Shown: in pieces, positions 1 to 64,000 of the stretch
How the letters are laid out: each line of letters begins with the position of its first letter
Position numbering within the stretch: position 1 is the first letter of the stretch
Assembly: GCA_000018565.1 (NCBI GenBank)
Contig: CP000875.1
Coordinates: 2,495,199-2,559,198, forward strand
DNA from: Herpetosiphon aurantiacus DSM 785
Lineage (GTDB): Bacteria > Chloroflexota > Chloroflexia > Chloroflexales > Herpetosiphonaceae
Length of the DNA: 64,000 nt
Direction: 5' to 3'
Made by a program: the position numbers and the translations under genes
The notes under the pieces: model-generated
What the model saw: only the letters and a program-made list of their open reading frames with translations
The model's database searches: none
Told to the model about the DNA's origin: nothing

Positions 1-3000
1 GAACGGGTAATTTGGCAGGGGCACACGTTGTCCCTGTTTGCCCACCAATGCTGATAGCTTGAAATCAACGCCATGAACCCACAAGCGCCCAATTGCCGTG
101 CGAATAGTGGTGTAGTCGTTTGTGCCGCGCTTGAGCAGTGCCTCGACGCTTGAGCTGGCAGCTCGCCCTACCGCCATTTGGCGAGCAAAGGCTGTTAGCG
201 TGCTGCCTGGGCCAATCTCAATCAAGGTATCGAACCCTTCATTGAATAACCGCTCGAGCGCCGCAGCAAACCGCACTGGCTCGACAACTTGGGTTGCCCA
301 GTACTCGGCATCGAGCTTAGCAGTACCATGCATCCATTCAACGCTGACCGTACTCAACAGTGGAAGCGTAGGGGTTGCTGGCTGAAACTTGGCGGCGACC
401 TCGGCAATCGCAGGCACTGCTGCTTGGATCAAGGGTGAATGATAAGCCATATGATCGTTAACAATCACCGCATTAAATCCATCACGCTCCAAATCTGCGA
501 GTGCCTGCATAACTGCAACCCGCTGACCTGAAATAACCACCTGATTGGGTGTATTGTAGGCAGCGATTGTTACGTCAGCGGCATAGTGGGCCACCACTGT
601 GGCAACAATCAGCTCTGGGGCAAAGACTGCCGCCATCATGCCCGGCTCTGCCAATGTTGCCATCAGCTGTCCCCGTGCCCGCGCCAACTCTAAAACTGCC
701 TCAAAACTTAGGACACCAGCGATACATGCTGCTGCTAGCTCACCAACACTATGGCCAACCAGCGCATCAGGACTAAGCCCCCAACTGATAACAAGGCGAG
801 CTAGGGCCACCTCAAAGGCCACAAGCAGCGGCTGGGTCACAGCGGTATCGGCCAAGGCACGACTATCAACATCCGCATCCAAACACCATTCGAGCAATGG
901 CCGCCCATTAATTGGGCCAAGTTGCGCCGAGGCAGCATCCAGGGTGGCCCTGAAGACTGCTTCTTGTTGATAAAGCAGTGCCCCTTGCTGGGGATATTGT
1001 GCTCCTTGTCCCGCAAATAGCAGGGCAATTTTACGGCGTTGCGCGGTTGGCGGCGCAGTGATCAGCACTGGATTTGCCGCTCCGGCGGCTAAACAGGCCA
1101 ACCCATCGACAAGTTCGCTATGCGCTCGCTCAGCCCCATCGCTGGCTAGGACTGCGCGGTGGCTAAAAACTTCACGCTCAGCCAAGCTAAAGCATACATC
1201 GGCTAGCTTCAACGCCTTATCGGTTTGCATGCGTTGGGCTAAAGTAGCTGCAAGTTCGGCTAAAGCCTGCTCGGTACGAGCCGAAATTGGTAGCATTTGA
1301 AAATCGTTTGGTATGTGCGCAGGATTTGGTGCTGGAGCTGGCGCTTCCAGAATAACATGGGCATTTGTGCCCCCAAACCCAAAGCTATTAACCCCAGCAC
1401 GGAGTGGCTGTGGCCCGTGCCACGGTTCAAGCGTTGTGTTGATCGTCATTCCAGCTGCTGCAAGATCAAAGCGTTGATTGGGGGTTGTGTAATGCAGCGA
1501 TGGGGGAATTTGGCGCTGCTGAAACATTAAGATCACTTTGATCAGGGAGGCAATGCCCGCAGCATTGAGTAAATGGCCGAGGTTGGTTTTGACCGAACCG
1601 ATCCGACGTGGTTGATTGCTTGTTGCTGGAAAAGCTTGGGCCAATGAACGAGCTTCTATCGGATCGCCAATGGCAGTACCAGTGCCATGGGCCTCGATAT
1701 AGGAGATACTTGCTGGATCAAGGTTGGCTTCGCGGTAGGCTTGGCGTAGCACTTCCGTTTGGCGCAATGGGTTGGGAGCCATTGGACTCAACGAGTGCCC
1801 ATCATTATTGATTGCTGAGCCACGAATCAGCGCTAAGATGCTATCGCCATTGTGCTGGGCATGACCTAAGCGCTCTAGCACCAATACTCCAGCCCCCTCG
1901 CCGAGGACAATTCCATCGGCTGCGGCATCAAATGCTTGGCAGCGCCCGCTTGGTGAGAGCGCTCCTGCACGTTCCAACAGTTGATAGGGGGTTTCGGTTA
2001 AATTAAGGTTAATGCCACCTACCAACGCGAGATCGCAATCGCCAACGAGTAAACTTGTGCGAGCCATATGCAGCGCAACCAAGCTTGATGAGCAGGCAGT
2101 ATCAATCGCAATTGCTGGGCCATTTAAATCAAGACAATGGGCAATTCGACCAGCAATCAGATTGCGCATGTTGCCAGTTGCTATTGATGAATGAAGCTGT
2201 TCGCTATGCGCCAATAGAGGCAACAATAGCTCTTGATACGAGGCCTCACCAACCCCCACAAATACACCAACTCGCCGACCATTCCGTCGCTCGGCTGCAT
2301 ACCCCGCTCGTTCGAGGGCATGATAGGCTAACTCTAGCAACATGCGTTGTTGAGGGTCCATGGCTGCGGCTTCATCCGCGTTAATGTTAAAAAAGTCGTG
2401 ATCAAAATAGCTGACTGTCGCTAACTGGCTGCCCCACGCTTGGCCATTGGGCGCGGGGCTAGCCGTTGTGTCATGGCGTGGGCTTGGCAATTGTTTAATA
2501 CTATCGACCCCTGCGGCCAAATTCAACCAAAACTGTTCTGGTGTATTAGCATCGGGCAATCGGCAGGCCATACCAATAATTGCGATTGGCTCGGGGGTAG
2601 CGAATCGATCGCTACGCGCATCTGGCATACTATTAGTTGACATAATTTCTGGTTGTTGAATCCAAGCGATTAGGCCTGCGGGTGTGGGATGGTTGCGTAG
2701 CACGGCGGCATCTGGCTCTCGGTTGAAGCGATCACCAATTTCTGCTAAAAGATCCATTAATTGTAGCGAGGTTGCCCCGAGTTCAAAGACCGAATCGTGC
2801 AAGCCTATCTGACTTGGATCAAGCTCTAACGTTTGAGCGCAAAGCATAATAATCGCTTGTTCCAAGTGGTTTAATGCCATGCGTGGGGGAGAATTAAGGG
2901 CTGCTAAGGCTTGTTGCACATCAGCGATCACCGCATCGAATTCACCCAACTCATAGCGTTCGCGCAGCACATTACGCTTGAGTTTGCCGCTGCTTGTACG

Positions 3001-4668
3001 TGGAAACTGGCTGGCTCGCAACGGCACAATATCGATTATTGTCGTGCCAGTTGTGCGTCGCAGCCTGCGGATTGCTGTGTTGATTGCGGGCAGTACCGTT
3101 TGCCATGCGTTAATCGCCAGAAATACAACGACGCGCTGACCATCTCGCTCAGCGCCACACACTGCGATCCGTTTGGCATGTAGCCCATCAACGGTGCTGA
3201 TGAGATCTTCAAGATCAGGTGCATGATGCTTTTGCCCATTAACAATCACGATCTCCTTGGCCCGTCCAGTAATTACCAAACGTCCATTGCGTAAAAAACC
3301 AAGATCGCCAGTGCGCAGCCAACCATCGCAAAATGCAGCGCTCGGGTCGTTGCTACGATAATAACCGCGCATCAATTGCGACCCTGATACCTGAATATGA
3401 CCGATCAAATCATCGCCGAGCAGCTTATCCTGATCATCGACGATCCGCACACGACAATCGGGAATTGGCAGGCCAACATCAACCAGTTCTAACCAATCGG
3501 TTTGGTCGATTGGGTCAGTGCTGTGATGTTGGTTCTCGTCAGGTGAGCTAGCCCGTGCTTCATGAAGCAATATGTGACGATTAATATGATGGGTGGTCAT
3601 ACCTGTGCCCAATGGGGATAGGCTAACGCCGACACAAGCCTCAGCTAAACCATACACCGGTAGCAAAACCTGTGGCGATAAGCCAGTTGGTGCAAGTTGA
3701 GCAAGAAACGCCCGACAGCTCGCCGCAACAATTGGTTCGGCTCCAACGATCAACAACCGCACACAACGCAGATCGAGACCTACAAGCTGTGCTGGTTTTA
3801 CCCGACGATTGACCAAATCGAGGGCGAAAGGAGCAGCAGTTAACAAGCTTGCTTGATGTTGATGGGTGATTTCTAGCCAAATAGCTGGACGACGGGCAAA
3901 ATAAAACTCATCAATTTTGACCTGTTTGATTCCAGCTGCCAGCGGTAGCAAGTGCGCAGCAATTAAGCCCATATCATGATAATAAGGCATCCAACTGACA
4001 ACGCTATCTTGGGAGTTGATGGCACAGGCACTCCCCATTTGGTACAGATTTGCCAGCAACCCAGCATGAGACAACTCAACTCCCCGAGGCTGGCCGGTGC
4101 TGCCCGAAGAAAACTGGAGATAGGCGAGATCATGGGGCTGAACGCTACCTTCAGCGCTGATGTGCCCTGAACGATGACGTTTAGTTATTGGGCTGAAAAG
4201 CTGGACTGCCGTAGTCCATGGCCCATCAAGCGCGGTGGGTCGTTCCTGCGCTAATTGTGCTGGTGGTGCTAGTTGTTCCGCTAGCGCGATGATTGACTCG
4301 CCAACTGCGTGATTGACAAGTAAAGCTGGCTGCTCTAGGCTTTGCCAAATTGCCAGAATCCGCTTTGGTTCGGCGGCCAGCGGTGCGGGGACAAGACCTG
4401 CAAACAGCGCACCCCAAAAACCAACCAAGAAATCGACACTCGATTCAAGCGCGATCAAGACTACTTGGCCTGTGCTGAGTCCACTGCGTCGCAACGTTTG
4501 GCCAACAGCTTGGGACGATCTATAGAGTTCGTGGTAACTGATACTTCGTTCGTTACCAGCGGCAGCAATATGGATAATTACTTGGTCAGGCGTGGTTTCT
4601 GCTGCGGTTCGAAGCAGCTCGGGAAGCGTCGTCGTAGCAGCAATGCAAGACAACAAATCAGCTACCAT
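1..4668 (-). CDS. Type I PKS loading protein, FAAL-ACP-KS-AT (3' end outside window)
   Basis: Modular polyketide synthase starter protein; 1,556 residues are visible and the frame is open at the left edge. Residues about 1-580 are an adenylating domain of the fatty-acyl-AMP ligase type (FSSGSTGQPRGVELSH, SWMPYYHDMGLI, TGDLGFLRNGRLVITGRAKE). An acyl carrier domain follows with its phosphopantetheine serine near residue 634 (GATSLQLMDL). A ketosynthase starts near residue 690 with its cysteine in DTACSSS near 857, plus HGTGT and the NLGH histidine. An acyltransferase has GHSVGE with serine near 1308. The usual substrate box (HAFH or YASH) reads MAYH, so I cannot assign the extender. The visible part ends in PLPNYPF, a post-AT linker sequence, so more domains are expected. 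The ATG has GGAG 8 bases upstream. FAAL loading suggests a free fatty acid as starter (family knowledge). Confidence 0.93.
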   Translation of the reverse strand, partial: MVADLLSCIAATTTLPELLRTAAETTPDQVIIHIAAAGNERSISYHELYRSSQAVGQTLRRSGLSTGQVVLIALESSVDFLVGFWGALFAGLVPAPLAAEPKRILAIWQSLEQPALLVNHAVGESIIALAEQLAPPAQLAQERPTALDGPWTTAVQLFSPITKRHRSGHISAEGSVQPHDLAYLQFSSGSTGQPRGVELSHAGLLANLYQMGSACAINSQDSVVSWMPYYHDMGLIAAHLLPLAAGIKQVKIDEFYFARRPAIWLEITHQHQASLLTAAPFALDLVNRRVKPAQLVGLDLRCVRLLIVGAEPIVAASCRAFLAQLAPTGLSPQVLLPVYGLAEACVGVSLSPLGTGMTTHHINRHILLHEARASSPDENQHHSTDPIDQTDWLELVDVGLPIPDCRVRIVDDQDKLLGDDLIGHIQVSGSQLMRGYYRSNDPSAAFCDGWLRTGDLGFLRNGRLVITGRAKEIVIVNGQKHHAPDLEDLISTVDGLHAKRIAVCGAERDGQRVVVFLAINAWQTVLPAINTAIRRLRRTTGTTIIDIVPLRASQFPRTSSGKLKRNVLRERYELGEFDAVIADVQQALAALNSPPRMALNHLEQAIIMLCAQTLELDPSQIGLHDSVFELGATSLQLMDLLAEIGDRFNREPDAAVLRNHPTPAGLIAWIQQPEIMSTNSMPDARSDRFATPEPIAIIGMACRLPDANTPEQFWLNLAAGVDSIKQLPSPRHDTTASPAPNGQAWGSQLATVSYFDHDFFNINADEAAAMDPQQRMLLELAYHALERAGYAAERRNGRRVGVFVGVGEASYQELLLPLLAHSEQLHSSIATGNMRNLIAGRIAHCLDLNGPAIAIDTACSSSLVALHMARTSLLVGDCDLALVGGINLNLTETPYQLLERAGALSPSGRCQAFDAAADGIVLGEGAGVLVLERLGHAQHNGDSILALIRGSAINNDGHSLSPMAPNPLRQTEVLRQAYREANLDPASISYIEAHGTGTAIGDPIEARSLAQAFPATSNQPRRIGSVKTNLGHLLNAAGIASLIKVILMFQQRQIPPSLHYTTPNQRFDLAAAGMTINTTLEPWHGPQPLRAGVNSFGFGGTNAHVILEAPAPAPNPAHIPNDFQMLPISARTEQALAELAATLAQRMQTDKALKLADVCFSLAEREVFSHRAVLASDGAERAHSELVDGLACLAAGAANPVLITAPPTAQRRKIALLFAGQGAQYPQQGALLYQQEAVFRATLDAASAQLGPINGRPLLEWCLDADVDSRALADTAVTQPLLVAFEVALARLVISWGLSPDALVGHSVGELAAACIAGVLSFEAVLELARARGQLMATLAEPGMMAAVFAPELIVATVVAHYAADVTIAAYNTPNQVVISGQRVAVMQALADLERDGFNAVIVNDHMAYHSPLIQAAVPAIAEVAAKFQPATPTLPLLSTVSVEWMHGTAKLDAEYWATQVVEPVRFAAALERLFNEGFDTLIEIGPGSTLTAFARQMAVGRAASSSVEALLKRGTNDYTTIRTAIGRLWVHGVDFKLSALVGKQGQRVPLPNYPF

Positions 4669-4919
4669 GGGATATACTCCAGTATGGCCTTTATCAAAAC
4701 GAGTCTCATCCCGTGACTGCCGATTTACGGACAGTATTTGTGGAAAGGAAAGGCCGCGAAGCGAATTCTAGCTTCAAACCGTTCATTTTACCAAATAAAG
4801 GCGATCTTAGTCGTATGATCATGATGATCGGGGTTGTAGATGCAAGTGATCCATTGTTATCAAGGGCGATCAGGAGTTCGACTGAGCCACATCCTTGAGC
4901 AGATATGGCTCCATTGGAA

Positions 4920-5141
4920 TTACGTGCTTGGTTCCTGCTGCGAGCGATAGTAGGCAACCAGCGCATTCGCATGACCATGACCAAGATTATGCTCGGTCTT
5001 TAGCGCAGCAACCATTTGCATATGGGTCTTGCCCACCATGCTATCAAGAATGGTCATCCAATGATCAATCGGATAGCCATAGGTTTTTTCGATCGATGGG
5101 AAATACGAGGCTGGGCCTTTGGGTGGTTTTTCCTGGGTCAT
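4920..5141 (-). CDS. DUF4287-type small protein
   Basis: A 73-residue cytoplasmic protein with no signal peptide or membrane segment. The core (SIEKTYGYPIDHWMTIL, then GKTHMQMVAALKTEHNLGHG and HANALVAYY) matches my memory of the DUF4287 fold, found alone or fused to other small domains in many bacteria. Its biochemical role is unknown. An AAAGGAGTCATATG arrangement gives a good ribosome site. It points away from the WYL regulator at 5245, with about 100 bases between them that may hold two divergent promoters. The 250 bases between it and the PKS start hold no gene that I can support. Confidence 0.72.
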   Translation of the reverse strand: MTQEKPPKGPASYFPSIEKTYGYPIDHWMTILDSMVGKTHMQMVAALKTEHNLGHGHANALVAYYRSQQEPST

Positions 5142-5244
5142 ATGACTCCTTTCAATTGGTATCTAGTCTGGTCGTTGCAGTATAGCATTCGCAAACTTCG
5201 ATAGCGATGGTCGATTCTGTCGATGTTTGCCCGAGAGAGATATT

Positions 5245-6207
5245 ATGAATCGTGTTGATCGATTGCTGGCTATCGTGCTTGAGTTACAGGCGCATCAACG
5301 GCGACGGGCCGCTGATCTTGCCGCGACGTTTGAAATCAGCGTGCGCACCGTGTATCGTGATATCCTCGCACTGTGCGAGGCAGGTGTGCCGATTATTAGT
5401 GTGCCAGGCCAAGGCTATTCCCTCGTTGAAGGCTACTTTTTACCACCACTCCAGTTGACTCCCGCCGAAGCCTTGCTGATTGTGCAAGGACTACGGGCGC
5501 TTGGTCACTTGTATGATCCGGCCTATGCCACTGCGGCCCGAACGGCAACCACAAAAATTATAACCGTGCTTCCGCCACCGCTGCGCCTGCATGTGACCAC
5601 GATGCAGCAAGGGATGGCGATTATCGCAGCCCGTGATACGGCGATCCAGCAAGGCCACTTGACAGTGCTGCGGGAAGCGATTGTGGCCCAGCGCTCGCTT
5701 CGAATGGGCTATCATGGGCGCACCACCCCCTTTGCGGCTGCGCGTCACACGACTCGTATGGTCGATCCCTATCAGCTAACCTGTGTCCGTACCGTCTGGT
5801 ATCTCCACGGCTTTTGTCACCTTCGTCAGTCGATGCGCAATTTTCGAGTCGAACGGATTGGTGACCTGACGATGCTGGATCACACATTTGAACCAACGGG
5901 TACATCACCCATCCCTCAGGATGCCACCCAGCTTGATCAGCCAATTTGTGTCCAAGTATTGTTTGCAGAACAGATAAAAACATGGGTACTTGAAGATCTG
6001 CCCTTTTTTGTAGTCAGCACAATCCAGCAACCAGACGGACTCTTGGCAATCCTGCATGTTCGTGCGATCACGGATGTGGTGCAGTGGATTTTGAGTTGGG
6101 GACGGTTTGCGCGGGTGCTCGAACCGATTGCCCTGCAAACGCTCATCCGTGATCAGGGTTGGGCAATTCAACGAATGTACGATTTGCCTAAAACGCTCCT
6201 GCCATAG
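5245..6207 (+). CDS. YafY-type WYL-domain transcriptional regulator
   Basis: A 320-residue DNA-binding regulator. The N-terminus is an HTH_11 winged helix (VDRLLAIVLELQ, then RRRAADLAATFEISVRTVYRD), followed by the segment GVPIISVPGQGYSLVEGYFLPPL split across the wing, as is standard in YafY/DeoR-like regulators. The C-terminal half carries the WYL ligand-sensing domain, here VWYLHGFCHLRQSMRNFRVERI. I chose the ATG at 5245, with GAGAGA just upstream, over an in-frame TTG at 5227. The VOC-fold gene starts 59 bases downstream on the same strand. Such regulators are often paired with a VOC gene that they control (family knowledge), so autoregulation of a two-gene operon is likely but inferred. 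Confidence 0.92.
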   Translation: MNRVDRLLAIVLELQAHQRRRAADLAATFEISVRTVYRDILALCEAGVPIISVPGQGYSLVEGYFLPPLQLTPAEALLIVQGLRALGHLYDPAYATAARTATTKIITVLPPPLRLHVTTMQQGMAIIAARDTAIQQGHLTVLREAIVAQRSLRMGYHGRTTPFAAARHTTRMVDPYQLTCVRTVWYLHGFCHLRQSMRNFRVERIGDLTMLDHTFEPTGTSPIPQDATQLDQPICVQVLFAEQIKTWVLEDLPFFVVSTIQQPDGLLAILHVRAITDVVQWILSWGRFARVLEPIALQTLIRDQGWAIQRMYDLPKTLLP

Positions 6208-6266
6208 GGGTGTCACAGCGGGGTGTTAAGCTGATGTCGTCTCGCCTATTAGAGGAGTCCTGATCA

Positions 6267-6650
6267 ATGGTTCAGCTGAATTGGTTTGAAATTCCCGCCA
6301 CCAACTTCGCTCGTGCGGTCGCTTTTTACAATATCGTGCTGGATACAACCTTGCGCGAAGAAGTGTTTATGGGTATTCCCAATGCAATCTTGATGACCGC
6401 TGAAGGCCAAGGGATTGGGTCAATCGTGCATTCGGCAACGGCTACGCCGTCGCGTGATGGGGTGTTACTTTATTTGGATGCGACAGGTCGGCTTGATGCC
6501 GCACTAGCATTGGTGGCGGATCACGGTGGCATAGTGGTGATGCCGCGTACATCTATTGGTCCGCAAGGCTGGATGGCGATTATTGCTGATACGGAGGGGA
6601 ACCAGATTGGCCTGCACGAACGCCTGCCAGTTGAGAATCCTATTGTCTAG
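6267..6650 (+). CDS. VOC-family (glyoxalase/bleomycin-resistance fold) protein
   Basis: A 127-residue protein with the two beta-alpha-beta-beta-beta modules of the vicinal oxygen chelate superfamily. It opens NWFEIPATNFARAVAFYNIVL and ends GWMAIIADTEGNQIGLHE, where the last glutamate is the usual metal ligand position. VOC proteins act as metal-dependent isomerases, dioxygenases or drug-binding resistance proteins; the sequence does not tell which. GAGGAG lies about 10 bases before the ATG. It follows the WYL regulator and is closed by a strong hairpin. A broken copy of its last 25 codons and of its terminator region lies at 14852-14986. Confidence 0.88.
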   Translation: MVQLNWFEIPATNFARAVAFYNIVLDTTLREEVFMGIPNAILMTAEGQGIGSIVHSATATPSRDGVLLYLDATGRLDAALALVADHGGIVVMPRTSIGPQGWMAIIADTEGNQIGLHERLPVENPIV

Positions 6651-6667
6651 AACTCCACAAGGTTGGT

Positions 6668-6717
6668 AAAAGTAAAATTGCCTTTGATCCATCGTGATCA
6701 AAGGCAATTTTACTTTT
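6668..6717. terminator. Bidirectional terminator hairpin
   Basis: Two perfect 22-base arms (6668-6689 and 6696-6717) with a 6-base loop. The outer ends are A-rich on the left and T-rich on the right, so it can work on both strands. It separates the plus-strand VOC gene from the minus-strand 101-aa gene, whose stop codon lies at its right edge. Confidence 0.85.
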
Positions 6718-7021
6718 AGTTGTTCGGTTTGGCTATGGCTGGAATCAGTTTTGAATAGTTTTTGATCAATCCTGAACGGTGGGCAGTAACTTCACGAAGA
6801 GTTTCGTAGCCTGTCTGCCATTTTACATATTGGCCAATCCAGTTGTTGACGACTGTTGGATGCAGAAGCGCCCCAAGTTCATCGTAACGCTGTTTCCATG
6901 CAGGAGATGCCTCAATTGCGATGCAGACTTCCTCAATGATGTCCTCACCATAGGGTTGTGGGAAAGTAACAAGGATATCTCGAACTAATACCTCTACTCC
7001 TGCAGTGCGTTTATGCTCCAT
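6716..7021 (-). CDS. Unrecognised 101-aa protein
   Basis: A small acidic-basic cytoplasmic protein that I do not recognise. It has no signal peptide or membrane segment. The middle (EDIIEEVCIAIEASPAWKQ, then RYDELGALLHPTVVNNWIGQ) looks helical, with tryptophans spaced as in a small folded domain. AAGGAG lies 9 bases before the ATG, so it is probably translated. Its only upstream sequence is a captured fragment of the RraA gene that still carries an intact-looking promoter (see 7039-7216), which probably now drives this gene. The reading frame ends inside the terminator hairpin. Confidence 0.6.
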   Translation of the reverse strand: MEHKRTAGVEVLVRDILVTFPQPYGEDIIEEVCIAIEASPAWKQRYDELGALLHPTVVNNWIGQYVKWQTGYETLREVTAHRSGLIKNYSKLIPAIAKPNN

Positions 7022-7038
7022 TGATGATGCTCCTTAAT

Positions 7039-7216
7039 TGAGCCTGGCTCAGCCCGATAGATTGCTGCATGTAGCATACAATTATCACTAGGCATCCATT
7101 GAACGGTAAAAGCTGGGCCTGCGACGCGCGGCATCTCCTGCCATACCAGATCCATCACTTGGCTACGGCTGAGCGCGTCAGCTTGAGTATAGTATGCAGC
7201 CTGAAGCTGCGTCAAG
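7039..7216 (-). pseudogene. RraA-family gene fragment with its promoter
   Basis: The minus strand encodes ADALSRSQVMD, EMPRVAGPAFTVQ and MLHAAIYRAEPGSI, nearly identical to residues about 17-65 of the intact RraA-type protein at 16374-16997. DNA beyond the coding match is also shared. The fragment jumps from the coding part straight to the sequence upstream of the intact gene, losing about 90 bases that include the start codon. That upstream part keeps a TTGACG box (7210-7215) and a TATACT box (7186-7191) with an 18-base spacer on the minus strand. It cannot encode a working enzyme, but it may act as the promoter of the 101-aa gene downstream. Confidence 0.85.
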
Positions 7217-7352
7217 GATGGTAGGGCTGGCAGCAAATCGGCCACCTGCAACAATATGTAAATTGACATAATTATATTGCTTATTGCCCAATTATTAGCT
7301 ACTATTCGGATTAAAGCATCTGGATCACCATTGTGCTGCCATGCTTCGCCTT

Positions 7353-7414
7353 CATTTGCGCTCAACGCCGAATTTGGTAGCATGCTGCTAGTTCATTGGA
7401 TAGATGGAGCATAC
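7353..7414 (+). repeat. hisD leader segment, copy 1 of a dispersed repeat
   Basis: The 62 bases directly before the hisD start codon recur at 34356-34423 with about two mismatches and one 6-base insertion. The copy here includes the hisD ribosome site (TGGAG at 7405-7409). See the finding on the second copy. Confidence 0.85.
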
Positions 7415-8749
7415 ATGCCAATTCAGCTTTATACCGATCTTGCGCAGGCTCAACAAGGCCCATTAGCACGAGTCGCCTTCGATACGGTCGAAGTTCCAGA
7501 GCGTTTACAACAAAGCCTCGACCACATGTTTGGGGTTGGCACAACGCCTGCCGCTGCGGTTGATCAGATCTTAGCCAGTGTGCGGCGCGATGGCGATGCG
7601 GCCTTAGAGCACTGGAGCCGCACGATCGAAGGCGTTGAATTAAGCCAATTTGAGGTCGATCGCTCGGCGATTGAAGCCGCCTATAGCCAACTTGATCCAT
7701 TATTGGTTGAAGCGTTACGGATCTCTGCTGCCGAGATCGAGCGTTTTCATCGTAAGCAAACCCGCCAAAGTTGGGTTGATTGGTCGGATGAAGGAGCACT
7801 GGGTCAGATTGTTCTACCACTTGAGCGGATTGGGGCGTATGCGCCAGGTGGCACAGCTCCCCTTCCATCGTCATTATTGATGGGGGTAATTCCAGCTAAG
7901 GTAGCTGGAGTACGCGAGATTATTGTGTGCTCGCCGCCGCAACGTGATACTGGCGAGATCTCGCCGTTGGTCTTGGTAGCTGCCGATATTGCTGGAGTCC
8001 ACCGAATTTTTCGTTTGGGCGGGGCACAGGCCATTGCTGCGATGGCCTATGGCACGAATAGTGTGCCACATGTCGATAAAATTATCGGTCCAGGCAATCT
8101 GTTTGTGGTGTTGGCCAAAAAGGCGGTGTATGGCACGGTTGATATTGAAGCCTTGCCCGGCCCTACCGAAACCATGGTGATTGCCGATGCTGATGCTAAC
8201 CCTGAGCTAGTGGCTGCCGATTTACTCGCCCAAGCCGAACATGATTTGCTGGCTTCGGCGATTTTGCTTACGCCTTCGTTGGAATTGGCCGAAAAAGTCC
8301 AGGTCGCGGTTGCTCGTCAACTCGAAGAGCTTGAACGAGCTGAAATCGCGGCCCAAGCGCTCACCAATCGCTCAGGGATTGTGCTTGTCCCTTCATTAGA
8401 GGTTGCATTCGATTTAAGTAATGCCTATGGCCCTGAGCACCTCTGTTTATTAGTCAACGATCCTTGGCAATATGTGGGTAAAGTACGCAATGCTGGGGGC
8501 ATTTTCCTTGGTGAACGTTCGTTTGAAGTGTTGGGTGATTATGTGGCTGGGCCATCGCACATTATGCCCACTGGTGGTACGGCTCGCTATGCCTCGCCAG
8601 TCAATGTTGACCACTTCCGAAAAGTTATTTCGTTGGTTGGCTTGAACGAAAAAGCCTTGCAACGATTAGGGCCAGTCGCTCAGCGTTTGGCTGAGGCCGA
8701 AGGACTGACCGCCCATGCGGCGGCTGTACGCCGCCGTTTAGAGCAATAA
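7415..8749 (+). CDS. hisD: Histidinol dehydrogenase
   Basis: NAD-dependent zinc enzyme that oxidises L-histidinol to L-histidine in two steps, the last reactions of histidine synthesis in the cytoplasm. The 444-residue length is normal for the family. Diagnostic stretches are present in order: [71 protein letters not shown] and the [17 protein letters not shown] signature. I chose the ATG at 7415 because TGGAG lies 5 bases upstream and homologues begin here; the frame is open to 7277. No other histidine gene is nearby, so it is a stand-alone copy next to rearranged DNA. Whether it is the only hisD of the cell cannot be seen here. Confidence 0.95.
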
Positions 8750-8843
8750 TGTCGTTTATCAGTGGATACTTCTCTTGTGCTTTGTGATAGGCCAAAACGG
8801 CTGCGGGGTGCGAGACCAGCAAGCCTACCTTGTATTGCTGGCA

Positions 8844-8898
8844 TCCACTGGAGTATCCGCTGATGCACGAAGACTGTAGAGGCGGATACTCCAGTGGA
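8844..8898. terminator. Inverted repeat after hisD
   Basis: Perfect 17-base arms (8844-8860 and 8882-8898) around a 21-base loop. No clear T-run follows, so it may be a factor-dependent terminator, a barrier between hisD and the convergent lipoprotein gene, or a remnant of a small mobile element. Confidence 0.55.
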
Positions 8899-8993
8899 TA
8901 GGGATAGAGCAGCACCGCTGCAAGGATTTGGTCGATGCAAGAAAAAGATACGTGATTACCTCACAGCACAGAAACCACGTATCCTTAACCCTG

Positions 8994-9521
8994 TTAGGGG
9001 CGAATGACGCTGTTATTCGCGAGTTCTTGGGTTGTTGTTGCGTTGATAAGCCGTAATGTTAAGGGAATATTCCGTGGAATAGCGCCTTGATCAATTCGAA
9101 CCACTGAAACGGGAGAGTGTGTCCCACTTTCTGCAAACTCATGGGGCTGTGGGAGTGAAACAGTCGCATAGATGTGGATCATCGCTTCGCTAATGGTGAT
9201 CGATTGAATTGACAGTGATGCACCACCAGCTTGTCGAAGACCGAGAAAGCATGCAATCATAACGGTTTGGGGTTGTTGCGATTGTTGAATGTGGTTGCGA
9301 ACCGTTGGGTTGACCATTGCCGTTAGGTGGTTATCGCGTTGCTCTGATAGCTCTAAAAGACACATCGGCGTTGGCTCCCGATACTGCCCAGTAAATTCTC
9401 CCTCCCAGCTACTAAAATCGCTAACCAGTGTTATGGGAATCGGTGTTTCTGTTGGATGAGATGCGCCACATCCAACCAATATCGTACTTGCACAAAGCAG
9501 GAGCAGTAGTGATCGTGTCAT
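8994..9521 (-). CDS. Secreted lipoprotein of unknown function
   Basis: A 175-residue protein with a lipoprotein signal: positive MTR start, leucine-rich core, and lipobox LVGC with the cysteine at residue 18. It is therefore expected to be lipid-anchored outside the cytoplasmic membrane. The mature part is beta-strand-rich and resembles no family that I can name. GGAGTATTCC before the ATG gives a ribosome site. It stands alone, convergent with hisD. Confidence 0.8.
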   Translation of the reverse strand: MTRSLLLLLCASTILVGCGASHPTETPIPITLVSDFSSWEGEFTGQYREPTPMCLLELSEQRDNHLTAMVNPTVRNHIQQSQQPQTVMIACFLGLRQAGGASLSIQSITISEAMIHIYATVSLPQPHEFAESGTHSPVSVVRIDQGAIPRNIPLTLRLINATTTQELANNSVIRP

Positions 9522-9623
9522 GGAATACTCCTAGTATCAATGCGACTCAAGCGGGGTTTGTGACGATGTTACGCATTCCGGCGTTGGCGCTGATGGAGGA
9601 GCCGTGATGAAGCATAGCGATAT

Positions 9624-9677
9624 GCTAGTGATGGGGTCACCACTTCTTTAATAACGAGGTGTGACTCCATCACTAGC
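9624..9677. repeat. Inverted repeat in gene-free stretch
   Basis: Two 17-base arms (9624-9640 and 9661-9677) pair with one G-T position around a 20-base loop. It sits between the lipoprotein gene start and the FG-GAP remnant. It may be the terminator of the lost minus-strand FG-GAP gene or a small mobile-element remnant. Confidence 0.55.
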
Positions 9678-9703
9678 TCCCTCAGGGGCTTCGAGCAGTG
9701 CCT

Positions 9704-9897
9704 TTACTCGTTTATATCAAGGCCATGCTGATCAATCCCAAACCATGGAATTGGCCCGTGAGAACTTCCCTGATAGCCAAAAGCATACCCCGATTTTGGA
9801 TCTCCGCCTGGAGCCTCACCAGGCGCTCCAATAACGATATCGTAAAGACCATTTTGATCAATATCGGTTGCCGTGATCGACCAACCAAACTGGATTA
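9704..9897 (-). pseudogene. FG-GAP / integrin-alpha-like repeat fragment
   Basis: The minus strand reads FGWSITATDIDQNGLYDIVI, then GAPGEAPGGD, GYAFGYQG and ends GIDQHGLDINE with a stop at 9704. FG, D-x-D-x-NG-x-x-D and GAP are the calcium-binding FG-GAP beta-propeller motifs of secreted integrin-alpha-like proteins. No start codon or upstream part remains: the match stops at about 9897, where an oppositely oriented P450 remnant begins. This is the 3' end of a lost gene. Confidence 0.75.
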
Positions 9898-9900
9898 AGC

Positions 9901-10203
9901 TTGGGCTTCAGTCCATTTGTTATCCAACGGAATCCTCGCTGGTATCCCAATCCAACCCAATTCGATCCGACGCGGTTTGCCCCAGCGGCGGCGGCCACAC
10001 GACCACGTTTAAGCTATCTCCCCTTTGGTATTGGCGCACACCAATGTATTGGGATGCACCTCGCGCTCCAGCAGCTGACGACGGTGATGCAGACAATCTT
10101 GCAGACGGGGATACCAGGTTTGGTGGATATAACCTCCGTTGACTTTCGGCCTCAGGTTGTGTTGGAGCCAGATCGGGTCTTGTTCGCATCGTTTCAGCGG
10201 TGA
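9901..10203 (+). pseudogene. Cytochrome P450 C-terminal fragment
   Basis: About 100 residues from the end of a P450. NPRWYPNPTQFDPTRF is the usual segment before the heme loop, and FGIGAHQCIGMHLAL is the heme-binding signature with its axial cysteine. The preceding 300 or so residues (I-helix, ExxR) are absent, and the open frame begins at a TTG without a ribosome site. It cannot fold as a P450. Its junction with the FG-GAP remnant marks an old rearrangement. Confidence 0.85.
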
Positions 10204-10442
10204 AATCACTGTTGTGACGAGATGTCCAAAAACACTCCACTTCATCGCAACGAGGCTGCATCTGGAGTGTCATGTAAATTGTCTGTACTCTCGGTTGCAT
10301 GCGCCGTATCCCACCAGCACCACGAAAACCGGCTCTCCCTCTTGTTGGTGAGGCCATAGGGTGAATTACATACCTATCTGGCTGCACTAGTAGAGGGTTG
10401 CTATACTATGGCTCTCGACGTTTTTGCCACATGACGACGAAT

Positions 10443-10475
10443 GCGCAGATCACCCCATGATCTGCGCGTTTTTTT
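10443..10475 (+). terminator. Rho-independent terminator without an upstream gene
   Basis: Perfect 10-base GC-rich stem (10443-10452 with 10458-10467), 5-base loop, then G and seven T. It is a textbook intrinsic terminator on the plus strand. The nearest upstream coding remnant ends at 10203, so it may close the old P450 transcript or a short RNA. Confidence 0.75.
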
Positions 10476-10546
10476 GTTGACGCTGCAATGATATATGTCG
10501 TCCCGCTATATATTGCGCGGTTTGGGCCTCCCTAAAAACCATCAGC

Positions 10547-10597
10547 AAAGCATCACGAATCGGCTTTTTACTCCGTGCCGAATGCGTGATGCTTTTT
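10547..10597. terminator. Terminator-like long hairpin
   Basis: Outer arms 10547-10557 and 10585-10595 pair perfectly, an inner CGGC/GCCG pair extends the stem, and a T-run follows on the plus strand. Confidence 0.6.
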
Positions 10598-10858
10598 AGA
10601 GGGCAGAGAGGGTGAAAATGGGTTGATCTTATTCCATTGCGGCCAATCATGCGGTCAATCAAGAGCGTGGGGTAGTGATCCCGATCTCGCTGGCGTTTGA
10701 TACCTTCCGTTGCGCCTCACGGTCATTTTCCGTAAGCCTGCCGTCGCCACCAAACTCCAATCACTGGGCAAACGTGTTGAAGGACATACTTTTATTGATT
10801 GTCGTGCGGTTTCGCCGTCGTATGAGATACATGTGACGGTTCTGGCAATAATACAAGT

Positions 10859-11404
10859 ATGAAGACACACGCTTTGGCACTTCCAGCCACCACCAGCCCA
10901 CCAGACACGGTTGATTGGCAGGCCGTCTATGCGGCCTTTCAGCCACGCGTGTATAACCTGTGTCTGTACGCCGTCGGCGACCGCACGCATGCCGAAGATC
11001 TGACCTCAACCATCTTTTTGGAGATTTGGCGCTGTCGAACGCGCTATGTGACGACGAAAGGCGCCATCTCAACATGGATTTTTACGATTGCCCATCGCGT
11101 CGTTGGTCACCACCTGCGGCAAAAGCGTCCGGCTACCCCCCTTACAGAGGCCACCACGCTACCCGATACCACCAACGTTGAAACGCTGGTGGAACGGCGG
11201 GCGGTCATTGCCGCATTGCTCCCGCATTTACGTCAGCTCAGCGTGGAGGAGCATAAGCTGATTGCGCTCAAGTATGGAGCTGGATTAACGAACCGTGATA
11301 TTGCCACCGTGCTCGACCTGACCGAATCGACGGTTGGCACTCATTTGCATCGACTCGTCGTGCGGTTGCGCCGCGTCTTAGGAGTATACCCTTATGGCGA
11401 CTAA
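10859..11404 (+). CDS. ECF-type RNA polymerase sigma factor
   Basis: A 181-residue sigma-70 family regulator that directs core RNA polymerase to a small regulon. Region 2 spans about residues 25-90 (YNLCLYAVGDRTHAEDLTST, FLEIWRCRTRY, STWIFTIAHR). Region 4 covers about 120-175 (LKYGAGLTNRDIATVLDLTE followed by STVGTHLHRLVVRLR, the helix-turn-helix). Its last 11 bases overlap the start of the membrane protein at 11394, the usual sigma/anti-sigma layout. No ribosome site is visible. A TAATAC box ends 4 bases before the ATG, so a leaderless transcript is possible. ECF factors usually activate their own promoter (family knowledge). Confidence 0.92.
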   Translation: MKTHALALPATTSPPDTVDWQAVYAAFQPRVYNLCLYAVGDRTHAEDLTSTIFLEIWRCRTRYVTTKGAISTWIFTIAHRVVGHHLRQKRPATPLTEATTLPDTTNVETLVERRAVIAALLPHLRQLSVEEHKLIALKYGAGLTNRDIATVLDLTESTVGTHLHRLVVRLRRVLGVYPYGD

Positions 11405-12200
11405 CCATGATGACTTTTTGTACCAGTATCAGGAAACTCCTGATCCCGACTTTACGACCCGCCTTCGTGATCAGTTGCTGGCGGTTGATCGCGTCGAGCG
11501 GATACTGCCTCCCACCACTCGGGAAGCAGGTATCGTCCATCTCGCGCACGGCATGCGGAGACGAAGCTGGAGTGGTCGCATCCGTGCGCTGATTGGTGGG
11601 GTTGCCCTGCTGGGCACTTTGATGGTGACCCCATTGCACGTATTGGCGACCGACATCCTCTACCAACTTGGGCTGGTTCAGATTACAAATGACCCAACCT
11701 ATGCCGATATGATTGTTGGAGGGCAGACACCAACACCGCAGCCGACTTCCATCCCCCAAGTCAGCTTCACGTTCGATACGGAGATGACCGATCTCGCAAC
11801 CATCCAATCGCAGGCGGGATATTCCGTGTATCAATTGAATGGCTTGCCGCCTGGTAGTCGTGTGGTAGATCGTGACATTCAGCATGTGGTAGATGCGGAC
11901 TATGCAACGGCGACCATGTATCAGCTGAAGGGCCAACTCAGGACGCTGATACTCGTCCAAGCACGCGAAGGGAAACTGTTCACGCAGATGCCAGTGGGGC
12001 AGGCCCAAACGGAGTCCGTGACTATCAATGGACACGCTGGAGTCTGGATTGAAGGGTTCACCTTCTTAGACCAAGAGGCGGGGGTCATGGAGAGCAATAA
12101 CCTAATCTGGAATGCTGATGGTTTTACCTTTTATCTGTCTGGCGTTCCAAGTAAGGAGGAGGGCTTGCTGATTGCAGCGAGCCTGGAACTCACACCGTAG
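11394..12200 (+). CDS. Membrane anti-sigma-like protein
   Basis: A 268-residue protein translated from inside the sigma gene. The N-terminal about 60 residues are a soluble segment (FTTRLRDQLLAVDRVERILP) that would hold the sigma factor. One membrane helix lies at about 65-85 (ALIGGVALLGTLMVTPLHVL). The remaining outer domain is linked by TPTPQPTS and ends LIWNADGFTFYLSGV with SKEEGLLIAASL, resembling the C-terminal DUF4367 sensor domain of many anti-sigma proteins. I infer that it sequesters the ECF factor until an envelope signal arrives. The assignment rests on layout and topology more than on a named family. Confidence 0.8.
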   Translation: MATNHDDFLYQYQETPDPDFTTRLRDQLLAVDRVERILPPTTREAGIVHLAHGMRRRSWSGRIRALIGGVALLGTLMVTPLHVLATDILYQLGLVQITNDPTYADMIVGGQTPTPQPTSIPQVSFTFDTEMTDLATIQSQAGYSVYQLNGLPPGSRVVDRDIQHVVDADYATATMYQLKGQLRTLILVQAREGKLFTQMPVGQAQTESVTINGHAGVWIEGFTFLDQEAGVMESNNLIWNADGFTFYLSGVPSKEEGLLIAASLELTP

Positions 12201-12378
12201 CGTCCAAGCCCTCCATGAATAGTAGTGTCGTCATGGATGTACTGCCTTGAGCATTACGAGCAAGGCATGGTTTTGGCAGTGCAATGGAATTGCACCGTCA
12301 CGAGGATTGATCGATATCCGTTACCCACGTATTACCACAATAGCTAACCTATGTTCTTAAGTAATTTTGGAGGTATCC

Positions 12379-13578
12379 ATGAGTACCAGACGGTTCAGTC
12401 TTAGAATGCTCAGCCTGCTCACCTTACTGAGCATCACTATCCTACCCGCTGCGGCGACCGCTGATTTTGACCTGTTAGATAGCCAAAATGTGACTGCGGT
12501 GGATAACGTCTCAACCGCGAATGGAGGAACCTTCAATGGTGGGCGCGTCTATGTGGCGGCCACCAAACAAACCAGTAACAATAACGCCCTGCGGATCAAT
12601 GGAATCTATACCGATGCCAACGGGATTATTAGCACCAACTTCGTGTTGACCGAAGGCCCCATTCACGATGTTGATGTGACCGAATATCGCGATAATATCG
12701 TCGTCGTTGCCGCGATAACCAGCGGTCACATCAAATTGATTGCCTTCAAAACCAATGCCACGGGTGCCAATCGGCTGGAGCGGCTTGGGGATACGGCGGG
12801 CGTTGCGACGATTCCAGTCAGCACCAATGGGGTGCATGTGATTCGGGTTGGCCCAACGCCCAATCCCTCAATCGTATCGGCGGCATACCTGAGCGATGGG
12901 CGTGCCCGTTTTGATGTATGGACACTTAGCACTGATGGTCAGAACTTTACCCATCAATCAACCAAGATCTCGGCTGGCCAAACGGGCCGACTCGCGATGA
13001 GTGCCGATTATATTAAGAGTTCGCGCAACTTCGCCATGGCTGCCCAAGATGCGAACGGCCATATGATCGTCACGCTGTGGCAGGTTGATGTTCATGGCAA
13101 TCTGCTGAAATTGGCCCAAAGTGCCCGTGGGGTGGTTGATTTTATGGATATTACCCTATCGGGGAATCGAATCTACACGGCAGCAACCAATACCGACTCT
13201 CCCTTGGCAACGGCTGAAGTTGCACGCTGGACGGTCGCTGCGTCTGAGAGCGGTGCACCGTTGCCCAATATCTTGGATTACAAAGACGAAGCAACGCTGC
13301 CCATCCGATTTTCGGGTAGAATCCAGCTTGTTGATCAAGGGAATGAGGTTGTGGTCATTGGCCAAACCGGCAGCGAAACCGACGACGATGATTGGCAAAC
13401 CATGCGCTTTTTCACCTATACCTTCAACGGGAGCACTCTGAGCCTCGCCAGCCCGATCAAAGAACTACCCAATCAGGCTGATGGCTTCGATGTCGTCAAA
13501 AACGATAGCCGCTTCTTCTTGATGATTGATGGCTTTGTCAATAGCCAAGATAGCCATCAGGTGTGGCAGTATAATTAG
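12379..13578 (+). CDS. Secreted protein of unknown function
   Basis: A 399-residue protein with a Sec signal peptide (RRF start, LSLLTLLSITIL core, AATA cleavage region near residue 27). The mature part is strand-rich with repeated aspartate-asparagine turns and may form a beta-propeller, but no family motif is clear to me. I chose the ATG at 12379 with GGAGG 5 bases upstream, over an in-frame TTG at 12367. It follows the sigma/anti-sigma pair on the same strand after 178 bases, so it could be a target of that sigma factor (inference). A strong hairpin closes it. Confidence 0.75.
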   Translation: MSTRRFSLRMLSLLTLLSITILPAAATADFDLLDSQNVTAVDNVSTANGGTFNGGRVYVAATKQTSNNNALRINGIYTDANGIISTNFVLTEGPIHDVDVTEYRDNIVVVAAITSGHIKLIAFKTNATGANRLERLGDTAGVATIPVSTNGVHVIRVGPTPNPSIVSAAYLSDGRARFDVWTLSTDGQNFTHQSTKISAGQTGRLAMSADYIKSSRNFAMAAQDANGHMIVTLWQVDVHGNLLKLAQSARGVVDFMDITLSGNRIYTAATNTDSPLATAEVARWTVAASESGAPLPNILDYKDEATLPIRFSGRIQLVDQGNEVVVIGQTGSETDDDDWQTMRFFTYTFNGSTLSLASPIKELPNQADGFDVVKNDSRFFLMIDGFVNSQDSHQVWQYN

Positions 13579-13591
13579 CCCACCACTGGCA

Positions 13592-13629
13592 GCGGATGGT
13601 TCATCCCTCCGCTGGGATGAACCATCCGC
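13592..13629 (+). terminator. Terminator hairpin after the secreted protein gene
   Basis: Perfect 16-base arms (13592-13607 and 13614-13629) with a 6-base loop, starting 13 bases after the stop codon. No long T-run follows. Confidence 0.7.
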
Positions 13630-13634
13630 GACTT

Positions 13635-13847
13635 TCACGGGGTTCGGAAACCCGCATACCACCCACGAACGGTCGCCTCCCAATCACCATTGAGCACCTG
13701 AGTTCGCACTTGCAGGAGCAGATCTGCATCTTGCTTGATAGTGGAATTAATCAGACTACAATCGATTCGCTGAATAATCAATCGTTGATCATACGACCAC
13801 GTGGTCGTGGTTGTTTTTTGCCCATCGATCTCCCTTACCTGCGACAT
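13635..13847 (-). CDS. Possible small unrecognised protein (about 70 aa)
   Basis: An open frame of 70 residues from an ATG at 13847, in a stretch with no other gene. The protein (SQVREIDGQK near the start, LLLQVRTQVLNGDWEATVRG near the end) has reasonable composition but matches nothing that I know, and the ribosome site is weak. It may be a real small gene, a remnant, or chance. Confidence 0.25.
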   Translation of the reverse strand: MSQVREIDGQKTTTTTWSYDQRLIIQRIDCSLINSTIKQDADLLLQVRTQVLNGDWEATVRGWYAGFRTP

Positions 13848-14058
13848 GAACACATACACCGTCAGTCAAATGCCTGCGGAATTGTTTGATTGTACCATGC
13901 GCAGTACCATTATGAGCGTTATCGTAGTGCTCACGCCATCGCTCCGCACGCGATACGCTGTCGCGTTGAGCAGCAACTGCGACGGTATGCCTAAACACGG
14001 CCCGTACACAAACAAGGCAAAAAGGCCGCTGGAGGATTCAATTTAGAAACGGAGATGG

Positions 14059-14550
14059 ATGATGACGTGGTATGACGATCTCACCCCTTGTACCTATTTC
14101 GACCTTGACCAGCCGCATGGCGATAAACTCCTCGCGGTCGGCTGGCTGGAGCGCGGCCACCCCTATCCGAAAGGCAGCATTGCCAGTGCAGTACAGACCA
14201 AACTCGTCTCGCTCTGTGAAAACCCGTGGGAACCGCTTGCGTTTCTCGGTTGGCACGCATGTGATCGCTGTCTGCCAGATGGGCAGCCTGATGCATTGCA
14301 TGCTGATGGGATGACCGTTCCGATGGGCAGCGAAAATCTCTTTGTCCCCGGTCATGGCCTGCTCTATGTGGCACCGTCACTCATCGTGCACTTCATTGCC
14401 GTCCATGGCTATCAGCCGCCGCCCGCCTTCTGCGCAGCCGTGCTGGCGTGTCCGCCCATGGGATCGGAGGACTATCTCCAAGCAATCAGCAGCAATGGTC
14501 CGACGACGTTCGCCAAATGGGTTCGAGAGACTCCGAGAAAAGTCCAATAG
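14059..14550 (+). CDS. Unrecognised 163-aa protein
   Basis: A soluble protein without signal peptide. It opens MTWYDDLTPCTYFDLDQP and continues VGWLERGHPYPKG, with an AFLGWHACDRC segment and a GHGLLYVAPSLIVHFIAVHG block. This pattern recurs in uncharacterised proteins of actinomycetes and Chloroflexota as I recall, possibly under a recent DUF number (DUF7919), but I am not sure of the label. The CDRC cysteine pair and conserved histidines could bind a metal; that is a guess. GGAG lies 4 bases before the first of two possible ATG codons. Confidence 0.7.
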   Translation: MMTWYDDLTPCTYFDLDQPHGDKLLAVGWLERGHPYPKGSIASAVQTKLVSLCENPWEPLAFLGWHACDRCLPDGQPDALHADGMTVPMGSENLFVPGHGLLYVAPSLIVHFIAVHGYQPPPAFCAAVLACPPMGSEDYLQAISSNGPTTFAKWVRETPRKVQ

Positions 14551-14851
14551 TGGCTGAATGATGAGGGTAGGAAAAAGGTGGGGCATTCAAGGCGCTGGCG
14601 AATCGGAGTACACGGGGATGCCGATCAGCTGAACGATTGCGCTGGCGAAACCGACGTACTTGGAGCGGGAGCCGTCAGCTGCGGAGACCACTGCCCGCGA
14701 GTTTTTAGGGGTATAGCAACGATTTGATTAGTCAGGTGTCCACTTCATGGCACATGCGTTTCGGGCGTTTACCCGCACGCAGGGCTTTCTGCATGTACCC
14801 ATCAGCCGACGGCGACCACAGACCAATAGGATTGCGGAACGATGGTGCGGA
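14551..14851. other. Gene-free stretch before the VOC remnant
   Basis: No supportable gene. An open frame crosses the end of it into the VOC remnant, but its first 35 codons match nothing recognisable, so I read it as scrambled DNA joined to the remnant. Confidence 0.5.
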
Positions 14852-14946
14852 CAAGGCTGGATGGCGATTATCGCTGATACAGGAACCATTGGCCTGCATG
14901 AACGCCTACCAGCTGAGAAGCTTGAGGTTTACAACCCCACAAGGCT
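14852..14946 (+). pseudogene. 3' fragment of the VOC-family gene
   Basis: The segment encodes GWMAIIADT, a short gap, then IGLHERLPAE, matching the end of the VOC protein at 6267-6650. Similarity continues past the stop through the CCACAAGG sequence just before the terminator hairpin. Only the last quarter of the gene survives. The other broken duplicate (RraA) lies at 7039-7216, beside the intact VOC gene. Confidence 0.8.
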
Positions 14947-14948
14947 AG

Positions 14949-14986
14949 CCCAAAGTGAGATTGCCGTTGCTCAATCTCACTTTGGG
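14949..14986. terminator. Hairpin after the VOC fragment
   Basis: Perfect 15-base arms (14949-14963 and 14972-14986) with an 8-base loop, in the same relative place as the terminator of the intact VOC gene but with diverged stem sequence. It can also serve the minus-strand operon ending at 15112. Confidence 0.75.
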
Positions 14987-15111
14987 AATGGGATAGTTGG
15001 ACAGAGCAATGCCGTTGGTTGATCTGCTGAGTGGTCGATCGCCGGTCAAATTATGCGCTGGCTGCCCTGTCATCGCTTAAAAGATTGATCAGGGCGTTGG
15101 ATAACCCTGTT

Positions 15112-16335
15112 TCAGCTGTGTGTACTAGGATCGGCACAGTTAACCAGAAATCGAAAACACTGAGCCGCTTGACGAGCTTGCATAGTTGCTAAAGTTGCAG
15201 TATCGCCAGTGGCGATCGCAAATGCGCCTCGAGCAAATGAATCGCTTGCACCTTGAAAGAAACTGCCAAGCTCTTGGAGTACGTCGGCTTTAACCACGCC
15301 GGGACAATGCGTTGCTTGTTCTTGACCATCTACCCGTTCCAGTCTGCCAATGGCATGCGGGCTGGCATAGGCAATTGCTGCCCAGCGTTGAAAGCTGCGT
15401 GGAAGTTGCTCAAAGACTGTTTCGCCAGCGACCTGTTTAATCCAGAGTTGATCGACATCAATTCCGCTGGCTAGTTCAATCAATTCAACAATGCTATCGC
15501 CGGCAAGCCGGGCGTGAGTTTCGACAATCCGTGGTCCGCGAGCAGTCAGAATAATTTCGGTATGCGATGGGCCATTCTGTAGATCAAGCGCCGTTAAAAC
15601 CTGTTCGACAAAGCTTGTAATCTCTGCAACTGTTGCTTGAGGCAGTGGTGCTGGCAAGCAATGGCCAGTCTCAACACTGGTTTGGGGGTCTTTGAATTTT
15701 TGGGTGACGCAGATTATATGATGTTGGCCATATTCCGAAAAGGCTTCAACACTATATTCTTCGCCACTTAAATATTCTTCGACCAACATTGCATGGCCTG
15801 CTGCACCGGCTTCAAACCATGCTTGGGCAGTGGCAATCTCAGCAGCAGAACGAATAATCGAAACGCCCATGCTTGCTCGACCATCACGCGGCTTTAAGAC
15901 CAATGGATAGCCATAGCGTTCGCCAAATACCTTAATGTCGTCGGCTGTTTCGACCGATTGCGCTATGGTTGGATCAAGGTTCGCCTCGCGTAAGACTTGA
16001 CGCATTGCATCTTTCTGGCGCGTATAGTGAATTGTCGCGGAGCTATGATAGGGCAGTTTCAATGCTGCGGCAACATCGGCAGCAATATGCTGGGTCACTT
16101 CATTGAAGCCACCAAGCACATCAATCGGAGCATGGCAATGGATTAAGCGTGCCTGCTCGATCCATTGATCGATGGTTGCGTTCGCTGCCATGCCAACGAT
16201 GCGATCATAATCGCCATGGTTCTTGAGTGTTTTAATATTTTTGACCGGGCACAAGAGACTCAGGCGATGACCAAGTTGCTTGATTTTGGGATGAACCTCG
16301 CGAGCTGTGCCGATTAAGAGAAAATGGCGGCTCAT
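15112..16335 (-). CDS. ATP-grasp ligase (second of two in the operon)
   Basis: A 407-residue ATP-grasp enzyme, a fold that activates a carboxylate as acyl-phosphate and joins it to an amine. Visible parts in order are a pre-ATP-grasp Rossmann domain (HFLLIGTAREV), YGYPLVLKPRDGRASMGVSI (ATP-binding loop), AMLVEEYLSGEEYSVEAFS (hinge) and HTEIILTARGPRIVETHARL with GDSIVELIELASG (magnesium site; E..E.H.R replaces the usual E.N.R). This pattern is close to the carnosine-synthase/L-amino-acid-ligase branch, so dipeptide formation is likely. It is the last gene of the operon, 38 bases after RraA, and shares the internal promoter at 17049-17078. The acceptor cannot be read from sequence. Confidence 0.88.
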   Translation of the reverse strand: MSRHFLLIGTAREVHPKIKQLGHRLSLLCPVKNIKTLKNHGDYDRIVGMAANATIDQWIEQARLIHCHAPIDVLGGFNEVTQHIAADVAAALKLPYHSSATIHYTRQKDAMRQVLREANLDPTIAQSVETADDIKVFGERYGYPLVLKPRDGRASMGVSIIRSAAEIATAQAWFEAGAAGHAMLVEEYLSGEEYSVEAFSEYGQHHIICVTQKFKDPQTSVETGHCLPAPLPQATVAEITSFVEQVLTALDLQNGPSHTEIILTARGPRIVETHARLAGDSIVELIELASGIDVDQLWIKQVAGETVFEQLPRSFQRWAAIAYASPHAIGRLERVDGQEQATHCPGVVKADVLQELGSFFQGASDSFARGAFAIATGDTATLATMQARQAAQCFRFLVNCADPSTHS

Positions 16336-16373
16336 GCGCTACCCTCCTTCCTACTACTAGGCGGCATACCCGC

Positions 16374-16997
16374 TTAATCAACGAAACCCTTGGTGCGCAA
16401 AATATCCTCGATTTTGGCGCGATGGGCTTGTTCCCATGCATCAAGGGTTTCGGCTGCATCTTTGGCGGCGCGAGCTTGAGCTTTTGCTAACACACTCTCA
16501 GCGCGATCACGAGGTACAACCACAATCCCCTCTTCGTCAGCGACGATAATATCGCCTGGGCCAACCTGAACTCCACCACAAACCAGCGGTTGATTAAGCG
16601 GATTGATAACCTCTTTGCCACCAGGAATTGGAATTACGCCGCGAGCAAACACCGGAAATTGGTTGGCGCGAGCTTCAGCCAGATCGCGAATTACGCCATC
16701 AATAATGAAGGCTTTGATGCCACGTCGTTGGGCAACCGCACAAACATTGCCACCAGCAACGGCAAAATTAGTATCAGCACCATCAACCACAATGATTGAG
16801 CCTGGCTCAGCCCGATAGATCGCGGCATGCAGCATAAGGTTATCGCCAGGCGTGCATTGAACAGTAAAGGCTGGGCCTGCTACACGCGGCATCCCTTGCC
16901 ATAACGGATGAATCCCCATATCCATCACTTGGCTACGGCTGAGTGCGTCGGCTAAAGTGGTTGGCGAAAGGGCTTCAAATGCTTGATAATCGATCAT
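16374..16997 (-). CDS. RraA-family aldolase/oxaloacetate decarboxylase-like protein
   Basis: A 207-residue member of the RraA / HMG-aldolase fold. It has the GGNVCAVAQRRGIKAFIIDG loop, then VIRDLAE with the arginine-aspartate pair of catalytic members, and PGDIIVADEEGIVVVP. Catalytic relatives cleave 4-hydroxy-4-carboxy-2-oxo acids by retro-aldol or decarboxylate oxaloacetate, using a divalent metal (family knowledge). That chemistry suits an operon that makes citrate-like tertiary alcohols. Non-catalytic RraA regulators of RNase E exist, but this context favours an enzyme. A broken copy of the gene lies at 7039-7216. Confidence 0.88.
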   Translation of the reverse strand: MIDYQAFEALSPTTLADALSRSQVMDMGIHPLWQGMPRVAGPAFTVQCTPGDNLMLHAAIYRAEPGSIIVVDGADTNFAVAGGNVCAVAQRRGIKAFIIDGVIRDLAEARANQFPVFARGVIPIPGGKEVINPLNQPLVCGGVQVGPGDIIVADEEGIVVVPRDRAESVLAKAQARAAKDAAETLDAWEQAHRAKIEDILRTKGFVD

Positions 16998-17048
16998 AAT
17001 TCCTCCACAAACACATCCATTGTTGGTCTATTCGATCCTCAACCCTTG

Positions 17049-17078
17049 AGTATAGTATGTGGCATGAAGCTGCGTCAA
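17049..17078 (-). promoter_or_regulatory. Sigma-70-type promoter before the RraA gene
   Basis: On the minus strand TTGACG (17073-17078) and TATACT (17049-17054) are separated by 18 bases. It lies in the 82-base gap between the propeller gene and RraA, so RraA and the last ATP-grasp gene can be made separately. The same promoter is preserved in the duplicated fragment at 7186-7215. Confidence 0.7.
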
Positions 17079-17079
17079 G

Positions 17080-19773
17080 CTAGCTTGGTTGGGGATAGTG
17101 TTTTCCAAACCCACGCGATTGAAGCTGCCAGCTTAAGCCAGCATCGTTGGTCGCACAAATCGTTCCTTCATCGCCTATTACCCAATAATGACTGGACGAT
17201 AATCCATGAACTCCCCAGAGGCTCATGCCTGTGGTGGTGCTTTGCTGGTGCCACGTGTTGCCAGCATCACGAGTCATAAGAATTGTGTCGCTACGACCGA
17301 CGGCCCAGCCTGTTTGACCATCAGGCAAAAAATGCACAGCCGCTAGGTGTTTTTGGGTTGGAGTTGGCTGGAGTTGCCATGAACCGCCTGCATCGCGGCT
17401 ATGCAAAATCGTCCCGCGATCACCCGCAATCCAGCTGTGGGTCGATGTCGGCTGGCAATGAATGGCTGCGAAGTTTTTGTCACAGCCACTGGCTTGGATT
17501 TGCCACGAAGCTCCGCCATCGGTGGTTGCGAGAATGGTGCCATGATCACCAACGGCCCAGCCATGCTGTGCATCAGCAAAATCTAGCCCCCATAAAATTT
17601 GGTCAGTAGCGAATGGTGCTTGTTGCCACGAAGCTCCGCCATCGGTGGTTGCGAGAATGGTGCCATGATCACCAACGGCCCAGCCACGCTGCGCATCAGC
17701 AAAATAGACAGCTAAAAGATCAGAGCTACAGGGATTTGGTTGAACAATCCAGCTATGTCCAGCATCCGACGTATGGATAATGCTGCCCTCACGCCCAACT
17801 GCCCATGCCTTTGTTCCATCACCAAGACTATGAATTGCATAGAGGTTTTTAATTATTGGGCTACTATGGACACGCAGGCTGGTTGCGCTAGCCTGTTTGC
17901 TGAACAGCGAGCCACCATCACCAACGATCCAACCAATTTGACCATCGGGCACGAAATCAATCCCATACAGGTTTTTTCCGGTAGCACTGACTTGCGCAGT
18001 CCACGTGGTGCCACGATCAGGACTGGTTAGAACTGTACCGCCATCACCCACAATCCACGTGATTGCGGCGTGCGAATTGTGAGTGATCCAGCGCAGCGCT
18101 TGGCGACTAAGCTGGGTTTGGGTTTGCCAATGCTGGTCTGTCGTCAATTTTGACCAACATTGGCCAGATTGGGTAATGAGGTAGATTTGTTGATCAATCA
18201 GGACAAGATCAGTAAAGGTCTGTTGCGGATCGCAAGCATGCTGCTGCCAGCTGTTTCCGGCATCGATTGTTTGGAGCAGCGTTCCATTACTGCCGCAAAT
18301 CCAAACCTCTTGCTGATTAACAATCTGGATCGCGAGCAAGGCTGCATCGCAAGCACTCGGCTGTTGGTGCCATGTTTGGCCAGCATTATTGGTCGCGAGA
18401 ATTGTGCCATGTGCGCCGACAATCCAGCCAGCTTGTCCATCGGCAGAAAATGATATCGCATAATAGTCTGCAACACCAAATCCTAATAATTTTTGTCGCC
18501 AATCCCGTCCTGCATTATGCGTCGATAATACCGTACCTGCTGCACCGACAATCCAACCAACCTGCTGATTGATAAACCACATTCCGTAGTAATTAACTGA
18601 GGATGGCGAACGTTGCTGCTGCCAACTTTTTCCCGCATCGGTGGTTGCGAGAATTGTGCCGTGCGAACCAACCGCCCAGCCAATCGTCCCTGTCGGATTA
18701 CTACAGACGGCCCAAAGTGGCTGGGCTACGCCACTGGTTTGGGTTCGCCAACTGCGGCCATAATCAGTTGTATGGATAATCGTACCAGCGTGGCCAACCG
18801 CCCAGCCGGTTTGACCATGTTGATCAAAGGTCAGCGCCATGAGCTGCTGATCAGCACCATTTAATTGAATTTGCCAGTGATTGCCATGATCGTTCGTTGA
18901 AATAATAATTCCGTCATCACCAACCGCCCAGCCATGCAGGAGATCGCGACTACTGGCAAGGGCTACAAGATCTTTGCTGGTTTTGCTCTGTTGAGCTTGC
19001 CACGTCTGCCCAGCATCGTGGGTGCGATAGAAACTGCCATCATCGCCACTAATCCAAGCTGCGCATTCGCTTGCATCAGCCACAATCCCATAGAAATCCT
19101 TGTTGCTTGGAGTATGGACAGGATTCCATGTTTGGCCAGCATCGTTGGTTATCAACACTGTTCCTGCACGCCCAACGATCCAAGCGACCTGCTGATTAAC
19201 TGCAAATACGCTGCGTAAATCGTTGCTGGTTGGGCTTGTTTGCTGCTGCCATGTCTGCCCAGCATCGTTGGTTACGAGAATAACCCCACCATGCCCAACG
19301 GCCCAACCATGGACACCATCGGCAGTGCTACAGCGAGCTAATTGCTGATGCAGGCCACTTGATTGAGTTTGCCATGTCTCACCGCCATTCTGGGTTGTCA
19401 AGATAATCCCATCGTCGCCAACCGCCCAGCCGTGGCTTGCGTTAGGTGCAAAGGCGACACCATAGAGATTATGCTCAGAACCGCTGGCTTGCTGCTGCCA
19501 TGAAACACCAGCATCGTTGGTCGCGATGATAATCCCATCGCGACCAACCGCCCAGCCATGCAGCCGATTAATAAAGGTAACAGCGCGTAAATCTTTTTCG
19601 GTCACCTCATGCTGTTGCCAAGACGTACCGCCATTGTTGGTCGAAACAATTAACCCACCATCGCCGACCGCCCAACCAACCTGTGGGTCGATCAAACAAA
19701 CACCTTGAAGATTCATACTGCGTGGCGTAAGTTGCCAACCAACAGCATCCTGCACGTATTGTTGATCGGTCAT
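17080..19773 (-). CDS. Giant cytoplasmic beta-propeller protein (Ycf48/BNR-like repeats)
   Basis: 897 residues made almost wholly of about 21 repeats of about 42 residues, one of them degenerate, each like GWAVGDHGTILATTDGGASW. This is the Ycf48/HCF136 or BNR-type blade; 21 blades could form three seven-bladed propellers (inference). There is no signal peptide or membrane segment, so it should stay in the cytoplasm. I start at the ATG at 19773, which overlaps the stop of the preceding ATP-grasp gene (ATGA) and has AGGAG upstream; an in-frame start exists at 19824. Ycf48 assists photosystem II assembly, but nothing here points to photosynthesis. A scaffold or substrate-binding role in the pathway is speculation. 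Several blades are near-identical at DNA level, so it expanded recently. Confidence 0.85.
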   Translation of the reverse strand: MTDQQYVQDAVGWQLTPRSMNLQGVCLIDPQVGWAVGDGGLIVSTNNGGTSWQQHEVTEKDLRAVTFINRLHGWAVGRDGIIIATNDAGVSWQQQASGSEHNLYGVAFAPNASHGWAVGDDGIILTTQNGGETWQTQSSGLHQQLARCSTADGVHGWAVGHGGVILVTNDAGQTWQQQTSPTSNDLRSVFAVNQQVAWIVGRAGTVLITNDAGQTWNPVHTPSNKDFYGIVADASECAAWISGDDGSFYRTHDAGQTWQAQQSKTSKDLVALASSRDLLHGWAVGDDGIIISTNDHGNHWQIQLNGADQQLMALTFDQHGQTGWAVGHAGTIIHTTDYGRSWRTQTSGVAQPLWAVCSNPTGTIGWAVGSHGTILATTDAGKSWQQQRSPSSVNYYGMWFINQQVGWIVGAAGTVLSTHNAGRDWRQKLLGFGVADYYAISFSADGQAGWIVGAHGTILATNNAGQTWHQQPSACDAALLAIQIVNQQEVWICGSNGTLLQTIDAGNSWQQHACDPQQTFTDLVLIDQQIYLITQSGQCWSKLTTDQHWQTQTQLSRQALRWITHNSHAAITWIVGDGGTVLTSPDRGTTWTAQVSATGKNLYGIDFVPDGQIGWIVGDGGSLFSKQASATSLRVHSSPIIKNLYAIHSLGDGTKAWAVGREGSIIHTSDAGHSWIVQPNPCSSDLLAVYFADAQRGWAVGDHGTILATTDGGASWQQAPFATDQILWGLDFADAQHGWAVGDHGTILATTDGGASWQIQASGCDKNFAAIHCQPTSTHSWIAGDRGTILHSRDAGGSWQLQPTPTQKHLAAVHFLPDGQTGWAVGRSDTILMTRDAGNTWHQQSTTTGMSLWGVHGLSSSHYWVIGDEGTICATNDAGLSWQLQSRGFGKHYPQPS

Positions 19774-20996
19774 GCATTTACTCCTGCTGGCTCCCACAGT
19801 GCTTGGTGCTCGGCCCAGCGCCAAACCTCAATCAAGCGTTCTTCGGGGTTAGGAGCATCAGTCAGATCAACAATAAACCCGCCGACTTGATCAACACTCA
19901 TTTGCGCTGGTTGTGAGTGCGTACCTGCCTGAATGCTCCAATCGAAGTGGAGGACCCATGGTTGGGGTGGTTTTGCTTGGCGATAGCCGCGAAAAACCCC
20001 AGCTTGCGGTGGAACCAACCCCCAACCGACAATCTTCTTGGGTTGGGTGATCGCCCTTAATCGGCTCGTATCAATCGGCATGCCAGCTTGGCCTTGGATA
20101 AAGAGTTGATTTAGATTAATCCCAAATGCCTGCTCAATTGTTCCGTTGATCATACCGCCACCAGTGCGGCTGGCAATTTCGCAAAAGAACAGCTCATCGC
20201 CAGGAGTATGAAACAACTCAAGGTGAAAGCTGGTGACGGGTGGAGTTGGCAGCAAAGCCAACACTTCTTTGGCCGCTGCGATTAAGCGCTGGGTCAAGTG
20301 ATGTTCGGGCCGAAGCATCTGGCTCGCAGTAAACCAGCCTTGGGTAAAGGATAAACCATTGCCAAGATATTGCGATGGCCAGCAGAAACAGACCTCGTTA
20401 TCGACCAATAATCCATCGACATGATATTGATCGCCTTGGATAAAGCACTCAATTTCTAAACCACGGGGCAGCGGCTGTTGTAAAAACTGGGCCAGATCAT
20501 CCTCGTTTGCCAGCATTTTTGCCCCCAGCGAGCCACTGCCATCATCTGGTTTGACGATTACTGGGTAGCCATGCTGTTCGATAAATTGAATGATATCGAA
20601 CGGCTCGTTGATCGCCTGAAAGATTGGGATATTGACCAGCTGAGTGCGATTAACCAGGTGTTGCTTCATCACAACTTTATTGCGAAAGGCCAAGGCACTA
20701 TCGGCTTGTTGGCCTGGCAACCCAAGATAGCTACGTAAGCGGCCTGCACGCAGAATATCGACCTCTGAAGTTGCAACAATTCGCTCGATTGGCGATTGAC
20801 GATGCAGCCGTAAAGCCTCAAATTCAATCAGGCCACTGTCTTCATAGTTCTCAAATGGCTGAATCGCCGCAAACCCTTGAAAGCCCTGCACACGGTTGGC
20901 AGCCGTAAATAAGCGGGCCTGTGGCACTAAATCGCCAAGCCAATCGCCAAACGGAGCTAAGTGAGGCTTTTGACGATTGAGCACTAAGATCTTCAT
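19770..20996 (-). CDS. ATP-grasp ligase (first of two in the operon)
   Basis: A 408-residue ATP-grasp enzyme. NKVVMKQHLVN begins the core, EQHGYPVIVKPDDGSGSLGA is the ATP-binding loop, GLEIECFIQGDQYHVDGLLV the hinge strand, and FHLELFHT with FFCEIASRTGGG the magnesium site (E and E.A.R instead of the common E.N.R). The N-terminal domain (KILVLNR) is the usual pre-ATP-grasp fold. Such stand-alone enzymes in biosynthetic operons form amide bonds between unactivated acids. It overlaps the monooxygenase gene by 4 bases upstream and the propeller gene by 4 bases downstream, so the three are translationally coupled. It is only distantly similar to the ligase at 15112, suggesting a different bond or substrate. 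Confidence 0.88.
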   Translation of the reverse strand: MKILVLNRQKPHLAPFGDWLGDLVPQARLFTAANRVQGFQGFAAIQPFENYEDSGLIEFEALRLHRQSPIERIVATSEVDILRAGRLRSYLGLPGQQADSALAFRNKVVMKQHLVNRTQLVNIPIFQAINEPFDIIQFIEQHGYPVIVKPDDGSGSLGAKMLANEDDLAQFLQQPLPRGLEIECFIQGDQYHVDGLLVDNEVCFCWPSQYLGNGLSFTQGWFTASQMLRPEHHLTQRLIAAAKEVLALLPTPPVTSFHLELFHTPGDELFFCEIASRTGGGMINGTIEQAFGINLNQLFIQGQAGMPIDTSRLRAITQPKKIVGWGLVPPQAGVFRGYRQAKPPQPWVLHFDWSIQAGTHSQPAQMSVDQVGGFIVDLTDAPNPEERLIEVWRWAEHQALWEPAGVNA

Positions 20997-22375
20997 TCAG
21001 CACCTCGGGCAATCGCCAGCGTGGCACGTTCGGCAGTACTCTTGTTCGGGCGATTGAGCGGGCGATCAAGCCCTAGATGGTCACGTAAGGTTGTGCCTTC
21101 GTAGTCAGTTCGAAACAATCCACGGCGTTGTAATTCAGGAATCACCAAATCAACAAAGTCGTTTAAGCCATCAGGTAAGCTTGGCGGCATGATGTTAAAG
21201 CCATCAGCAGCCTCGTTCACAAACCAATCCTCAAGTTGATTGGCGATCTCGCTGGGGGTTCCAAGAATAAAGCGATGGCCTCGCCCGCCTGCAACCGAGA
21301 GATACAATTGGCGAATCGTGAGGCCTTGGCGTTGGGCTTGCTCGTAGACGAGTTTTTGGCGGCTGGTGCTGCCTTGGGTTTCCGGTAATTCTGGCAATGG
21401 CCCATCCAAGGGATAGCCTGAAATATCAACATCACCCAACAATCCGGTCAATAGCCCTAAACCAACCACCGGATCAACCAGTTCTTGTAAGATTGCATAT
21501 TTGGCTTCGGCCTCGGCTCTGGTTTGCCCAACCACTGCAAACACTCCAGGCATAACCTTGGCTTGTTCAGGCGAGCGTCCATGCTTAATCATTTGGCCTT
21601 TGATGCCACGATAAAATGTTTGGGCTTGCTCAAGCGTTTGATGGGCGGTAAAAATCACTTCGGCCCATTGAGCCGCAAAATCTTGACCGTCTTCTGATGA
21701 GCCAGCCTGCACAATAACTGGGTAGCCTTGGGGCGAACGAGCAAGGTTCAGCGGCCCGCGTACCTGAAAAAATTCGCCACGATGGTGCAACATATGTAGT
21801 TTTTGTGGTTCGAAATAGCGGCCTGTGGCTTTGTCGAAGATAAAGGCATCATCCTCCCAACTATCCCACAATCCTGTTACCACATCCATAAATTCGCGTG
21901 CCCGCCGATAACGGGTGGCATGATCAGGTTGGTGTTGAAGGTTGAAATTTTGGGCCTCAACATCGGTCACCGAGGTCACAACATTCCACCCAGCTCGCCC
22001 ATTGCTCAGAAAATCGAGCGAAGCAAATTTGCGGGCAATATGAAATGGCTCGTTATAGGTGGTTGAAGCAGTTGCCGTCAAACCAATCTTTTGGGTAACC
22101 ATGGCTAAGGCCGAAAGTAAGGTCAGTGGCTCAAACTGAACAATCCGACCCCAACGGCTTAATTCATCTTCATCTTTATAATGGGTGCGGATGCCAACTC
22201 CATCCGAGAGGAAAAGCATATCAAATTTGCCACGTTCAGCGGTTTGAGCCACCTGGGTATAGTGTTGAATTTCAAGCCCAGCATTAGCTGGAGTGTTCGG
22301 GTGTCGCCACGCGGCAACATGGTGGCCAGGTGCTGGCAGAAAAGCCCCAAGTTTCATCTGTCGTTGCGGTTTCAT
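20993..22375 (-). CDS. Flavin-dependent monooxygenase, NtaA/SnaA/DszA type (LLM superfamily)
   Basis: A 460-residue bacterial-luciferase-like enzyme that uses reduced FMN supplied by a separate reductase. Diagnostic stretches are QMKLGAFLPAPGHHVAAWRH, FDMLFLSDGV, TASTTYNEPFHIARKFASLD, GRAGWNVVTS, YPVIVQAGSSEDGQDFAAQW and the C-terminal GTPSEIANQLEDWF. Length and order match the NTA/DBT monooxygenase group rather than short LLM enzymes. Members hydroxylate N, C or S next to acids or cleave C-N bonds. In this operon it could oxidise an amine or carbon of the peptide or its precursor (inference). It is coupled by a 4-base overlap to the ATP-grasp gene. Confidence 0.92.
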   Translation of the reverse strand: MKPQRQMKLGAFLPAPGHHVAAWRHPNTPANAGLEIQHYTQVAQTAERGKFDMLFLSDGVGIRTHYKDEDELSRWGRIVQFEPLTLLSALAMVTQKIGLTATASTTYNEPFHIARKFASLDFLSNGRAGWNVVTSVTDVEAQNFNLQHQPDHATRYRRAREFMDVVTGLWDSWEDDAFIFDKATGRYFEPQKLHMLHHRGEFFQVRGPLNLARSPQGYPVIVQAGSSEDGQDFAAQWAEVIFTAHQTLEQAQTFYRGIKGQMIKHGRSPEQAKVMPGVFAVVGQTRAEAEAKYAILQELVDPVVGLGLLTGLLGDVDISGYPLDGPLPELPETQGSTSRQKLVYEQAQRQGLTIRQLYLSVAGGRGHRFILGTPSEIANQLEDWFVNEAADGFNIMPPSLPDGLNDFVDLVIPELQRRGLFRTDYEGTTLRDHLGLDRPLNRPNKSTAERATLAIARGAE

Positions 22376-22423
22376 TGGTTAATCAACTCCATTATGCACA
22401 CAATCTAAAACTCTTTAGCCGCT

Positions 22424-23386
22424 TTAACTTAATTGGCGAATTGGTGCGCCTGCTAAAAAAGCCTGAATATCTTCAATCGCCTCGCCAAAATAGGCTTTGT
22501 AGTTGCGTTGGGATACATAGCCCAAGTGCGGTGTGGCTAAGACATTTGGCAAGCTACGAAATGGGTGTTGGGCTGGCAGCGGCTCAATCTCAAACACATC
22601 TAAGCCTGCGCCACCAATCCATCCCTGTTCCAAAGCCTGAATCAAGGCAGCTTGATCGACAATCGCTGCGCGAGATGTGTTGATCAGGTAGGCATGACGG
22701 CGCATGCGCTGGAGTTCGGCAGCGCCGATTAAACCGTGCGTCCGTTCGCCTAACACTAAGTGAATCGAAACAATATCACTCTGTTCAAGCAGCTGTTCTT
22801 TGGATACAGCGAGCTGAACACCTAGCGCTTGAGTGCGCTCAGCAGTGAGGTTTTGGCTCCACGCCAACACGTCCATACCAAATGCTTGGGCGACTTTGGC
22901 AACGTTGCTGCCAATTTTGCCTAAGCCTAATAAGCCCAAACGCTGGCCCGCCAAATCCATGCCAACGCTTTGTTGCCATGGGCCATTGGTGCGTAAAGCC
23001 AGATTTTCAGGCACAATCTGGCGAGCCAAGCCTAAAATCAGTGCCCAGGTTAATTCGGCTGGTGGCTCGGAACGGCTCGCCGTGCCACAAACCACCACCC
23101 CTTGGGCTTGGGCTGCTGCCACATCGATCGAGGCATTTCGCATACCCGAAGTGATCAACAGCTTGAGGTTTGGCAATTGGGCTAGTAAATCAGCTTTAAA
23201 TGGTGTTCGTTCGCGCATAATTACCACAATCTCACAATCGTGGATTGCTTGAATTAACGCGGTTTGTTCGCTGAAATAGTTAGAAAAAATCTCTACTTCA
23301 ACCTGTTCGGCTACCACTGACCAATCAGCCATCGCCAAGGCGGCGTGTTGATAATCGTCAAGAATTGCACAGCGTAGTTTTGTCAT
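22424..23386 (-). CDS. D-2-hydroxyacid dehydrogenase family protein
   Basis: A 320-residue NAD-dependent oxidoreductase interconverting 2-hydroxy and 2-oxo acids. The Rossmann motif GLLGLGKIGSNVAKVAQAFG starts near residue 151, the substrate-binding serine-arginine lies in LINTSRAAIVDQ (about 234), and the catalytic histidine is in ATPHLGYVS (about 287). The start DDYQHAALAMADW is typical of the PdxB/SerA-like branch often annotated as hydroxyacid dehydrogenase in biosynthetic clusters. After citrate synthase and aconitase homologues, it could oxidise an isocitrate- or malate-like 2-hydroxyacid, taking the place of isocitrate or isopropylmalate dehydrogenase. It overlaps the epimerase gene by 4 bases. 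Confidence 0.92.
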   Translation of the reverse strand: MTKLRCAILDDYQHAALAMADWSVVAEQVEVEIFSNYFSEQTALIQAIHDCEIVVIMRERTPFKADLLAQLPNLKLLITSGMRNASIDVAAAQAQGVVVCGTASRSEPPAELTWALILGLARQIVPENLALRTNGPWQQSVGMDLAGQRLGLLGLGKIGSNVAKVAQAFGMDVLAWSQNLTAERTQALGVQLAVSKEQLLEQSDIVSIHLVLGERTHGLIGAAELQRMRRHAYLINTSRAAIVDQAALIQALEQGWIGGAGLDVFEIEPLPAQHPFRSLPNVLATPHLGYVSQRNYKAYFGEAIEDIQAFLAGAPIRQLS

Positions 23387-24408
23387 TCGATTGCTCCTTG
23401 AATGGTTAATCCTAAACCTGGAGTTTGCGGTAAACGCAGCGTACCTTGCTCGATCACAAGGCCTTGAAAGGGGTCATTGACCAAATCAAGATGCCCATCA
23501 AGATCAAGGTAATCTGCTAGCCCGGCAAGTTGGGCGATGGCGCTAATTCCAAGGCTGCTTTCAGTTTTACAACCCAACATAACTTTTAAGCCAAATTGCT
23601 TGGCCACGTCGATCATCGTGCGAGCTTGGCGTAAGCCTCCACATTTGAAGAGTTTGAGATTAATTACATCAACACATGTATGCAAGCGCAGCACATCAGC
23701 AAGCCCACGACAATCTTCATCGGCAACTATGGGAATTGGTGAGTGTTGGCGAATTGTGCGCAGTTGGTCGAGGTTGCCCGCTGGAATTGGCTGTTCGATC
23801 AGTTCAACCCCATAGGTATGGCATTGTTGCGCCGCAGCAATCGCTTGATCAACATCCCATGCTCCATTGCCATCAACCCAAATCCGCCCAGCATAGACCT
23901 CGCGTAGTTGGCGCAGGCTATCGAGATTGCTATCGGTTGTGAGTTTGAGTTTAAGAATTGGCCATGCCGCCAATTTTGCAGCCTGTGCGACCAAGGCCTG
24001 CTCCGATTGTGCGCCAAGCGAGAGTGCCGTTGGTGGGATGCTCAACCCTGCCAAGCCCCAAAGCGCGTGGATGGGTTGGGCAACCACCTTGCCCAAAAGA
24101 TCATGCCATGCCATATCGATGCCAGCCATCATTGCAGCCTGATTGCGAACGACTGAGGCTAATTGACCTTGATACAGTTCAAATTGCCATGGTGTGGCGG
24201 TACTAAGCAATGGTTCACAAGCCTGAATCAGCTGTTGAATTTGCTCAACACTAAGTTGGGTTTCTTTGGGGCAAAGTACCGTACCAAAACCACCATACTC
24301 CTGCCAAGTTAATTTGATTACAACTTGGTGCACCGTAGTCGTCGAGCCCTTATTGCTGACAAACGGTTGCTCAAGTTGCAGGCTGAGCACTGTTGTGGTT
24401 AAGTTCAT
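23383..24408 (-). CDS. Enolase-superfamily epimerase/racemase (dipeptide-epimerase-like)
   Basis: A 341-residue enzyme of the muconate-lactonizing/Ala-Glu-epimerase branch. Catalytic residues are in place: the ILKLKLT lysine pair, metal ligands in IWVDGNGAWD, VELIEQPI and PIVADEDC, and the opposite lysine in INLKLFKCGGLRQARTM. These enzymes remove the proton next to a carboxylate and put it back on either side. Members next to peptide ligases often epimerise dipeptides (family knowledge), which fits the two ATP-grasp genes. I start at the ATG at 24408, overlapping the stop of the MFS gene; a longer frame to 24555 lies inside that gene and is unlikely. Confidence 0.9.
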   Translation of the reverse strand: MNLTTTVLSLQLEQPFVSNKGSTTTVHQVVIKLTWQEYGGFGTVLCPKETQLSVEQIQQLIQACEPLLSTATPWQFELYQGQLASVVRNQAAMMAGIDMAWHDLLGKVVAQPIHALWGLAGLSIPPTALSLGAQSEQALVAQAAKLAAWPILKLKLTTDSNLDSLRQLREVYAGRIWVDGNGAWDVDQAIAAAQQCHTYGVELIEQPIPAGNLDQLRTIRQHSPIPIVADEDCRGLADVLRLHTCVDVINLKLFKCGGLRQARTMIDVAKQFGLKVMLGCKTESSLGISAIAQLAGLADYLDLDGHLDLVNDPFQGLVIEQGTLRLPQTPGLGLTIQGAIE

Positions 24409-25697
24409 GAGCTTGTTTCCGCTAAAGCAGCTGGGGTGGTTGCGGCGACAGGTTCTTCGCCAAGTAAGCGCCAGCCCAAAAATCGCGGACTGCCAAGCAC
24501 CAACGCCAGTACAGCAAAGCCGAAACAAATTGCCCCACTGAGCAGCAAGGCCCAATTGAGCGAACTATTGGTAGCACTGGCAATCAATGGAATGCTGATC
24601 GCCGTGATTAGTGACGTTAGCAAATTGCGCGTGATTCCAATCCGCCCTTTGATCGCTCCGCGAATCCGTAATTGCAGCGTGGTCATCAAAACCGTCCACG
24701 AGATCGTGTTGAATGCGCCTAAGCCGAAGCACAGCAGAATGGTGAGCCATTGGTTGCTGAAGAACCCAAGCAGCATAAAACACAGGGCTTGCCCGCCAAT
24801 CCCGACCATAGTTGAGGTACGCGATCCCCAGCGTTTGGAAAGTGGCTCCACCACGCCACCAGAGATCATCGCTCCGATTGCATAAGCACATTCGATTACT
24901 GAGAGCCAATAGACACTGCCATTGTAGCGGGCAGCAATCAGTGGCACGGCGATCAAATTAAACAGGTGCACGGCGACTGCATCAATCGTATTGAGCAACA
25001 AATGCCAAATAAAGCCGACTTCGCGGCGCAGCAAGCCGATCACCTCACCCCAACCGCCAATAATCTGTTGCCAAGCATTCTGAACCTGGGCTTTGGCTTC
25101 GGCAACTACTTCATGATCAGTTAATTGGATAAAACTAACCGCAAGTGCCGAAAAGAGAAAGGTTAAACCATTGATAAAAAAGGCAACAGCAGGCCCAAGG
25201 TAATAGAACACTGGGCTGGCAACAATTACGCCCAATAATTGACCGGCTTGCAAGCTAATATTGGTATAGCCGTTGTAGCGCCCAAGCGAATCGCGGGGAA
25301 TGGCGGCTGGGGCGAGGGCAAAGGTAGCCGCCCGATAAAATGGATGGGCCACCCGAATCACCAGCGTCATCAACATAATCCAGAGCACCACTTGATCGCC
25401 ACCAAGCATCAGGCTGGCAAAACAGACAAATAGACCGCGAATAATTTCAACCTGAATACATGTGCGTTTGGGACTACCGCGGTCAACCCATGGTCCTGCA
25501 ATAAACTGCATTAAGAAGGTTAAGCCCTGTTCGAGAATAATCACTCCACCAAAAGCTGCGGCAGAGCCAGTTCGATCATAGAGTAAAAGCCCGATCGTAA
25601 AAGTTTGCATTCCATTGCCAATGGTTGTGATAAAGGTTGCTGCTAATAACCATAACCCTGCAATTGGAATATTCAAGCGTTTGCTTAGCTGTTGCAT
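24405..25697 (-). CDS. MFS transporter (EntS/NreB-like exporter)
   Basis: A 430-residue integral membrane protein with about 12 helices. It opens GLWLLAATFITTIGNGMQTF and has the MFS loop motif in AGPWVDRGSPKRTCIQVEII between helices 2 and 3, then ISGGVVEPLSKRWGSRT in the second half. The drug/siderophore exporter subgroup fits best. Located in the middle of the operon and coupled to the epimerase gene by overlap, it is the likely export and self-protection route for the product. Confidence 0.9.
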   Translation of the reverse strand: MQQLSKRLNIPIAGLWLLAATFITTIGNGMQTFTIGLLLYDRTGSAAAFGGVIILEQGLTFLMQFIAGPWVDRGSPKRTCIQVEIIRGLFVCFASLMLGGDQVVLWIMLMTLVIRVAHPFYRAATFALAPAAIPRDSLGRYNGYTNISLQAGQLLGVIVASPVFYYLGPAVAFFINGLTFLFSALAVSFIQLTDHEVVAEAKAQVQNAWQQIIGGWGEVIGLLRREVGFIWHLLLNTIDAVAVHLFNLIAVPLIAARYNGSVYWLSVIECAYAIGAMISGGVVEPLSKRWGSRTSTMVGIGGQALCFMLLGFFSNQWLTILLCFGLGAFNTISWTVLMTTLQLRIRGAIKGRIGITRNLLTSLITAISIPLIASATNSSLNWALLLSGAICFGFAVLALVLGSPRFLGWRLLGEEPVAATTPAALAETSS

Positions 25698-25736
25698 GCG
25701 TTCCTCAATAGGGTTCCAGACGCTTTTGTGTATTCG

Positions 25737-27200
25737 TTAGGCCAATGCTGAATTTGGCGCAAGCCAATGGATTAATGCGCCAACGATCATGCAGGCCTGA
25801 CGAAAGCTCAATTCTCGAAAGCCAATTGGTTCAACTGGGCGACTGCTCACCAGCGTTTGGGTGTGCAAAATACCCTGACGTGGCGCAAATCGATGTATCC
25901 AGTAGGTCGATAGGATTGTCCGTTGGCGTTCGAGCCATCCTGCTACCTGCTGACTAATTGTTTGCTGATAGGTAGTTTGATCGCTGCTTGGCTCAAGCTG
26001 TTGCACCTGCTTGAACAACTCTGTTAGTGCCTCTGCATCGTGAGGATGCTGGTTGGTTGGACAAAGCGCGAAGATCACCGCAGGTAATAAGATCAGCAGC
26101 ATCGGATCAACTTCGTCAAATGCATCAATGATGCTTTGGCACAGTGTGCGATAGCTTTTGGTGGTTGATTTTTCGGCGATATAGCCATTGCGATAGGGTG
26201 GGTAGCCAGCCATATCCCGCGCACCCCAGTGGAAATGCGGATTGAATGGCCGACACATGGTTTGGCGCTCAACCGTGGTGTTGGGGTAATGGGTATGAAA
26301 GATTGCCGAGAAAATGCCTGCGAGCAAATGCGAACAGAGCGGCATCTGGTTTGGTAGTTGTTTGATATTGGCAAAAAAGCTCGCTGGCTCGGCTACTGCA
26401 AGCCATGGCAGCATACTCGCCTCGGCTAGGTCTGCTGCTGAGCTATAGAACATTGCCCCCATGCGATACCCCTGGGCTTCGCGTTGGATCGCAACCCGTT
26501 GCATTCTGCCATCAAGGCTGACCTGATGGCTTAAAATATCTTGAAAGGCCCGGCGTGTATTGGGTTGGATGGCTGCTTGTTCCAGTAAATGCTGGACAAT
26601 CGCTTTGGCTAGCTCGGCATGGTGCCAGACGCTTTGTGCTTCAAGCCGAAATTCAAATTGCTGAAATTGCTGCATCCGTTGCCAATGCAAGGTATTGAGC
26701 GGGATTTGCCCCCCATCAACACTCGTTTGAACAAATGGCGTAAAGAGCGGCTGCTCCCGTTGTCGTTCAACCAAGCCTTGTCCATCCCAGGTGTACAAGG
26801 GTAGCAGAGTCCGTTTGCCATGATCGATCAACGAACCAGGCAAGTAGACCCAATCCCCACGTTCTAAGGCCGCATCCTCAGTCTGATTAAAACAGTAAAT
26901 TAATGGGTATCCATAGCCTTGGCTACAAATCGCTTGATTAAAATCCATCATACCGGCTCGGCCATGGCCAATTTCTTCCCAATTGCCCATATGTCCCGTG
27001 CGGGGTGGCAGCAAGGTTGGTGAGTGCTGAATCAAATCCAGCACTTGTCCAACCGGAATATCGGTTAATCCAAGGTGCAGCCAATCGAATGCTTGTTGGC
27101 GGTCGGCAAAGCGATCAAGCGTGGGTTCAAGCCGATCGAATAGCCCTAAATGCGCTAAAATAGCGTCTGGTGTCAATTGTTCAGGTTGTTGAGCTGTCAT
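25737..27200 (-). CDS. Unrecognised 487-aa protein of the biosynthetic operon
   Basis: A soluble protein without signal peptide or clear membrane segment. I do not recognise its family with confidence; a DUF6025-like label is possible but unchecked. Visible features are an N-terminal helical part (HLGLFDRLEPTLDRFADRQQ), histidine- and aromatic-rich blocks such as PPRTGHMGNWEEIGHGRAGM and FNPHFHWGARDMAGYPPYRN, and a C-terminal ELSFRQACMIVGALIHWLAP. Conserved-looking histidines and acids hint at an enzyme, possibly metal-dependent. Its ATG overlaps the aconitase stop by 4 bases, so the two are coupled and probably act close together in the pathway. Confidence 0.75.
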   Translation of the reverse strand: MTAQQPEQLTPDAILAHLGLFDRLEPTLDRFADRQQAFDWLHLGLTDIPVGQVLDLIQHSPTLLPPRTGHMGNWEEIGHGRAGMMDFNQAICSQGYGYPLIYCFNQTEDAALERGDWVYLPGSLIDHGKRTLLPLYTWDGQGLVERQREQPLFTPFVQTSVDGGQIPLNTLHWQRMQQFQQFEFRLEAQSVWHHAELAKAIVQHLLEQAAIQPNTRRAFQDILSHQVSLDGRMQRVAIQREAQGYRMGAMFYSSAADLAEASMLPWLAVAEPASFFANIKQLPNQMPLCSHLLAGIFSAIFHTHYPNTTVERQTMCRPFNPHFHWGARDMAGYPPYRNGYIAEKSTTKSYRTLCQSIIDAFDEVDPMLLILLPAVIFALCPTNQHPHDAEALTELFKQVQQLEPSSDQTTYQQTISQQVAGWLERQRTILSTYWIHRFAPRQGILHTQTLVSSRPVEPIGFRELSFRQACMIVGALIHWLAPNSALA

Positions 27201-29884
27201 TGTTGATTCACCTGCTTTGCTTGAGGCAGCGCCAAACGTTGCACAACCTGTTGGAGAATGCCGCCAGCGTAGTAGGTTCGCAATTCACTCGGGTTATCAA
27301 TCCGAACGCGCATTGTCCATCGATTGACGTTGCCATCAGCGTCACTGGCCTCAACCACACATTCGCCCCCGGCTACAAGCGCATCTAAACCATAAATCGT
27401 ATAGAATTCAGCTCCATTTAATCCAAGGCTTTGCCATGGTTGCCCCGCCATAAATTCCAGCGGCAAAATACCCATACAGACCAAATTGGCCCGATGAATC
27501 CGCTCGAAACTTGCCGCCAACACTGCTTGAACACCAAGCAATTTGGGCGCTTTGGCAGCCCAATCACGCGATGAGCCTGAGCCATATTCGTTACCTGCCA
27601 GAATAATTAGCGGAGTGTTGGTCGTGGCATAGCGCATGGCCGTAGCATAGATCGTATCTTGCTGGCCGCTCGGCTGATGCAGACTAAAACCACCTTCAAT
27701 CCCCGCAAGTAGTTGATTTTTTAGCCGAGCGTTAGCAAACCCACCTCGTACCATTAATTCATGATTGCCGCGACGAGCGCCATAGGCATTAAAATCTGAT
27801 GGTGCAACGCCCTGCTCAAGCAAATAGCGCCCAGCTTCGCCCTTAGGATCAATTGCGCCACCAGGTGAAATATGGTCGGTGGTAATGCTATCGCCTAACA
27901 ACGCCAACACCCGCGCATCCTTAATGATGCTTGGTGATTGGTTGCTTTTGCCATGAATATAGTGCGGACGCTTAAGATAGGTTGATTGGGTTGCCCATGG
28001 ATAGAACAGCGTCTTTTCGATGGTAATCGCTTGCCATTCAGCGGGAATCACTGGTTGTTGATAGTGTTTGTGAAACATGCTTGGTTTAATCAGGTTGGCC
28101 AAAAGCGCTTGAATTGTTTGCTCCCTTGGCCAAATATCAGCCAAATAGACGGCTTGTCCATCACTGCCATAACCAAGCGGCTCAGTTTCGAGATCGATGT
28201 TCATGGTTCCAGCTAGGGCATAGGCAATCACTAATGGCGGTGAGGCCAGATAATTCAAGCGAATCGCTGGATGAATTCGACCTTCAAAGTTGCGATTGCC
28301 ACTCAATACGCCGCTGGCCATTAACCCCTGTTCAGCGACTGCTTGGCTCAGCTGTGGATGAATTGGCCCACTACTGCCCGAACAAGTCATACAGCCATAG
28401 CCTACAATCTGAAAGCCGAGGGTTTCCAAGGCTGGTAGCAACCCTGCTTCTTGCAGATAGGTGGTCACGACCCGTGAGCCTGGCGAAAGGCTGGTTTTGA
28501 CATAACGAGGAACGCGTAGCCCGCGTGCAACTGCCTGCTGCGCCAAAACGCCTGCTGCCAACATTACTGCAGGATTCGAAGTATTGGTGCATGAAGTGAT
28601 TGCCGCTAGCAGCAATGCCCCATGGTCTAAGCGATACGTTTGATCATCAAGCGCTACCGTAATCGGTTGCTGCTTTGGCTGCGTGGCTGCAACTACCGAA
28701 GCTGGCACAGCACGCAGGCTTAGGCGATCTTGGGGGCGGGCTGGTCCTGCAACACATGCTTCAACCGTCGCAAGATCAAACTGGATCAGTTTGGCAAACT
28801 GGGGCAATTGGGCATTAGGTTGGCGAAAAAGCCCTTGAAATTGATAATAGGCTTCGACCTGTTGGATCAACTCGGCTGAACGACCCGTCGTTTGGAGATA
28901 GCGAATCGTTTCTGCATCAACTGGGAAGTAGCCGCAGGTGGCTCCATATTCAGGAGCCATATTGGCAATCGTGGCACGTTCGGCAATACTAAGCTGATTA
29001 ACCCCAGTGCCACAAAATTCGACAAACTGTTCAACTACGCCCGCTTGACGCAAGCGTTGGGTGAGGCTTAACACCAAGTCGGTTGTCGTCACACCTGGAC
29101 GTAGTGAGCCAGTTAATTCAACCCCAACGACGCTGGGCAAGGTCAGCATAAGTGGGTAACCAAGCATAACCGCTTCGGCCTCGATGCCACCCACGCCCCA
29201 ACCAAGTACCCCTAAACCATTAATCATCGTGGTATGGCTATCAGTTCCACAGACACTATCAGGCAACATGAGTTCACCAGTGGCCGTTACCTGGGTTTGG
29301 ACAACGGTTGCGAGGTGTTCAAGATTAATTTGGTGAACAATGCCGCTACCAGGTGGAAAGACCCGCACATGTTTAAACGCGGCTTCGGACCAACGTAATA
29401 AGTGATAGCGCTCTTGGTTGCGTTCAAACTCGTAGCGTGTGTTGATGGCGAATGCATTTGGCACACCAGCCACATCAACAATAATCGAGTGGTCTACCAC
29501 GACATCTGTTGGGACAACGGGATTGACCAAGCTTGGGTCGCCGCCAGCCTCAGCTACGGCCTCGCGAATTGCCGCTAAATCTACAAATACCGGAACTCCT
29601 GTAAAATCTTGCAACAGTACCCTGGCTGGCAGATAAGGAATAACCACTTTTGGCTGTGCAATGTCGGGCTGCTGGAGTTGGTTAATCAATGCTTCGATCG
29701 CTGCGAGATCGCTCAACCCGCGTCCAAAGGCGCGTAATTGCGCTTCAAGCAAAAGTCGGAGCGAAAATGGCAGCGTTTCAAGTTCAAGCTGATAGCTACT
29801 TGCGAGTGCTTGAATTGACCAGACGCGATAGGTTTGGCCTGCACACTCCAATGAACGTTGGAATGCTGGATTCACTGTTTGCAT
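27197..29884 (-). CDS. Aconitase-family hydratase (AcnA-like)
   Basis: An 895-residue [4Fe-4S] hydro-lyase, full length for AcnA. It has DFTGVPVFVDLAAIREAVAE, the cluster cysteines in SCTNTSNPAVM and GYGCMTCSGSSGPIHP, LSGNRNFEGRIHP, GDSITTDHISPGG and EYGSGSSRDWAAKAPKLLGV of the swivel domain. Aconitase moves the hydroxyl of citrate to give isocitrate. Here it sits between an adenylation gene and an unknown gene, with the citrate synthase gene two genes upstream, so it most likely isomerises a citrate analogue; paralogues do this in phosphinothricin and FR-900098 synthesis (established). The possibility that it is the housekeeping enzyme remains. The start overlaps the adenylation stop (TAATG). 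Confidence 0.93.
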   Translation of the reverse strand: MQTVNPAFQRSLECAGQTYRVWSIQALASSYQLELETLPFSLRLLLEAQLRAFGRGLSDLAAIEALINQLQQPDIAQPKVVIPYLPARVLLQDFTGVPVFVDLAAIREAVAEAGGDPSLVNPVVPTDVVVDHSIIVDVAGVPNAFAINTRYEFERNQERYHLLRWSEAAFKHVRVFPPGSGIVHQINLEHLATVVQTQVTATGELMLPDSVCGTDSHTTMINGLGVLGWGVGGIEAEAVMLGYPLMLTLPSVVGVELTGSLRPGVTTTDLVLSLTQRLRQAGVVEQFVEFCGTGVNQLSIAERATIANMAPEYGATCGYFPVDAETIRYLQTTGRSAELIQQVEAYYQFQGLFRQPNAQLPQFAKLIQFDLATVEACVAGPARPQDRLSLRAVPASVVAATQPKQQPITVALDDQTYRLDHGALLLAAITSCTNTSNPAVMLAAGVLAQQAVARGLRVPRYVKTSLSPGSRVVTTYLQEAGLLPALETLGFQIVGYGCMTCSGSSGPIHPQLSQAVAEQGLMASGVLSGNRNFEGRIHPAIRLNYLASPPLVIAYALAGTMNIDLETEPLGYGSDGQAVYLADIWPREQTIQALLANLIKPSMFHKHYQQPVIPAEWQAITIEKTLFYPWATQSTYLKRPHYIHGKSNQSPSIIKDARVLALLGDSITTDHISPGGAIDPKGEAGRYLLEQGVAPSDFNAYGARRGNHELMVRGGFANARLKNQLLAGIEGGFSLHQPSGQQDTIYATAMRYATTNTPLIILAGNEYGSGSSRDWAAKAPKLLGVQAVLAASFERIHRANLVCMGILPLEFMAGQPWQSLGLNGAEFYTIYGLDALVAGGECVVEASDADGNVNRWTMRVRIDNPSELRTYYAGGILQQVVQRLALPQAKQVNQQ

Positions 29885-31536
29885 TAGGCCGTTCCTTCAC
29901 CTGCTAAGTGGCGAGCCAAGGCCAACCGATCAATTTTGCCATTGGCATTCAGCGGCATGGTTTCAAGCTGATAGATGGTGCGCGGCAGCATATAGCTTGG
30001 GAGCAATGGCTGAACCGCCTGTTGCAGATCACTGACTGCAATGCTTGGCGCAATTACAAACGCGACAATTCCGCTCGCCGAACCGTTTTCAAGCGGCCAG
30101 CCCAGTGCAACCGCAGCAACTACGCCTGGTTGGAGTAATAACGCCCCTTCAATCTCGCTTAATTCCACCCGGTAGCCATGGACTTTAATTTGTTGATCGC
30201 TGCGCCCAAGGTAAATCATGCTGCCATTGGTGCGGCATACAACCCGATCACCGGTGCGGTAGTAGCCGAGTTCCTCGCCATTAAGCTGTTTGCTGCGCAG
30301 AAACCGTTGCTCCGTGAGGCTTGGGTTGTGCCAATAGCCTTGGAAGGTTTGTGGGCCAGCAACACACAATTCGCCTTCTGTACCTGCTGGTACAGGATTA
30401 TCGTTTGCGTCAACCACCACCGCGGTTAAACCTGGGTAGAGTTTACCAATTGGGACCACTTCATTCAAACATTCAGCAGGCGAGGTGAGGGAATTCCAGC
30501 GATACACTGCACAGGCGATTGTTAATTCGGTTGGACCATAGAGATTGTCGATTATTGAGTTGGGCGCAGCAAGTTGCCAAGCCTCAGCGGTAGCTTTGGG
30601 CAACGCTTCGCCACAAAAAAGGCTTAAGCGTAAGTTGGGCAAGCTATTGGGCTTGAGTAGTTTTTGTTTGCGCAGTAACGCGGCAACTGATGGTACCGAA
30701 AACCAAATCGTAATTCCCTGCTCTTCAATTAAGCGAAAAGGTGAGAGCAATTGGATCGGTTGGATAACACAGACCGCCGCACCATGATTCCAAGCCATAA
30801 AAAGATCAAAGATGGCCAGATCAAAGGTTTGATCAAAGGTCTGGCTCAGCCGATCAGCAGGCGTAATCTGATATCGTGCTTGATTTACCTTGAGAAAGTG
30901 TGCGACATTGGCATGACTAATTGGTACGCCTTTGGGGTTGCCGGTGCTACCCGAAGTGAATAACAGATAGGCAATTGCCTCAGGCGGCACAGTAACTGGT
31001 TCATGATCAGTCGGTAGCTCAGCAAGCTCGGCTTGAGTATAGATCATTGTATCAAGCAGCGGCGCACGCAAACAATCAGGCAAGAGGACACATGGCGGTA
31101 GTACTGGCAGCGAATCGGCCAATTGCAAAAATTGGTCATACGATTGGTGATCGACAATAATCGCATCAAGCTCTGCTTGCTCGATCATCGCTTGGGTCCG
31201 TTGAAGTGGAAAGTTGTAGTTCAGCGGCACAAAGGTTGCGCCAGCCAATAAGCTTGCCAAAATCCCGATGTAGGCTGCTTCACTACGATAGGCAAAAATA
31301 CCAACACGATGCAGCGGTTTGGTTGATTGGCGAAGCGCGAAAGCCCAGCGTTGGGCAACTGTATATAATTTGACATAATCATACTGTTTATTACCAATCG
31401 TTAAAGCGATGTTATTTGGATAGCGCTGGACGCTCTGTAGAAAACCGCTGTGCAATTGGCTGGTTGCGTGTGCTTGGTTTGGCTCGCTTTGGCATGGAGG
31501 CACAACTTCAAGCATCTGGTTAAACTCAATCATCAT
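29884..31536 (-). CDS. Stand-alone NRPS-type adenylation enzyme
   Basis: A 550-residue enzyme that activates a carboxylic acid with ATP and passes it to a carrier thiol. Core motifs: LLFTSGSTGNPKGVPISH (A3), FDLAIFDLFMAWNHGA (A4), NLYGPTELTIACAVYRW (A5), GELCVAGPQTFQGY, YRTGDRVV (A7), YLGRSDQQIKVHGYRVELSE (A8) and NANGKIDRLAL (A10 lysine). The aspartate that binds an alpha-amino group is present (FDLA), so an amino acid is a likely substrate. Aligning by eye to GrsA gives pocket residues D-L-F-F-L-C-L-I-A-K, which I cannot match to a known residue. It has no carrier domain of its own; the only one nearby is fused to citrate synthase in the gene just upstream, 38 bases away. Confidence 0.93.
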   Translation of the reverse strand: MMIEFNQMLEVVPPCQSEPNQAHATSQLHSGFLQSVQRYPNNIALTIGNKQYDYVKLYTVAQRWAFALRQSTKPLHRVGIFAYRSEAAYIGILASLLAGATFVPLNYNFPLQRTQAMIEQAELDAIIVDHQSYDQFLQLADSLPVLPPCVLLPDCLRAPLLDTMIYTQAELAELPTDHEPVTVPPEAIAYLLFTSGSTGNPKGVPISHANVAHFLKVNQARYQITPADRLSQTFDQTFDLAIFDLFMAWNHGAAVCVIQPIQLLSPFRLIEEQGITIWFSVPSVAALLRKQKLLKPNSLPNLRLSLFCGEALPKATAEAWQLAAPNSIIDNLYGPTELTIACAVYRWNSLTSPAECLNEVVPIGKLYPGLTAVVVDANDNPVPAGTEGELCVAGPQTFQGYWHNPSLTEQRFLRSKQLNGEELGYYRTGDRVVCRTNGSMIYLGRSDQQIKVHGYRVELSEIEGALLLQPGVVAAVALGWPLENGSASGIVAFVIAPSIAVSDLQQAVQPLLPSYMLPRTIYQLETMPLNANGKIDRLALARHLAGEGTA

Positions 31537-31574
31537 CTATTCTCCAATAAGGCGTTAGGCGTGTTATAGACTTG

Positions 31575-32996
31575 TTATTGACGTTGGCTCAATGCTGGAT
31601 AGGGCTGATCAATTGGCCCAACATAGGCAAGCAATGGGCGAATCAAAATATTGTTGGCATATTGCTCTTGAATTTGGGCCAACCAGCCCACGGTTCGGCC
31701 AACAATAAATGCTGGAACAAACAGATCGTAGGGAATACCCAAAAGGTGATAAATAACACTGGCATAAAAATCAACATTCACATCGATTCCTTTGGCCATA
31801 TAGGGACGCATTGCTTGAACAACCGCTTCAAGAATCGCGTAATAGTTGTTATCGCTTTGTGCGCTCAAGGCCTGCGCTGCTTTGCGTAAATGACGTGCTC
31901 GTGGATCTTCGGTTTGATAGACCCGATGCCCAAAACCCATCACTGGCTGATTGTTGGCTTGTAAGTTGGCTACATAATCGGCAGCTCGCTCAGGAGTACC
32001 GATCGCTTGAATCATGGCAATGACCTGTTCGATGGCCCCGCCATGGAGTGGGCCTGCAAAGGCGGCAATTGCAGCAGTGAGCGCTGCATACCAGTCTGAG
32101 CGTGTTCCTGCGACAACTCGGGCTGCAAAGGTTGAAGCATTGGCACTATGATCAGCATGCAGAATCAGAATCTGATTCACGATCTGCTGAGCCTGTTGGC
32201 TCGGAATGGTTCCTTGGAGCATGTAGAGAAAATTAGCAGCATGATCAAGCGTTGGGTTGGGCTGGATTGGTGTTTTTCCTTGGCGAATCGCATGATGAGC
32301 TGCAATCAAGCAGGGCATTTGTGCAATCAGTCGAATAGACCGAGCTTTGGTTGCAGTAACTGATCCATCAAGGCGCTCAGCATCGAACGTGGCAAGCGCC
32401 GAAAGGCAGGTGCGCAAAACTTCGGTGGGATGGCCATCTTTTAGGAGCTGAATCAACTCCAAAATCGTTGCTGGTATCTCTCGTGCTGCCACCAACTGGT
32501 GCTTAAATTGATCCAACTCAGTGGTTGTTGGCAATTGCCCATTCAATAATAAAAAGGCTGTTTCCTCAAACGTCGTTTGCTCAACCAAATCATGAATGCT
32601 ATAGCCGCGATATTGCAAGCGGCCTTGTTTGCCATCGATCAACGTGATCTGGCTCTGATCGAAGGTTACTCCTGCAAGGCCACGATAGACCACACCACCG
32701 TCAGTTTGAGTTTCAATCCCTGCTGTGTGGGTTGATGTCGGCTGAAGCGTCCCCTGCATATAGGCCTTAATTTGGGCAACAGAACTAAGTGTAACAATGG
32801 TATCAGGTTCGATTGTCACTCCATAGGTTGTTTCTAATGCCAACATCAAGTTAATATGCGCCAATGAATCCCATTGCATAATTGAACGGTAGCTAAGTTG
32901 ATCGGTTACCATATATTCTGGAATTTGCAGCACCTGAGCAATCAGATTGGTTATATCTGAAATTTGATTATTGGTGATTTTTTGTGGATTGACCAT
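31575..32996 (-). CDS. Acyl carrier domain fused to citrate synthase
   Basis: A 473-residue fusion. Residues about 5-80 are a carrier domain with phosphopantetheine serine at 44 (IMQWDSLAHINLMLALE). After a short linker rich in threonine, residues about 90-473 are a complete citrate synthase. Catalytic residues are in place: histidine about 321 in AGPLHGGA, histidine about 357 in GFGHRVY and aspartate about 409 in NVDFYAS, plus DPRARHLRKAA. Citrate synthase condenses acetyl-CoA with oxaloacetate; here the acyl donor or a product may be carrier-bound instead. The adenylation gene directly downstream would load the carrier. I chose the ATG at 32996 (AGGAG 12 bases before) over one 45 bases upstream. 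It is first in the operon. I know of no characterised enzyme with this layout. Confidence 0.9.
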   Translation of the reverse strand: MVNPQKITNNQISDITNLIAQVLQIPEYMVTDQLSYRSIMQWDSLAHINLMLALETTYGVTIEPDTIVTLSSVAQIKAYMQGTLQPTSTHTAGIETQTDGGVVYRGLAGVTFDQSQITLIDGKQGRLQYRGYSIHDLVEQTTFEETAFLLLNGQLPTTTELDQFKHQLVAAREIPATILELIQLLKDGHPTEVLRTCLSALATFDAERLDGSVTATKARSIRLIAQMPCLIAAHHAIRQGKTPIQPNPTLDHAANFLYMLQGTIPSQQAQQIVNQILILHADHSANASTFAARVVAGTRSDWYAALTAAIAAFAGPLHGGAIEQVIAMIQAIGTPERAADYVANLQANNQPVMGFGHRVYQTEDPRARHLRKAAQALSAQSDNNYYAILEAVVQAMRPYMAKGIDVNVDFYASVIYHLLGIPYDLFVPAFIVGRTVGWLAQIQEQYANNILIRPLLAYVGPIDQPYPALSQRQ

Positions 32997-32999
32997 AGA

Positions 33000-33352
33000 A
33001 CGTTTAAACTCCTGATTCTCAATTCTTAACTGAAGGCACAACGATATAGATACATACTTAAATCAATATTATATGATTAAGTGTGTATATAAACTATTAA
33101 ATTATTTGCTTTAGTAATAATTGATATTGTTGCAGCAGAAATGGAGGTAGATAGGCAACATTATTATTTTAAGCCGAAGTTTTAATTCCCTCAAGCACGG
33201 TTGTGTAGTATACGCGCATGATTATCGTATGTCAATACGAAAAAAGGCTGATGAAAATGAGAGTTTTATCATTCACATTTAACCTTTCCCAATCGCAAAA
33301 CTAGGCTACACTAGACCAATACTAATCATTTGATTAAAGGTTTAAACCCGCT
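33000..33352. promoter_or_regulatory. AT-rich divergent intergenic region
   Basis: About 350 bases, clearly richer in A and T than the flanking genes, between the first gene of the operon (minus) and the PhzF-like gene (plus). It must hold both promoters. No single -35/-10 pair stands out by eye and no terminator or riboswitch is evident. Confidence 0.5.
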
Positions 33353-34255
33353 ATGAAACAGGTTAACGTGTATCAAGTTGATGCCTTCACTCAGCATAAA
33401 TTTCGCGGAAATCCTGCTGGGGTTGTGACACATGCTGATGATCTGAGCACCCACGAGATGCAACAACTGGCCCGCGAACTGAATAACTCCGAAACGGTCT
33501 TTTTGCTTGCGCCGACTGATTCAAGTCATGCGGTCTGGCTACGATTTTTTACCCCTACCGTCGAAGTTCCATTGTGTGGTCATGCGACGATTGCGGCTCA
33601 CTATGTGCGTGCCCATGAGCTGCAATTAGGCTCATGCCAACTCCGACATAAAACTGGAGCCGGGATACTGCCAATTGAAGTTATCCAAGCCAATAATGAT
33701 TATCAAATTATTATGACTCAAGCTGCAATTGAGTTTGGCCCGATCATTGATGGACAATCCAAACAGGCTTTACTTGATGCGCTTGGTCTGACTATTCACG
33801 ACCTGCATTACGCATGCCCGATTCAAATAGTCTCAACGGGGCATTCCAAAGTATTAATTGGGATTAACCAGCGCACAAAGCTTGATCAACTGCGCCCGAA
33901 TCTTGCAGCCCTTACCCTGCTGAGTAAACAAATTGGCTGCAATGGCTATTTTGTCTATACATTAGACTCTGATGATCCGGCGATTCTTTCCTATGGGCGG
34001 ATGTTTTCACCAGCGATTGGGATCAATGAAGATCCGGTTACGGGGAATGCAAATGGGCCACTCGGAGCCTACTTAGTGCATCATCGATTGGTTGCCCACA
34101 ACGGAATCCATTTGCGGTTTACTGCATGTCAAGGTGTTGCGATTGGGAGGACTGGGTATATTGAGGTTCAGGTGTTGATTGAAGCTGATGAGCCTGTTTT
34201 GGTTAAAGTTGGGGGTCATGCAGTGATTGTTTTTCAAACGAGCATTCAGTTGTAA
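33353..34255 (+). CDS. PhzF-family isomerase-like protein
   Basis: A 300-residue protein of the diaminopimelate-epimerase fold. It opens VYQVDAFTQHKFRGNPAGVV and has the acid/base glutamate in ARELNNSETVFLL, RFFTPTVEVPLCGHATIAAH and the mirrored second-half GINEDPVTGNANGPLGAYL. PhzF of phenazine synthesis catalyses a 1,5-hydrogen shift; most relatives have unknown substrates. It is divergent from the biosynthetic operon and may act in it or stand alone. The ribosome site is weak (AAAGG about 13 bases before the ATG). Confidence 0.9.
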   Translation: MKQVNVYQVDAFTQHKFRGNPAGVVTHADDLSTHEMQQLARELNNSETVFLLAPTDSSHAVWLRFFTPTVEVPLCGHATIAAHYVRAHELQLGSCQLRHKTGAGILPIEVIQANNDYQIIMTQAAIEFGPIIDGQSKQALLDALGLTIHDLHYACPIQIVSTGHSKVLIGINQRTKLDQLRPNLAALTLLSKQIGCNGYFVYTLDSDDPAILSYGRMFSPAIGINEDPVTGNANGPLGAYLVHHRLVAHNGIHLRFTACQGVAIGRTGYIEVQVLIEADEPVLVKVGGHAVIVFQTSIQL

Positions 34256-34355
34256 TATTTGCTGCCGTTAGGAAAAAATAATCGCATGGCCACAGGCAAT
34301 AGGCGGGATGACCAGTTTTAGGGCGTTGGATTATACTGATCAGACTCGTCCTGGC

Positions 34356-34423
34356 CATTTGCACTCAACGCTGAATTTGGTAGCATGCTGCTAGTTCATT
34401 GGTTTTGGATAGATGGAGCATAC
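34356..34423 (+). repeat. Second copy of the hisD leader segment
   Basis: 68 bases matching 7353-7414 with two substitutions and a 6-base insertion (TTTTGG). It still carries the ribosome-site sequence GATGGAGCATAC, but the hisD ATG is absent: a different sequence starts exactly where the coding region should begin. It lies between PhzF and the recombinase, close to its putative sites. Confidence 0.85.
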
Positions 34424-34546
34424 CCTATCCTGATGTCAGATTCCGCACAATCCAGTGTCAGAGTAGGGTTATTTTTGCCATTTCTTGACGAATGCTCACA
34501 ATGGTCTTAAACTCTATCCTGACAGTACATCCGCGAGGAGACCATC

Positions 34547-35125
34547 ATGGCGGGACAACGGGTGGGCTATATTCGCATCAGTACCAGCGATCAGCATCCG
34601 GATCGACAGCTCGACGGCCAGACCCTTGATCGCGTCTTTACCGAGCACGCTTCGGGTAAGGATCGTAACCGACCGCAGCTAGCGGCCTTATGCGCATTTG
34701 TGCGGACTGGCGATACGGTGGTTGTCCATAGTATGGATCGCTTGGCTCGCAATCTTGATGATCTCCGTGAGATTGTGCAGACCCTGACCCAACGCGGCGT
34801 GGCGATTCACTTTGTCACCAAGCACTTGACGTTTACGGGGAATGATTCCCCGATGGCGACGCTCATTCTCTCCATGCTTGGAGCGGTGGCTGAATTTGAA
34901 CGGGCCTTGATCCGCGAACGCCAGCGCGAAGGGATCGCCATGGCCAAGCAGCGTGGCGTGTATAAAGGTCGGAAGAAGGTGCTGAATCCTGCGACCATCG
35001 CTCAGGTCGTCGATCGAGCCGCTGCCGGGGAATCCAAAACGGCCTTAGCCCGCGAGCTGGGCATTAGCCGTGAAACGCTCTATCAGTATCTGCGTCAGCA
35101 TGCGACGGCTGACCGAACTCATTAA
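34547..35125 (+). CDS. Serine recombinase (resolvase/invertase family)
   Basis: A 192-residue site-specific recombinase, normal size for the Tn3-resolvase/Hin group. The catalytic serine is in VGYIRISTSDQ, followed by GKDRNRPQL, VVHSMDRLARNLDDL (conserved arginine) and the long E-helix AVAEFERALIRERQREGIAM. The C-terminal helix-turn-helix is GESKTALARELGISRETLYQ. It breaks and rejoins DNA at short paired sites. CTATCCTGA occurs twice upstream (near 34425 and 34516) and could be part of a recombination site. The antitoxin gene starts 15 bases downstream, so the recombinase and toxin pair probably form one mobile or stability module. Confidence 0.93.
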   Translation: MAGQRVGYIRISTSDQHPDRQLDGQTLDRVFTEHASGKDRNRPQLAALCAFVRTGDTVVVHSMDRLARNLDDLREIVQTLTQRGVAIHFVTKHLTFTGNDSPMATLILSMLGAVAEFERALIRERQREGIAMAKQRGVYKGRKKVLNPATIAQVVDRAAAGESKTALARELGISRETLYQYLRQHATADRTH

Positions 35126-35140
35126 GGAACGGAGGATGGA

Positions 35141-35356
35141 ATGAGCCTAGTTGCGATTCTTGAACAAGTCCAAACCTTGAGCATCCAAGAACGGAAAGAT
35201 CTGGTGAAATTCTTGGTCGATTCCTTGGATGTCCCCCCGCGCCAACCGCTCCTGCGCTTGGCGGATATGGCAGGCTTTGCTGCATCGTTGGCCACGGGCG
35301 AGGATGCCCAAACCTATGTCGATGGGTTACGGGATGCCTGGGAGCGACCACAATGA
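35141..35356 (+). CDS. Putative antitoxin of a PIN-toxin pair
   Basis: A 71-residue protein with an N-terminal helical segment (VQTLSIQERKDLVKFLVDSL) like the short antitoxin/addiction-module components of the DUF2281 kind. The acidic C-terminus (DGLRDAWERPQ) would be the toxin-binding tail. The stop overlaps the toxin start by 4 bases (ATGA), the classic antitoxin-toxin layout. It is expected to bind and silence the PIN RNase and to repress its own promoter (family knowledge). Confidence 0.75.
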   Translation: MSLVAILEQVQTLSIQERKDLVKFLVDSLDVPPRQPLLRLADMAGFAASLATGEDAQTYVDGLRDAWERPQ

Positions 35357-35808
35357 GTGTGTTGACGACCCTTGCCCCGATCCGGCGGTTGTATTTCGAT
35401 ACGGCTCCTTTGATTTACTATACGGAGGGGCATGCGCAGTATTTACCAACGCTGCGGGTCATTATGGGGCAAATTGCTCCCGATCAGATCCACGCGATCA
35501 CCTCGGTGTTAACGCTCACCGAAACGCTGATGAAACCGCTCCAGCAGCAGCAGATGGCCCTCGTGCACCAGTATCGCCTCCTCTTTTATCAAACTGCGGC
35601 GCTGACGATGGTGCCGATTACGGCTCCGATTGCTGAGTTGGCGGCTACGCTCCGGGCGCAGTATGGGCTGCGGACTCCGGATGCGTTACAACTCGCGACG
35701 GCGATTGATGCGGGCTGTGATGCCTTTTTAACCAATGATTTTGCCTTGCAGCGGGTTACTGAGATACCGGTACTGGTGGTCGATGCCTTGGCAAACGTGG
35801 CTCCTTAA
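35353..35808 (+). CDS. PIN-domain RNase toxin (VapC-like)
   Basis: A 151-residue PIN protein. It opens RLYFDTAPLIYYTEG with the first catalytic aspartate, has the glutamate in SVLTLTETLMKP, the aspartate in YGLRTPDALQLATAIDAG and the last acid in DAFLTNDFALQRV. Four acidic residues bind magnesium and cut RNA, often tRNA or rRNA in VapC relatives. It is coupled to the antitoxin gene just upstream. A 41-codon remnant of a close relative lies at 59761-59883. Confidence 0.9.
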   Translation: MSVLTTLAPIRRLYFDTAPLIYYTEGHAQYLPTLRVIMGQIAPDQIHAITSVLTLTETLMKPLQQQQMALVHQYRLLFYQTAALTMVPITAPIAELAATLRAQYGLRTPDALQLATAIDAGCDAFLTNDFALQRVTEIPVLVVDALANVAP

Positions 35809-35950
35809 TCGTGCTTGTTGGTTCCTGACACTGAAGAGGGGGTAGCCGTCGCGGTGCTCCCTCACACACCGATCATCCCGACCTGAAAATGATGCTTGAC
35901 ATGCACCAATGTGCCCATGATAATAGGGACACATTGGCGCTTTCGTATGA

Positions 35951-35973
35951 ATCCCCCGATGAGTGAGGGGGAT
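35951..35973 (+). promoter_or_regulatory. Hairpin just before the RHS ribosome site
   Basis: Seven-base perfect arms (35951-35957 and 35967-35973) with a 9-base loop, ending one base before the GGAGGA ribosome site. In RNA it could limit or time translation of the toxin gene. No direct support. Confidence 0.4.
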
Positions 35974-35985
35974 GGAGGAATGCAT

Positions 35986-38900
35986 ATGCCCCTGCTTCGG
36001 CGTGGGCGCGTTTGGTACGCGCTCTGTCTTTTTTGCATGCTGGTTCCCTTGTTCGTGCATCCGGCCACCATCCAACCCGTTATGGCTGCGCCGCTTGTCC
36101 CAGCATCGTCCACGCACCAGTGGACGCAAGCAACCCCGACCGCGCTGCTCATCGCCAATACGGCGGATGGCATCACCCTCACCAGTGCGGATACCGCCCT
36201 TCGCCAATTTCTGGAAACCACTATGGGCTGGACAGTCACGCTTAAAGATGATGACCTCGTCCAAGCGAGTGATGCGGCGGCGGTCAATGTGGTGGTCATT
36301 TCGGCATCGATTGATTCGTATAAATTAGACAATGATTTTACCTATGTCACCACGCCGATGGTAGTGAATGAATATGCGCTCTATGATCAATTGGGCATGA
36401 CGAATGGCGCATCGGGAACGGATTATGGGATTAACTCGGGAACCCCGACTACGACCATCACGCTGCTCGATCCAACCCATCCCTTAGCGGGTGGCAAGAG
36501 TGGAACCATCACCGTCCAAAGTCAGAGTTTGCGCTTGCCCTATGGCCGTCCGGTCAATCAAGGGGTGAAGGTCGCAAATCTGCCGGGCAGCACGAGTAAA
36601 ACGGTGCTGTTTGGCTACGATACTGGGGCGACGATGACGATCCCCAGCACCAAGGATGGCGGCTTAGTGGGGTCAACCCCGTTAGCGGCCCCGGCACGTC
36701 GGGTTGGGTTGTTCTTGGATGCCGATACCCCCTTATACTTAACCAGCGATGGGTGGGATCTCGTTCGTTCCGCGTTGCTGTGGGCGATTGGGCAAACCCC
36801 ACCGAGTGGCACGCCAACGCCCACTACCGTCGCGCCGACGGCAACGCCTGCGCCGGAAACCGCGACGGCTGCTCCAGCGACCGCCACGGCCACGAGTCTG
36901 CCTCCGACGGCAACCGCGACGAATCTGCCCCCAACCGTCACGCCACCGAGTGGTGCGGGGAAAAACCTGCTCTTGGTGGTGGGCAGTGTGCCCTTGGGGA
37001 GTGGTGATGCGGCGGTACTGCAACGCTTGACCGATGCCCAGTACACCGTGCAGGTAATTCCCCAGACCAGTCTTACCCTCGAGGCAACCCAGGGCATGCA
37101 TGGCGTGTTGATCTCCTCAACCGTCAGCGCGTCGGCGATTGGTATGCTGTTGACCACCCATCCCGTGCCCGTGTTGACCTGGGAATATGCGCTCTATGAT
37201 GATCTGCGAATGACGGGCACGAGTTCCGGTACGCATTTCGGGACGAGTACGGGCAGTACGCTCAGTATTGCGGCTCCGACACATCCGATTGCCGCCGGGT
37301 TGAGTGGGGTCGTCAGCGTGAGCGGATCAGCGGTCACCTTGGCCTTTGGGCAACCACTTGCCCAAGCAACGCTGGTCGCCGCCTTACCCAATGCGCCAGC
37401 ATCGGCGGGCATTTTTACCTATGCCCAAGGGGCTGCATTAAGCAGCGGAACGGCTCCCGCACGGCGGGCGGGCTTTTTCTTTGATAACACCAGCCCAACA
37501 ACGGCAACCGCGACCGGCTGGGCGTTGTTTGAGCGGAGTGTGGCGTGGCTGATTGAGGGCTTTACCCCCATTCAACCCGCGACGGCGACCCCGACCGCGA
37601 CGGTAGTCCCCAGTCCCACTCCGACCGCGAGTCCGACGATCGTTCCGAGTGTCACCCCAGTGGTGCCGCCCAGTGCGACCCCTATCCCGACTGCGACTCC
37701 CTTGGTCATTCCGCCTGATCCGGCAGCAGTGGCCCCCGCGTTAAGTGCGTTTACCGCCAGCGATTTGTTTGCGGATACCGCCTTCTTGTATACGGGAACG
37801 ACCCCGATTCAAACGGGGGTGGCCCCAGATACGATTACCGCGCAGCGGGTGGCGGTGATTCGTGGACGGGTGCTAGATCGCACGCGCCAGCCGATTCCTG
37901 GCGTGCAAATCACGATTAAGGATCATCCCGAATTTGGTATGACCCACACCCGGGCCGATGGCATGTTTGATTTGGTGGTCAATGGTGGCAGTCGGTTGGT
38001 GGTCCAGTATCAGCATCCACAGTTTTTGCGGGTGCAACGGGCCGTGACCACCCCCTGGCGTGATAGTGTCTGGACTCCTGAGGTCGTACTCACGCCGCTC
38101 TCGCCGATCGTCACAACGATTCAGTTGGGGGGCGCTGCGCAGGCTGCCGAGGGCACGGTTAGCACCGATGATCGGGGGACGCGCCAGGCGCGGCTCTTCT
38201 TCCCTGCGGGCATTACGGCCACGTTGCGCCTGCCGTCAGGAGCCACCCAGCCGCTGACCAGCATTGCGGTGCGGGCGAGCGAATATACCGTCGGCGATAC
38301 GGGACGTGCAGCGATGCCGGGCGAATTGCCGAGTAATAGTGGCTATACCTATGCAGCAGAATTCAGCGCCGATGAAGCGTTGGCGGTCGATGGCTCGGTG
38401 GAATTTAGTCAGGCAGTCGCCAACTATACGGAAAACTTCATGGGCTTTCCGGTAGGGATGGCTGTCCCCACGGGCTGGTACGATGCCCAACGGGCGGTCT
38501 GGGTTCCGAGTCCCAATGGTCGGATCATCGCAGTCTTAACCACCGCACCATTGACCCTGGATCTGACGGGGGATGGGGTGGCCGATGACCCAGCCAGCCT
38601 CGGGATTGGTGCGGATGAACAAGCCTTTGTGGCCAGCACCTATTCGGCGGGAACCAGCCTGTGGCGGGTGCCGATGACCCACTTTACGCCGTGGGATCAT
38701 AACTGGCCCTTTGGCCCACCAGACGATGCGGTTGGCCCTAATGGTGGCCCATTAAGCAGTGATCCCCCGATTAGCATTCCCTGTGAACAACCGGGGTCGG
38801 TGATTACCTGTGAAACCCAAAGTGTTGGGGAAGAGGTTGCGCTTGCGGGCACACCATTCCGATTGGTCTACACGAGTGATCCTGCGGCGGCCCATCATCA

Positions 38901-41900
38901 GGAAGTCGTCATTCCGCTGAGTGGGGCAACCATTCCGAATTCGCTGACCGGGATTGATGTAACGGTGCAGATAGGTGGGCAACAATGGACGCAGGCCTTT
39001 TCGCCGAGTACCAATTTGGCAACGATCTTTACGTGGGATGGATTGGATGCCTATGGGCGGATGCTCCAAGGCAGTCAGTCCGCGACGATCAAGATCGGGT
39101 TTACCTATCCTGGTCAGTATCGCACTCCGGCCCAATTCGGGAGTGCGTTTGGCCAATTTGGGACAGGCGGAATCTCCCTAACGGGTGACCGCGCTACCGA
39201 GATGATTACGGTCGAACGCGTGTTAAACACAACGCTTGGCCGACTCCATGTCAGTCAAAATGCGATTGGCGGATGGTCGTTGGATATTCATCATCAGTAT
39301 GATACGCATCAACGTATCCTCTATCGTGGTGATGGGAGTCGCCAGCGGGCGGAGGCGCTGACCGCTGTTACCCGAACAGGAGTCGGCTGGGCCTATCCGC
39401 GGCTTCATGCGATTGCCCCAACCCGTGATGGGGGACGCTATGAAGCAGGTGGATCGGGTTCGATCAGTACAAACCTGTGGGAGTGGTTGCCCGATGGAAC
39501 GCGGAGGCAACGATCCGGAATCCTGAATGGGTTACCACCAGCTGATGGGCAATTACTCAGTCATACCGAATTTAATGGCATCCGTGCGCTGCATACCACG
39601 CCAACGGGTGAGGTCTATCTGACCGATGAGGGATCGACGTGGGGTGGCAACGCACCTGCAATCTACCGAATTACGGCTGATCAGCGGCTCGAACGGGTGG
39701 TTGGGGGGACGACCAAAGCGTTGACGCTCACACCAGATGGTGCTGTGGCGCGAACGATGCCGATCGGGACACCCCTTGCCGTAGATGTGGATACTGATGG
39801 AACCGTGTGGTTTATTGATGCCTATACGGTTGAGGTTCCGCAGGCGAATGGCCCGATCATCGGCAAGACGGTGACAGCATTGCGCGTGGTCCGGACGGAT
39901 GGGCAGGTCATCCATCCCGTCGCACCAACGCAGCTGCGGTGTGGCTTTCCCAATTTACGGGATGAGGAGATCGTCCATGTCACGCATGATACGCGCGGGA
40001 ATCATTATCTCGCCCTGCGTGGCCGCTATCCGGCGGTTGCGGGGCCGACAGGAACCGGGTGTATCCTGCGGATTGATGCGGCAGGAACGATTACGCGGAT
40101 TGCGGGCCGAGATACCAACGGTCAAGCCATTGGACAATATCCGGAAGGATGGTTGGCGACGGAATCCCCCCTTATCGATCCTAATGCCGTTCATGTCCAT
40201 TCAGATGGACGGTTGATTGTGCAAGACATCGGAGCCTTACGCGAGATCCTTCCCGACGGCGAAATGCGAACCATTGTCGGGAATCCGTCCCCGAGCACTG
40301 ATCCCCAACTGGACGAACTCTTTGGGAGTATGGTGGGTCCCAATGGCCAGATTTCGTTTACCTCGCGTGCGGTGAAACAGGGAACTGTCGCGCCGCCGTT
40401 CCCCGGTGTGGGACAAGCACGCCTTGAAGTGCCATCCTCAGATGGGAGCGAAGTCTACGTTTTTGCATCCACAGGCCGCCATTTACTGACCCGCGATGCG
40501 ATGACCGGGGTGCTTCGCTATACCTTTCTCTATGATACAGCAGGACGGTTAACGGGGGTGCGGGATCAGCATGGACAGACCACGACGATCACGCGGATAG
40601 CCGATGGCACCCCAACGGCGGTGGTGAGCCCCGATGGGGTTACGACCACGCTGACGGTCGGCTCCGATGGCAGCGTGCAGGCGATCAATGATCCGACCCA
40701 GAGTCGCTGGCAGCTTCAGTATCAGGATGGACTATTGACGCGCTTGATTGATCCACGCAATCCTGATTGGCAGCATCAGTATACGTATACCGCTGATGGG
40801 CATCTCAGCCAAGACATTGGGGCAACCGGCGGATGGACAGCGCTCGATCAGACGCGGCTCAGTGCCACGACGACCATCGTGACCAGTACCACGGCCACGG
40901 GGATCATGACGGCGCATCGGATTAGTACCGCCGCCGATGGCACGACGAGCCGGATGGTGACGACCGAAGGTCGCCCAACGATCACGACCGCGATCGATGC
41001 CCATGGCAATCAGGTGCTGATTGATGCACGGGGCATGCGGCGCACGACGACCATGGCTCCTGATCCCCGTTGGGGGATGACGGCTCCCTATCCTGCGGCG
41101 ATCACGGTGACCAATCCGGCAGGACAGGTGGTGGCAACCGCCACGATGCACCGGAGTGTAGTGCTGAGTGACCCGACCGATCCGTGGAGTTTGGTGACGT
41201 GGCAGGAGGTCTTCACCCAACACGGCTTGACGACCACGACCATCTATACCGCCGCAACCCGCACGCGTCAGGTAACCTTGCCATCAGGGGTCGTGCGCGT
41301 GACCACCTATAACGCAGCTGGACAGCCGATTACGGAAACGGCGACCGATCAGGCCGTGAAATCATGGACGTATCAGCCCGATGGCCGACTCGCTAGTGAC
41401 ACGATCGGGACGGGGCCAACTGCTGCGACAACGACCTATGCCTATACGCCCCAGGGCTTTATCGCCGCCATCACCAATGCGCTGGGCGAAACGACCACCT
41501 ATACCCATGATGCCGCCGGACGGATCGCGACCGTAACCCACCCGACGGGCCATACCCGCCAGTATTGGTATGATGCGGTGGGTAATCGGGTGCAGGAACG
41601 CGACGAACGGGGCATGGTGACGACCCGGGTCTACAATGCCGACAACCAACCGATTGCCGAAGTCGTCGATGTGCACGGTCGGGCAATCTTAACGACCGTC
41701 ACCTATGACCTGCATGGCCGCGTGGTGCGCGAAAGCACGGCCCAAGGGGCGAATCGTCCGCCAGCGGTCACGACCTATGGCTATGCATCGCTCAGTCCAG
41801 TGGCCAGTGTGCCCATCAGCGTGACGAATGCGCTGGGCGAGACCACGACCTATACCTATGATGCGGTGGGGGATCTGGTTGCAGTAACCGATGCCATGCA

Positions 41901-44900
41901 GCACACGACGGTCATGACCTATACCCCCGAAGGGTGGCTGGCCGCTGTCCAATCCCCGAGTGGTCAGCTGATGCAACGGGACTATACCACTGATGGCCAA
42001 GTCCTGAGTGAAACCGATGCGCGGGGCAGTATCACGACCTATACCTATACGGCATTGCGCCAACCAGAAACGGTGACGGTTAACACCACTGCCGTTGCGG
42101 GCTATTCAGCGGTCGCAGCCAGCACCACCACCACCTATGATGGCTGGGGTCGGGTGGTTCGTGTGCGTGATCCGCGTCAGCAGGTGACGACGTTCCACTA
42201 TACGGATCGGGATCACCTGGCATGGACGGAACTGCCAACCGGGGAACAGACCCACTATACCTATGATGCGCTTGGACGACCCATTGCGACCGTGGTGGGA
42301 GCACACGACCCCAGTACGGCGATCACCACGACGACCAGCTACGATGCTGCTGGGCGGGTGTTGACCACGGTGGTCGATCCCGACGGCATGGCCCTGACGA
42401 CCCGCTATCGCTATACCGAACCAGGTGCGAGTAATAGTTGGGATCTGCATGCCGTGGTTGACCCGAATGGGCACACCACGCGCTATCAAACCAATGCGCT
42501 TGGCTGGATGACGGCAACGACCAATGCCCTGACCGAAACCTGGACGATGACCTACGACCAGCGGGGCAACCAGACGGGCATTACCGACCCGCGCGGGAAT
42601 ACGCTTGCGTGGGAGTATGATGCGCTCGGTCGCCGGATCATGGAACATGAGGCAGGCCGCACCCAGCGCTGGCAGTATCGGGCGGATGGACGGCTGGCGG
42701 CGCAGATCGATATGGCCAATCGCACCACCAGCTATGGCTATAGCGTTGATGGCTTCCTGACCGATATTGACTATCCCAGTGGGACAGCGGATGTCAGCTA
42801 TACCCATGACGCGAATGGCAATGTCACGACGATGCAGGATGGTCTGGGGACGACCACCTATCGCTATGATGGGCTGAATCGGCTGCGCGAACGGACGCGC
42901 GATGGGCGCACGGTGGGCTATACCTATGATGCCGCCTCGTTCCGCACCAACACCGACTATTGGGGTACGGGCAGCGTGACGGCGACTCCCGATGCCGCTG
43001 GACGGGTCGCGAGTCTGCAACCGTGGGGTGGTTCCACCACGACCTATGCCTATGGCGCACGGGGGCAGATGGCGACCGCAACCAGCGGCAGTGGCCTCAG
43101 CGTGACCCCCACCTATGATGCGGCAGGGCGCGTGCTGGCCACCCACTATGCCCAGAACGGCACGACCCTCGCCAACTTTGGCAGCACGGTGGATGCGGTG
43201 GGGAATCGTACCAGCCTTACCGATGCCAATGGCACGACGACCCTGACCTACGATGCGACGGATCGCATGGTGCAGGCTACGGAACCACAGGCCAGCACGA
43301 CGTATACCCATGACGCGGTGGGCAATCGCACCAATGTGGCAACCACGGGGCAAACCCCATTCAGCTTCAGCTATGATGCCGCCAATCGCCTGACGACCAG
43401 CGGCTATACCCATGATGCCAATGGCAACCTGACAACGACCCCCGAGGCGACCTACACCTATGACGCGGCGAATCGGGTGACCAGCAGTACAACCAGTGCA
43501 GGCACGACGACCTATGGCTATGATGGCTGGGGTAATCTCGTGCGGGTGACGACCAATGGGCAGGTACAGGATCTGGTCTTGGATGAAGCGGCAGGGTTGC
43601 CCCAGGTGCTGGGGACAGTGACCGCGAACGGCACGACCCGCGTGGCCCGCGATCCCGCAGGGTTGGTGCATCAAACCAGTGGCGGGCAAGTCAGCACCTT
43701 GCTGACCGATCTGGTGGGTAGTGTGCGGCAGGGGATCACCCCGAGCGGAACAACCCTGTTCAGCCAAGCCTTTACGGTCGATGGGGTGCCAGTGGCCCAC
43801 AGCGGCAGTGCGACGAGTGCCTTTGGCTTTACGGGGGAATGGACGAACCCGCTCGATGGCCTCGTGTATCTGCGAGCACGCCACTATCTGCCGACCATGG
43901 GACGCTTCATCCAACGCGATACCGATGCAGGCAGCAGCATGGCTCCGGCTTCGTTACATCGCTATGCCTATGTGGATAACAACCCGGCCACGTGGACCGA
44001 TCCAACGGGTCATCGGAAGGGGTTGCAACCCGATGGGTCATGGGAGCCATGTCAGATCATCCTTGGCGATCCCGAGGATCAATGCTCCTTGGGTGATTAC
44101 TTTGACTTCCCCAAATCGAAAAGTGGCGATGATCTGATGACAATGCTCAAACGGTTCGGCAAGCGCATTGAAAACTTGCCGGGTGATGCCATCCATGGGA
44201 CGATTGCCTTTGCGACCGACCCGGTTGGGACGTTATTGGCGATCCCGGGGTCGGTGGGATCGATGTCGCAGAATTGTCTCCAAGGGACGTTCTGTTACAA
44301 CTACGAAGCGTTAGCCGACTGCGTTTGGGATGTGGGTGGCATGGCGGTTGGGGGTGGCTTCGGCGGAGCAGGCATGGTTGATGACCTCGCACGCTTCCGT
44401 GGGGGAGCAGGCTATGCCGACGACTTGCGCTATCTTGATGATCTGGCGGATGGTGCCTGTTCCTTTACCCCCGATACGCCCGTGGCCACGCCGGATGGGC
44501 CGCAGCCGATTGCCCGCTTACGCGAAGGCGATACGGTGCTGGGCTACGACGAGACGACCCAAACCACCGGATCATACAGCATCACCGCTCTCCTGATCCA
44601 CGACGATCCGGTCGTGCTGGATCTGACGATTGACGGAGAGACCATCACCACGACACCCGAGCATCCCTTCTATGTGCGCGGAATGGGCTGGGTTCCTGCT
44701 GGCGATCTCGAACCAGGTGCTGCGATTCGCACGGCGAGTGGCACATGGGGATACGTGCAAATCAGCATTGCGCGGAACATGCCGCAGACGATGTATAACC
44801 TTACCGTGGCGGACGCGCATACCTTCTTTGTCGGGGATGACCAGTGGCTGGTGCATAACGCCAAGTGCCCGAAGCCTAGAAACAGTGCGTATGCTGGCAC

Positions 44901-45207
44901 AACCTACTATCCAAAAGATCCTAACGTAAGAGCACGGTATCCAAACGGTGTTCCCTTCGATGCCCAAGGGTATCCTGATTTCTCAGCATATTCTATTAAG
45001 GATGTCCAAATTGATATGAGAGGAAATCGTGGGAGCGACTTTGCCAAAGCAGATCAAGCCGCAGGTTATACAGTAAGACCCTCTGGTTATACGTGGCATC
45101 ATCACCAAGATAGAACAACGATGCAGTTAGTACCAACCGATTTACATGGAGATGTAGCACATACAGGAGGGGTTTCTATGATTAGATGGTTTGGTATATT
45201 ACCGTAG
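35986..45207 (+). CDS. Giant secreted RHS/YD-repeat protein with Hint domain and WHH nuclease tip
   Basis: 3,073 residues. Start chosen at 35986 (GGAGGA 6 bases upstream). Order: signal peptide (ALCLFCMLVPLFV core); two copies of a domain ending in APARRVG/APARRAG at about 40-265 and 325-525, joined by Thr-Pro linkers; a carboxypeptidase-regulatory-like domain at about 620-700 (VIRGRVLDRTRQPIPGVQIT); NHL-like segments; YD repeats from about 1500 to 2640, such as TTTYAYTPQG; and the RHS core end RARHYLPTMGRFIQRD. A Hint domain at about 2825-2958 (CSFTPDTPVATPDG to WLVHNA) can cut after the HN. The last about 115 residues carry YTWHHHQDRTTMQLVPTDLH, an HNH/Endo VII-type WHH nuclease. Shell, self-release and toxin tip fit a polymorphic toxin against neighbouring cells. 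The tip DNA is richer in A and T than the core. Confidence 0.93.
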   Translation: MPLLRRGRVWYALCLFCMLVPLFVHPATIQPVMAAPLVPASSTHQWTQATPTALLIANTADGITLTSADTALRQFLETTMGWTVTLKDDDLVQASDAAAVNVVVISASIDSYKLDNDFTYVTTPMVVNEYALYDQLGMTNGASGTDYGINSGTPTTTITLLDPTHPLAGGKSGTITVQSQSLRLPYGRPVNQGVKVANLPGSTSKTVLFGYDTGATMTIPSTKDGGLVGSTPLAAPARRVGLFLDADTPLYLTSDGWDLVRSALLWAIGQTPPSGTPTPTTVAPTATPAPETATAAPATATATSLPPTATATNLPPTVTPPSGAGKNLLLVVGSVPLGSGDAAVLQRLTDAQYTVQVIPQTSLTLEATQGMHGVLISSTVSASAIGMLLTTHPVPVLTWEYALYDDLRMTGTSSGTHFGTSTGSTLSIAAPTHPIAAGLSGVVSVSGSAVTLAFGQPLAQATLVAALPNAPASAGIFTYAQGAALSSGTAPARRAGFFFDNTSPTTATATGWALFERSVAWLIEGFTPIQPATATPTATVVPSPTPTASPTIVPSVTPVVPPSATPIPTATPLVIPPDPAAVAPALSAFTASDLFADTAFLYTGTTPIQTGVAPDTITAQRVAVIRGRVLDRTRQPIPGVQITIKDHPEFGMTHTRADGMFDLVVNGGSRLVVQYQHPQFLRVQRAVTTPWRDSVWTPEVVLTPLSPIVTTIQLGGAAQAAEGTVSTDDRGTRQARLFFPAGITATLRLPSGATQPLTSIAVRASEYTVGDTGRAAMPGELPSNSGYTYAAEFSADEALAVDGSVEFSQAVANYTENFMGFPVGMAVPTGWYDAQRAVWVPSPNGRIIAVLTTAPLTLDLTGDGVADDPASLGIGADEQAFVASTYSAGTSLWRVPMTHFTPWDHNWPFGPPDDAVGPNGGPLSSDPPISIPCEQPGSVITCETQSVGEEVALAGTPFRLVYTSDPAAAHHQEVVIPLSGATIPNSLTGIDVTVQIGGQQWTQAFSPSTNLATIFTWDGLDAYGRMLQGSQSATIKIGFTYPGQYRTPAQFGSAFGQFGTGGISLTGDRATEMITVERVLNTTLGRLHVSQNAIGGWSLDIHHQYDTHQRILYRGDGSRQRAEALTAVTRTGVGWAYPRLHAIAPTRDGGRYEAGGSGSISTNLWEWLPDGTRRQRSGILNGLPPADGQLLSHTEFNGIRALHTTPTGEVYLTDEGSTWGGNAPAIYRITADQRLERVVGGTTKALTLTPDGAVARTMPIGTPLAVDVDTDGTVWFIDAYTVEVPQANGPIIGKTVTALRVVRTDGQVIHPVAPTQLRCGFPNLRDEEIVHVTHDTRGNHYLALRGRYPAVAGPTGTGCILRIDAAGTITRIAGRDTNGQAIGQYPEGWLATESPLIDPNAVHVHSDGRLIVQDIGALREILPDGEMRTIVGNPSPSTDPQLDELFGSMVGPNGQISFTSRAVKQGTVAPPFPGVGQARLEVPSSDGSEVYVFASTGRHLLTRDAMTGVLRYTFLYDTAGRLTGVRDQHGQTTTITRIADGTPTAVVSPDGVTTTLTVGSDGSVQAINDPTQSRWQLQYQDGLLTRLIDPRNPDWQHQYTYTADGHLSQDIGATGGWTALDQTRLSATTTIVTSTTATGIMTAHRISTAADGTTSRMVTTEGRPTITTAIDAHGNQVLIDARGMRRTTTMAPDPRWGMTAPYPAAITVTNPAGQVVATATMHRSVVLSDPTDPWSLVTWQEVFTQHGLTTTTIYTAATRTRQVTLPSGVVRVTTYNAAGQPITETATDQAVKSWTYQPDGRLASDTIGTGPTAATTTYAYTPQGFIAAITNALGETTTYTHDAAGRIATVTHPTGHTRQYWYDAVGNRVQERDERGMVTTRVYNADNQPIAEVVDVHGRAILTTVTYDLHGRVVRESTAQGANRPPAVTTYGYASLSPVASVPISVTNALGETTTYTYDAVGDLVAVTDAMQHTTVMTYTPEGWLAAVQSPSGQLMQRDYTTDGQVLSETDARGSITTYTYTALRQPETVTVNTTAVAGYSAVAASTTTTYDGWGRVVRVRDPRQQVTTFHYTDRDHLAWTELPTGEQTHYTYDALGRPIATVVGAHDPSTAITTTTSYDAAGRVLTTVVDPDGMALTTRYRYTEPGASNSWDLHAVVDPNGHTTRYQTNALGWMTATTNALTETWTMTYDQRGNQTGITDPRGNTLAWEYDALGRRIMEHEAGRTQRWQYRADGRLAAQIDMANRTTSYGYSVDGFLTDIDYPSGTADVSYTHDANGNVTTMQDGLGTTTYRYDGLNRLRERTRDGRTVGYTYDAASFRTNTDYWGTGSVTATPDAAGRVASLQPWGGSTTTYAYGARGQMATATSGSGLSVTPTYDAAGRVLATHYAQNGTTLANFGSTVDAVGNRTSLTDANGTTTLTYDATDRMVQATEPQASTTYTHDAVGNRTNVATTGQTPFSFSYDAANRLTTSGYTHDANGNLTTTPEATYTYDAANRVTSSTTSAGTTTYGYDGWGNLVRVTTNGQVQDLVLDEAAGLPQVLGTVTANGTTRVARDPAGLVHQTSGGQVSTLLTDLVGSVRQGITPSGTTLFSQAFTVDGVPVAHSGSATSAFGFTGEWTNPLDGLVYLRARHYLPTMGRFIQRDTDAGSSMAPASLHRYAYVDNNPATWTDPTGHRKGLQPDGSWEPCQIILGDPEDQCSLGDYFDFPKSKSGDDLMTMLKRFGKRIENLPGDAIHGTIAFATDPVGTLLAIPGSVGSMSQNCLQGTFCYNYEALADCVWDVGGMAVGGGFGGAGMVDDLARFRGGAGYADDLRYLDDLADGACSFTPDTPVATPDGPQPIARLREGDTVLGYDETTQTTGSYSITALLIHDDPVVLDLTIDGETITTTPEHPFYVRGMGWVPAGDLEPGAAIRTASGTWGYVQISIARNMPQTMYNLTVADAHTFFVGDDQWLVHNAKCPKPRNSAYAGTTYYPKDPNVRARYPNGVPFDAQGYPDFSAYSIKDVQIDMRGNRGSDFAKADQAAGYTVRPSGYTWHHHQDRTTMQLVPTDLHGDVAHTGGVSMIRWFGILP

Positions 45208-45212
45208 CAAAT

Positions 45213-45256
45213 AAGAAGGTAAGTGGATTATAGTACTATAATCCACTTACCTTCTT
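45213..45256. terminator. Perfect 44-base palindrome after the RHS gene
   Basis: A 22-base arm repeats exactly in inverse with no loop, starting 5 bases after the RHS stop codon. It should fold into a strong hairpin in RNA from either strand and probably terminates the very long RHS transcript. Confidence 0.8.
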
Positions 45257-45529
45257 ACACGAGATGTATTTGATGTGGTCACGATTTAATCGTTGGTGCA
45301 CATATTTCCTTGGTAATACATACCGATCCTTGCGCATGGCAGTAGTACCCAAGGATTCATCGATTTTTTATCATTATTGAGATGTGTTTATGTTATTCCA
45401 ATAATGATTCCATTTAGCGAAATTTTGGCGTAAACGTGCGTGGTTTTTGCTATGTCATCGATGGGTTGCTTTCCCGTAGAGGTGATACTATACTGGTCTC
45501 TCCATTCAGGATCACGTCCTATCGAATGA
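45257..45529. other. Gene-free stretch after the RHS gene
   Basis: No immunity gene on the plus strand. It holds one arm of the dispersed inverted repeat (45308-45354) and a promoter-like TTGCTT, 17 bases, TATACT (about 45462-45490) facing the 3' end of the ankyrin-like gene. Confidence 0.55.
45308..45354 (+). repeat. Left copy of a 47-base inverted repeat
   Basis: Its reverse complement is about 83 percent identical to 48509-48554. The pair flanks the ankyrin-like gene, the small repeat protein and the IS4-type element. Each copy is itself partly symmetrical (CCTTGG ... CCAAGG). Confidence 0.7.
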
Positions 45530-46240
45530 TTATTCCCAACCCTCTAAAAACAATGCTATCTCGAGCGTTAATGCTTCATTCGCAAACCCGATCATTTCCT
45601 CTTCAAAATCAAACATCATTTGCATAACGACCTCTATCTGACGTTTATCATGGACAAAGTTCTTAAAGAGAATTGAGCTAATATAAACAGGATTATGTGC
45701 TTGACGAAGATAGAGTGATGCATCGATATATCCCGCATCAGGATTGCGGGGAAAGATAAAACGTTGCCCTAAAAGATCGTCAAGCGACGGAGGTAAGGCA
45801 ATCCGATCAGCTTGTATCGATGTTTGAACACATTCGCCATCAAGTATAAACGGTTTTAGGGTAATTTCTATCGTGTGCATGCCACGCGAAAAATGACATA
45901 TCCCCCTCTCGTATTCAAGACTTAAAACCGTGAAGTTTTCAGTAAGATCGCGGATACCTGGTTGAAGACACGGGTTGTGAGCTGATCCATCATGGGTGCG
46001 AATAACGCCACGAGAAAAGTCCTTAAAAAGATTTTCTAACCATGGCGTATCTGGCACTGCACCAGCCTCATACAGGATTCTCAAGCTTTCCATATCGTTC
46101 ATAGTTTGCGCGATTTGAAGAAATGAAGGCCGTCCTAGCTGCCAAACGGTATTGACATCAAATCCCGTAGCAATAGCGAAACGCATCGTCTCATAATCTT
46201 GTGTTAAAAGGGCATCTTTAAACACATCTGGAGTTATCAT
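45530..46240 (-). CDS. Ankyrin-like protein, possible immunity protein
   Basis: A 236-residue soluble protein. The N-terminal 75 residues look like two ankyrin-type repeats (FKDALLTQDYETMRFAIATG, FDVNTVWQLGRPSFLQIAQT, LRILYEAGAVPDTPW). The rest is a mixed domain that I do not recognise, ending in acidic and hydrophobic residues. Start at the ATG at 46240 with TTGGAG 9 bases before it; an upstream in-frame TTG is less likely. Ankyrin proteins are known immunity partners of polymorphic nucleases, and this gene is the nearest candidate to the RHS tip, but it is convergent instead of downstream on the same strand. Immunity is an inference. Confidence 0.65.
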   Translation of the reverse strand: MITPDVFKDALLTQDYETMRFAIATGFDVNTVWQLGRPSFLQIAQTMNDMESLRILYEAGAVPDTPWLENLFKDFSRGVIRTHDGSAHNPCLQPGIRDLTENFTVLSLEYERGICHFSRGMHTIEITLKPFILDGECVQTSIQADRIALPPSLDDLLGQRFIFPRNPDAGYIDASLYLRQAHNPVYISSILFKNFVHDKRQIEVVMQMMFDFEEEMIGFANEALTLEIALFLEGWE

Positions 46241-46393
46241 TATTGGGTTCTCCAAGAGATACTCGTCACAGCGAAAGGAAAATAAATATAATACTGATGT
46301 CTATGCAATCCAATTCTCAAAATCAAGACTTGCAGAGCAAATCAGTACTCTATGCCCGAAATCATAACCTAGGTCTTAGTAAAATGCTGAGCA

Positions 46394-47029
46394 TTATACT
46401 AACCATACTTGTTGTTGTTTTACCCACTTCTCGTTTTCTAGAATAGCGATTCCAAGCCATGGATATTGGTCTAACAAGGGGATAGCTAAGGGCAAAAAAT
46501 CCCATAACCTGCTATCGTGTTTTACCTGATACCATTCTGATTGAATAATTGAAAGTGTCCGCTCAGGAGTGGGATCATAAGTTTGAATAAGTGTCGCAAG
46601 GATTTTCACTCGCTGCGCAGTATCACTGATCGACTGGGCTATGGCAAATGCTTGATCAAGTTGTCCAAGTAATGAAGCACTATTCGCAAGTCGCGAAAGA
46701 ACGTCATCAGTGGTGTTCATTAATGATACTTGTTCTATTGTGCTATAAAGTACTTCGCGGGCTTTCTGATGGTTCTTATTTTCGGTCGTAATAGCCACCA
46801 TTCTAATCCATGTATTAACACGGATAAACTCATCAAGGATAAACTGGGTAAAAATCAAAGCTTGATCGATATCTCCTATTTTTGTGAGGGCTATGGCAAT
46901 ACGATGAAGCGCAATGGATTGTGATTCTTCTTCAAGAGATTGGACAATTGCAATCGATTGCTCGAAGTTTCTAATGGTTGCCATCGCAATAGCGCTCTTT
47001 ATGAGGCTCTCAATCCGATGTTCTGTCAT
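46394..47029 (-). CDS. Small helical-repeat protein related to the STAND protein C-terminus
   Basis: A 211-residue protein of about five helix-pair repeats (QAFAIAQSISDTAQRVKILA) ending PWLGIAILENEKWV. The same repeat and the same ending (PWLGTAILKEEAWV) close the 1,497-aa STAND protein at 55002, so the two share ancestry. This one lacks the nucleotide-binding part. It may be a free repeat partner of the STAND system or the tail of a broken larger gene: its ATG has no clear ribosome site and the IS4-type element starts 11 bases upstream. Role unknown. Confidence 0.6.
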   Translation of the reverse strand: MTEHRIESLIKSAIAMATIRNFEQSIAIVQSLEEESQSIALHRIAIALTKIGDIDQALIFTQFILDEFIRVNTWIRMVAITTENKNHQKAREVLYSTIEQVSLMNTTDDVLSRLANSASLLGQLDQAFAIAQSISDTAQRVKILATLIQTYDPTPERTLSIIQSEWYQVKHDSRLWDFLPLAIPLLDQYPWLGIAILENEKWVKQQQVWLV

Positions 47030-47039
47030 ATCAATTGAC

Positions 47040-48239
47040 CTGACTAACTAACACTTTGCTGCTCCCCACAATCATGCCATACTTTGGAGTGCTTATGCTT
47101 CAAAGAAAGGTGATCATCATGGGGAGCAGTCATGAATTATACACGCGGGTTTGGACGACGTTGCACCAGTTTCATCCAACCCTCCATGCACGGCGACTGG
47201 CGACCTGGGCTTGGGTCATTGTCGGCTTACTCCATGCGCGATCCGTCCATCTTAGCGCTGTGGCGCTCCATCTGGCGAGCGATGCTGAGGCCGCTGGGCG
47301 AATCGCACGCATTCGGCGCTGGCTCGCCAATCCGTGGCTTGATACCCAGTTTCTCTATCGTCCGCTCATTACCCATGTGCTCACGGCTTGGCGCAATCGC
47401 GACATCACTATCATGATTGACGGGTGCTACGTCAATCACGACAAACTCCAGATGGTTCGCCTGTCCTTATCCCACTGTTATCGGGCAATCCCTCTCGCGT
47501 GGCAGGTCATGAGCCATCACGGGAACGTCTCCGTGGAGTCATGTCAGCGGATGCTTAATCGGGTACAACAACTTCTGATCGGAACCCGTCGTGTGACGTT
47601 TCTTGCGGATCGGGGCTTTCGCGATTGGGCATGGGCTGCAAGCTGCCAGCGCCGCGGCTGGGATTACATCATTCGGATCGCAAATACAACGACCATTCGC
47701 TGGGATGATGGCCCATGGATGGCGATCAACACTATGGCAGTAAAGCCCGGCAAGTCCGTCTATCTGCGCAATGTTTTGCTCACCCAAGACGGAGAATGGC
47801 GCTGTACTATCGCCATTACGTGGACACGTGCCACGAAAACCAAGCCTGCGGAACGATGTGCGGTAATAACCAACCGAGAGCCGAGCAAATGGATTCTGAA
47901 CCATTATTTGCGCCGTATGCATATCGAAGAGAGCTTCCGCGATGACAAATCGGGCGGATTTGATTTGGATGCCAGTCGCCTGCGCGATCCGCAGCGGCTT
48001 GATCGGCTGCTATTGGCGATCGCCGTGGCAACGCTCTGGATGTATGAACTGGGGGAACGCGTACTCAAGGATGAGCAACGTGCCCACGTCGATCCAGGCT
48101 ATCAGCGTCAACTCAGTGTGTTTCAGCTAGGATGGCGTTGGCTCCGGCGAGCATTGAGCCTTGCCGATATCCCGAAATGGAACCTCACGCTCCATCCGTT
48201 TCAGCCTGAGCGGGTCGCAGCAAAGTGTTAGTTAGTCAG
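47040..48239. mobile_element. Complete IS4-type insertion sequence
   Basis: A 1.2-kb element with perfect 23-base terminal inverted repeats (47040-47062 and 48217-48239) around one transposase gene. No clear target duplication is visible at the outer edges. It may have entered the promoter or 5' part of the repeat-protein gene at 46394-47029. Confidence 0.9.
47095..48231 (+). CDS. IS4-family DDE transposase
   Basis: A 378-residue transposase. The catalytic triad is visible: aspartate in ITIMIDGCYVNH, aspartate in VTFLADRGFRDWAW, and glutamate in the YREK-like block RRMHIEESFRDDKSGGFDLD. I start at the ATG at 47095 with GGAG 5 bases upstream; another possible start lies at 47119. The last codons run into the right terminal repeat, as in many compact elements. 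The frame is intact, so the element may still be active. Confidence 0.92.
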   Translation: MLQRKVIIMGSSHELYTRVWTTLHQFHPTLHARRLATWAWVIVGLLHARSVHLSAVALHLASDAEAAGRIARIRRWLANPWLDTQFLYRPLITHVLTAWRNRDITIMIDGCYVNHDKLQMVRLSLSHCYRAIPLAWQVMSHHGNVSVESCQRMLNRVQQLLIGTRRVTFLADRGFRDWAWAASCQRRGWDYIIRIANTTTIRWDDGPWMAINTMAVKPGKSVYLRNVLLTQDGEWRCTIAITWTRATKTKPAERCAVITNREPSKWILNHYLRRMHIEESFRDDKSGGFDLDASRLRDPQRLDRLLLAIAVATLWMYELGERVLKDEQRAHVDPGYQRQLSVFQLGWRWLRRALSLADIPKWNLTLHPFQPERVAAKC

Positions 48240-48671
48240 CTGTTACTGCTGGAATTGATTGCTCAGATAATCAATCTTTTCGTTAATTCCAGTATCTTGT
48301 ACGATGATGGATTGTGATTAAATTTTATTAATTCTAGGTACTGATTTGTGCAACGTATGCGAACCAAGAAACCCTAGTGTAGGAATGTGTTCATGCACAC
48401 TAAGTCAATAGGTGGGTAACCTATACTGATCACTTGTGTTGGCAGAGCGTTTTTATACCACTGTAATGGCATAAAAACGTATCAACGATGATGGGGAAGC
48501 TACATATTCTTGGGCAATACTGCCATGGTGAACGATCGGTATGTGTTACCAAGGCAATGGCTTAGCGTATATGGCTCCTTTGTAGCCGATCGTTCCTCTG
48601 GCTCATTGTTCAGGTACGAGTATTCCATCACGGCAATACGTGTTTTGCCATAACCTACGGTGGTATCATTC
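48240..48671. other. Gene-free stretch with inverted repeats
   Basis: No supportable gene. It contains a CTGGAATT/AATTCCAG inverted repeat (about 48250-48295), a hairpin around GCGTTTTTAT/ATAAAAACGT (about 48447-48480) and the right copy of the 47-base repeat. It also holds the 3' region of the NB-ARC gene. Confidence 0.5.
48509..48554 (-). repeat. Right copy of the 47-base inverted repeat
   Basis: Inverse match to 45308-45354, about 83 percent identical; see that entry. Confidence 0.7.
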
Positions 48672-51446
48672 CTACAGATGGTCGTCTGCCGTCATGGTGG
48701 CTTGTAAAGAGACGAGATTCGCACGAATAAACTGGGTATCGGGATGATCGGCCCCCAACACCGCTTCATAAATCGCCAAGGCCCGTTCAAACAAGGGCTG
48801 TGCGTCGGCATACCGTCCTTGTCGCTCCAAGACCTCCGCCAGATTGTTCACACTCACCGCCGTATCGGGATGATCGGCCCCAAACACCGCTTCATAAATC
48901 GCCAAGGCCCGTTCAAACAAGGGCTGTGCGTCGGCATACCGCCCTTGCCTCGCCAAGCCCCCCGCCAGATTGTTCACACTCACCGCCGTCGCTGGATGAT
49001 CGGCCCCCAACACCGCTTCATAGATGCCCAAGGCTCGTTCATGCAAGGGCTGTGCGTCGGCATACCGCCCTTGACTCGCCAAGACCATCGCCAGATTGTT
49101 CACACTCTGTGCCGTATCGGGATGATCGGCCCCCAACACCGCTTCCCTGATGGCCAAGGCCCGTTCATACAAGGGCTGTGCGTCGGCATACCGCCCTTGC
49201 CGATCCAATACCCCCGCCAGATTGTTCACACTCACCGCCGTATCGGGATGATCGGCCCCCAACACCGCTTCATAAATCGCCAAGGCCCGTTCATACAAGG
49301 GCTGTGCGTCGGCATACCGCCCTTGCCGATCCAATACCCCCGCCAGATTGTTCACACTCACCGCCGTATCGGGATGATCGGCCCCCAACACCGCTTCATA
49401 AATCGCCAAGGCCCGTTCAAACAAGGGCTGTGCGTCGGCATACCGCCCTTGACGCAACAATACCCCCGCCAGATTGTTCACACTCACCGCCGTCGCTGGA
49501 TGATCGGCCCCCAACACCGCTTCCCTGATGGCCAAGGCCCGTTCAAACAAGGGCTGTGCGTCGGCATACCGCCCTTGACGCAACAATACCCCCGCCAGAT
49601 TGTTCACACTCACCGCCGTCGCTGGATGATCGGCCCCCAACACCGCTTCCCTGATGGCCAAGGCCCGTTCAAACAAGGGCTGTGCGTCGGCATACCGCCC
49701 TTGACGCTCCAAGACAAACGCCAGATTGTTCACGCTCGTCGCCGTATCGGGATGATCGGCCCCCAACACCGTTTCCCGCACCGCCAAGGCCCGTTCAAAC
49801 AAGGACTGTGCGTCGGCATACCGCCCTTGATGCAACAAGACCGAGGCCAGATTGTTCACACTCTGTGCCGTATCGGGATGATCGGCCCTCAACACCGCTT
49901 CCCTGATGGCCAAGGCCCGTTCATACAAGGGCTGTGCGTCGGCATAGGCTCCCCGCAGGGCTTCAAAATACCCTAGGTTATTGGCAAGAAGTGCGGCTAG
50001 GGCATCACCACGCTTCAGCGCCCGTGTGGTGGTGTGGCGTAGATGTGGCTCAAGCGACAGCATCGAACGTGGCACACCCATCTCATTAACACGGGATGCC
50101 ACAGCATCAATCCGATCTTCCACCATGGCTAGCGTTTCCGTCGATCCTAATCGTGCCTCGACGACTTGGGCCAACAAGCGATGCAACACCACAGCATCTG
50201 CTCCATCCAGCAAGCCGAGTTGCTGCAAACGCCGTAACGCATCAACCGCATCATCAGCATCCGTCTCATCCGGCACGAATGCCAGTACCAGATCGCGCGG
50301 GATTGGCACGCCTGGCGCACACCACGCCGCCCCATCAAGCATACCTAAGGCCAACGCATCAAGGGCATTGGTCGGATCAAGTTGGTTAAAACTCAGCATA
50401 AAGGTGGCTTCAATATCCTGTTCATGCCGTGTCGGTGAACGCAACGCTCCTCGTCCCTTGAGCGAGCGATGAGCAATCGTCAAATCCTTACGGTATTGTT
50501 CGACCGTATGATGGGAATAGGCGGTGAGATAACTCCCAGCGAGATGCAACGCCAGTGGTAAATAGCCGACATCTTCCGCAATCGCATCGGCCTCGATGTC
50601 GGTCAACCGTGCACAGAGGCGCTGTACCAATGCGCGACTCTCACGCGGGGAGAGCAATCCCACCCGAACCAGTGGGACACTGGCCCATTGATCGGATCGC
50701 GAGGTTATGAGCACCCGACAGCCCCCAATCGCGGGTAGCCATCCATCAATGACCTTCGCATCATCACAATTATCGACGACGATCAAGCGTGGCATCGCTG
50801 CTTGCCATGCAAGCAGGACCTGGTGCACTTGCTCATCAAGCGGCATCCCCCGGGGATCAATCCCCAAGGCCGGAGCGCAGGCCGCCACATGACTGGCGAT
50901 CTGCGTCGGATCAGCACTATTAATCCAGAAAATCCCGCCCGCAAAATACCAGCCATACCGATACACAAACTCCACCGCAAGGCTCGTTTTCCCAATCCCG
51001 CCCACACCCACGGCCACCGCTGGCGTTAAAATAGCGGTTTGATGCCGTTTGAGGGCTGCTGCCAGATCACGAAAAGCGGCGGCCCGCCCAACAAAATTAG
51101 GATTTGGGCGGAAATCAAGGTGCGACCGCGCAGGCAGATCCATCCGTGGCTCAGGAATCGTCTCGAGCGGGAGGGTCGCCAAGCGCTCAAGGGCCGCAGG
51201 CAGCAGGTCAATGGGTTCGGGGAGGTGGATCTGGAACACCACTTGGGTTAAATCCCCAAGCACGGTACAGCCCAACGCAATCGCCTGTCCATGGCGATCC
51301 GTCTGCACACTTAGGACTTTATCGGCAATGGCGACCCGCTCACCGCTGAGCACCCGTTCAAGGATGGCATGCAGGTCGGCAGCGGCAAGGTCGGGAAACA
51401 CGGCATGGAGTTTGGCCAAAACAGCGTCCGGAAGGGCGTTCGTCAT
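48672..51446 (-). CDS. NB-ARC STAND NTPase with TPR array
   Basis: A 924-residue signalling NTPase. Residues 1-100 are an uncharacterised N-terminal domain. The NB-ARC module has Walker A GVGGIGKTSLA at 147-157, Walker B RLIVVDNCDD at 220-229, the sensor stretch CRVLITSRSDQW and GYLPLALHLAG. A winged-helix region follows. From about residue 500 to 910 there are ten 42-residue kinesin-light-chain-type TPRs (GRYADAQPLFERALAIREAV, then LGADHPDTAVSVNNLA). STAND proteins bind a trigger with the repeats, oligomerise with ATP and fire a linked effector (family knowledge). It follows the gene at 51472 by 25 bases, which probably encodes its partner. The repeats are nearly identical in DNA. Confidence 0.93.
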   Translation of the reverse strand: MTNALPDAVLAKLHAVFPDLAAADLHAILERVLSGERVAIADKVLSVQTDRHGQAIALGCTVLGDLTQVVFQIHLPEPIDLLPAALERLATLPLETIPEPRMDLPARSHLDFRPNPNFVGRAAAFRDLAAALKRHQTAILTPAVAVGVGGIGKTSLAVEFVYRYGWYFAGGIFWINSADPTQIASHVAACAPALGIDPRGMPLDEQVHQVLLAWQAAMPRLIVVDNCDDAKVIDGWLPAIGGCRVLITSRSDQWASVPLVRVGLLSPRESRALVQRLCARLTDIEADAIAEDVGYLPLALHLAGSYLTAYSHHTVEQYRKDLTIAHRSLKGRGALRSPTRHEQDIEATFMLSFNQLDPTNALDALALGMLDGAAWCAPGVPIPRDLVLAFVPDETDADDAVDALRRLQQLGLLDGADAVVLHRLLAQVVEARLGSTETLAMVEDRIDAVASRVNEMGVPRSMLSLEPHLRHTTTRALKRGDALAALLANNLGYFEALRGAYADAQPLYERALAIREAVLRADHPDTAQSVNNLASVLLHQGRYADAQSLFERALAVRETVLGADHPDTATSVNNLAFVLERQGRYADAQPLFERALAIREAVLGADHPATAVSVNNLAGVLLRQGRYADAQPLFERALAIREAVLGADHPATAVSVNNLAGVLLRQGRYADAQPLFERALAIYEAVLGADHPDTAVSVNNLAGVLDRQGRYADAQPLYERALAIYEAVLGADHPDTAVSVNNLAGVLDRQGRYADAQPLYERALAIREAVLGADHPDTAQSVNNLAMVLASQGRYADAQPLHERALGIYEAVLGADHPATAVSVNNLAGGLARQGRYADAQPLFERALAIYEAVFGADHPDTAVSVNNLAEVLERQGRYADAQPLFERALAIYEAVLGADHPDTQFIRANLVSLQATMTADDHL
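48720..49965. repeat. Ten tandem 126-base repeats coding TPRs
   Basis: Ten head-to-tail 126-base units, most more than 90 percent identical over long stretches, inside the NB-ARC gene. Variation clusters in a few codons (for example PDTAV/PATAV/PDTAQ and the residue before RQGRYADAQ). Unit number can change by unequal recombination, and assembly of this region should be treated with care. Confidence 0.9.
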
Positions 51447-51471
51447 AGAGTCATCCTTTGCCTACCAGAAA

Positions 51472-52632
51472 TTAGGAACGCTCAAATACGGTCACGACCT
51501 GCTGATGCTCGGCGATGCGCTGTCCCTCCTGATCATCAATCTGGATGCGGAGGCGCGTTTGCCCAAGGGTCGTGGGCGTAATTGTCAGACTCAGGGTGTC
51601 GATGGTGCTGCGCAGTAATCCGCTGGTCGCGCCCCAATACCAGCGCACCTGATATGGTCCCGTCGCATGCTGCATCGTGATCGTCACAAAACAGGATTCA
51701 TCGCAATACCATGGGCTGTCCACCACCACCGTGGCGTGGGGTGTCGGCGCAACGGTTGGCCCGCGATCATCCCATGTTTGGGTCATATCCTCCCCAATCG
51801 TATTGTCCTCGGCCACATTCGGATGGGTGCGGGGTGGTGTTCCTGATGCGGATGGTGGCCCATAATAGGTTTGACGAATTACGCCACCTACACTATTCCC
51901 CTCGGCATAGTTGGCTGGCTGGGCAGTCCCCGATCCAGACTGAATGAGCGCTTTGGCCTGATTGCGACGCGCGACACTGGCGGCTCCCGCAGCACGCATC
52001 CTGCTGGCCTGGTCGGCTTCGTGAAGGGCCACAAGCAGCTGCTGAATCCGGTGGTTGTGCATCAGATCATGCTGCTGCGCATACTGCACTAACGCCACCT
52101 GGGTTGCAGATACCTGCATAAGTAGTTGCTCGCCGAGGGTCTGCGTTTCATGGCGCAACTGCTGGATGTCGGTATAGAGGGTTTGTAAGACCATTGCCGC
52201 GTGGGTGACGCGCGTCTCAATACGCAGCGTCGTCTCGGCGGTCAGGTCTGCATAGTCCATCAGGATGGCCGATACTGCCTGATCGTGGCGGGCGTGCTGT
52301 ATGAGCACTGCGAGATCCTGCACTAAATCCGCATTGCTTTGCATCTGGGTTGACAAGGAGTCGGCCATCGCCGCCCGCAGCCGCGCTTCGGTTTGATCAG
52401 GACGCATGGCCTGCATCGCCCACTGCCCCAACCAACCTGCAAGGGCATTGCCACCCATACTCTTTAACCATGGGGCAAGCACTGTCAGACTCACGCCACC
52501 CATCAAGAGCGGGGCAAGACCTCCAGCGAGCAACGATCCAACAGTCAAACTGCCTCCGACCATGACCGCCGCATGGTAGGTGGTTTGCAATCCCCGCTGA
52601 AACCGCTCGGTCAATGATTGATTGGTCGCCAT
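51472..52632 (-). CDS. Unrecognised partner protein of the NB-ARC gene, possible membrane effector
   Basis: A 386-residue protein. The N-terminus has a glycine-rich hydrophobic stretch (MVGGSLTVGSLLAGGLAPLL and GGVSLTVLAPWL, about residues 23-55) that could insert in a membrane. A long helical part (about 80-230) may be coiled-coil. The sequences YAEGNSVGGVIRQTYYG and EDNTIGEDMTQTW resemble the short beta segments often seen in bacterial STAND systems. The C-terminal about 90 residues look like a beta-sandwich with a YCDESC cysteine pair. It lies upstream of and in operon with the NB-ARC/TPR protein, so a pore-type effector or adaptor is plausible but unproven. Confidence 0.75.
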   Translation of the reverse strand: MATNQSLTERFQRGLQTTYHAAVMVGGSLTVGSLLAGGLAPLLMGGVSLTVLAPWLKSMGGNALAGWLGQWAMQAMRPDQTEARLRAAMADSLSTQMQSNADLVQDLAVLIQHARHDQAVSAILMDYADLTAETTLRIETRVTHAAMVLQTLYTDIQQLRHETQTLGEQLLMQVSATQVALVQYAQQHDLMHNHRIQQLLVALHEADQASRMRAAGAASVARRNQAKALIQSGSGTAQPANYAEGNSVGGVIRQTYYGPPSASGTPPRTHPNVAEDNTIGEDMTQTWDDRGPTVAPTPHATVVVDSPWYCDESCFVTITMQHATGPYQVRWYWGATSGLLRSTIDTLSLTITPTTLGQTRLRIQIDDQEGQRIAEHQQVVTVFERS

Positions 52633-52660
52633 CGGCCTATCCTTTCTTGATCATCACGCA

Positions 52661-52704
52661 AGGTATCCCGCCATTTCGCTGAAGGTATCCCGCCATTTCG
52701 CTGA
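52661..52704. repeat. 22-base tandem duplication
   Basis: Two exact head-to-tail copies (52661-52682, 52683-52704) about 30 bases upstream of the start of the 386-aa gene, followed by a partial third. It may be an operator for the two-gene system or a simple repeat. Confidence 0.75.
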
Positions 52705-52861
52705 TGGTTCCCTGTCATACTTGTTGGAATACTTATACAGCAATCGATATTCAGTTACAACCAGTGTGCTAGGCTTTTTGCATCATCGCGATGGAACACG
52801 GTCAATTCGATGATAGGCAGAATTTGCAGACATGAAATATTGAGACACGATCCGATTTGTT

Positions 52862-54118
52862 CTAACCATTACCCAGTTGAGAATCATTATCGACATCGGC
52901 AACTGTGATTAATTGCGTGTTCGGGACGGCAATCCAATCGCCTGTATACAAACGTATGATTGATTCTGGGATTGGCAATGTCCCTGCAAGGAATGCTTTT
53001 CCGCGATCATTAATAGCGATATGGTTTTCGTGCGTATGGATAATCAAATTCCATGGTTCATACGTAAGTTTTATCTGGTTCGCATAGGCAGATTGTCCTA
53101 TACGATTCGCAATATCTTTTTTGCTGATTGGGCCTTCTGTTGCGAGATACTCTAAGATATGGCGATACGTTCTTGTGAACGTCTCTGTATGCAGTGACTT
53201 AGACAGAATATTCATAATTTCAAATCCTGAATGAATTAACGACATGATATCGGCGCTCTTATACTGCGTTGATTCGCCATGAATAATTTTCGTGCGAATG
53301 TACCAAAAATCACGAATTGTTTCTTCAAGTCGTGGTGGGAAAATACCGACATTCACACCAAGGTGTACCATTTCATGAATACTCCGTGGTTTCTTTGATT
53401 GCTCTGTATCGATAAATGGTTCGATATCCTTACGAATTTTTGATTCTATCCTTGATGATAAAAACATTAATGCTGCACTAGGACTGGTGATGGCTGTAGC
53501 AAATACCTTTTTATACAAACTTGTAGTCTTTGTTTCGTTGTCTATCTCATCAGGATATAGTAGAGCAGTAGAATCCATCTCATTTTTGGTATTGTTATCA
53601 TGTTGAGTTATTTTATCGGATGGTTCGTCGCCTGATGAATCGAATCCATCGATTTTTTGGATCGAATCTGCAAGTTTTGACTCTTCATTGAGAATATTGA
53701 TATTCTCTTTTAGTGCATTATTTTTTTGATTGAATTCAACGAGGCTTTCGCCTATTTGGATTTTCTTTATATATTCAGTTATAAATTCAGCCATAGTACG
53801 CATATCATAGGTTACTACTAATACAGAGATGAGAACCATAACCCATATCGCATTATTGTCATTTCGAACCAATAGATAAATTAATATACCAGTAAATAAT
53901 AGTATTAAAAAATATCGTCTATTCCACTTAAATTTTACTAACTTCTTAAAATTAGACGAAAGATAAGGATTAATCAGAAATAAAAATAATATACCTCCTA
54001 TAATGGCTGTTTCTATTTTTATTTGTGATACTACAGTATTGATATCGATAACATATTGAACGACATACATTCCAATCAATAAGATGATAATACCAACTGT
54101 ATAGCCTATTTTCTTCAT
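52862..54118 (-). CDS. AT-rich four-helix membrane protein with cytoplasmic domain
   Basis: A 418-residue protein with four predicted membrane helices at about 5-25, 38-55, 70-87 and 90-107 (VGIIILLIGMYVVQYV, IIGGILFLFLINPYL, YFLILLFTGILIYLLV, AIWVMVLISVLVVTY). A charged linker and a helical domain follow, whose block DFWYIRTKIIHGES resembles the DUF4145/HEPN-like R-x-x-x-x-H pattern. The end (ISKKDIANRIGQSAYANQIK) looks like a winged helix. Base composition is much richer in A and T than its neighbours, a sign of transfer. HEPN-like domains are often RNases in defence systems, so an anti-phage role is possible. I do not recognise the whole protein. Confidence 0.75.
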   Translation of the reverse strand: MKKIGYTVGIIILLIGMYVVQYVIDINTVVSQIKIETAIIGGILFLFLINPYLSSNFKKLVKFKWNRRYFLILLFTGILIYLLVRNDNNAIWVMVLISVLVVTYDMRTMAEFITEYIKKIQIGESLVEFNQKNNALKENINILNEESKLADSIQKIDGFDSSGDEPSDKITQHDNNTKNEMDSTALLYPDEIDNETKTTSLYKKVFATAITSPSAALMFLSSRIESKIRKDIEPFIDTEQSKKPRSIHEMVHLGVNVGIFPPRLEETIRDFWYIRTKIIHGESTQYKSADIMSLIHSGFEIMNILSKSLHTETFTRTYRHILEYLATEGPISKKDIANRIGQSAYANQIKLTYEPWNLIIHTHENHIAINDRGKAFLAGTLPIPESIIRLYTGDWIAVPNTQLITVADVDNDSQLGNG

Positions 54119-55001
54119 ACCAACTCCATGTTACTTAAAGAAGTAATCTAATTACGGATCTATAGGGTTGCTACTAGGTTTTTTCTGATAATTCAAAACC
54201 AGGCCATACTCCGACATAAAAGTGTATTAATACGCTGATCGAGGTGCTTATTCTTGATGATTTTTCAGATATTCTGGCGTTTCCAAGCAGAGTCCACGAA
54301 TGAGCAGAAAGAACCTATAAGCTAGTTGAGCCATCGAAGGTTTATTATATGTATATATGTATATTCTGTTCCTCACAAAGCGATTAAGCGATGCTTCTTC
54401 TGTTAATAGATACATGTCATTGTGATTTCTGGCAGGATGGCTGAAAAATCACCCGTATGGGGGATGACCCGCGTGCAGGAAGCGATAGAAATGCGCGGTG
54501 CAGCGATGATGGGGAAACAGCGTCCGTTTGCTATTCAGTCTATGATTGATTAGTCAACTAATCAATCATTAGGTATTCTTATTTAATCCATTATCGAGCA
54601 AGATATTGGAATTTGATCACATCGACCAACGTTCGTGCGGTAAGTCGCAGAGTAGACATAACGATTTTTGTAATTTTGCCGATTAACAACGCTTTCACTA
54701 CAAGCCCAAGATTCGTGCTACCACACGCCATTAAGATTATTTAATGGTAGGGCCATTTTTCGCCACATGGACATGCAATTTGCGCTCACCAACGCAGATT
54801 CCCCCAGTTTTCCCTATCGAACATGCGTGCTGACAGGGGGGGTTGTGAGATCGCTCTCTGGCATCAAGGTATGGGGCATCAGATAGAATACGCATCAATC
54901 AAATCAACGCATCACGAACAAACCGTGAGCAATTGCTTGCATCGGAACCATTGCTTTGCTAGGATAGTGGAACACACCTGCCAGCTCTGAAGGATCGTGC
55001 T
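54119..55001. other. 880-base stretch without a recognised gene
   Basis: No frame supports a protein. The left half is AT-rich like the gene at 52862. A 28-base near-perfect palindrome lies at 54542-54569. The promoter of the large STAND gene should be in the last 100 bases. Confidence 0.55.
54542..54569. repeat. Palindrome (13-base arms)
   Basis: Arms 54542-54554 and 54557-54569 pair exactly around CA. Its AT-rich symmetry suits a dimeric regulator site; it is unlikely to be a terminator because no T-run follows. Confidence 0.55.
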
Positions 55002-58000
55002 ATGGATGATCGCGCCCTGCGTCTTGCCCTTGAATCCCTGCTGGATGAACCCACCCTCAAATCAGCGCATCGTGCGTCACTTGAGCGTGGCCTTGCCGAT
55101 CTCAGAGCGCAGCGCCTCACCTCCGATGAGCGTGACTATCTTTGCTATCTCATCGAGCACTATGGGCAGTCAAACCCATCCCCTGATCCCGTGGCCGCCT
55201 TAATCGCCGCGTTCCAAGACAAGCTACCAACCTACGATCCCGCAGCCGTGGCCACGGCAGTTCACCATGCCCTCGCCCAGCAACCCGCCACGCTCAACGG
55301 CGCTCCGGTCACAATCACGATGAACGGCGATACCTATGCGCACCAGGCAAACTTGGCCATTGGGAATCAGGTGGGCGGCAATCTCGTCCAGGTCACGGTC
55401 ACGATTCCGATTCCTGATGTCCGCTTTGATGCCCTCTTGGCCACCGCCCTCAGAACCCATGAGCACGAAAAAACACGCGAACGCCTGATCAACGCCGCCC
55501 AACAAATCGAAAGTGATCGGCTCCTGAATCTCCGGCTCAAAGGCTTCGTCGGTCGCGTCACCGAACTGGCGGCGATCCGCGAGCATATTGAGACCATGCG
55601 CTCCACGGGTGGCTATGTGTTGATCAAGGCAGCGGCAGGTGAAGGCAAGAGCAGTAGCATTGCCAAGCTGATTCAGGAAGCGGGGATTGCGCAAACACCC
55701 CATCACTTTATTGCCCTGACGACGGGTCGTGAATATCAATTAGGGTTGTTGCGGGCGGTGGCGGCCCAATTGATTTTGAAACACAATCTTACCGTTTCGT
55801 ACTTCCCCGAAGAAAGCTATCCAGCGATGAAGGGTGAGTTTGTGCGGATTCTTGACGAGCTTTCCAAGCAAGGCATTGAGGAAACGATCTATCTGGATGG
55901 CCTTGATCAACTCCAACCAGAGATTGATGGATCACGCGATTTATCATTCCTCCCGCCGCAACCACCCCCAGGCATCGTGATGGTGCTTGGTTCGAGACCG
56001 GATGAAACCTTAAAACCGCTCGAGATTCTGCATCGGGTCGATTATGACCTGCCGCCACTCAGTGAAGCCGATGCGCTGGCATTGTGGCGATCCGTCCAGC
56101 CTGCTGTGGCGGATGGCCTCCTGCATGACCTCTATGCCGCACTGAAGGGCAATGCGTTGTTCGTCCACTTGGCTGCCAATACCATGCGTGATCAATCAGT
56201 GGTCGATGCGACCAGCCTGATTCGCCAGATCGAGCAGAATCCCAGCAATCTCTTTGGGATTACGCTCGATCGGATTAAGGGTCGATCACGGTCGCAATGG
56301 GATGTGGTCTGGAAGCCAATGCTGGTGCTCTTGCTCGTGGCCCAAGAACCATTGCGGCTGGATGTGGTAGGCGATTTGCTGGAACATGATCACGACACGA
56401 TGCAGGATGCCGTGAGAGTTTTAGGTGGCTTGGTGAGTCAAGGGATTGATCAACGAGTCGCGCTGCATCACCTACTGTTTCGCGATTATTTGGCAGCAGT
56501 GGTCTTTAATGCCCGTGAGGTGAAACGTTGGCAGCAACGGCTAGCAGACTGGTGTTCCGTTGATTTGGAGATGATTTGGGGTGATCATTCCGATCCTATT
56601 GAACAAGCACGACGGGTCTATGCGCGGTATCATTACATCACGCATCTTTCATTGGCGGAAAATTGGCCAACGCTGTGGCAAGTTTTGGATGCGGGTGACT
56701 ATGGCGAACAGAAAACCCGCTTCGATCCGAGTACCCGACTCTATGCCTTGGATTTGGATCGCGGGCGTGAGAGTGCCATCAACGCGGGACAATCGACCGA
56801 GGAACATCTTCAGAACCTGCCACGCCTGTGGAAGTATAGTTTGCTGCGAACAAGTTTAACCAGTCGCGTTGATCAGTGGCCGGATGATCTGTTTGTGGTC
56901 TTAGTGATGCTTGGACGCACACAGGAGGCTTTAGATCGGATTGATTTATGTACTGATCATGGGCGGCAAATACAGCTTTGGAAGAAGATTTTGGTATTGT
57001 GCGAACCACAATACCAAAGTACGATTATTATACTTATGCATCAGGTAGCCAGTCACCTTTCAGGCATCGAGAAATTTCGACTCCTCGGATTAATTGCGAC
57101 AACGATTGCAACTCTTGGCGCTATCGACCAAGCCCATCAAATTGCCCAATCCATTACCGATCTAACCCATCGTTTCGGTGCATTCAGGGATATCGCCATA
57201 ACGGCTGACAAACTTGGCAATAGGGAACAAGCGTTAGAGATACTCAATCATGCACTTATCATTGCCCAATCCATTGACGATCCTAAGTCACGAGCTGAAC
57301 CTCTCTACGCAATTGCGACAACGATTGCAACCCTTGGCGCTATCGACCAAGCCCACCAAATTACTTGCCAAATTGATCTTCCTGAGTTGCGTGATGATGC
57401 TCTCGCTGTTGTTGTAACGGTCACTGCCACCTTTGGTGATATCGACCGTGCTTTAGCCATGGCCCAACCCATTGAGGGTCTATGGCAACAAGCCCATGCC
57501 CTCAGATCTATTGCGATAACCACCACCCATGGTAGTATTAGCCGTGCTCTCGTCATTGCCCAATCTATTAATGACCCTATTTTCCGTGCTGATGCATTCG
57601 GAACTATTGCGACAATCGTTGCCACCCTTGGCGATATCAACCAAGCCCTCGCCATTGCCCAATCTATTGATAGTTGGTCTCACCGCGTTGATGCACTCGG
57701 AACTATTGCGACAACCGTTGCCACCCTTGGCGATATCAACCAAGCCCTCGCCATTGCCCAATCTATTGATAGTTGGTCTCACCGCAGTCATGTCTTCAGG
57801 ACCATTGCGGCAACCACCAATATCCTTGGCAATAGGGCAAAAGCAATAAGTATACTCGACCATGCCCGCCAACTTGCCCAATCCATTAACGATCGATGGC
57901 AAAAGGCCGATGCCCTCAAGGCCATTGCAACAACGGCTGCTACCTTTAATGACCAGGAACAAGCGATAAGGATACTAGACCAAGCCCTCGCCATTGCCCA

Positions 58001-59495
58001 ATCTATCAAAAGTCTTCGTCAGCGTGCCGATACCCTCAGGGATATTGCGATAATCGCCGCCACGATTGGCAGTATCGATCAAGCCTTTGCCATTGCCCAA
58101 TCTATTGACCATCCTAAACAATGTGTTGATACTCTTGGTGTCATCACTATAACGGCTACGGCTGCTTATGGTAATGGCCAACCTGCAATAACAATTTTTA
58201 ACAAGACCAGATCCATTATCCAATCCATTAACTATCCTGAACAACGAGCCGATGCCCTTGGTGTTATTGCAACCACAACTGCCACCTTCGGCGAAATCAA
58301 CCGTGCGCTAGCCATTGCTCAATCCATTGATGATTCTGAACGACATGCCGATACACTGAGGGCTATTGCGACAACTATCGCCACCTTCGGCGAAATCAAC
58401 CGTGCGCTAGCCATCGCCCAATCCATTAACAATCGATGGCAACGTGCTGATGCCCTCAAGGCCATTGCAACAACGGCTGCAGCCTTTGGGGATATCGACC
58501 ATGCACTTGTTATTACTAAATTCATTAATGAATTTTTCCAGCAGACCAATGCCCTAAGGTCTATTGCAATAACCACCGCCACCTTCGGTGATATCAACCG
58601 TGCGCTAACCATCGCTCAATCTATTAATGACCTTGGTCAACAGGCTGACACGCTCAAGGTTATTGCAACCATCACTTCAACCCTTGGTGATACTAACCGT
58701 GCACTAGCCATCGCTCAATCTATTAATGATCTTGTGCATCGTGTGGATGTTCTCTGTTTCCTCGCGTTAATCGCCACTAAACTCGGCAACAGAGAAAAAG
58801 GCACAGATCTACTCAATTATGCTATTGTTATTGCTCAATCCATTGTTCGCCCCGAGCGATGTGCCGATGCATTCAAAGTTATTGCGATAACCACCGCTAC
58901 TCTTGGCGATATCAGTCAAGCCCTTGCGATTGCTCAATCCATTGTTCGCCCTGAGCGGCGTGCCGATGCATTCAAAGTTATTGCGATAACCACCGCTACT
59001 CTTGGCGATATCAGTCAAGCCCTTGCGATTGCCCAATCCATTACCCAGCCCGAGCAATGTGTTGATGCACTCGGAACTATTGCTGCGAGGGCTGCCGATA
59101 CTTACGGTAACGATCAACTTCCAATGGCAATTCTCGAGAAGGCTCACCAAATTGCCCAATCTATTGCCCAGCCTGAGCGACGTGCCGATGCGCTCGGGAC
59201 TATTGCGACAACCACCGCTACCCTTGGCGATATCGATCGTGCCATTGCCATTGTCCAATCCATTGTCAGTCCTGATAAACATGACCATTCTCTTAGGATG
59301 ATTGTAAAAACAGTACGATCAATAACAAGAATTCTCGCTATCATTCAGAGAATATGGTTTCATAGCAAAACATCCGGTAGCATATGGGGAATGACCCCAA
59401 TTATCGCTCCACTATTAAATGACTATCCATGGCTTGGAACAGCAATTCTGAAGGAAGAGGCATGGGTCAATGAGCAACTCAAACGACTGGGGTAA
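55002..59495 (+). CDS. Large STAND (NACHT-like) NTPase with about 22 helical repeats
   Basis: 1,497 residues. The first about 95 are a helical domain like the small effector-associated adaptors of bacterial STAND systems. A strand segment follows (ITMNGDTYAHQANLAIGNQV, about 105-125). The NTPase has a P-loop KAAAGEGKSSS near 208-218, Walker B TIYLDGLDQL near 294, and IVMVLGSRPDET as sensor 1; the winged-helix part lies at about 430-520. From about 680 to 1450 there are about 22 repeats of about 39 residues (LGTIATTVATLGDINQALAI). The protein ends PWLGTAILKEEAWV, shared with the gene at 46394. I infer a sensor whose helical repeats detect a trigger, perhaps phage, and whose N-terminal adaptor recruits an effector encoded elsewhere. 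Confidence 0.9.
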   Translation: MDDRALRLALESLLDEPTLKSAHRASLERGLADLRAQRLTSDERDYLCYLIEHYGQSNPSPDPVAALIAAFQDKLPTYDPAAVATAVHHALAQQPATLNGAPVTITMNGDTYAHQANLAIGNQVGGNLVQVTVTIPIPDVRFDALLATALRTHEHEKTRERLINAAQQIESDRLLNLRLKGFVGRVTELAAIREHIETMRSTGGYVLIKAAAGEGKSSSIAKLIQEAGIAQTPHHFIALTTGREYQLGLLRAVAAQLILKHNLTVSYFPEESYPAMKGEFVRILDELSKQGIEETIYLDGLDQLQPEIDGSRDLSFLPPQPPPGIVMVLGSRPDETLKPLEILHRVDYDLPPLSEADALALWRSVQPAVADGLLHDLYAALKGNALFVHLAANTMRDQSVVDATSLIRQIEQNPSNLFGITLDRIKGRSRSQWDVVWKPMLVLLLVAQEPLRLDVVGDLLEHDHDTMQDAVRVLGGLVSQGIDQRVALHHLLFRDYLAAVVFNAREVKRWQQRLADWCSVDLEMIWGDHSDPIEQARRVYARYHYITHLSLAENWPTLWQVLDAGDYGEQKTRFDPSTRLYALDLDRGRESAINAGQSTEEHLQNLPRLWKYSLLRTSLTSRVDQWPDDLFVVLVMLGRTQEALDRIDLCTDHGRQIQLWKKILVLCEPQYQSTIIILMHQVASHLSGIEKFRLLGLIATTIATLGAIDQAHQIAQSITDLTHRFGAFRDIAITADKLGNREQALEILNHALIIAQSIDDPKSRAEPLYAIATTIATLGAIDQAHQITCQIDLPELRDDALAVVVTVTATFGDIDRALAMAQPIEGLWQQAHALRSIAITTTHGSISRALVIAQSINDPIFRADAFGTIATIVATLGDINQALAIAQSIDSWSHRVDALGTIATTVATLGDINQALAIAQSIDSWSHRSHVFRTIAATTNILGNRAKAISILDHARQLAQSINDRWQKADALKAIATTAATFNDQEQAIRILDQALAIAQSIKSLRQRADTLRDIAIIAATIGSIDQAFAIAQSIDHPKQCVDTLGVITITATAAYGNGQPAITIFNKTRSIIQSINYPEQRADALGVIATTTATFGEINRALAIAQSIDDSERHADTLRAIATTIATFGEINRALAIAQSINNRWQRADALKAIATTAAAFGDIDHALVITKFINEFFQQTNALRSIAITTATFGDINRALTIAQSINDLGQQADTLKVIATITSTLGDTNRALAIAQSINDLVHRVDVLCFLALIATKLGNREKGTDLLNYAIVIAQSIVRPERCADAFKVIAITTATLGDISQALAIAQSIVRPERRADAFKVIAITTATLGDISQALAIAQSITQPEQCVDALGTIAARAADTYGNDQLPMAILEKAHQIAQSIAQPERRADALGTIATTTATLGDIDRAIAIVQSIVSPDKHDHSLRMIVKTVRSITRILAIIQRIWFHSKTSGSIWGMTPIIAPLLNDYPWLGTAILKEEAWVNEQLKRLG
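57090..59290. repeat. Tandem about 117-base coding repeats in the STAND gene
   Basis: About 22 units; some neighbours are nearly identical, for example 57600-57690 with 57705-57790, and 58850-58945 with 58950-59045. This shows recent unit duplication. Confidence 0.8.
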
Positions 59496-59760
59496 AAAAA
59501 GAGGAGTACCAACTTTGCTGTTTCAAGTCAAGTATTAACCCCAAGGGCCAACTTGGTTGCAGTGTCAGTTTTATGCGCCTGCGACGATCCCGCGTGGAGC
59601 GCATGGTTGACCGTCCTAATGCTCCAAAAACAACAGGAACTGCTTCACTTCCTCGCGCACACCACTTGGATATATTGACATAATGATACTTGATTCAGTG
59701 TCTCTCGTTTGAGGCGGGACCGATGACGCGACCAGAGGGCAGGGGTATCTATACCCATTC
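59496..59760. other. Gene-free stretch after the STAND gene
   Basis: No recognisable gene. It leads directly into the PIN remnant, so it may contain further decayed toxin-antitoxin sequence. Confidence 0.45.
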
Positions 59761-59883
59761 CTGGTGGCGACGGCGATTGATATGGGCTGTGATGCCTTTT
59801 TAACCAATGATGGTGCCGTGCAGCGCGTCACCGGGATTGCCGTACTGGTCATTGATGCCCTTGCCCAGCCTGCACCTGCATGA
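59761..59883 (+). pseudogene. 3' fragment of a PIN-toxin gene
   Basis: 41 codons reading LVATAIDMGCDAFLTNDGAV, then QRVTGIAVLVIDALAQPAP and a stop. They match the end of the intact PIN toxin at 35353-35808 (LATAIDAGCDAFLTNDFALQ). The first about 110 residues, with most catalytic acids, are missing. It marks the edge of a second toxin-antitoxin module that has been lost. Confidence 0.85.
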
Positions 59884-59907
59884 GCGCGAGCTACCTATGG
59901 AGTCGAG

Positions 59908-60675
59908 ATGGATAAACCGTACCTGATTGAACAGATTGGCCGCGCGGCCTTTCAGCGTGCATGTACCCAAGCCCGGAACGCCGCCCCAGCTATGGGCACG
60001 CGCACCCAATCACAATCCTATCATTCCCCCCTCCCACAGTGGATCGATAGGATGATTTGGGAGCAGGCCGATGGCTTAACCACGGCGCAACGGCTCCGGC
60101 TCAGCGTTTCCATGTATCGTGATCTGCCATGTTATGGGGTTCTTCTGGGGCTGATGTGCCGCTACCAAGGCCTGGATCGAGTGCACCAAAAGCTCTATTG
60201 GTTTGAGGTGCGCCGGATGCTCTCCCACGGCGATCCGGCATGGTCGGGACCGATCGAATATCACCTGGCGCTCGATTGGTTTGAACGCAATGATGACGGT
60301 GCGACCATCTGGCAGACCCTGCGTCGGGCAGCGAATCCGGCATTGCTTCGGAGTCTTCTCCGGAGTTCCGGGCCAGCGGCGTGGTCGTTAAAAATGGCGC
60401 TCTATCGGGAATTACTGGCCGATCCGGCGTGGCATGCGGCGATTTATGCGAGCGTGCTTGCGAGCTATGGTGGGGTGTATGGGCAAATTGATCGGGTTGA
60501 GGCGCTCACCGTGCTCCATCATTTAATACTTCCGCATCGGGATGACGCGGAATGGCGTTCCATGCTCACAGTCCTTGGGCACGGTGACCGCTACACGAAT
60601 GGCTTTGGAGTAAAAGCGTTCCATGCCCCACAGCAAGACGATGAAGGATCAGGCGATCAAGCACACCGTGGGTGA
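59908..60675 (+). CDS. Unrecognised 255-aa protein
   Basis: A soluble, tryptophan- and arginine-rich protein without signal peptide or membrane helix. Helical blocks such as MIWEQADGLTTAQRLRLSVS, GLLMCRYQG-like spacing and LDWFERNDDGATIWQTLRRA suggest an all-alpha fold. I know no family for it. GGAGTCGAG precedes the ATG. It follows the PIN remnant by 24 bases and may be cargo of a lost mobile module. Its end (DDEGSGDQAHRG) is disordered. Confidence 0.6.
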   Translation: MDKPYLIEQIGRAAFQRACTQARNAAPAMGTRTQSQSYHSPLPQWIDRMIWEQADGLTTAQRLRLSVSMYRDLPCYGVLLGLMCRYQGLDRVHQKLYWFEVRRMLSHGDPAWSGPIEYHLALDWFERNDDGATIWQTLRRAANPALLRSLLRSSGPAAWSLKMALYRELLADPAWHAAIYASVLASYGGVYGQIDRVEALTVLHHLILPHRDDAEWRSMLTVLGHGDRYTNGFGVKAFHAPQQDDEGSGDQAHRG

Positions 60676-61006
60676 CGGAACGTGGGCGACATCAGCTAGC
60701 CTGTTGGAGCGCATAAAAAGACAGGTGCATGAACTGCTTTGGCGAACAACAGCACAGCACACGGCGATGTACTGTTGAGTCTGGTATGGGGAATCGGCGT
60801 TTAATACGGGTATTGCTCGTTTAAGCGGGTGTTCAGATACTCCATCGTAGGGTTAAACGCAAGACCACTCAAATAAGAGTTATGGCGATGGGCAATGCGT
60901 CGATTTCGAGGTATGGTAAGGATTCGAGAGAAATGGGCCACTGCTAATAATAGCTGGACAAGTTTGGCTATCATTTGGACGTAATCCGATACAGAATGAA
61001 CTAAGG
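60676..61006. other. Gene-free stretch up to the IS91 end
   Basis: Contains only overlapping chance frames. It ends at a GTTC sequence (GAAC on the minus strand) next to the putative IS91 origin hairpin. Confidence 0.5.
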
Positions 61007-61032
61007 GTTCATGTGGCGCGGAGCCGCCACAT
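61007..61032 (-). other. Putative oriIS end of the IS91-type element
   Basis: On the minus strand an 8-base GC-rich hairpin (arms 61011-61018 and 61025-61032, loop of 6) is followed at once by GAAC (61007-61010). IS91-family elements replicate from a hairpin end that abuts GAAC or CAAG in the target (established for IS91). It lies about 265 bases beyond the end of the transposase gene. Confidence 0.6.
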
Positions 61033-61340
61033 AACCCTATTTGAACGGAGCCGATAGACGGATTTGGGGATTCAGGGGGGACCTTCTCACGAGATATATC
61101 CATCAATGAAGGCGAGTTACGAAGGATTTCTCTGGTGTCGGTGGTGGAACGCGCGGAGATTGGTGTACCCACTGGGGATCTGACGGGCAGTGGGTGCCTC
61201 ACCGTGACTGCAGCACCCATCTTGCAGCGGTCGCGCTCCATACGAATACCCGTCTCCGCGACGGTTTGCTTCAGGAAGAGCATGAACGATGCAGCTTATG
61301 CCGTCAATGCTCCCACTGGTGGTGAGCGTCCGACAACTGG

Positions 61341-61348
61341 CGGAAGTT
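61341..61348. repeat. Target duplication, left copy
   Basis: CGGAAGTT directly before the IS256-type element; the second copy is at 62625-62632. Confidence 0.85.
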
Positions 61349-62624
61349 GGTGGTATAACGAGAGTGGTGCAAAATAAAGAGAGCCAGGTGGACTATACTT
61401 GGAAATGCAACAGACCAAGGAAAGGAACCCACCATGACTCCCATTAATAAGCATACTCAGTCGCCCGTGATCGGTCAAGCCGAGGCCCAAGCTACCTTCC
61501 ACCAGATGGTGCAGCACCAGATTCGGCAGGCGATTCGCGCGACCTTCATCGACATTTTGGAAGACGAAGTGGCCGCCTTCATCGGTGCGCAGCCCTACGA
61601 GCGTACCGACGAGCGCCGTGATCACCGCGCCGGACATCGCTCGCGCACCCTTGGCACGACCGCTGGGGTGATCGATGATTTGCCCGTCCCACGCACCCGT
61701 GGCGGCTTTCGCACCCAGCTGTTTGACCGCTACCAGCGCCGCATGCACGACGTGGATACGCTCATGCAGGATATGTTTGTCGGCGGGGTCAGCCAAACGG
61801 CGGTTGGCACGGTGGTTGAGCACTTAACGGGCAACGCACCCAGTCCCTCAACCGTCTCACGGGTGTTTCATACGCTTGACGACGAGTTTCAGGCCTGGCA
61901 GGCTCGCCCGTTGCCCCCACGGTACTGCTATGCCTTCGCCGATGGCACCTATTTCAGCGTTATCTATAACGGGCAAGGCCAGAAAATGCCGATTTTGGCA
62001 CTGATTGGCATCACCCCTGATGGCCAGCGCGAAGTGATCGCCTTCACGACGGGCGAGCGTGAAAACCAAGGCGCGTGGGAAAGTCTGCTGGCGGACATCA
62101 AGGATCGCGGGGTCGAGACCGTTGATTTGTGGATTACCGATGGGCATCAGGCCATGCTGAACGCGATTGCGGCGAAGTTTCCTGCATCGCAGCGTCAGCG
62201 CTGTGTCGTCCACAAAATGAGCAACATCGAAAGCCACGTTCCCGAAAAATACCGCGATGCACTGCACGCGGAACTGCGGACGATTTTCTATCAGCCCGAC
62301 CGAGCGCAGGCCGACCAAGCTGCCGCAGCGTTTATGGCGAAATACGAGCGCCAATACCCGTCGGCGATCCGCTGCATGCAGCGTGACTGGGAAGCCTGCT
62401 TGACGTTTTATGCCTATCCTGAGGGGCATTGGGTGAACATTCGCACGTCAAATATCATTGAACGGACATTCGAGGAGGTCAAGAAGCGCAGCAAAAAAAT
62501 GGCGACGGCGTTTCGGAATGAAGGCAGTTGTTTATTGCTGTTTTATGCCGTTGTTCGAACACTTCAGCTTCGGAAAATTCGCATGCCTGGCTAATTTGAT
62601 TTTGCACACTTCTTGACAAACCAC
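61349..62624. mobile_element. IS256-type insertion sequence inside the IS91 transposase gene
   Basis: A 1.28-kb element with imperfect terminal inverted repeats of about 27 bases (both ends share GTGGT and GTGCAAAAT) and an 8-base target duplication, as expected for IS256. It carries one transposase gene, reading opposite to the interrupted host gene. Confidence 0.87.
61434..62594 (+). CDS. IS256/Mutator-family transposase
   Basis: A 386-residue DDE transposase of the Mutator group. The catalytic residues are the aspartate in [10 protein letters not shown], the aspartate in [12 protein letters not shown] and the glutamate in [19 protein letters not shown]. The family signature region [20 protein letters not shown] is present, as is [10 protein letters not shown] between the acids. 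AAGGAA lies just before the ATG. The frame is intact. Confidence 0.95.
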
Positions 62625-62632
62625 CGGAAGTT
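62625..62632. repeat. Target duplication, right copy
   Basis: CGGAAGTT directly after the IS256-type element, matching 61341-61348. Confidence 0.85.
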
Positions 62633-63682
62633 CTTGGCGTCGCATCACAGCACCGCACTGCGGGCACAGCGGTGCTTCCTGCAGGCAATGAATGACGGGT
62701 GGCTGACTGAACTCCTGTCCACGGGAGAGCATCAATTGGGCGCGGATGCGGCGGAGGAACGCCCGCTTGGCGGGACAAAACAAGCCAAAATAACGCACTT
62801 TGACAAAGCCTTTTGGCAAGACGTGTTGAAGAAATTGCTCGAGAAATGTCAGTGCCGAGAGGGTTTTGGTACAGGTCTGGTGCGTCTGCCCATTGGTGTA
62901 GCGAAAGGTCACGTTATCATGATCCATGCTGAGGAGCCGATTGTTGCTCAAGGCCACCCGGAAGATGTACGGTGCCAAGTATTTCAAGGCTGTTTCACCG
63001 GTGCCAACTGGGCGACAATCGACGACCCATGGGCGCTGCCAGATCGCCGAATCACGGGTCGTGCCGCCCGGAAGTTGGCCGATGGCAGCACGCAGTTTGC
63101 CGCGAAATAGCAGCGCTAAGGGCCGCACGGGGAGCAGGAACCCTGGGGCAGGCTGGCAGATGGTGCCATCGGGGGTACGGACAACAGCCGGAATGAGATA
63201 GTGGATATGCGGATGGTAGCGCAGGTCGCGCGTCCAGGTTTGCAGGATGCCCAGCATCCCCAATTGCCCGCCGAGCAGCCGAGGATCGTGGGCTAGCTGC
63301 TGGAGTGCCGCAGCTGAGGCCCGAAAGAAACAATCATAGACCTGGCGCTGATTGGCCGCCGCAAACGCCCGGAGTTCCGCCGGCAAGGTAAACGTGACGA
63401 GAAAGTAGGGGACGGGCAGCAGCAGCGCCTGTTGCTTGGCCAACCAGGTTTGGCCAGCATCGTGTTGGCAGGTGGGACAATGTCGGTTCCGACATGAATG
63501 GTAGCTGTAGCGGGCTATGTGACAGTGGGGGCAGATGAACACCTGACCGCCTAGGTGCTCCGTCCGACATGCATCCAGGGCATGGAGCACCCGGCGTTGG
63601 TCAGGACTGATCGGCGCTGGCGGGGTGGCCCAATAGGCCGGACCATAGCGCTGGACAATGGCGTTGAGCGTGATCATACGAG

Positions 63683-64000
63683 CTACTCAAACAAGCGCTG
63701 GCTGGTAGTGCAGGCAATCGCTTCCGCGTGCTGGCTAACGTGCGTGTACAAGGCGGTCGTCACGGGTGAACGATGGCCCAACCAGAGCTGAATAATGCGC
63801 AGATTGACACCCGCTTCGAGGAGGTGGGTGGCCCACGAATGGCGTAAGGTATGGACGGTGGCGTGTTGCTGAATTCCACAGGTGGCAACCGACAGCCCAA
63901 AGGCGCGGCAGAGACCAGTGCGGTTCATGGGGTGATCTGCTGTTGGCGAGGGATCGGCTTGGCGGGGCCAGCGTGCGGGAAACAGTCAGATCGGATGCCG
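63683..64000 (-). CDS. Tyrosine recombinase of the IS91-type element (partial, with in-frame stop)
   Basis: The C-terminal part of a phage-integrase-family recombinase: [40 protein letters not shown], holding the catalytic R of HxLRH, the second H of LGH and the tyrosine of LYTHV. IS91-group elements often carry such a gene directly before the transposase; here only 5 bases separate them. Upstream the frame continues [13 protein letters not shown], matching the usual LFP segment, but a TGA at 63986-63988 stands where a tryptophan (TGG) is often found. The gene may be inactivated, or translation could start at the ATG at 63928, which would miss half the catalytic domain. The rest lies outside the window. 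Confidence 0.75.

Follow-up and report, generated by a model that had tools for sequence, protein, structure and literature searches.

A carrier-fused citrate synthase heads a twelve-gene operon in Herpetosiphon aurantiacus that may build a small peptide around an amino-tricarboxylate

What reaction would a citrate synthase (CS) carry out when an acyl carrier protein (ACP) domain is fused to its own N-terminus? The question is raised by a 64,000-nucleotide window of the Herpetosiphon aurantiacus DSM 785 genome (GenBank CP000875.1, positions 2,495,199 to 2,559,198), in which such a fusion gene is followed by genes for an adenylation enzyme (A) and an aconitase; we know of no carrier-fused citrate synthase that has been described. 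A preliminary description had named these three genes and had proposed that an amino acid, perhaps glycine or beta-alanine, is loaded onto the carrier, condensed with an oxo acid in the manner of citrate synthase and passed to the aconitase. The three genes are real, with A exceeding the cut-off of the TIGR01733 profile (342 bits against 317) and the start of the AcnA-type aconitase gene overlapping the end of the A gene, but they are only three of an operon of 12 genes, and the strand had not been given. The plus-strand translation of 31575-32996 contains many stops, and the open reading frame lies on the minus strand, as does the whole operon, which runs from 33041 down to 15112 with overlaps or short gaps and with the fusion gene first (Table 1). 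Its core consists of ACP-CS, A, aconitase and a DUF6025 protein. The fusion protein has 473 amino acids when read from the ATG and 488 codons when read from the TTG. Reading the reactions from residue patterns and gene content, we consider it an evenly balanced question whether this operon builds a small peptide around an amino-tricarboxylate.

Table 1 Features of the operon and its upstream side, with coordinates in the window.
Feature	Coordinates	Strand	Remarks
ACP-citrate synthase fusion gene	31575..33041	-	ATG at 32996, alternative TTG at 33041
Carrier (ACP) domain	32760..32957	-	residues 14-79; PF00550, family profile, AF2 helices
Ser44 codon	32865-32867	-	predicted phosphopantetheine site
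Citrate synthase domain	31635..32681	-	residues 106-454; PF00285 (Citrate_synt), E 6e-122
Catalytic equivalents H318, H357, D409	32043-32045, 31926-31928, 31770-31772	-	
Stand-alone amino-acid adenylation enzyme A	29884..31536	-	code DLFFLCLIAK, glycine predicted
AcnA-type aconitase	27197..29884	-	altered pocket (S502, S504, G675)
DUF6025 protein	25737..27200	-	constant partner of ACP-CS
MFS exporter	24405..25697	-	present in most clusters
Enolase superfamily (MR/MLE), dipeptide epimerase / N-acyl-Glu racemase type	23383..24411	-	Pfam MR_MLE
D-2-hydroxyacid dehydrogenase	22424..23386	-	
NtaA/MoxC-type FMN-dependent (LLM) monooxygenase	20993..22375	-	TIGR03860, 601 bits
ATP-grasp enzyme 1	19770..20996	-	L-amino acid ligase-like
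YCF48-type beta-propeller repeat protein	17080..19824	-	914 aa; between ATP-grasp genes
RraA-like aldolase/decarboxylase family	16374..16997	-	
ATP-grasp enzyme 2	15112..16335	-	LAL_C2 domain (L-amino acid ligase)
Promoter-like site TTGACA-17-TATACT	33207..33235	-	upstream of operon; consensus match only
PhzF-like isomerase	33353..34255	+	divergent; cluster membership uncertain

The N-terminal domain gives a modest match to the Pfam PP-binding family (E 6e-6), which only two of seven orthologues reach individually. When eight family members are combined into a profile, this finds 103 solved sequences at E <= 0.01, the best of them acyl carrier proteins; E. coli ACP is matched along its full length (E 6e-13, 72 residues), and because of this match we regard the N-terminus as a true carrier domain. 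The motif W42-D43-S44 is invariant across orthologues, in agreement with the phosphopantetheine serine that had been proposed, and an AF2 model of the fusion shows the ACP helices with S44 starting helix II, a disordered linker (residues 85-115) and a CS core that matches 1vgp, 1iom and 1aj8. When two Herpetosiphon genomes are compared, omega is 0.11 for the ACP part and 0.075 for the CS part; together with the presence of the fusion in 10 orthologous loci, these values indicate that the fusion did not arise by chance.

All three catalytic residues of the CS domain had been claimed and are present, and H318, H357 and D409 are invariant in 10 of 10 orthologues, as are the oxaloacetate arginines R366, R434 and R453. 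In an archaeal CS, the counterparts of the former are the catalytic triad, and oxaloacetate and citrate are held by the arginines that correspond to the latter (PMC6386500). The fused enzyme shares fold, triad and oxaloacetate arginines with the type II CS / 2-methylcitrate synthase group (TIGR01800; 1iom, 1vgp, 1aj8), from which it differs in its N-terminal ACP, in lost basic residues and in changed residues beside the catalytic ones. With about 20 canonical CSs of that order as the reference, positions 314, 327, 351 and 450 are non-basic in all 10 fused CSs: K314, R327 and R450 of the canonical enzymes are lost, and P351 and I450 are fixed. Positions 236, 349 and 350 are mostly without a base and 361 has partly lost it; a lysine at 236 is retained in the Paenibacillales cluster L073, and one cyanobacterial CS likewise lacks a base there. 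Residues 313, 322, 412 and 433, close to the catalytic residues, are altered as well. Position 351 stands immediately upstream of the MGFGH loop, the CoA-adenine binder of pig CS. The CoA contacts of the lost basic positions are presumed by mapping from pig CS, since the literature searched contained no paper listing the CoA-contact residues of a type II CS, and the loss of the site was judged from sequence rather than coordinates.

Such a loss would be as expected if the acyl group sits on a tethered pantetheine arm instead of CoA, and we consider it likely that the substrate of the fused CS is carrier-bound and not CoA-bound; the acceptor is probably oxaloacetate. Alternatively, the CS might use acetyl-CoA in the ordinary way, its carrier serving for regulation or as a scaffold, and raise the supply of citrate for a citrate-containing siderophore or chelator; its well-conserved core (420.3 bits against a TIGR01800 cut-off of 421.3, marginally below in NCBIfam) and the exporter and ligases of the operon would then find an explanation. 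We regard this as distinctly unlikely, as conserved basic residues, some of them beside the CoA-adenine loop, are lost, A is always adjacent and the operon contains no IucA/IucC-type synthetase. A housekeeping function in the TCA cycle was rejected, because the genome carries separate CS, AcnA and LeuC-type genes elsewhere, along with two genes of the phosphopantetheinyl transferase (PPTase) family. As a separate observation, in other citrate synthases of the order (L003, at G000:C1:5294287-5295333, L027 and L028) Glu aligns with the catalytic Asp, and Val or Leu with H280; the subfamily may be divergent, or the alignment may have shifted.

What the carrier would bear is best approached through the pocket of A. 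The Asp235 and Lys517 equivalents are present in seven of seven loci, across which the pocket code is near-invariant (DLFF[L/F]CLI[A/S]K). Over this region, the nearest solved enzymes are IdnL7 (6akd), AlmE (4oxi) and 8k4r, the last of which we take to be VinM, and the first nine code positions, as read from alignments, are DCFFLALIT in IdnL7 and DLHLFCLIA in AlmE. The code of A follows the IdnL7 frame except at three determinants, where it has Leu, Cys and Ala as AlmE does; L240 and C308, which are Leu and Cys in all seven loci, correspond to AlmE L248 and C316. IdnL7 takes Gly, Ala and Ser via C217, A285 and T318, and AlmE L248 and C316 lie near the alpha carbon and disfavour substrates larger than glycine (adenylation-domain review PMC11253843). 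Given the AlmE-like residues at the three determinants, glycine is the best prediction, and we lean towards glycine as the amino acid that A loads; Ala or Ser may also serve, as neighbours sharing this code may accept them. The pocket code therefore predicts one of the two amino acids suggested earlier, glycine.

An alternative is that the carrier bears another acyl group (alanine, serine, a beta-amino acid or an N-modified glycine), or that another oxo acid is the acceptor, so that the product would be a homologue of aminocitrate. The closest whole-length solved relatives of A, 8k4r and IdnL7, do accept Gly, Ala and Ser, but the three IdnL7 residues that admit Ala and Ser are replaced by those of the glycine-specific AlmE and the oxaloacetate arginines are invariant, and we consider this variant unlikely, if still worth weighing. 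Since 8k4r, the top whole-length solved relative, belongs to a VinM family that forms an amide on an aminoacyl-ACP, A might rather aminoacylate an amine already present on the carrier while another enzyme loads the CS substrate. This seems very improbable to us, given that the operon has neither another adenylation gene nor an acyltransferase gene by which the first group could be loaded, and that the A pocket resembles that of AlmE, which loads glycine onto its carrier. Stand-alone enzymes of the AlmE, IdnL7 and VinM type share with A a pocket for small amino acids; they use free-standing carrier proteins, whereas the carrier of A is fused to a citrate synthase, and their products lead to lipid A or macrolactam starters.

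The aconitase of the operon appears to have been modified without losing its chemistry. Of 20 positions that line the active site or hold the Fe-S cluster, 17 are identical in six of six operon-type aconitases, with the Fe-S cysteines and catalytic residues intact, and the equivalents of I425, Q427 and A573 are changed relative to 22 canonical AcnA sequences. The Ile-Gly-Asn behind the last Fe-S cysteine has become Ser-Gly-Ser (with Asn and Gly in one sequence), and in the region of the DHIS motif Ala is replaced by Gly or Val. These patterns suggest that the enzyme is active but that its substrate has changed. They would also be compatible with a resistant copy of the target of an aconitase-inhibiting product, and the exporter, the peptide ligases and the lack of an aconitase beside one locus (L034) could be read in the same way; the tight order of ACP-CS, A and aconitase in most clusters suits a pathway step at least equally well, and we think self-resistance highly improbable. 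Aconitase as a partner, as first proposed, thus holds for most clusters, where it is adjacent and its pocket altered, but not near L034, and it is DUF6025 that is constant.

On these grounds, the preferred reading is a route in which a host phosphopantetheinyl transferase would first arm S44, and A, as predicted from its invariant pocket, would then activate glycine and load it onto the fused carrier. Third, because it keeps the catalytic and oxaloacetate residues and has lost basic residues in the surroundings of the CoA site, the CS would enolise the carrier-bound glycyl thioester and add it to oxaloacetate, giving 2-aminocitrate after cleavage of the thioester. Fourth, the re-tuned aconitase would yield amino-isocitrate. 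Judging from the families of the remaining proteins, the dehydrogenase and/or the FMN monooxygenase may oxidise amino-isocitrate, the ATP-grasp ligases could join the product to amino acids to form a di- or tripeptide, the enolase could epimerise the Glu-like residue so formed, and export of the final product would fall to the MFS protein; that this product is a peptide is a moderately favoured view. The fourth and later steps are either not universal or supplied elsewhere in the genome, since no aconitase was found beside L034 and three Bacilli clusters have no D-2-hydroxyacid dehydrogenase. The scheme of a carrier-loaded amino acid, a citrate-type condensation and an aconitase step, as originally put forward, is still the best-supported reading, drawn from sequence; the enolase, the LLM monooxygenase, the ATP-grasp enzymes and the MFS protein suggest in addition that what the condensation yields is built up into a peptide for export.

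The enolase retains KxK, the acidic metal ligands D, E and D and the opposing K motifs, and is most closely related to dipeptide epimerases and to the N-acetyl-D-Glu racemase DgcA. Neither the YCF48-like repeat gene nor the RraA-like gene was found in other clusters; the latter is under very strong constraint (omega 0.02), and relatives of its product cleave 4-carboxy-4-hydroxy-2-oxoadipate or oxaloacetate. Across the operon, every gene is under purifying selection (omega 0.02-0.18 between the two Herpetosiphon genomes). The proposal that the LLM monooxygenase is the most conserved and hence the key gene was dropped; LLMs on unrelated plasmids show 60-66% identity. Just upstream of the Rossellomorea cluster lies an NADPH-dependent FMN reductase gene (L032, 3347-3928), which could supply reduced FMN for the LLM monooxygenase. 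Rfam gave no matches over the operon region, and promoter-like matches such as that in Table 1 were as numerous as the shuffle mean.

DUF6025 resembles no established enzyme closely. Its AF2 model, built from seven sequences, has a pLDDT of 74, a value that falls mostly below 50 in the two regions with conserved motifs, and a Foldseek search with it gave no match at E <= 0.001. A second structural search returned only class I LysRS/MetRS and unrelated entries (Z <= 5.4), among them the LysRS structure 1irx with Z 5.4 and rmsd 6.5 over 235 residues, the model being of low confidence at the motif. As a DUF6025 profile search matched no class I aminoacyl-tRNA synthetase sequence, this likeness is a lead only. 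Taken jointly, our tentative and slightly less than evenly weighted reading is that CS, aconitase and dehydrogenase are diverted to a PLP-free condensation of a carrier-tethered glycyl thioester with oxaloacetate, and that DUF6025 carries out a core step as a predicted new enzyme class.

DUF6025 also served as a specific probe for finding clusters. It and the operon block are single-copy in the 6,785,430-base Herpetosiphon genome; in a sibling Herpetosiphon species the block is present as a single unit (15084 to beyond 33041) with 91% DNA identity, and it is absent from four further genomes of the genus. The probe recovered clusters in Paenibacillus, Thermoactinomyces, Metabacillus, Rossellomorea, a Lysobacteraceae MAG and a Hyphomicrobiaceae MAG; two further genomes of the Paenibacillus order carry the cluster, and the V. 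tubiashii plasmids p251 and pFP31 have the same gene set. The cluster is thus spread over three phyla: besides Herpetosiphon, it occurs in Bacilli, in Gammaproteobacteria and, in a four-gene form, in an Alphaproteobacterium. It is rare, being found in 2 of 301 genomes of its own phylum, 2 of 397 of the Metabacillus order, 3 of 346 of the Paenibacillus order and 1 of 369 of the class of the Lysobacteraceae MAG. The search for the same architecture and its neighbours that the preliminary description had proposed was borne out, as all 10 loci with a readable ACP-CS gene contain the fusion with A adjacent; locus L033 ends before this gene. Bacilli keep the order ACP-CS, A, aconitase, DUF6025, and the reduced locus L034 has A, ACP-CS, MFS and DUF6025 only. 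In the Paenibacillales cluster L073 (6264-7705), DUF6025 is split over two frames with a stop, possibly through a frameshift or sequencing error. In the CS tree Herpetosiphon sits among Bacilli, and horizontal transfer of the cluster is therefore likely.

Several known systems resemble parts of this arrangement. The FR-900098 enzymes FrbC, FrbA and FrbB, and phosphinomethylmalate synthase with Pmi in the phosphinothricin pathway, divert a CS-type condensation and an aconitase from the TCA cycle for an antimetabolite, as would be the case here. These TCA-mimicking routes start from a C-P oxo acid and free acetyl-CoA and are not known to involve a carrier domain or an adenylation enzyme, both of which are present here, and their products are often coupled into a small peptide; no PEP mutase family member is among the operon proteins. 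Fungal alkylcitrate synthases (squalestatin, maleidrides) also use the CS fold for oxaloacetate condensation in natural products, but with a polyketide-derived acyl-CoA, and they are not known to have a fused carrier or to activate an amino acid. The amino acid of alahopcin (nourseimycin) has a glycine-plus-oxaloacetate (aminotricarballylate-like) skeleton, joined to L-alanine; this Streptomyces product contains a hydroxamate, and the likeness may be taken as a lead only. Alahopcin is named as a dipeptide antibiotic (PMC9712658). The open-access literature, which our search covered with 5.39 million papers, yielded nothing on DUF6025, on a CS/aconitase/adenylation/ATP-grasp cluster or on aminocitrate biosynthesis; the single aminocitrate match concerned a phosphonic analogue that had been assayed with penicillin-binding proteins. 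The operon suggests an as yet undescribed route to an amino-citrate-based small peptide.

If the preferred reading is true, citrate-synthase chemistry reaches from acyl-CoA to carrier-bound amino acids, forming a carbon-carbon bond at the glycine alpha carbon without PLP and giving a thiotemplated tricarboxylate amino acid, within a family of small-peptide clusters traceable through DUF6025. As the cluster occurs in culturable Herpetosiphon, Paenibacillus, Metabacillus and Vibrio, loading, condensation and product are directly testable.

Beyond the divergent PhzF-like gene, a relative of which is also found in the L033 cluster, the flanking DNA contains a serine resolvase (PF00239; 34547-35125, plus strand) and a PIN-like small protein recognised by eye (35353-35808, plus strand). 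The sibling genome lacks a stretch that extends from roughly 34255 to 34911 and includes most of the resolvase, which suggests a mobile insertion at the cluster edge. Further along, an open frame of 3103 amino acids (35896-45207, plus strand) has, by eye, repeats of the RHS/YD type, a segment resembling Hint and a short segment at the C-terminus, and looks like a polymorphic secreted repeat protein.
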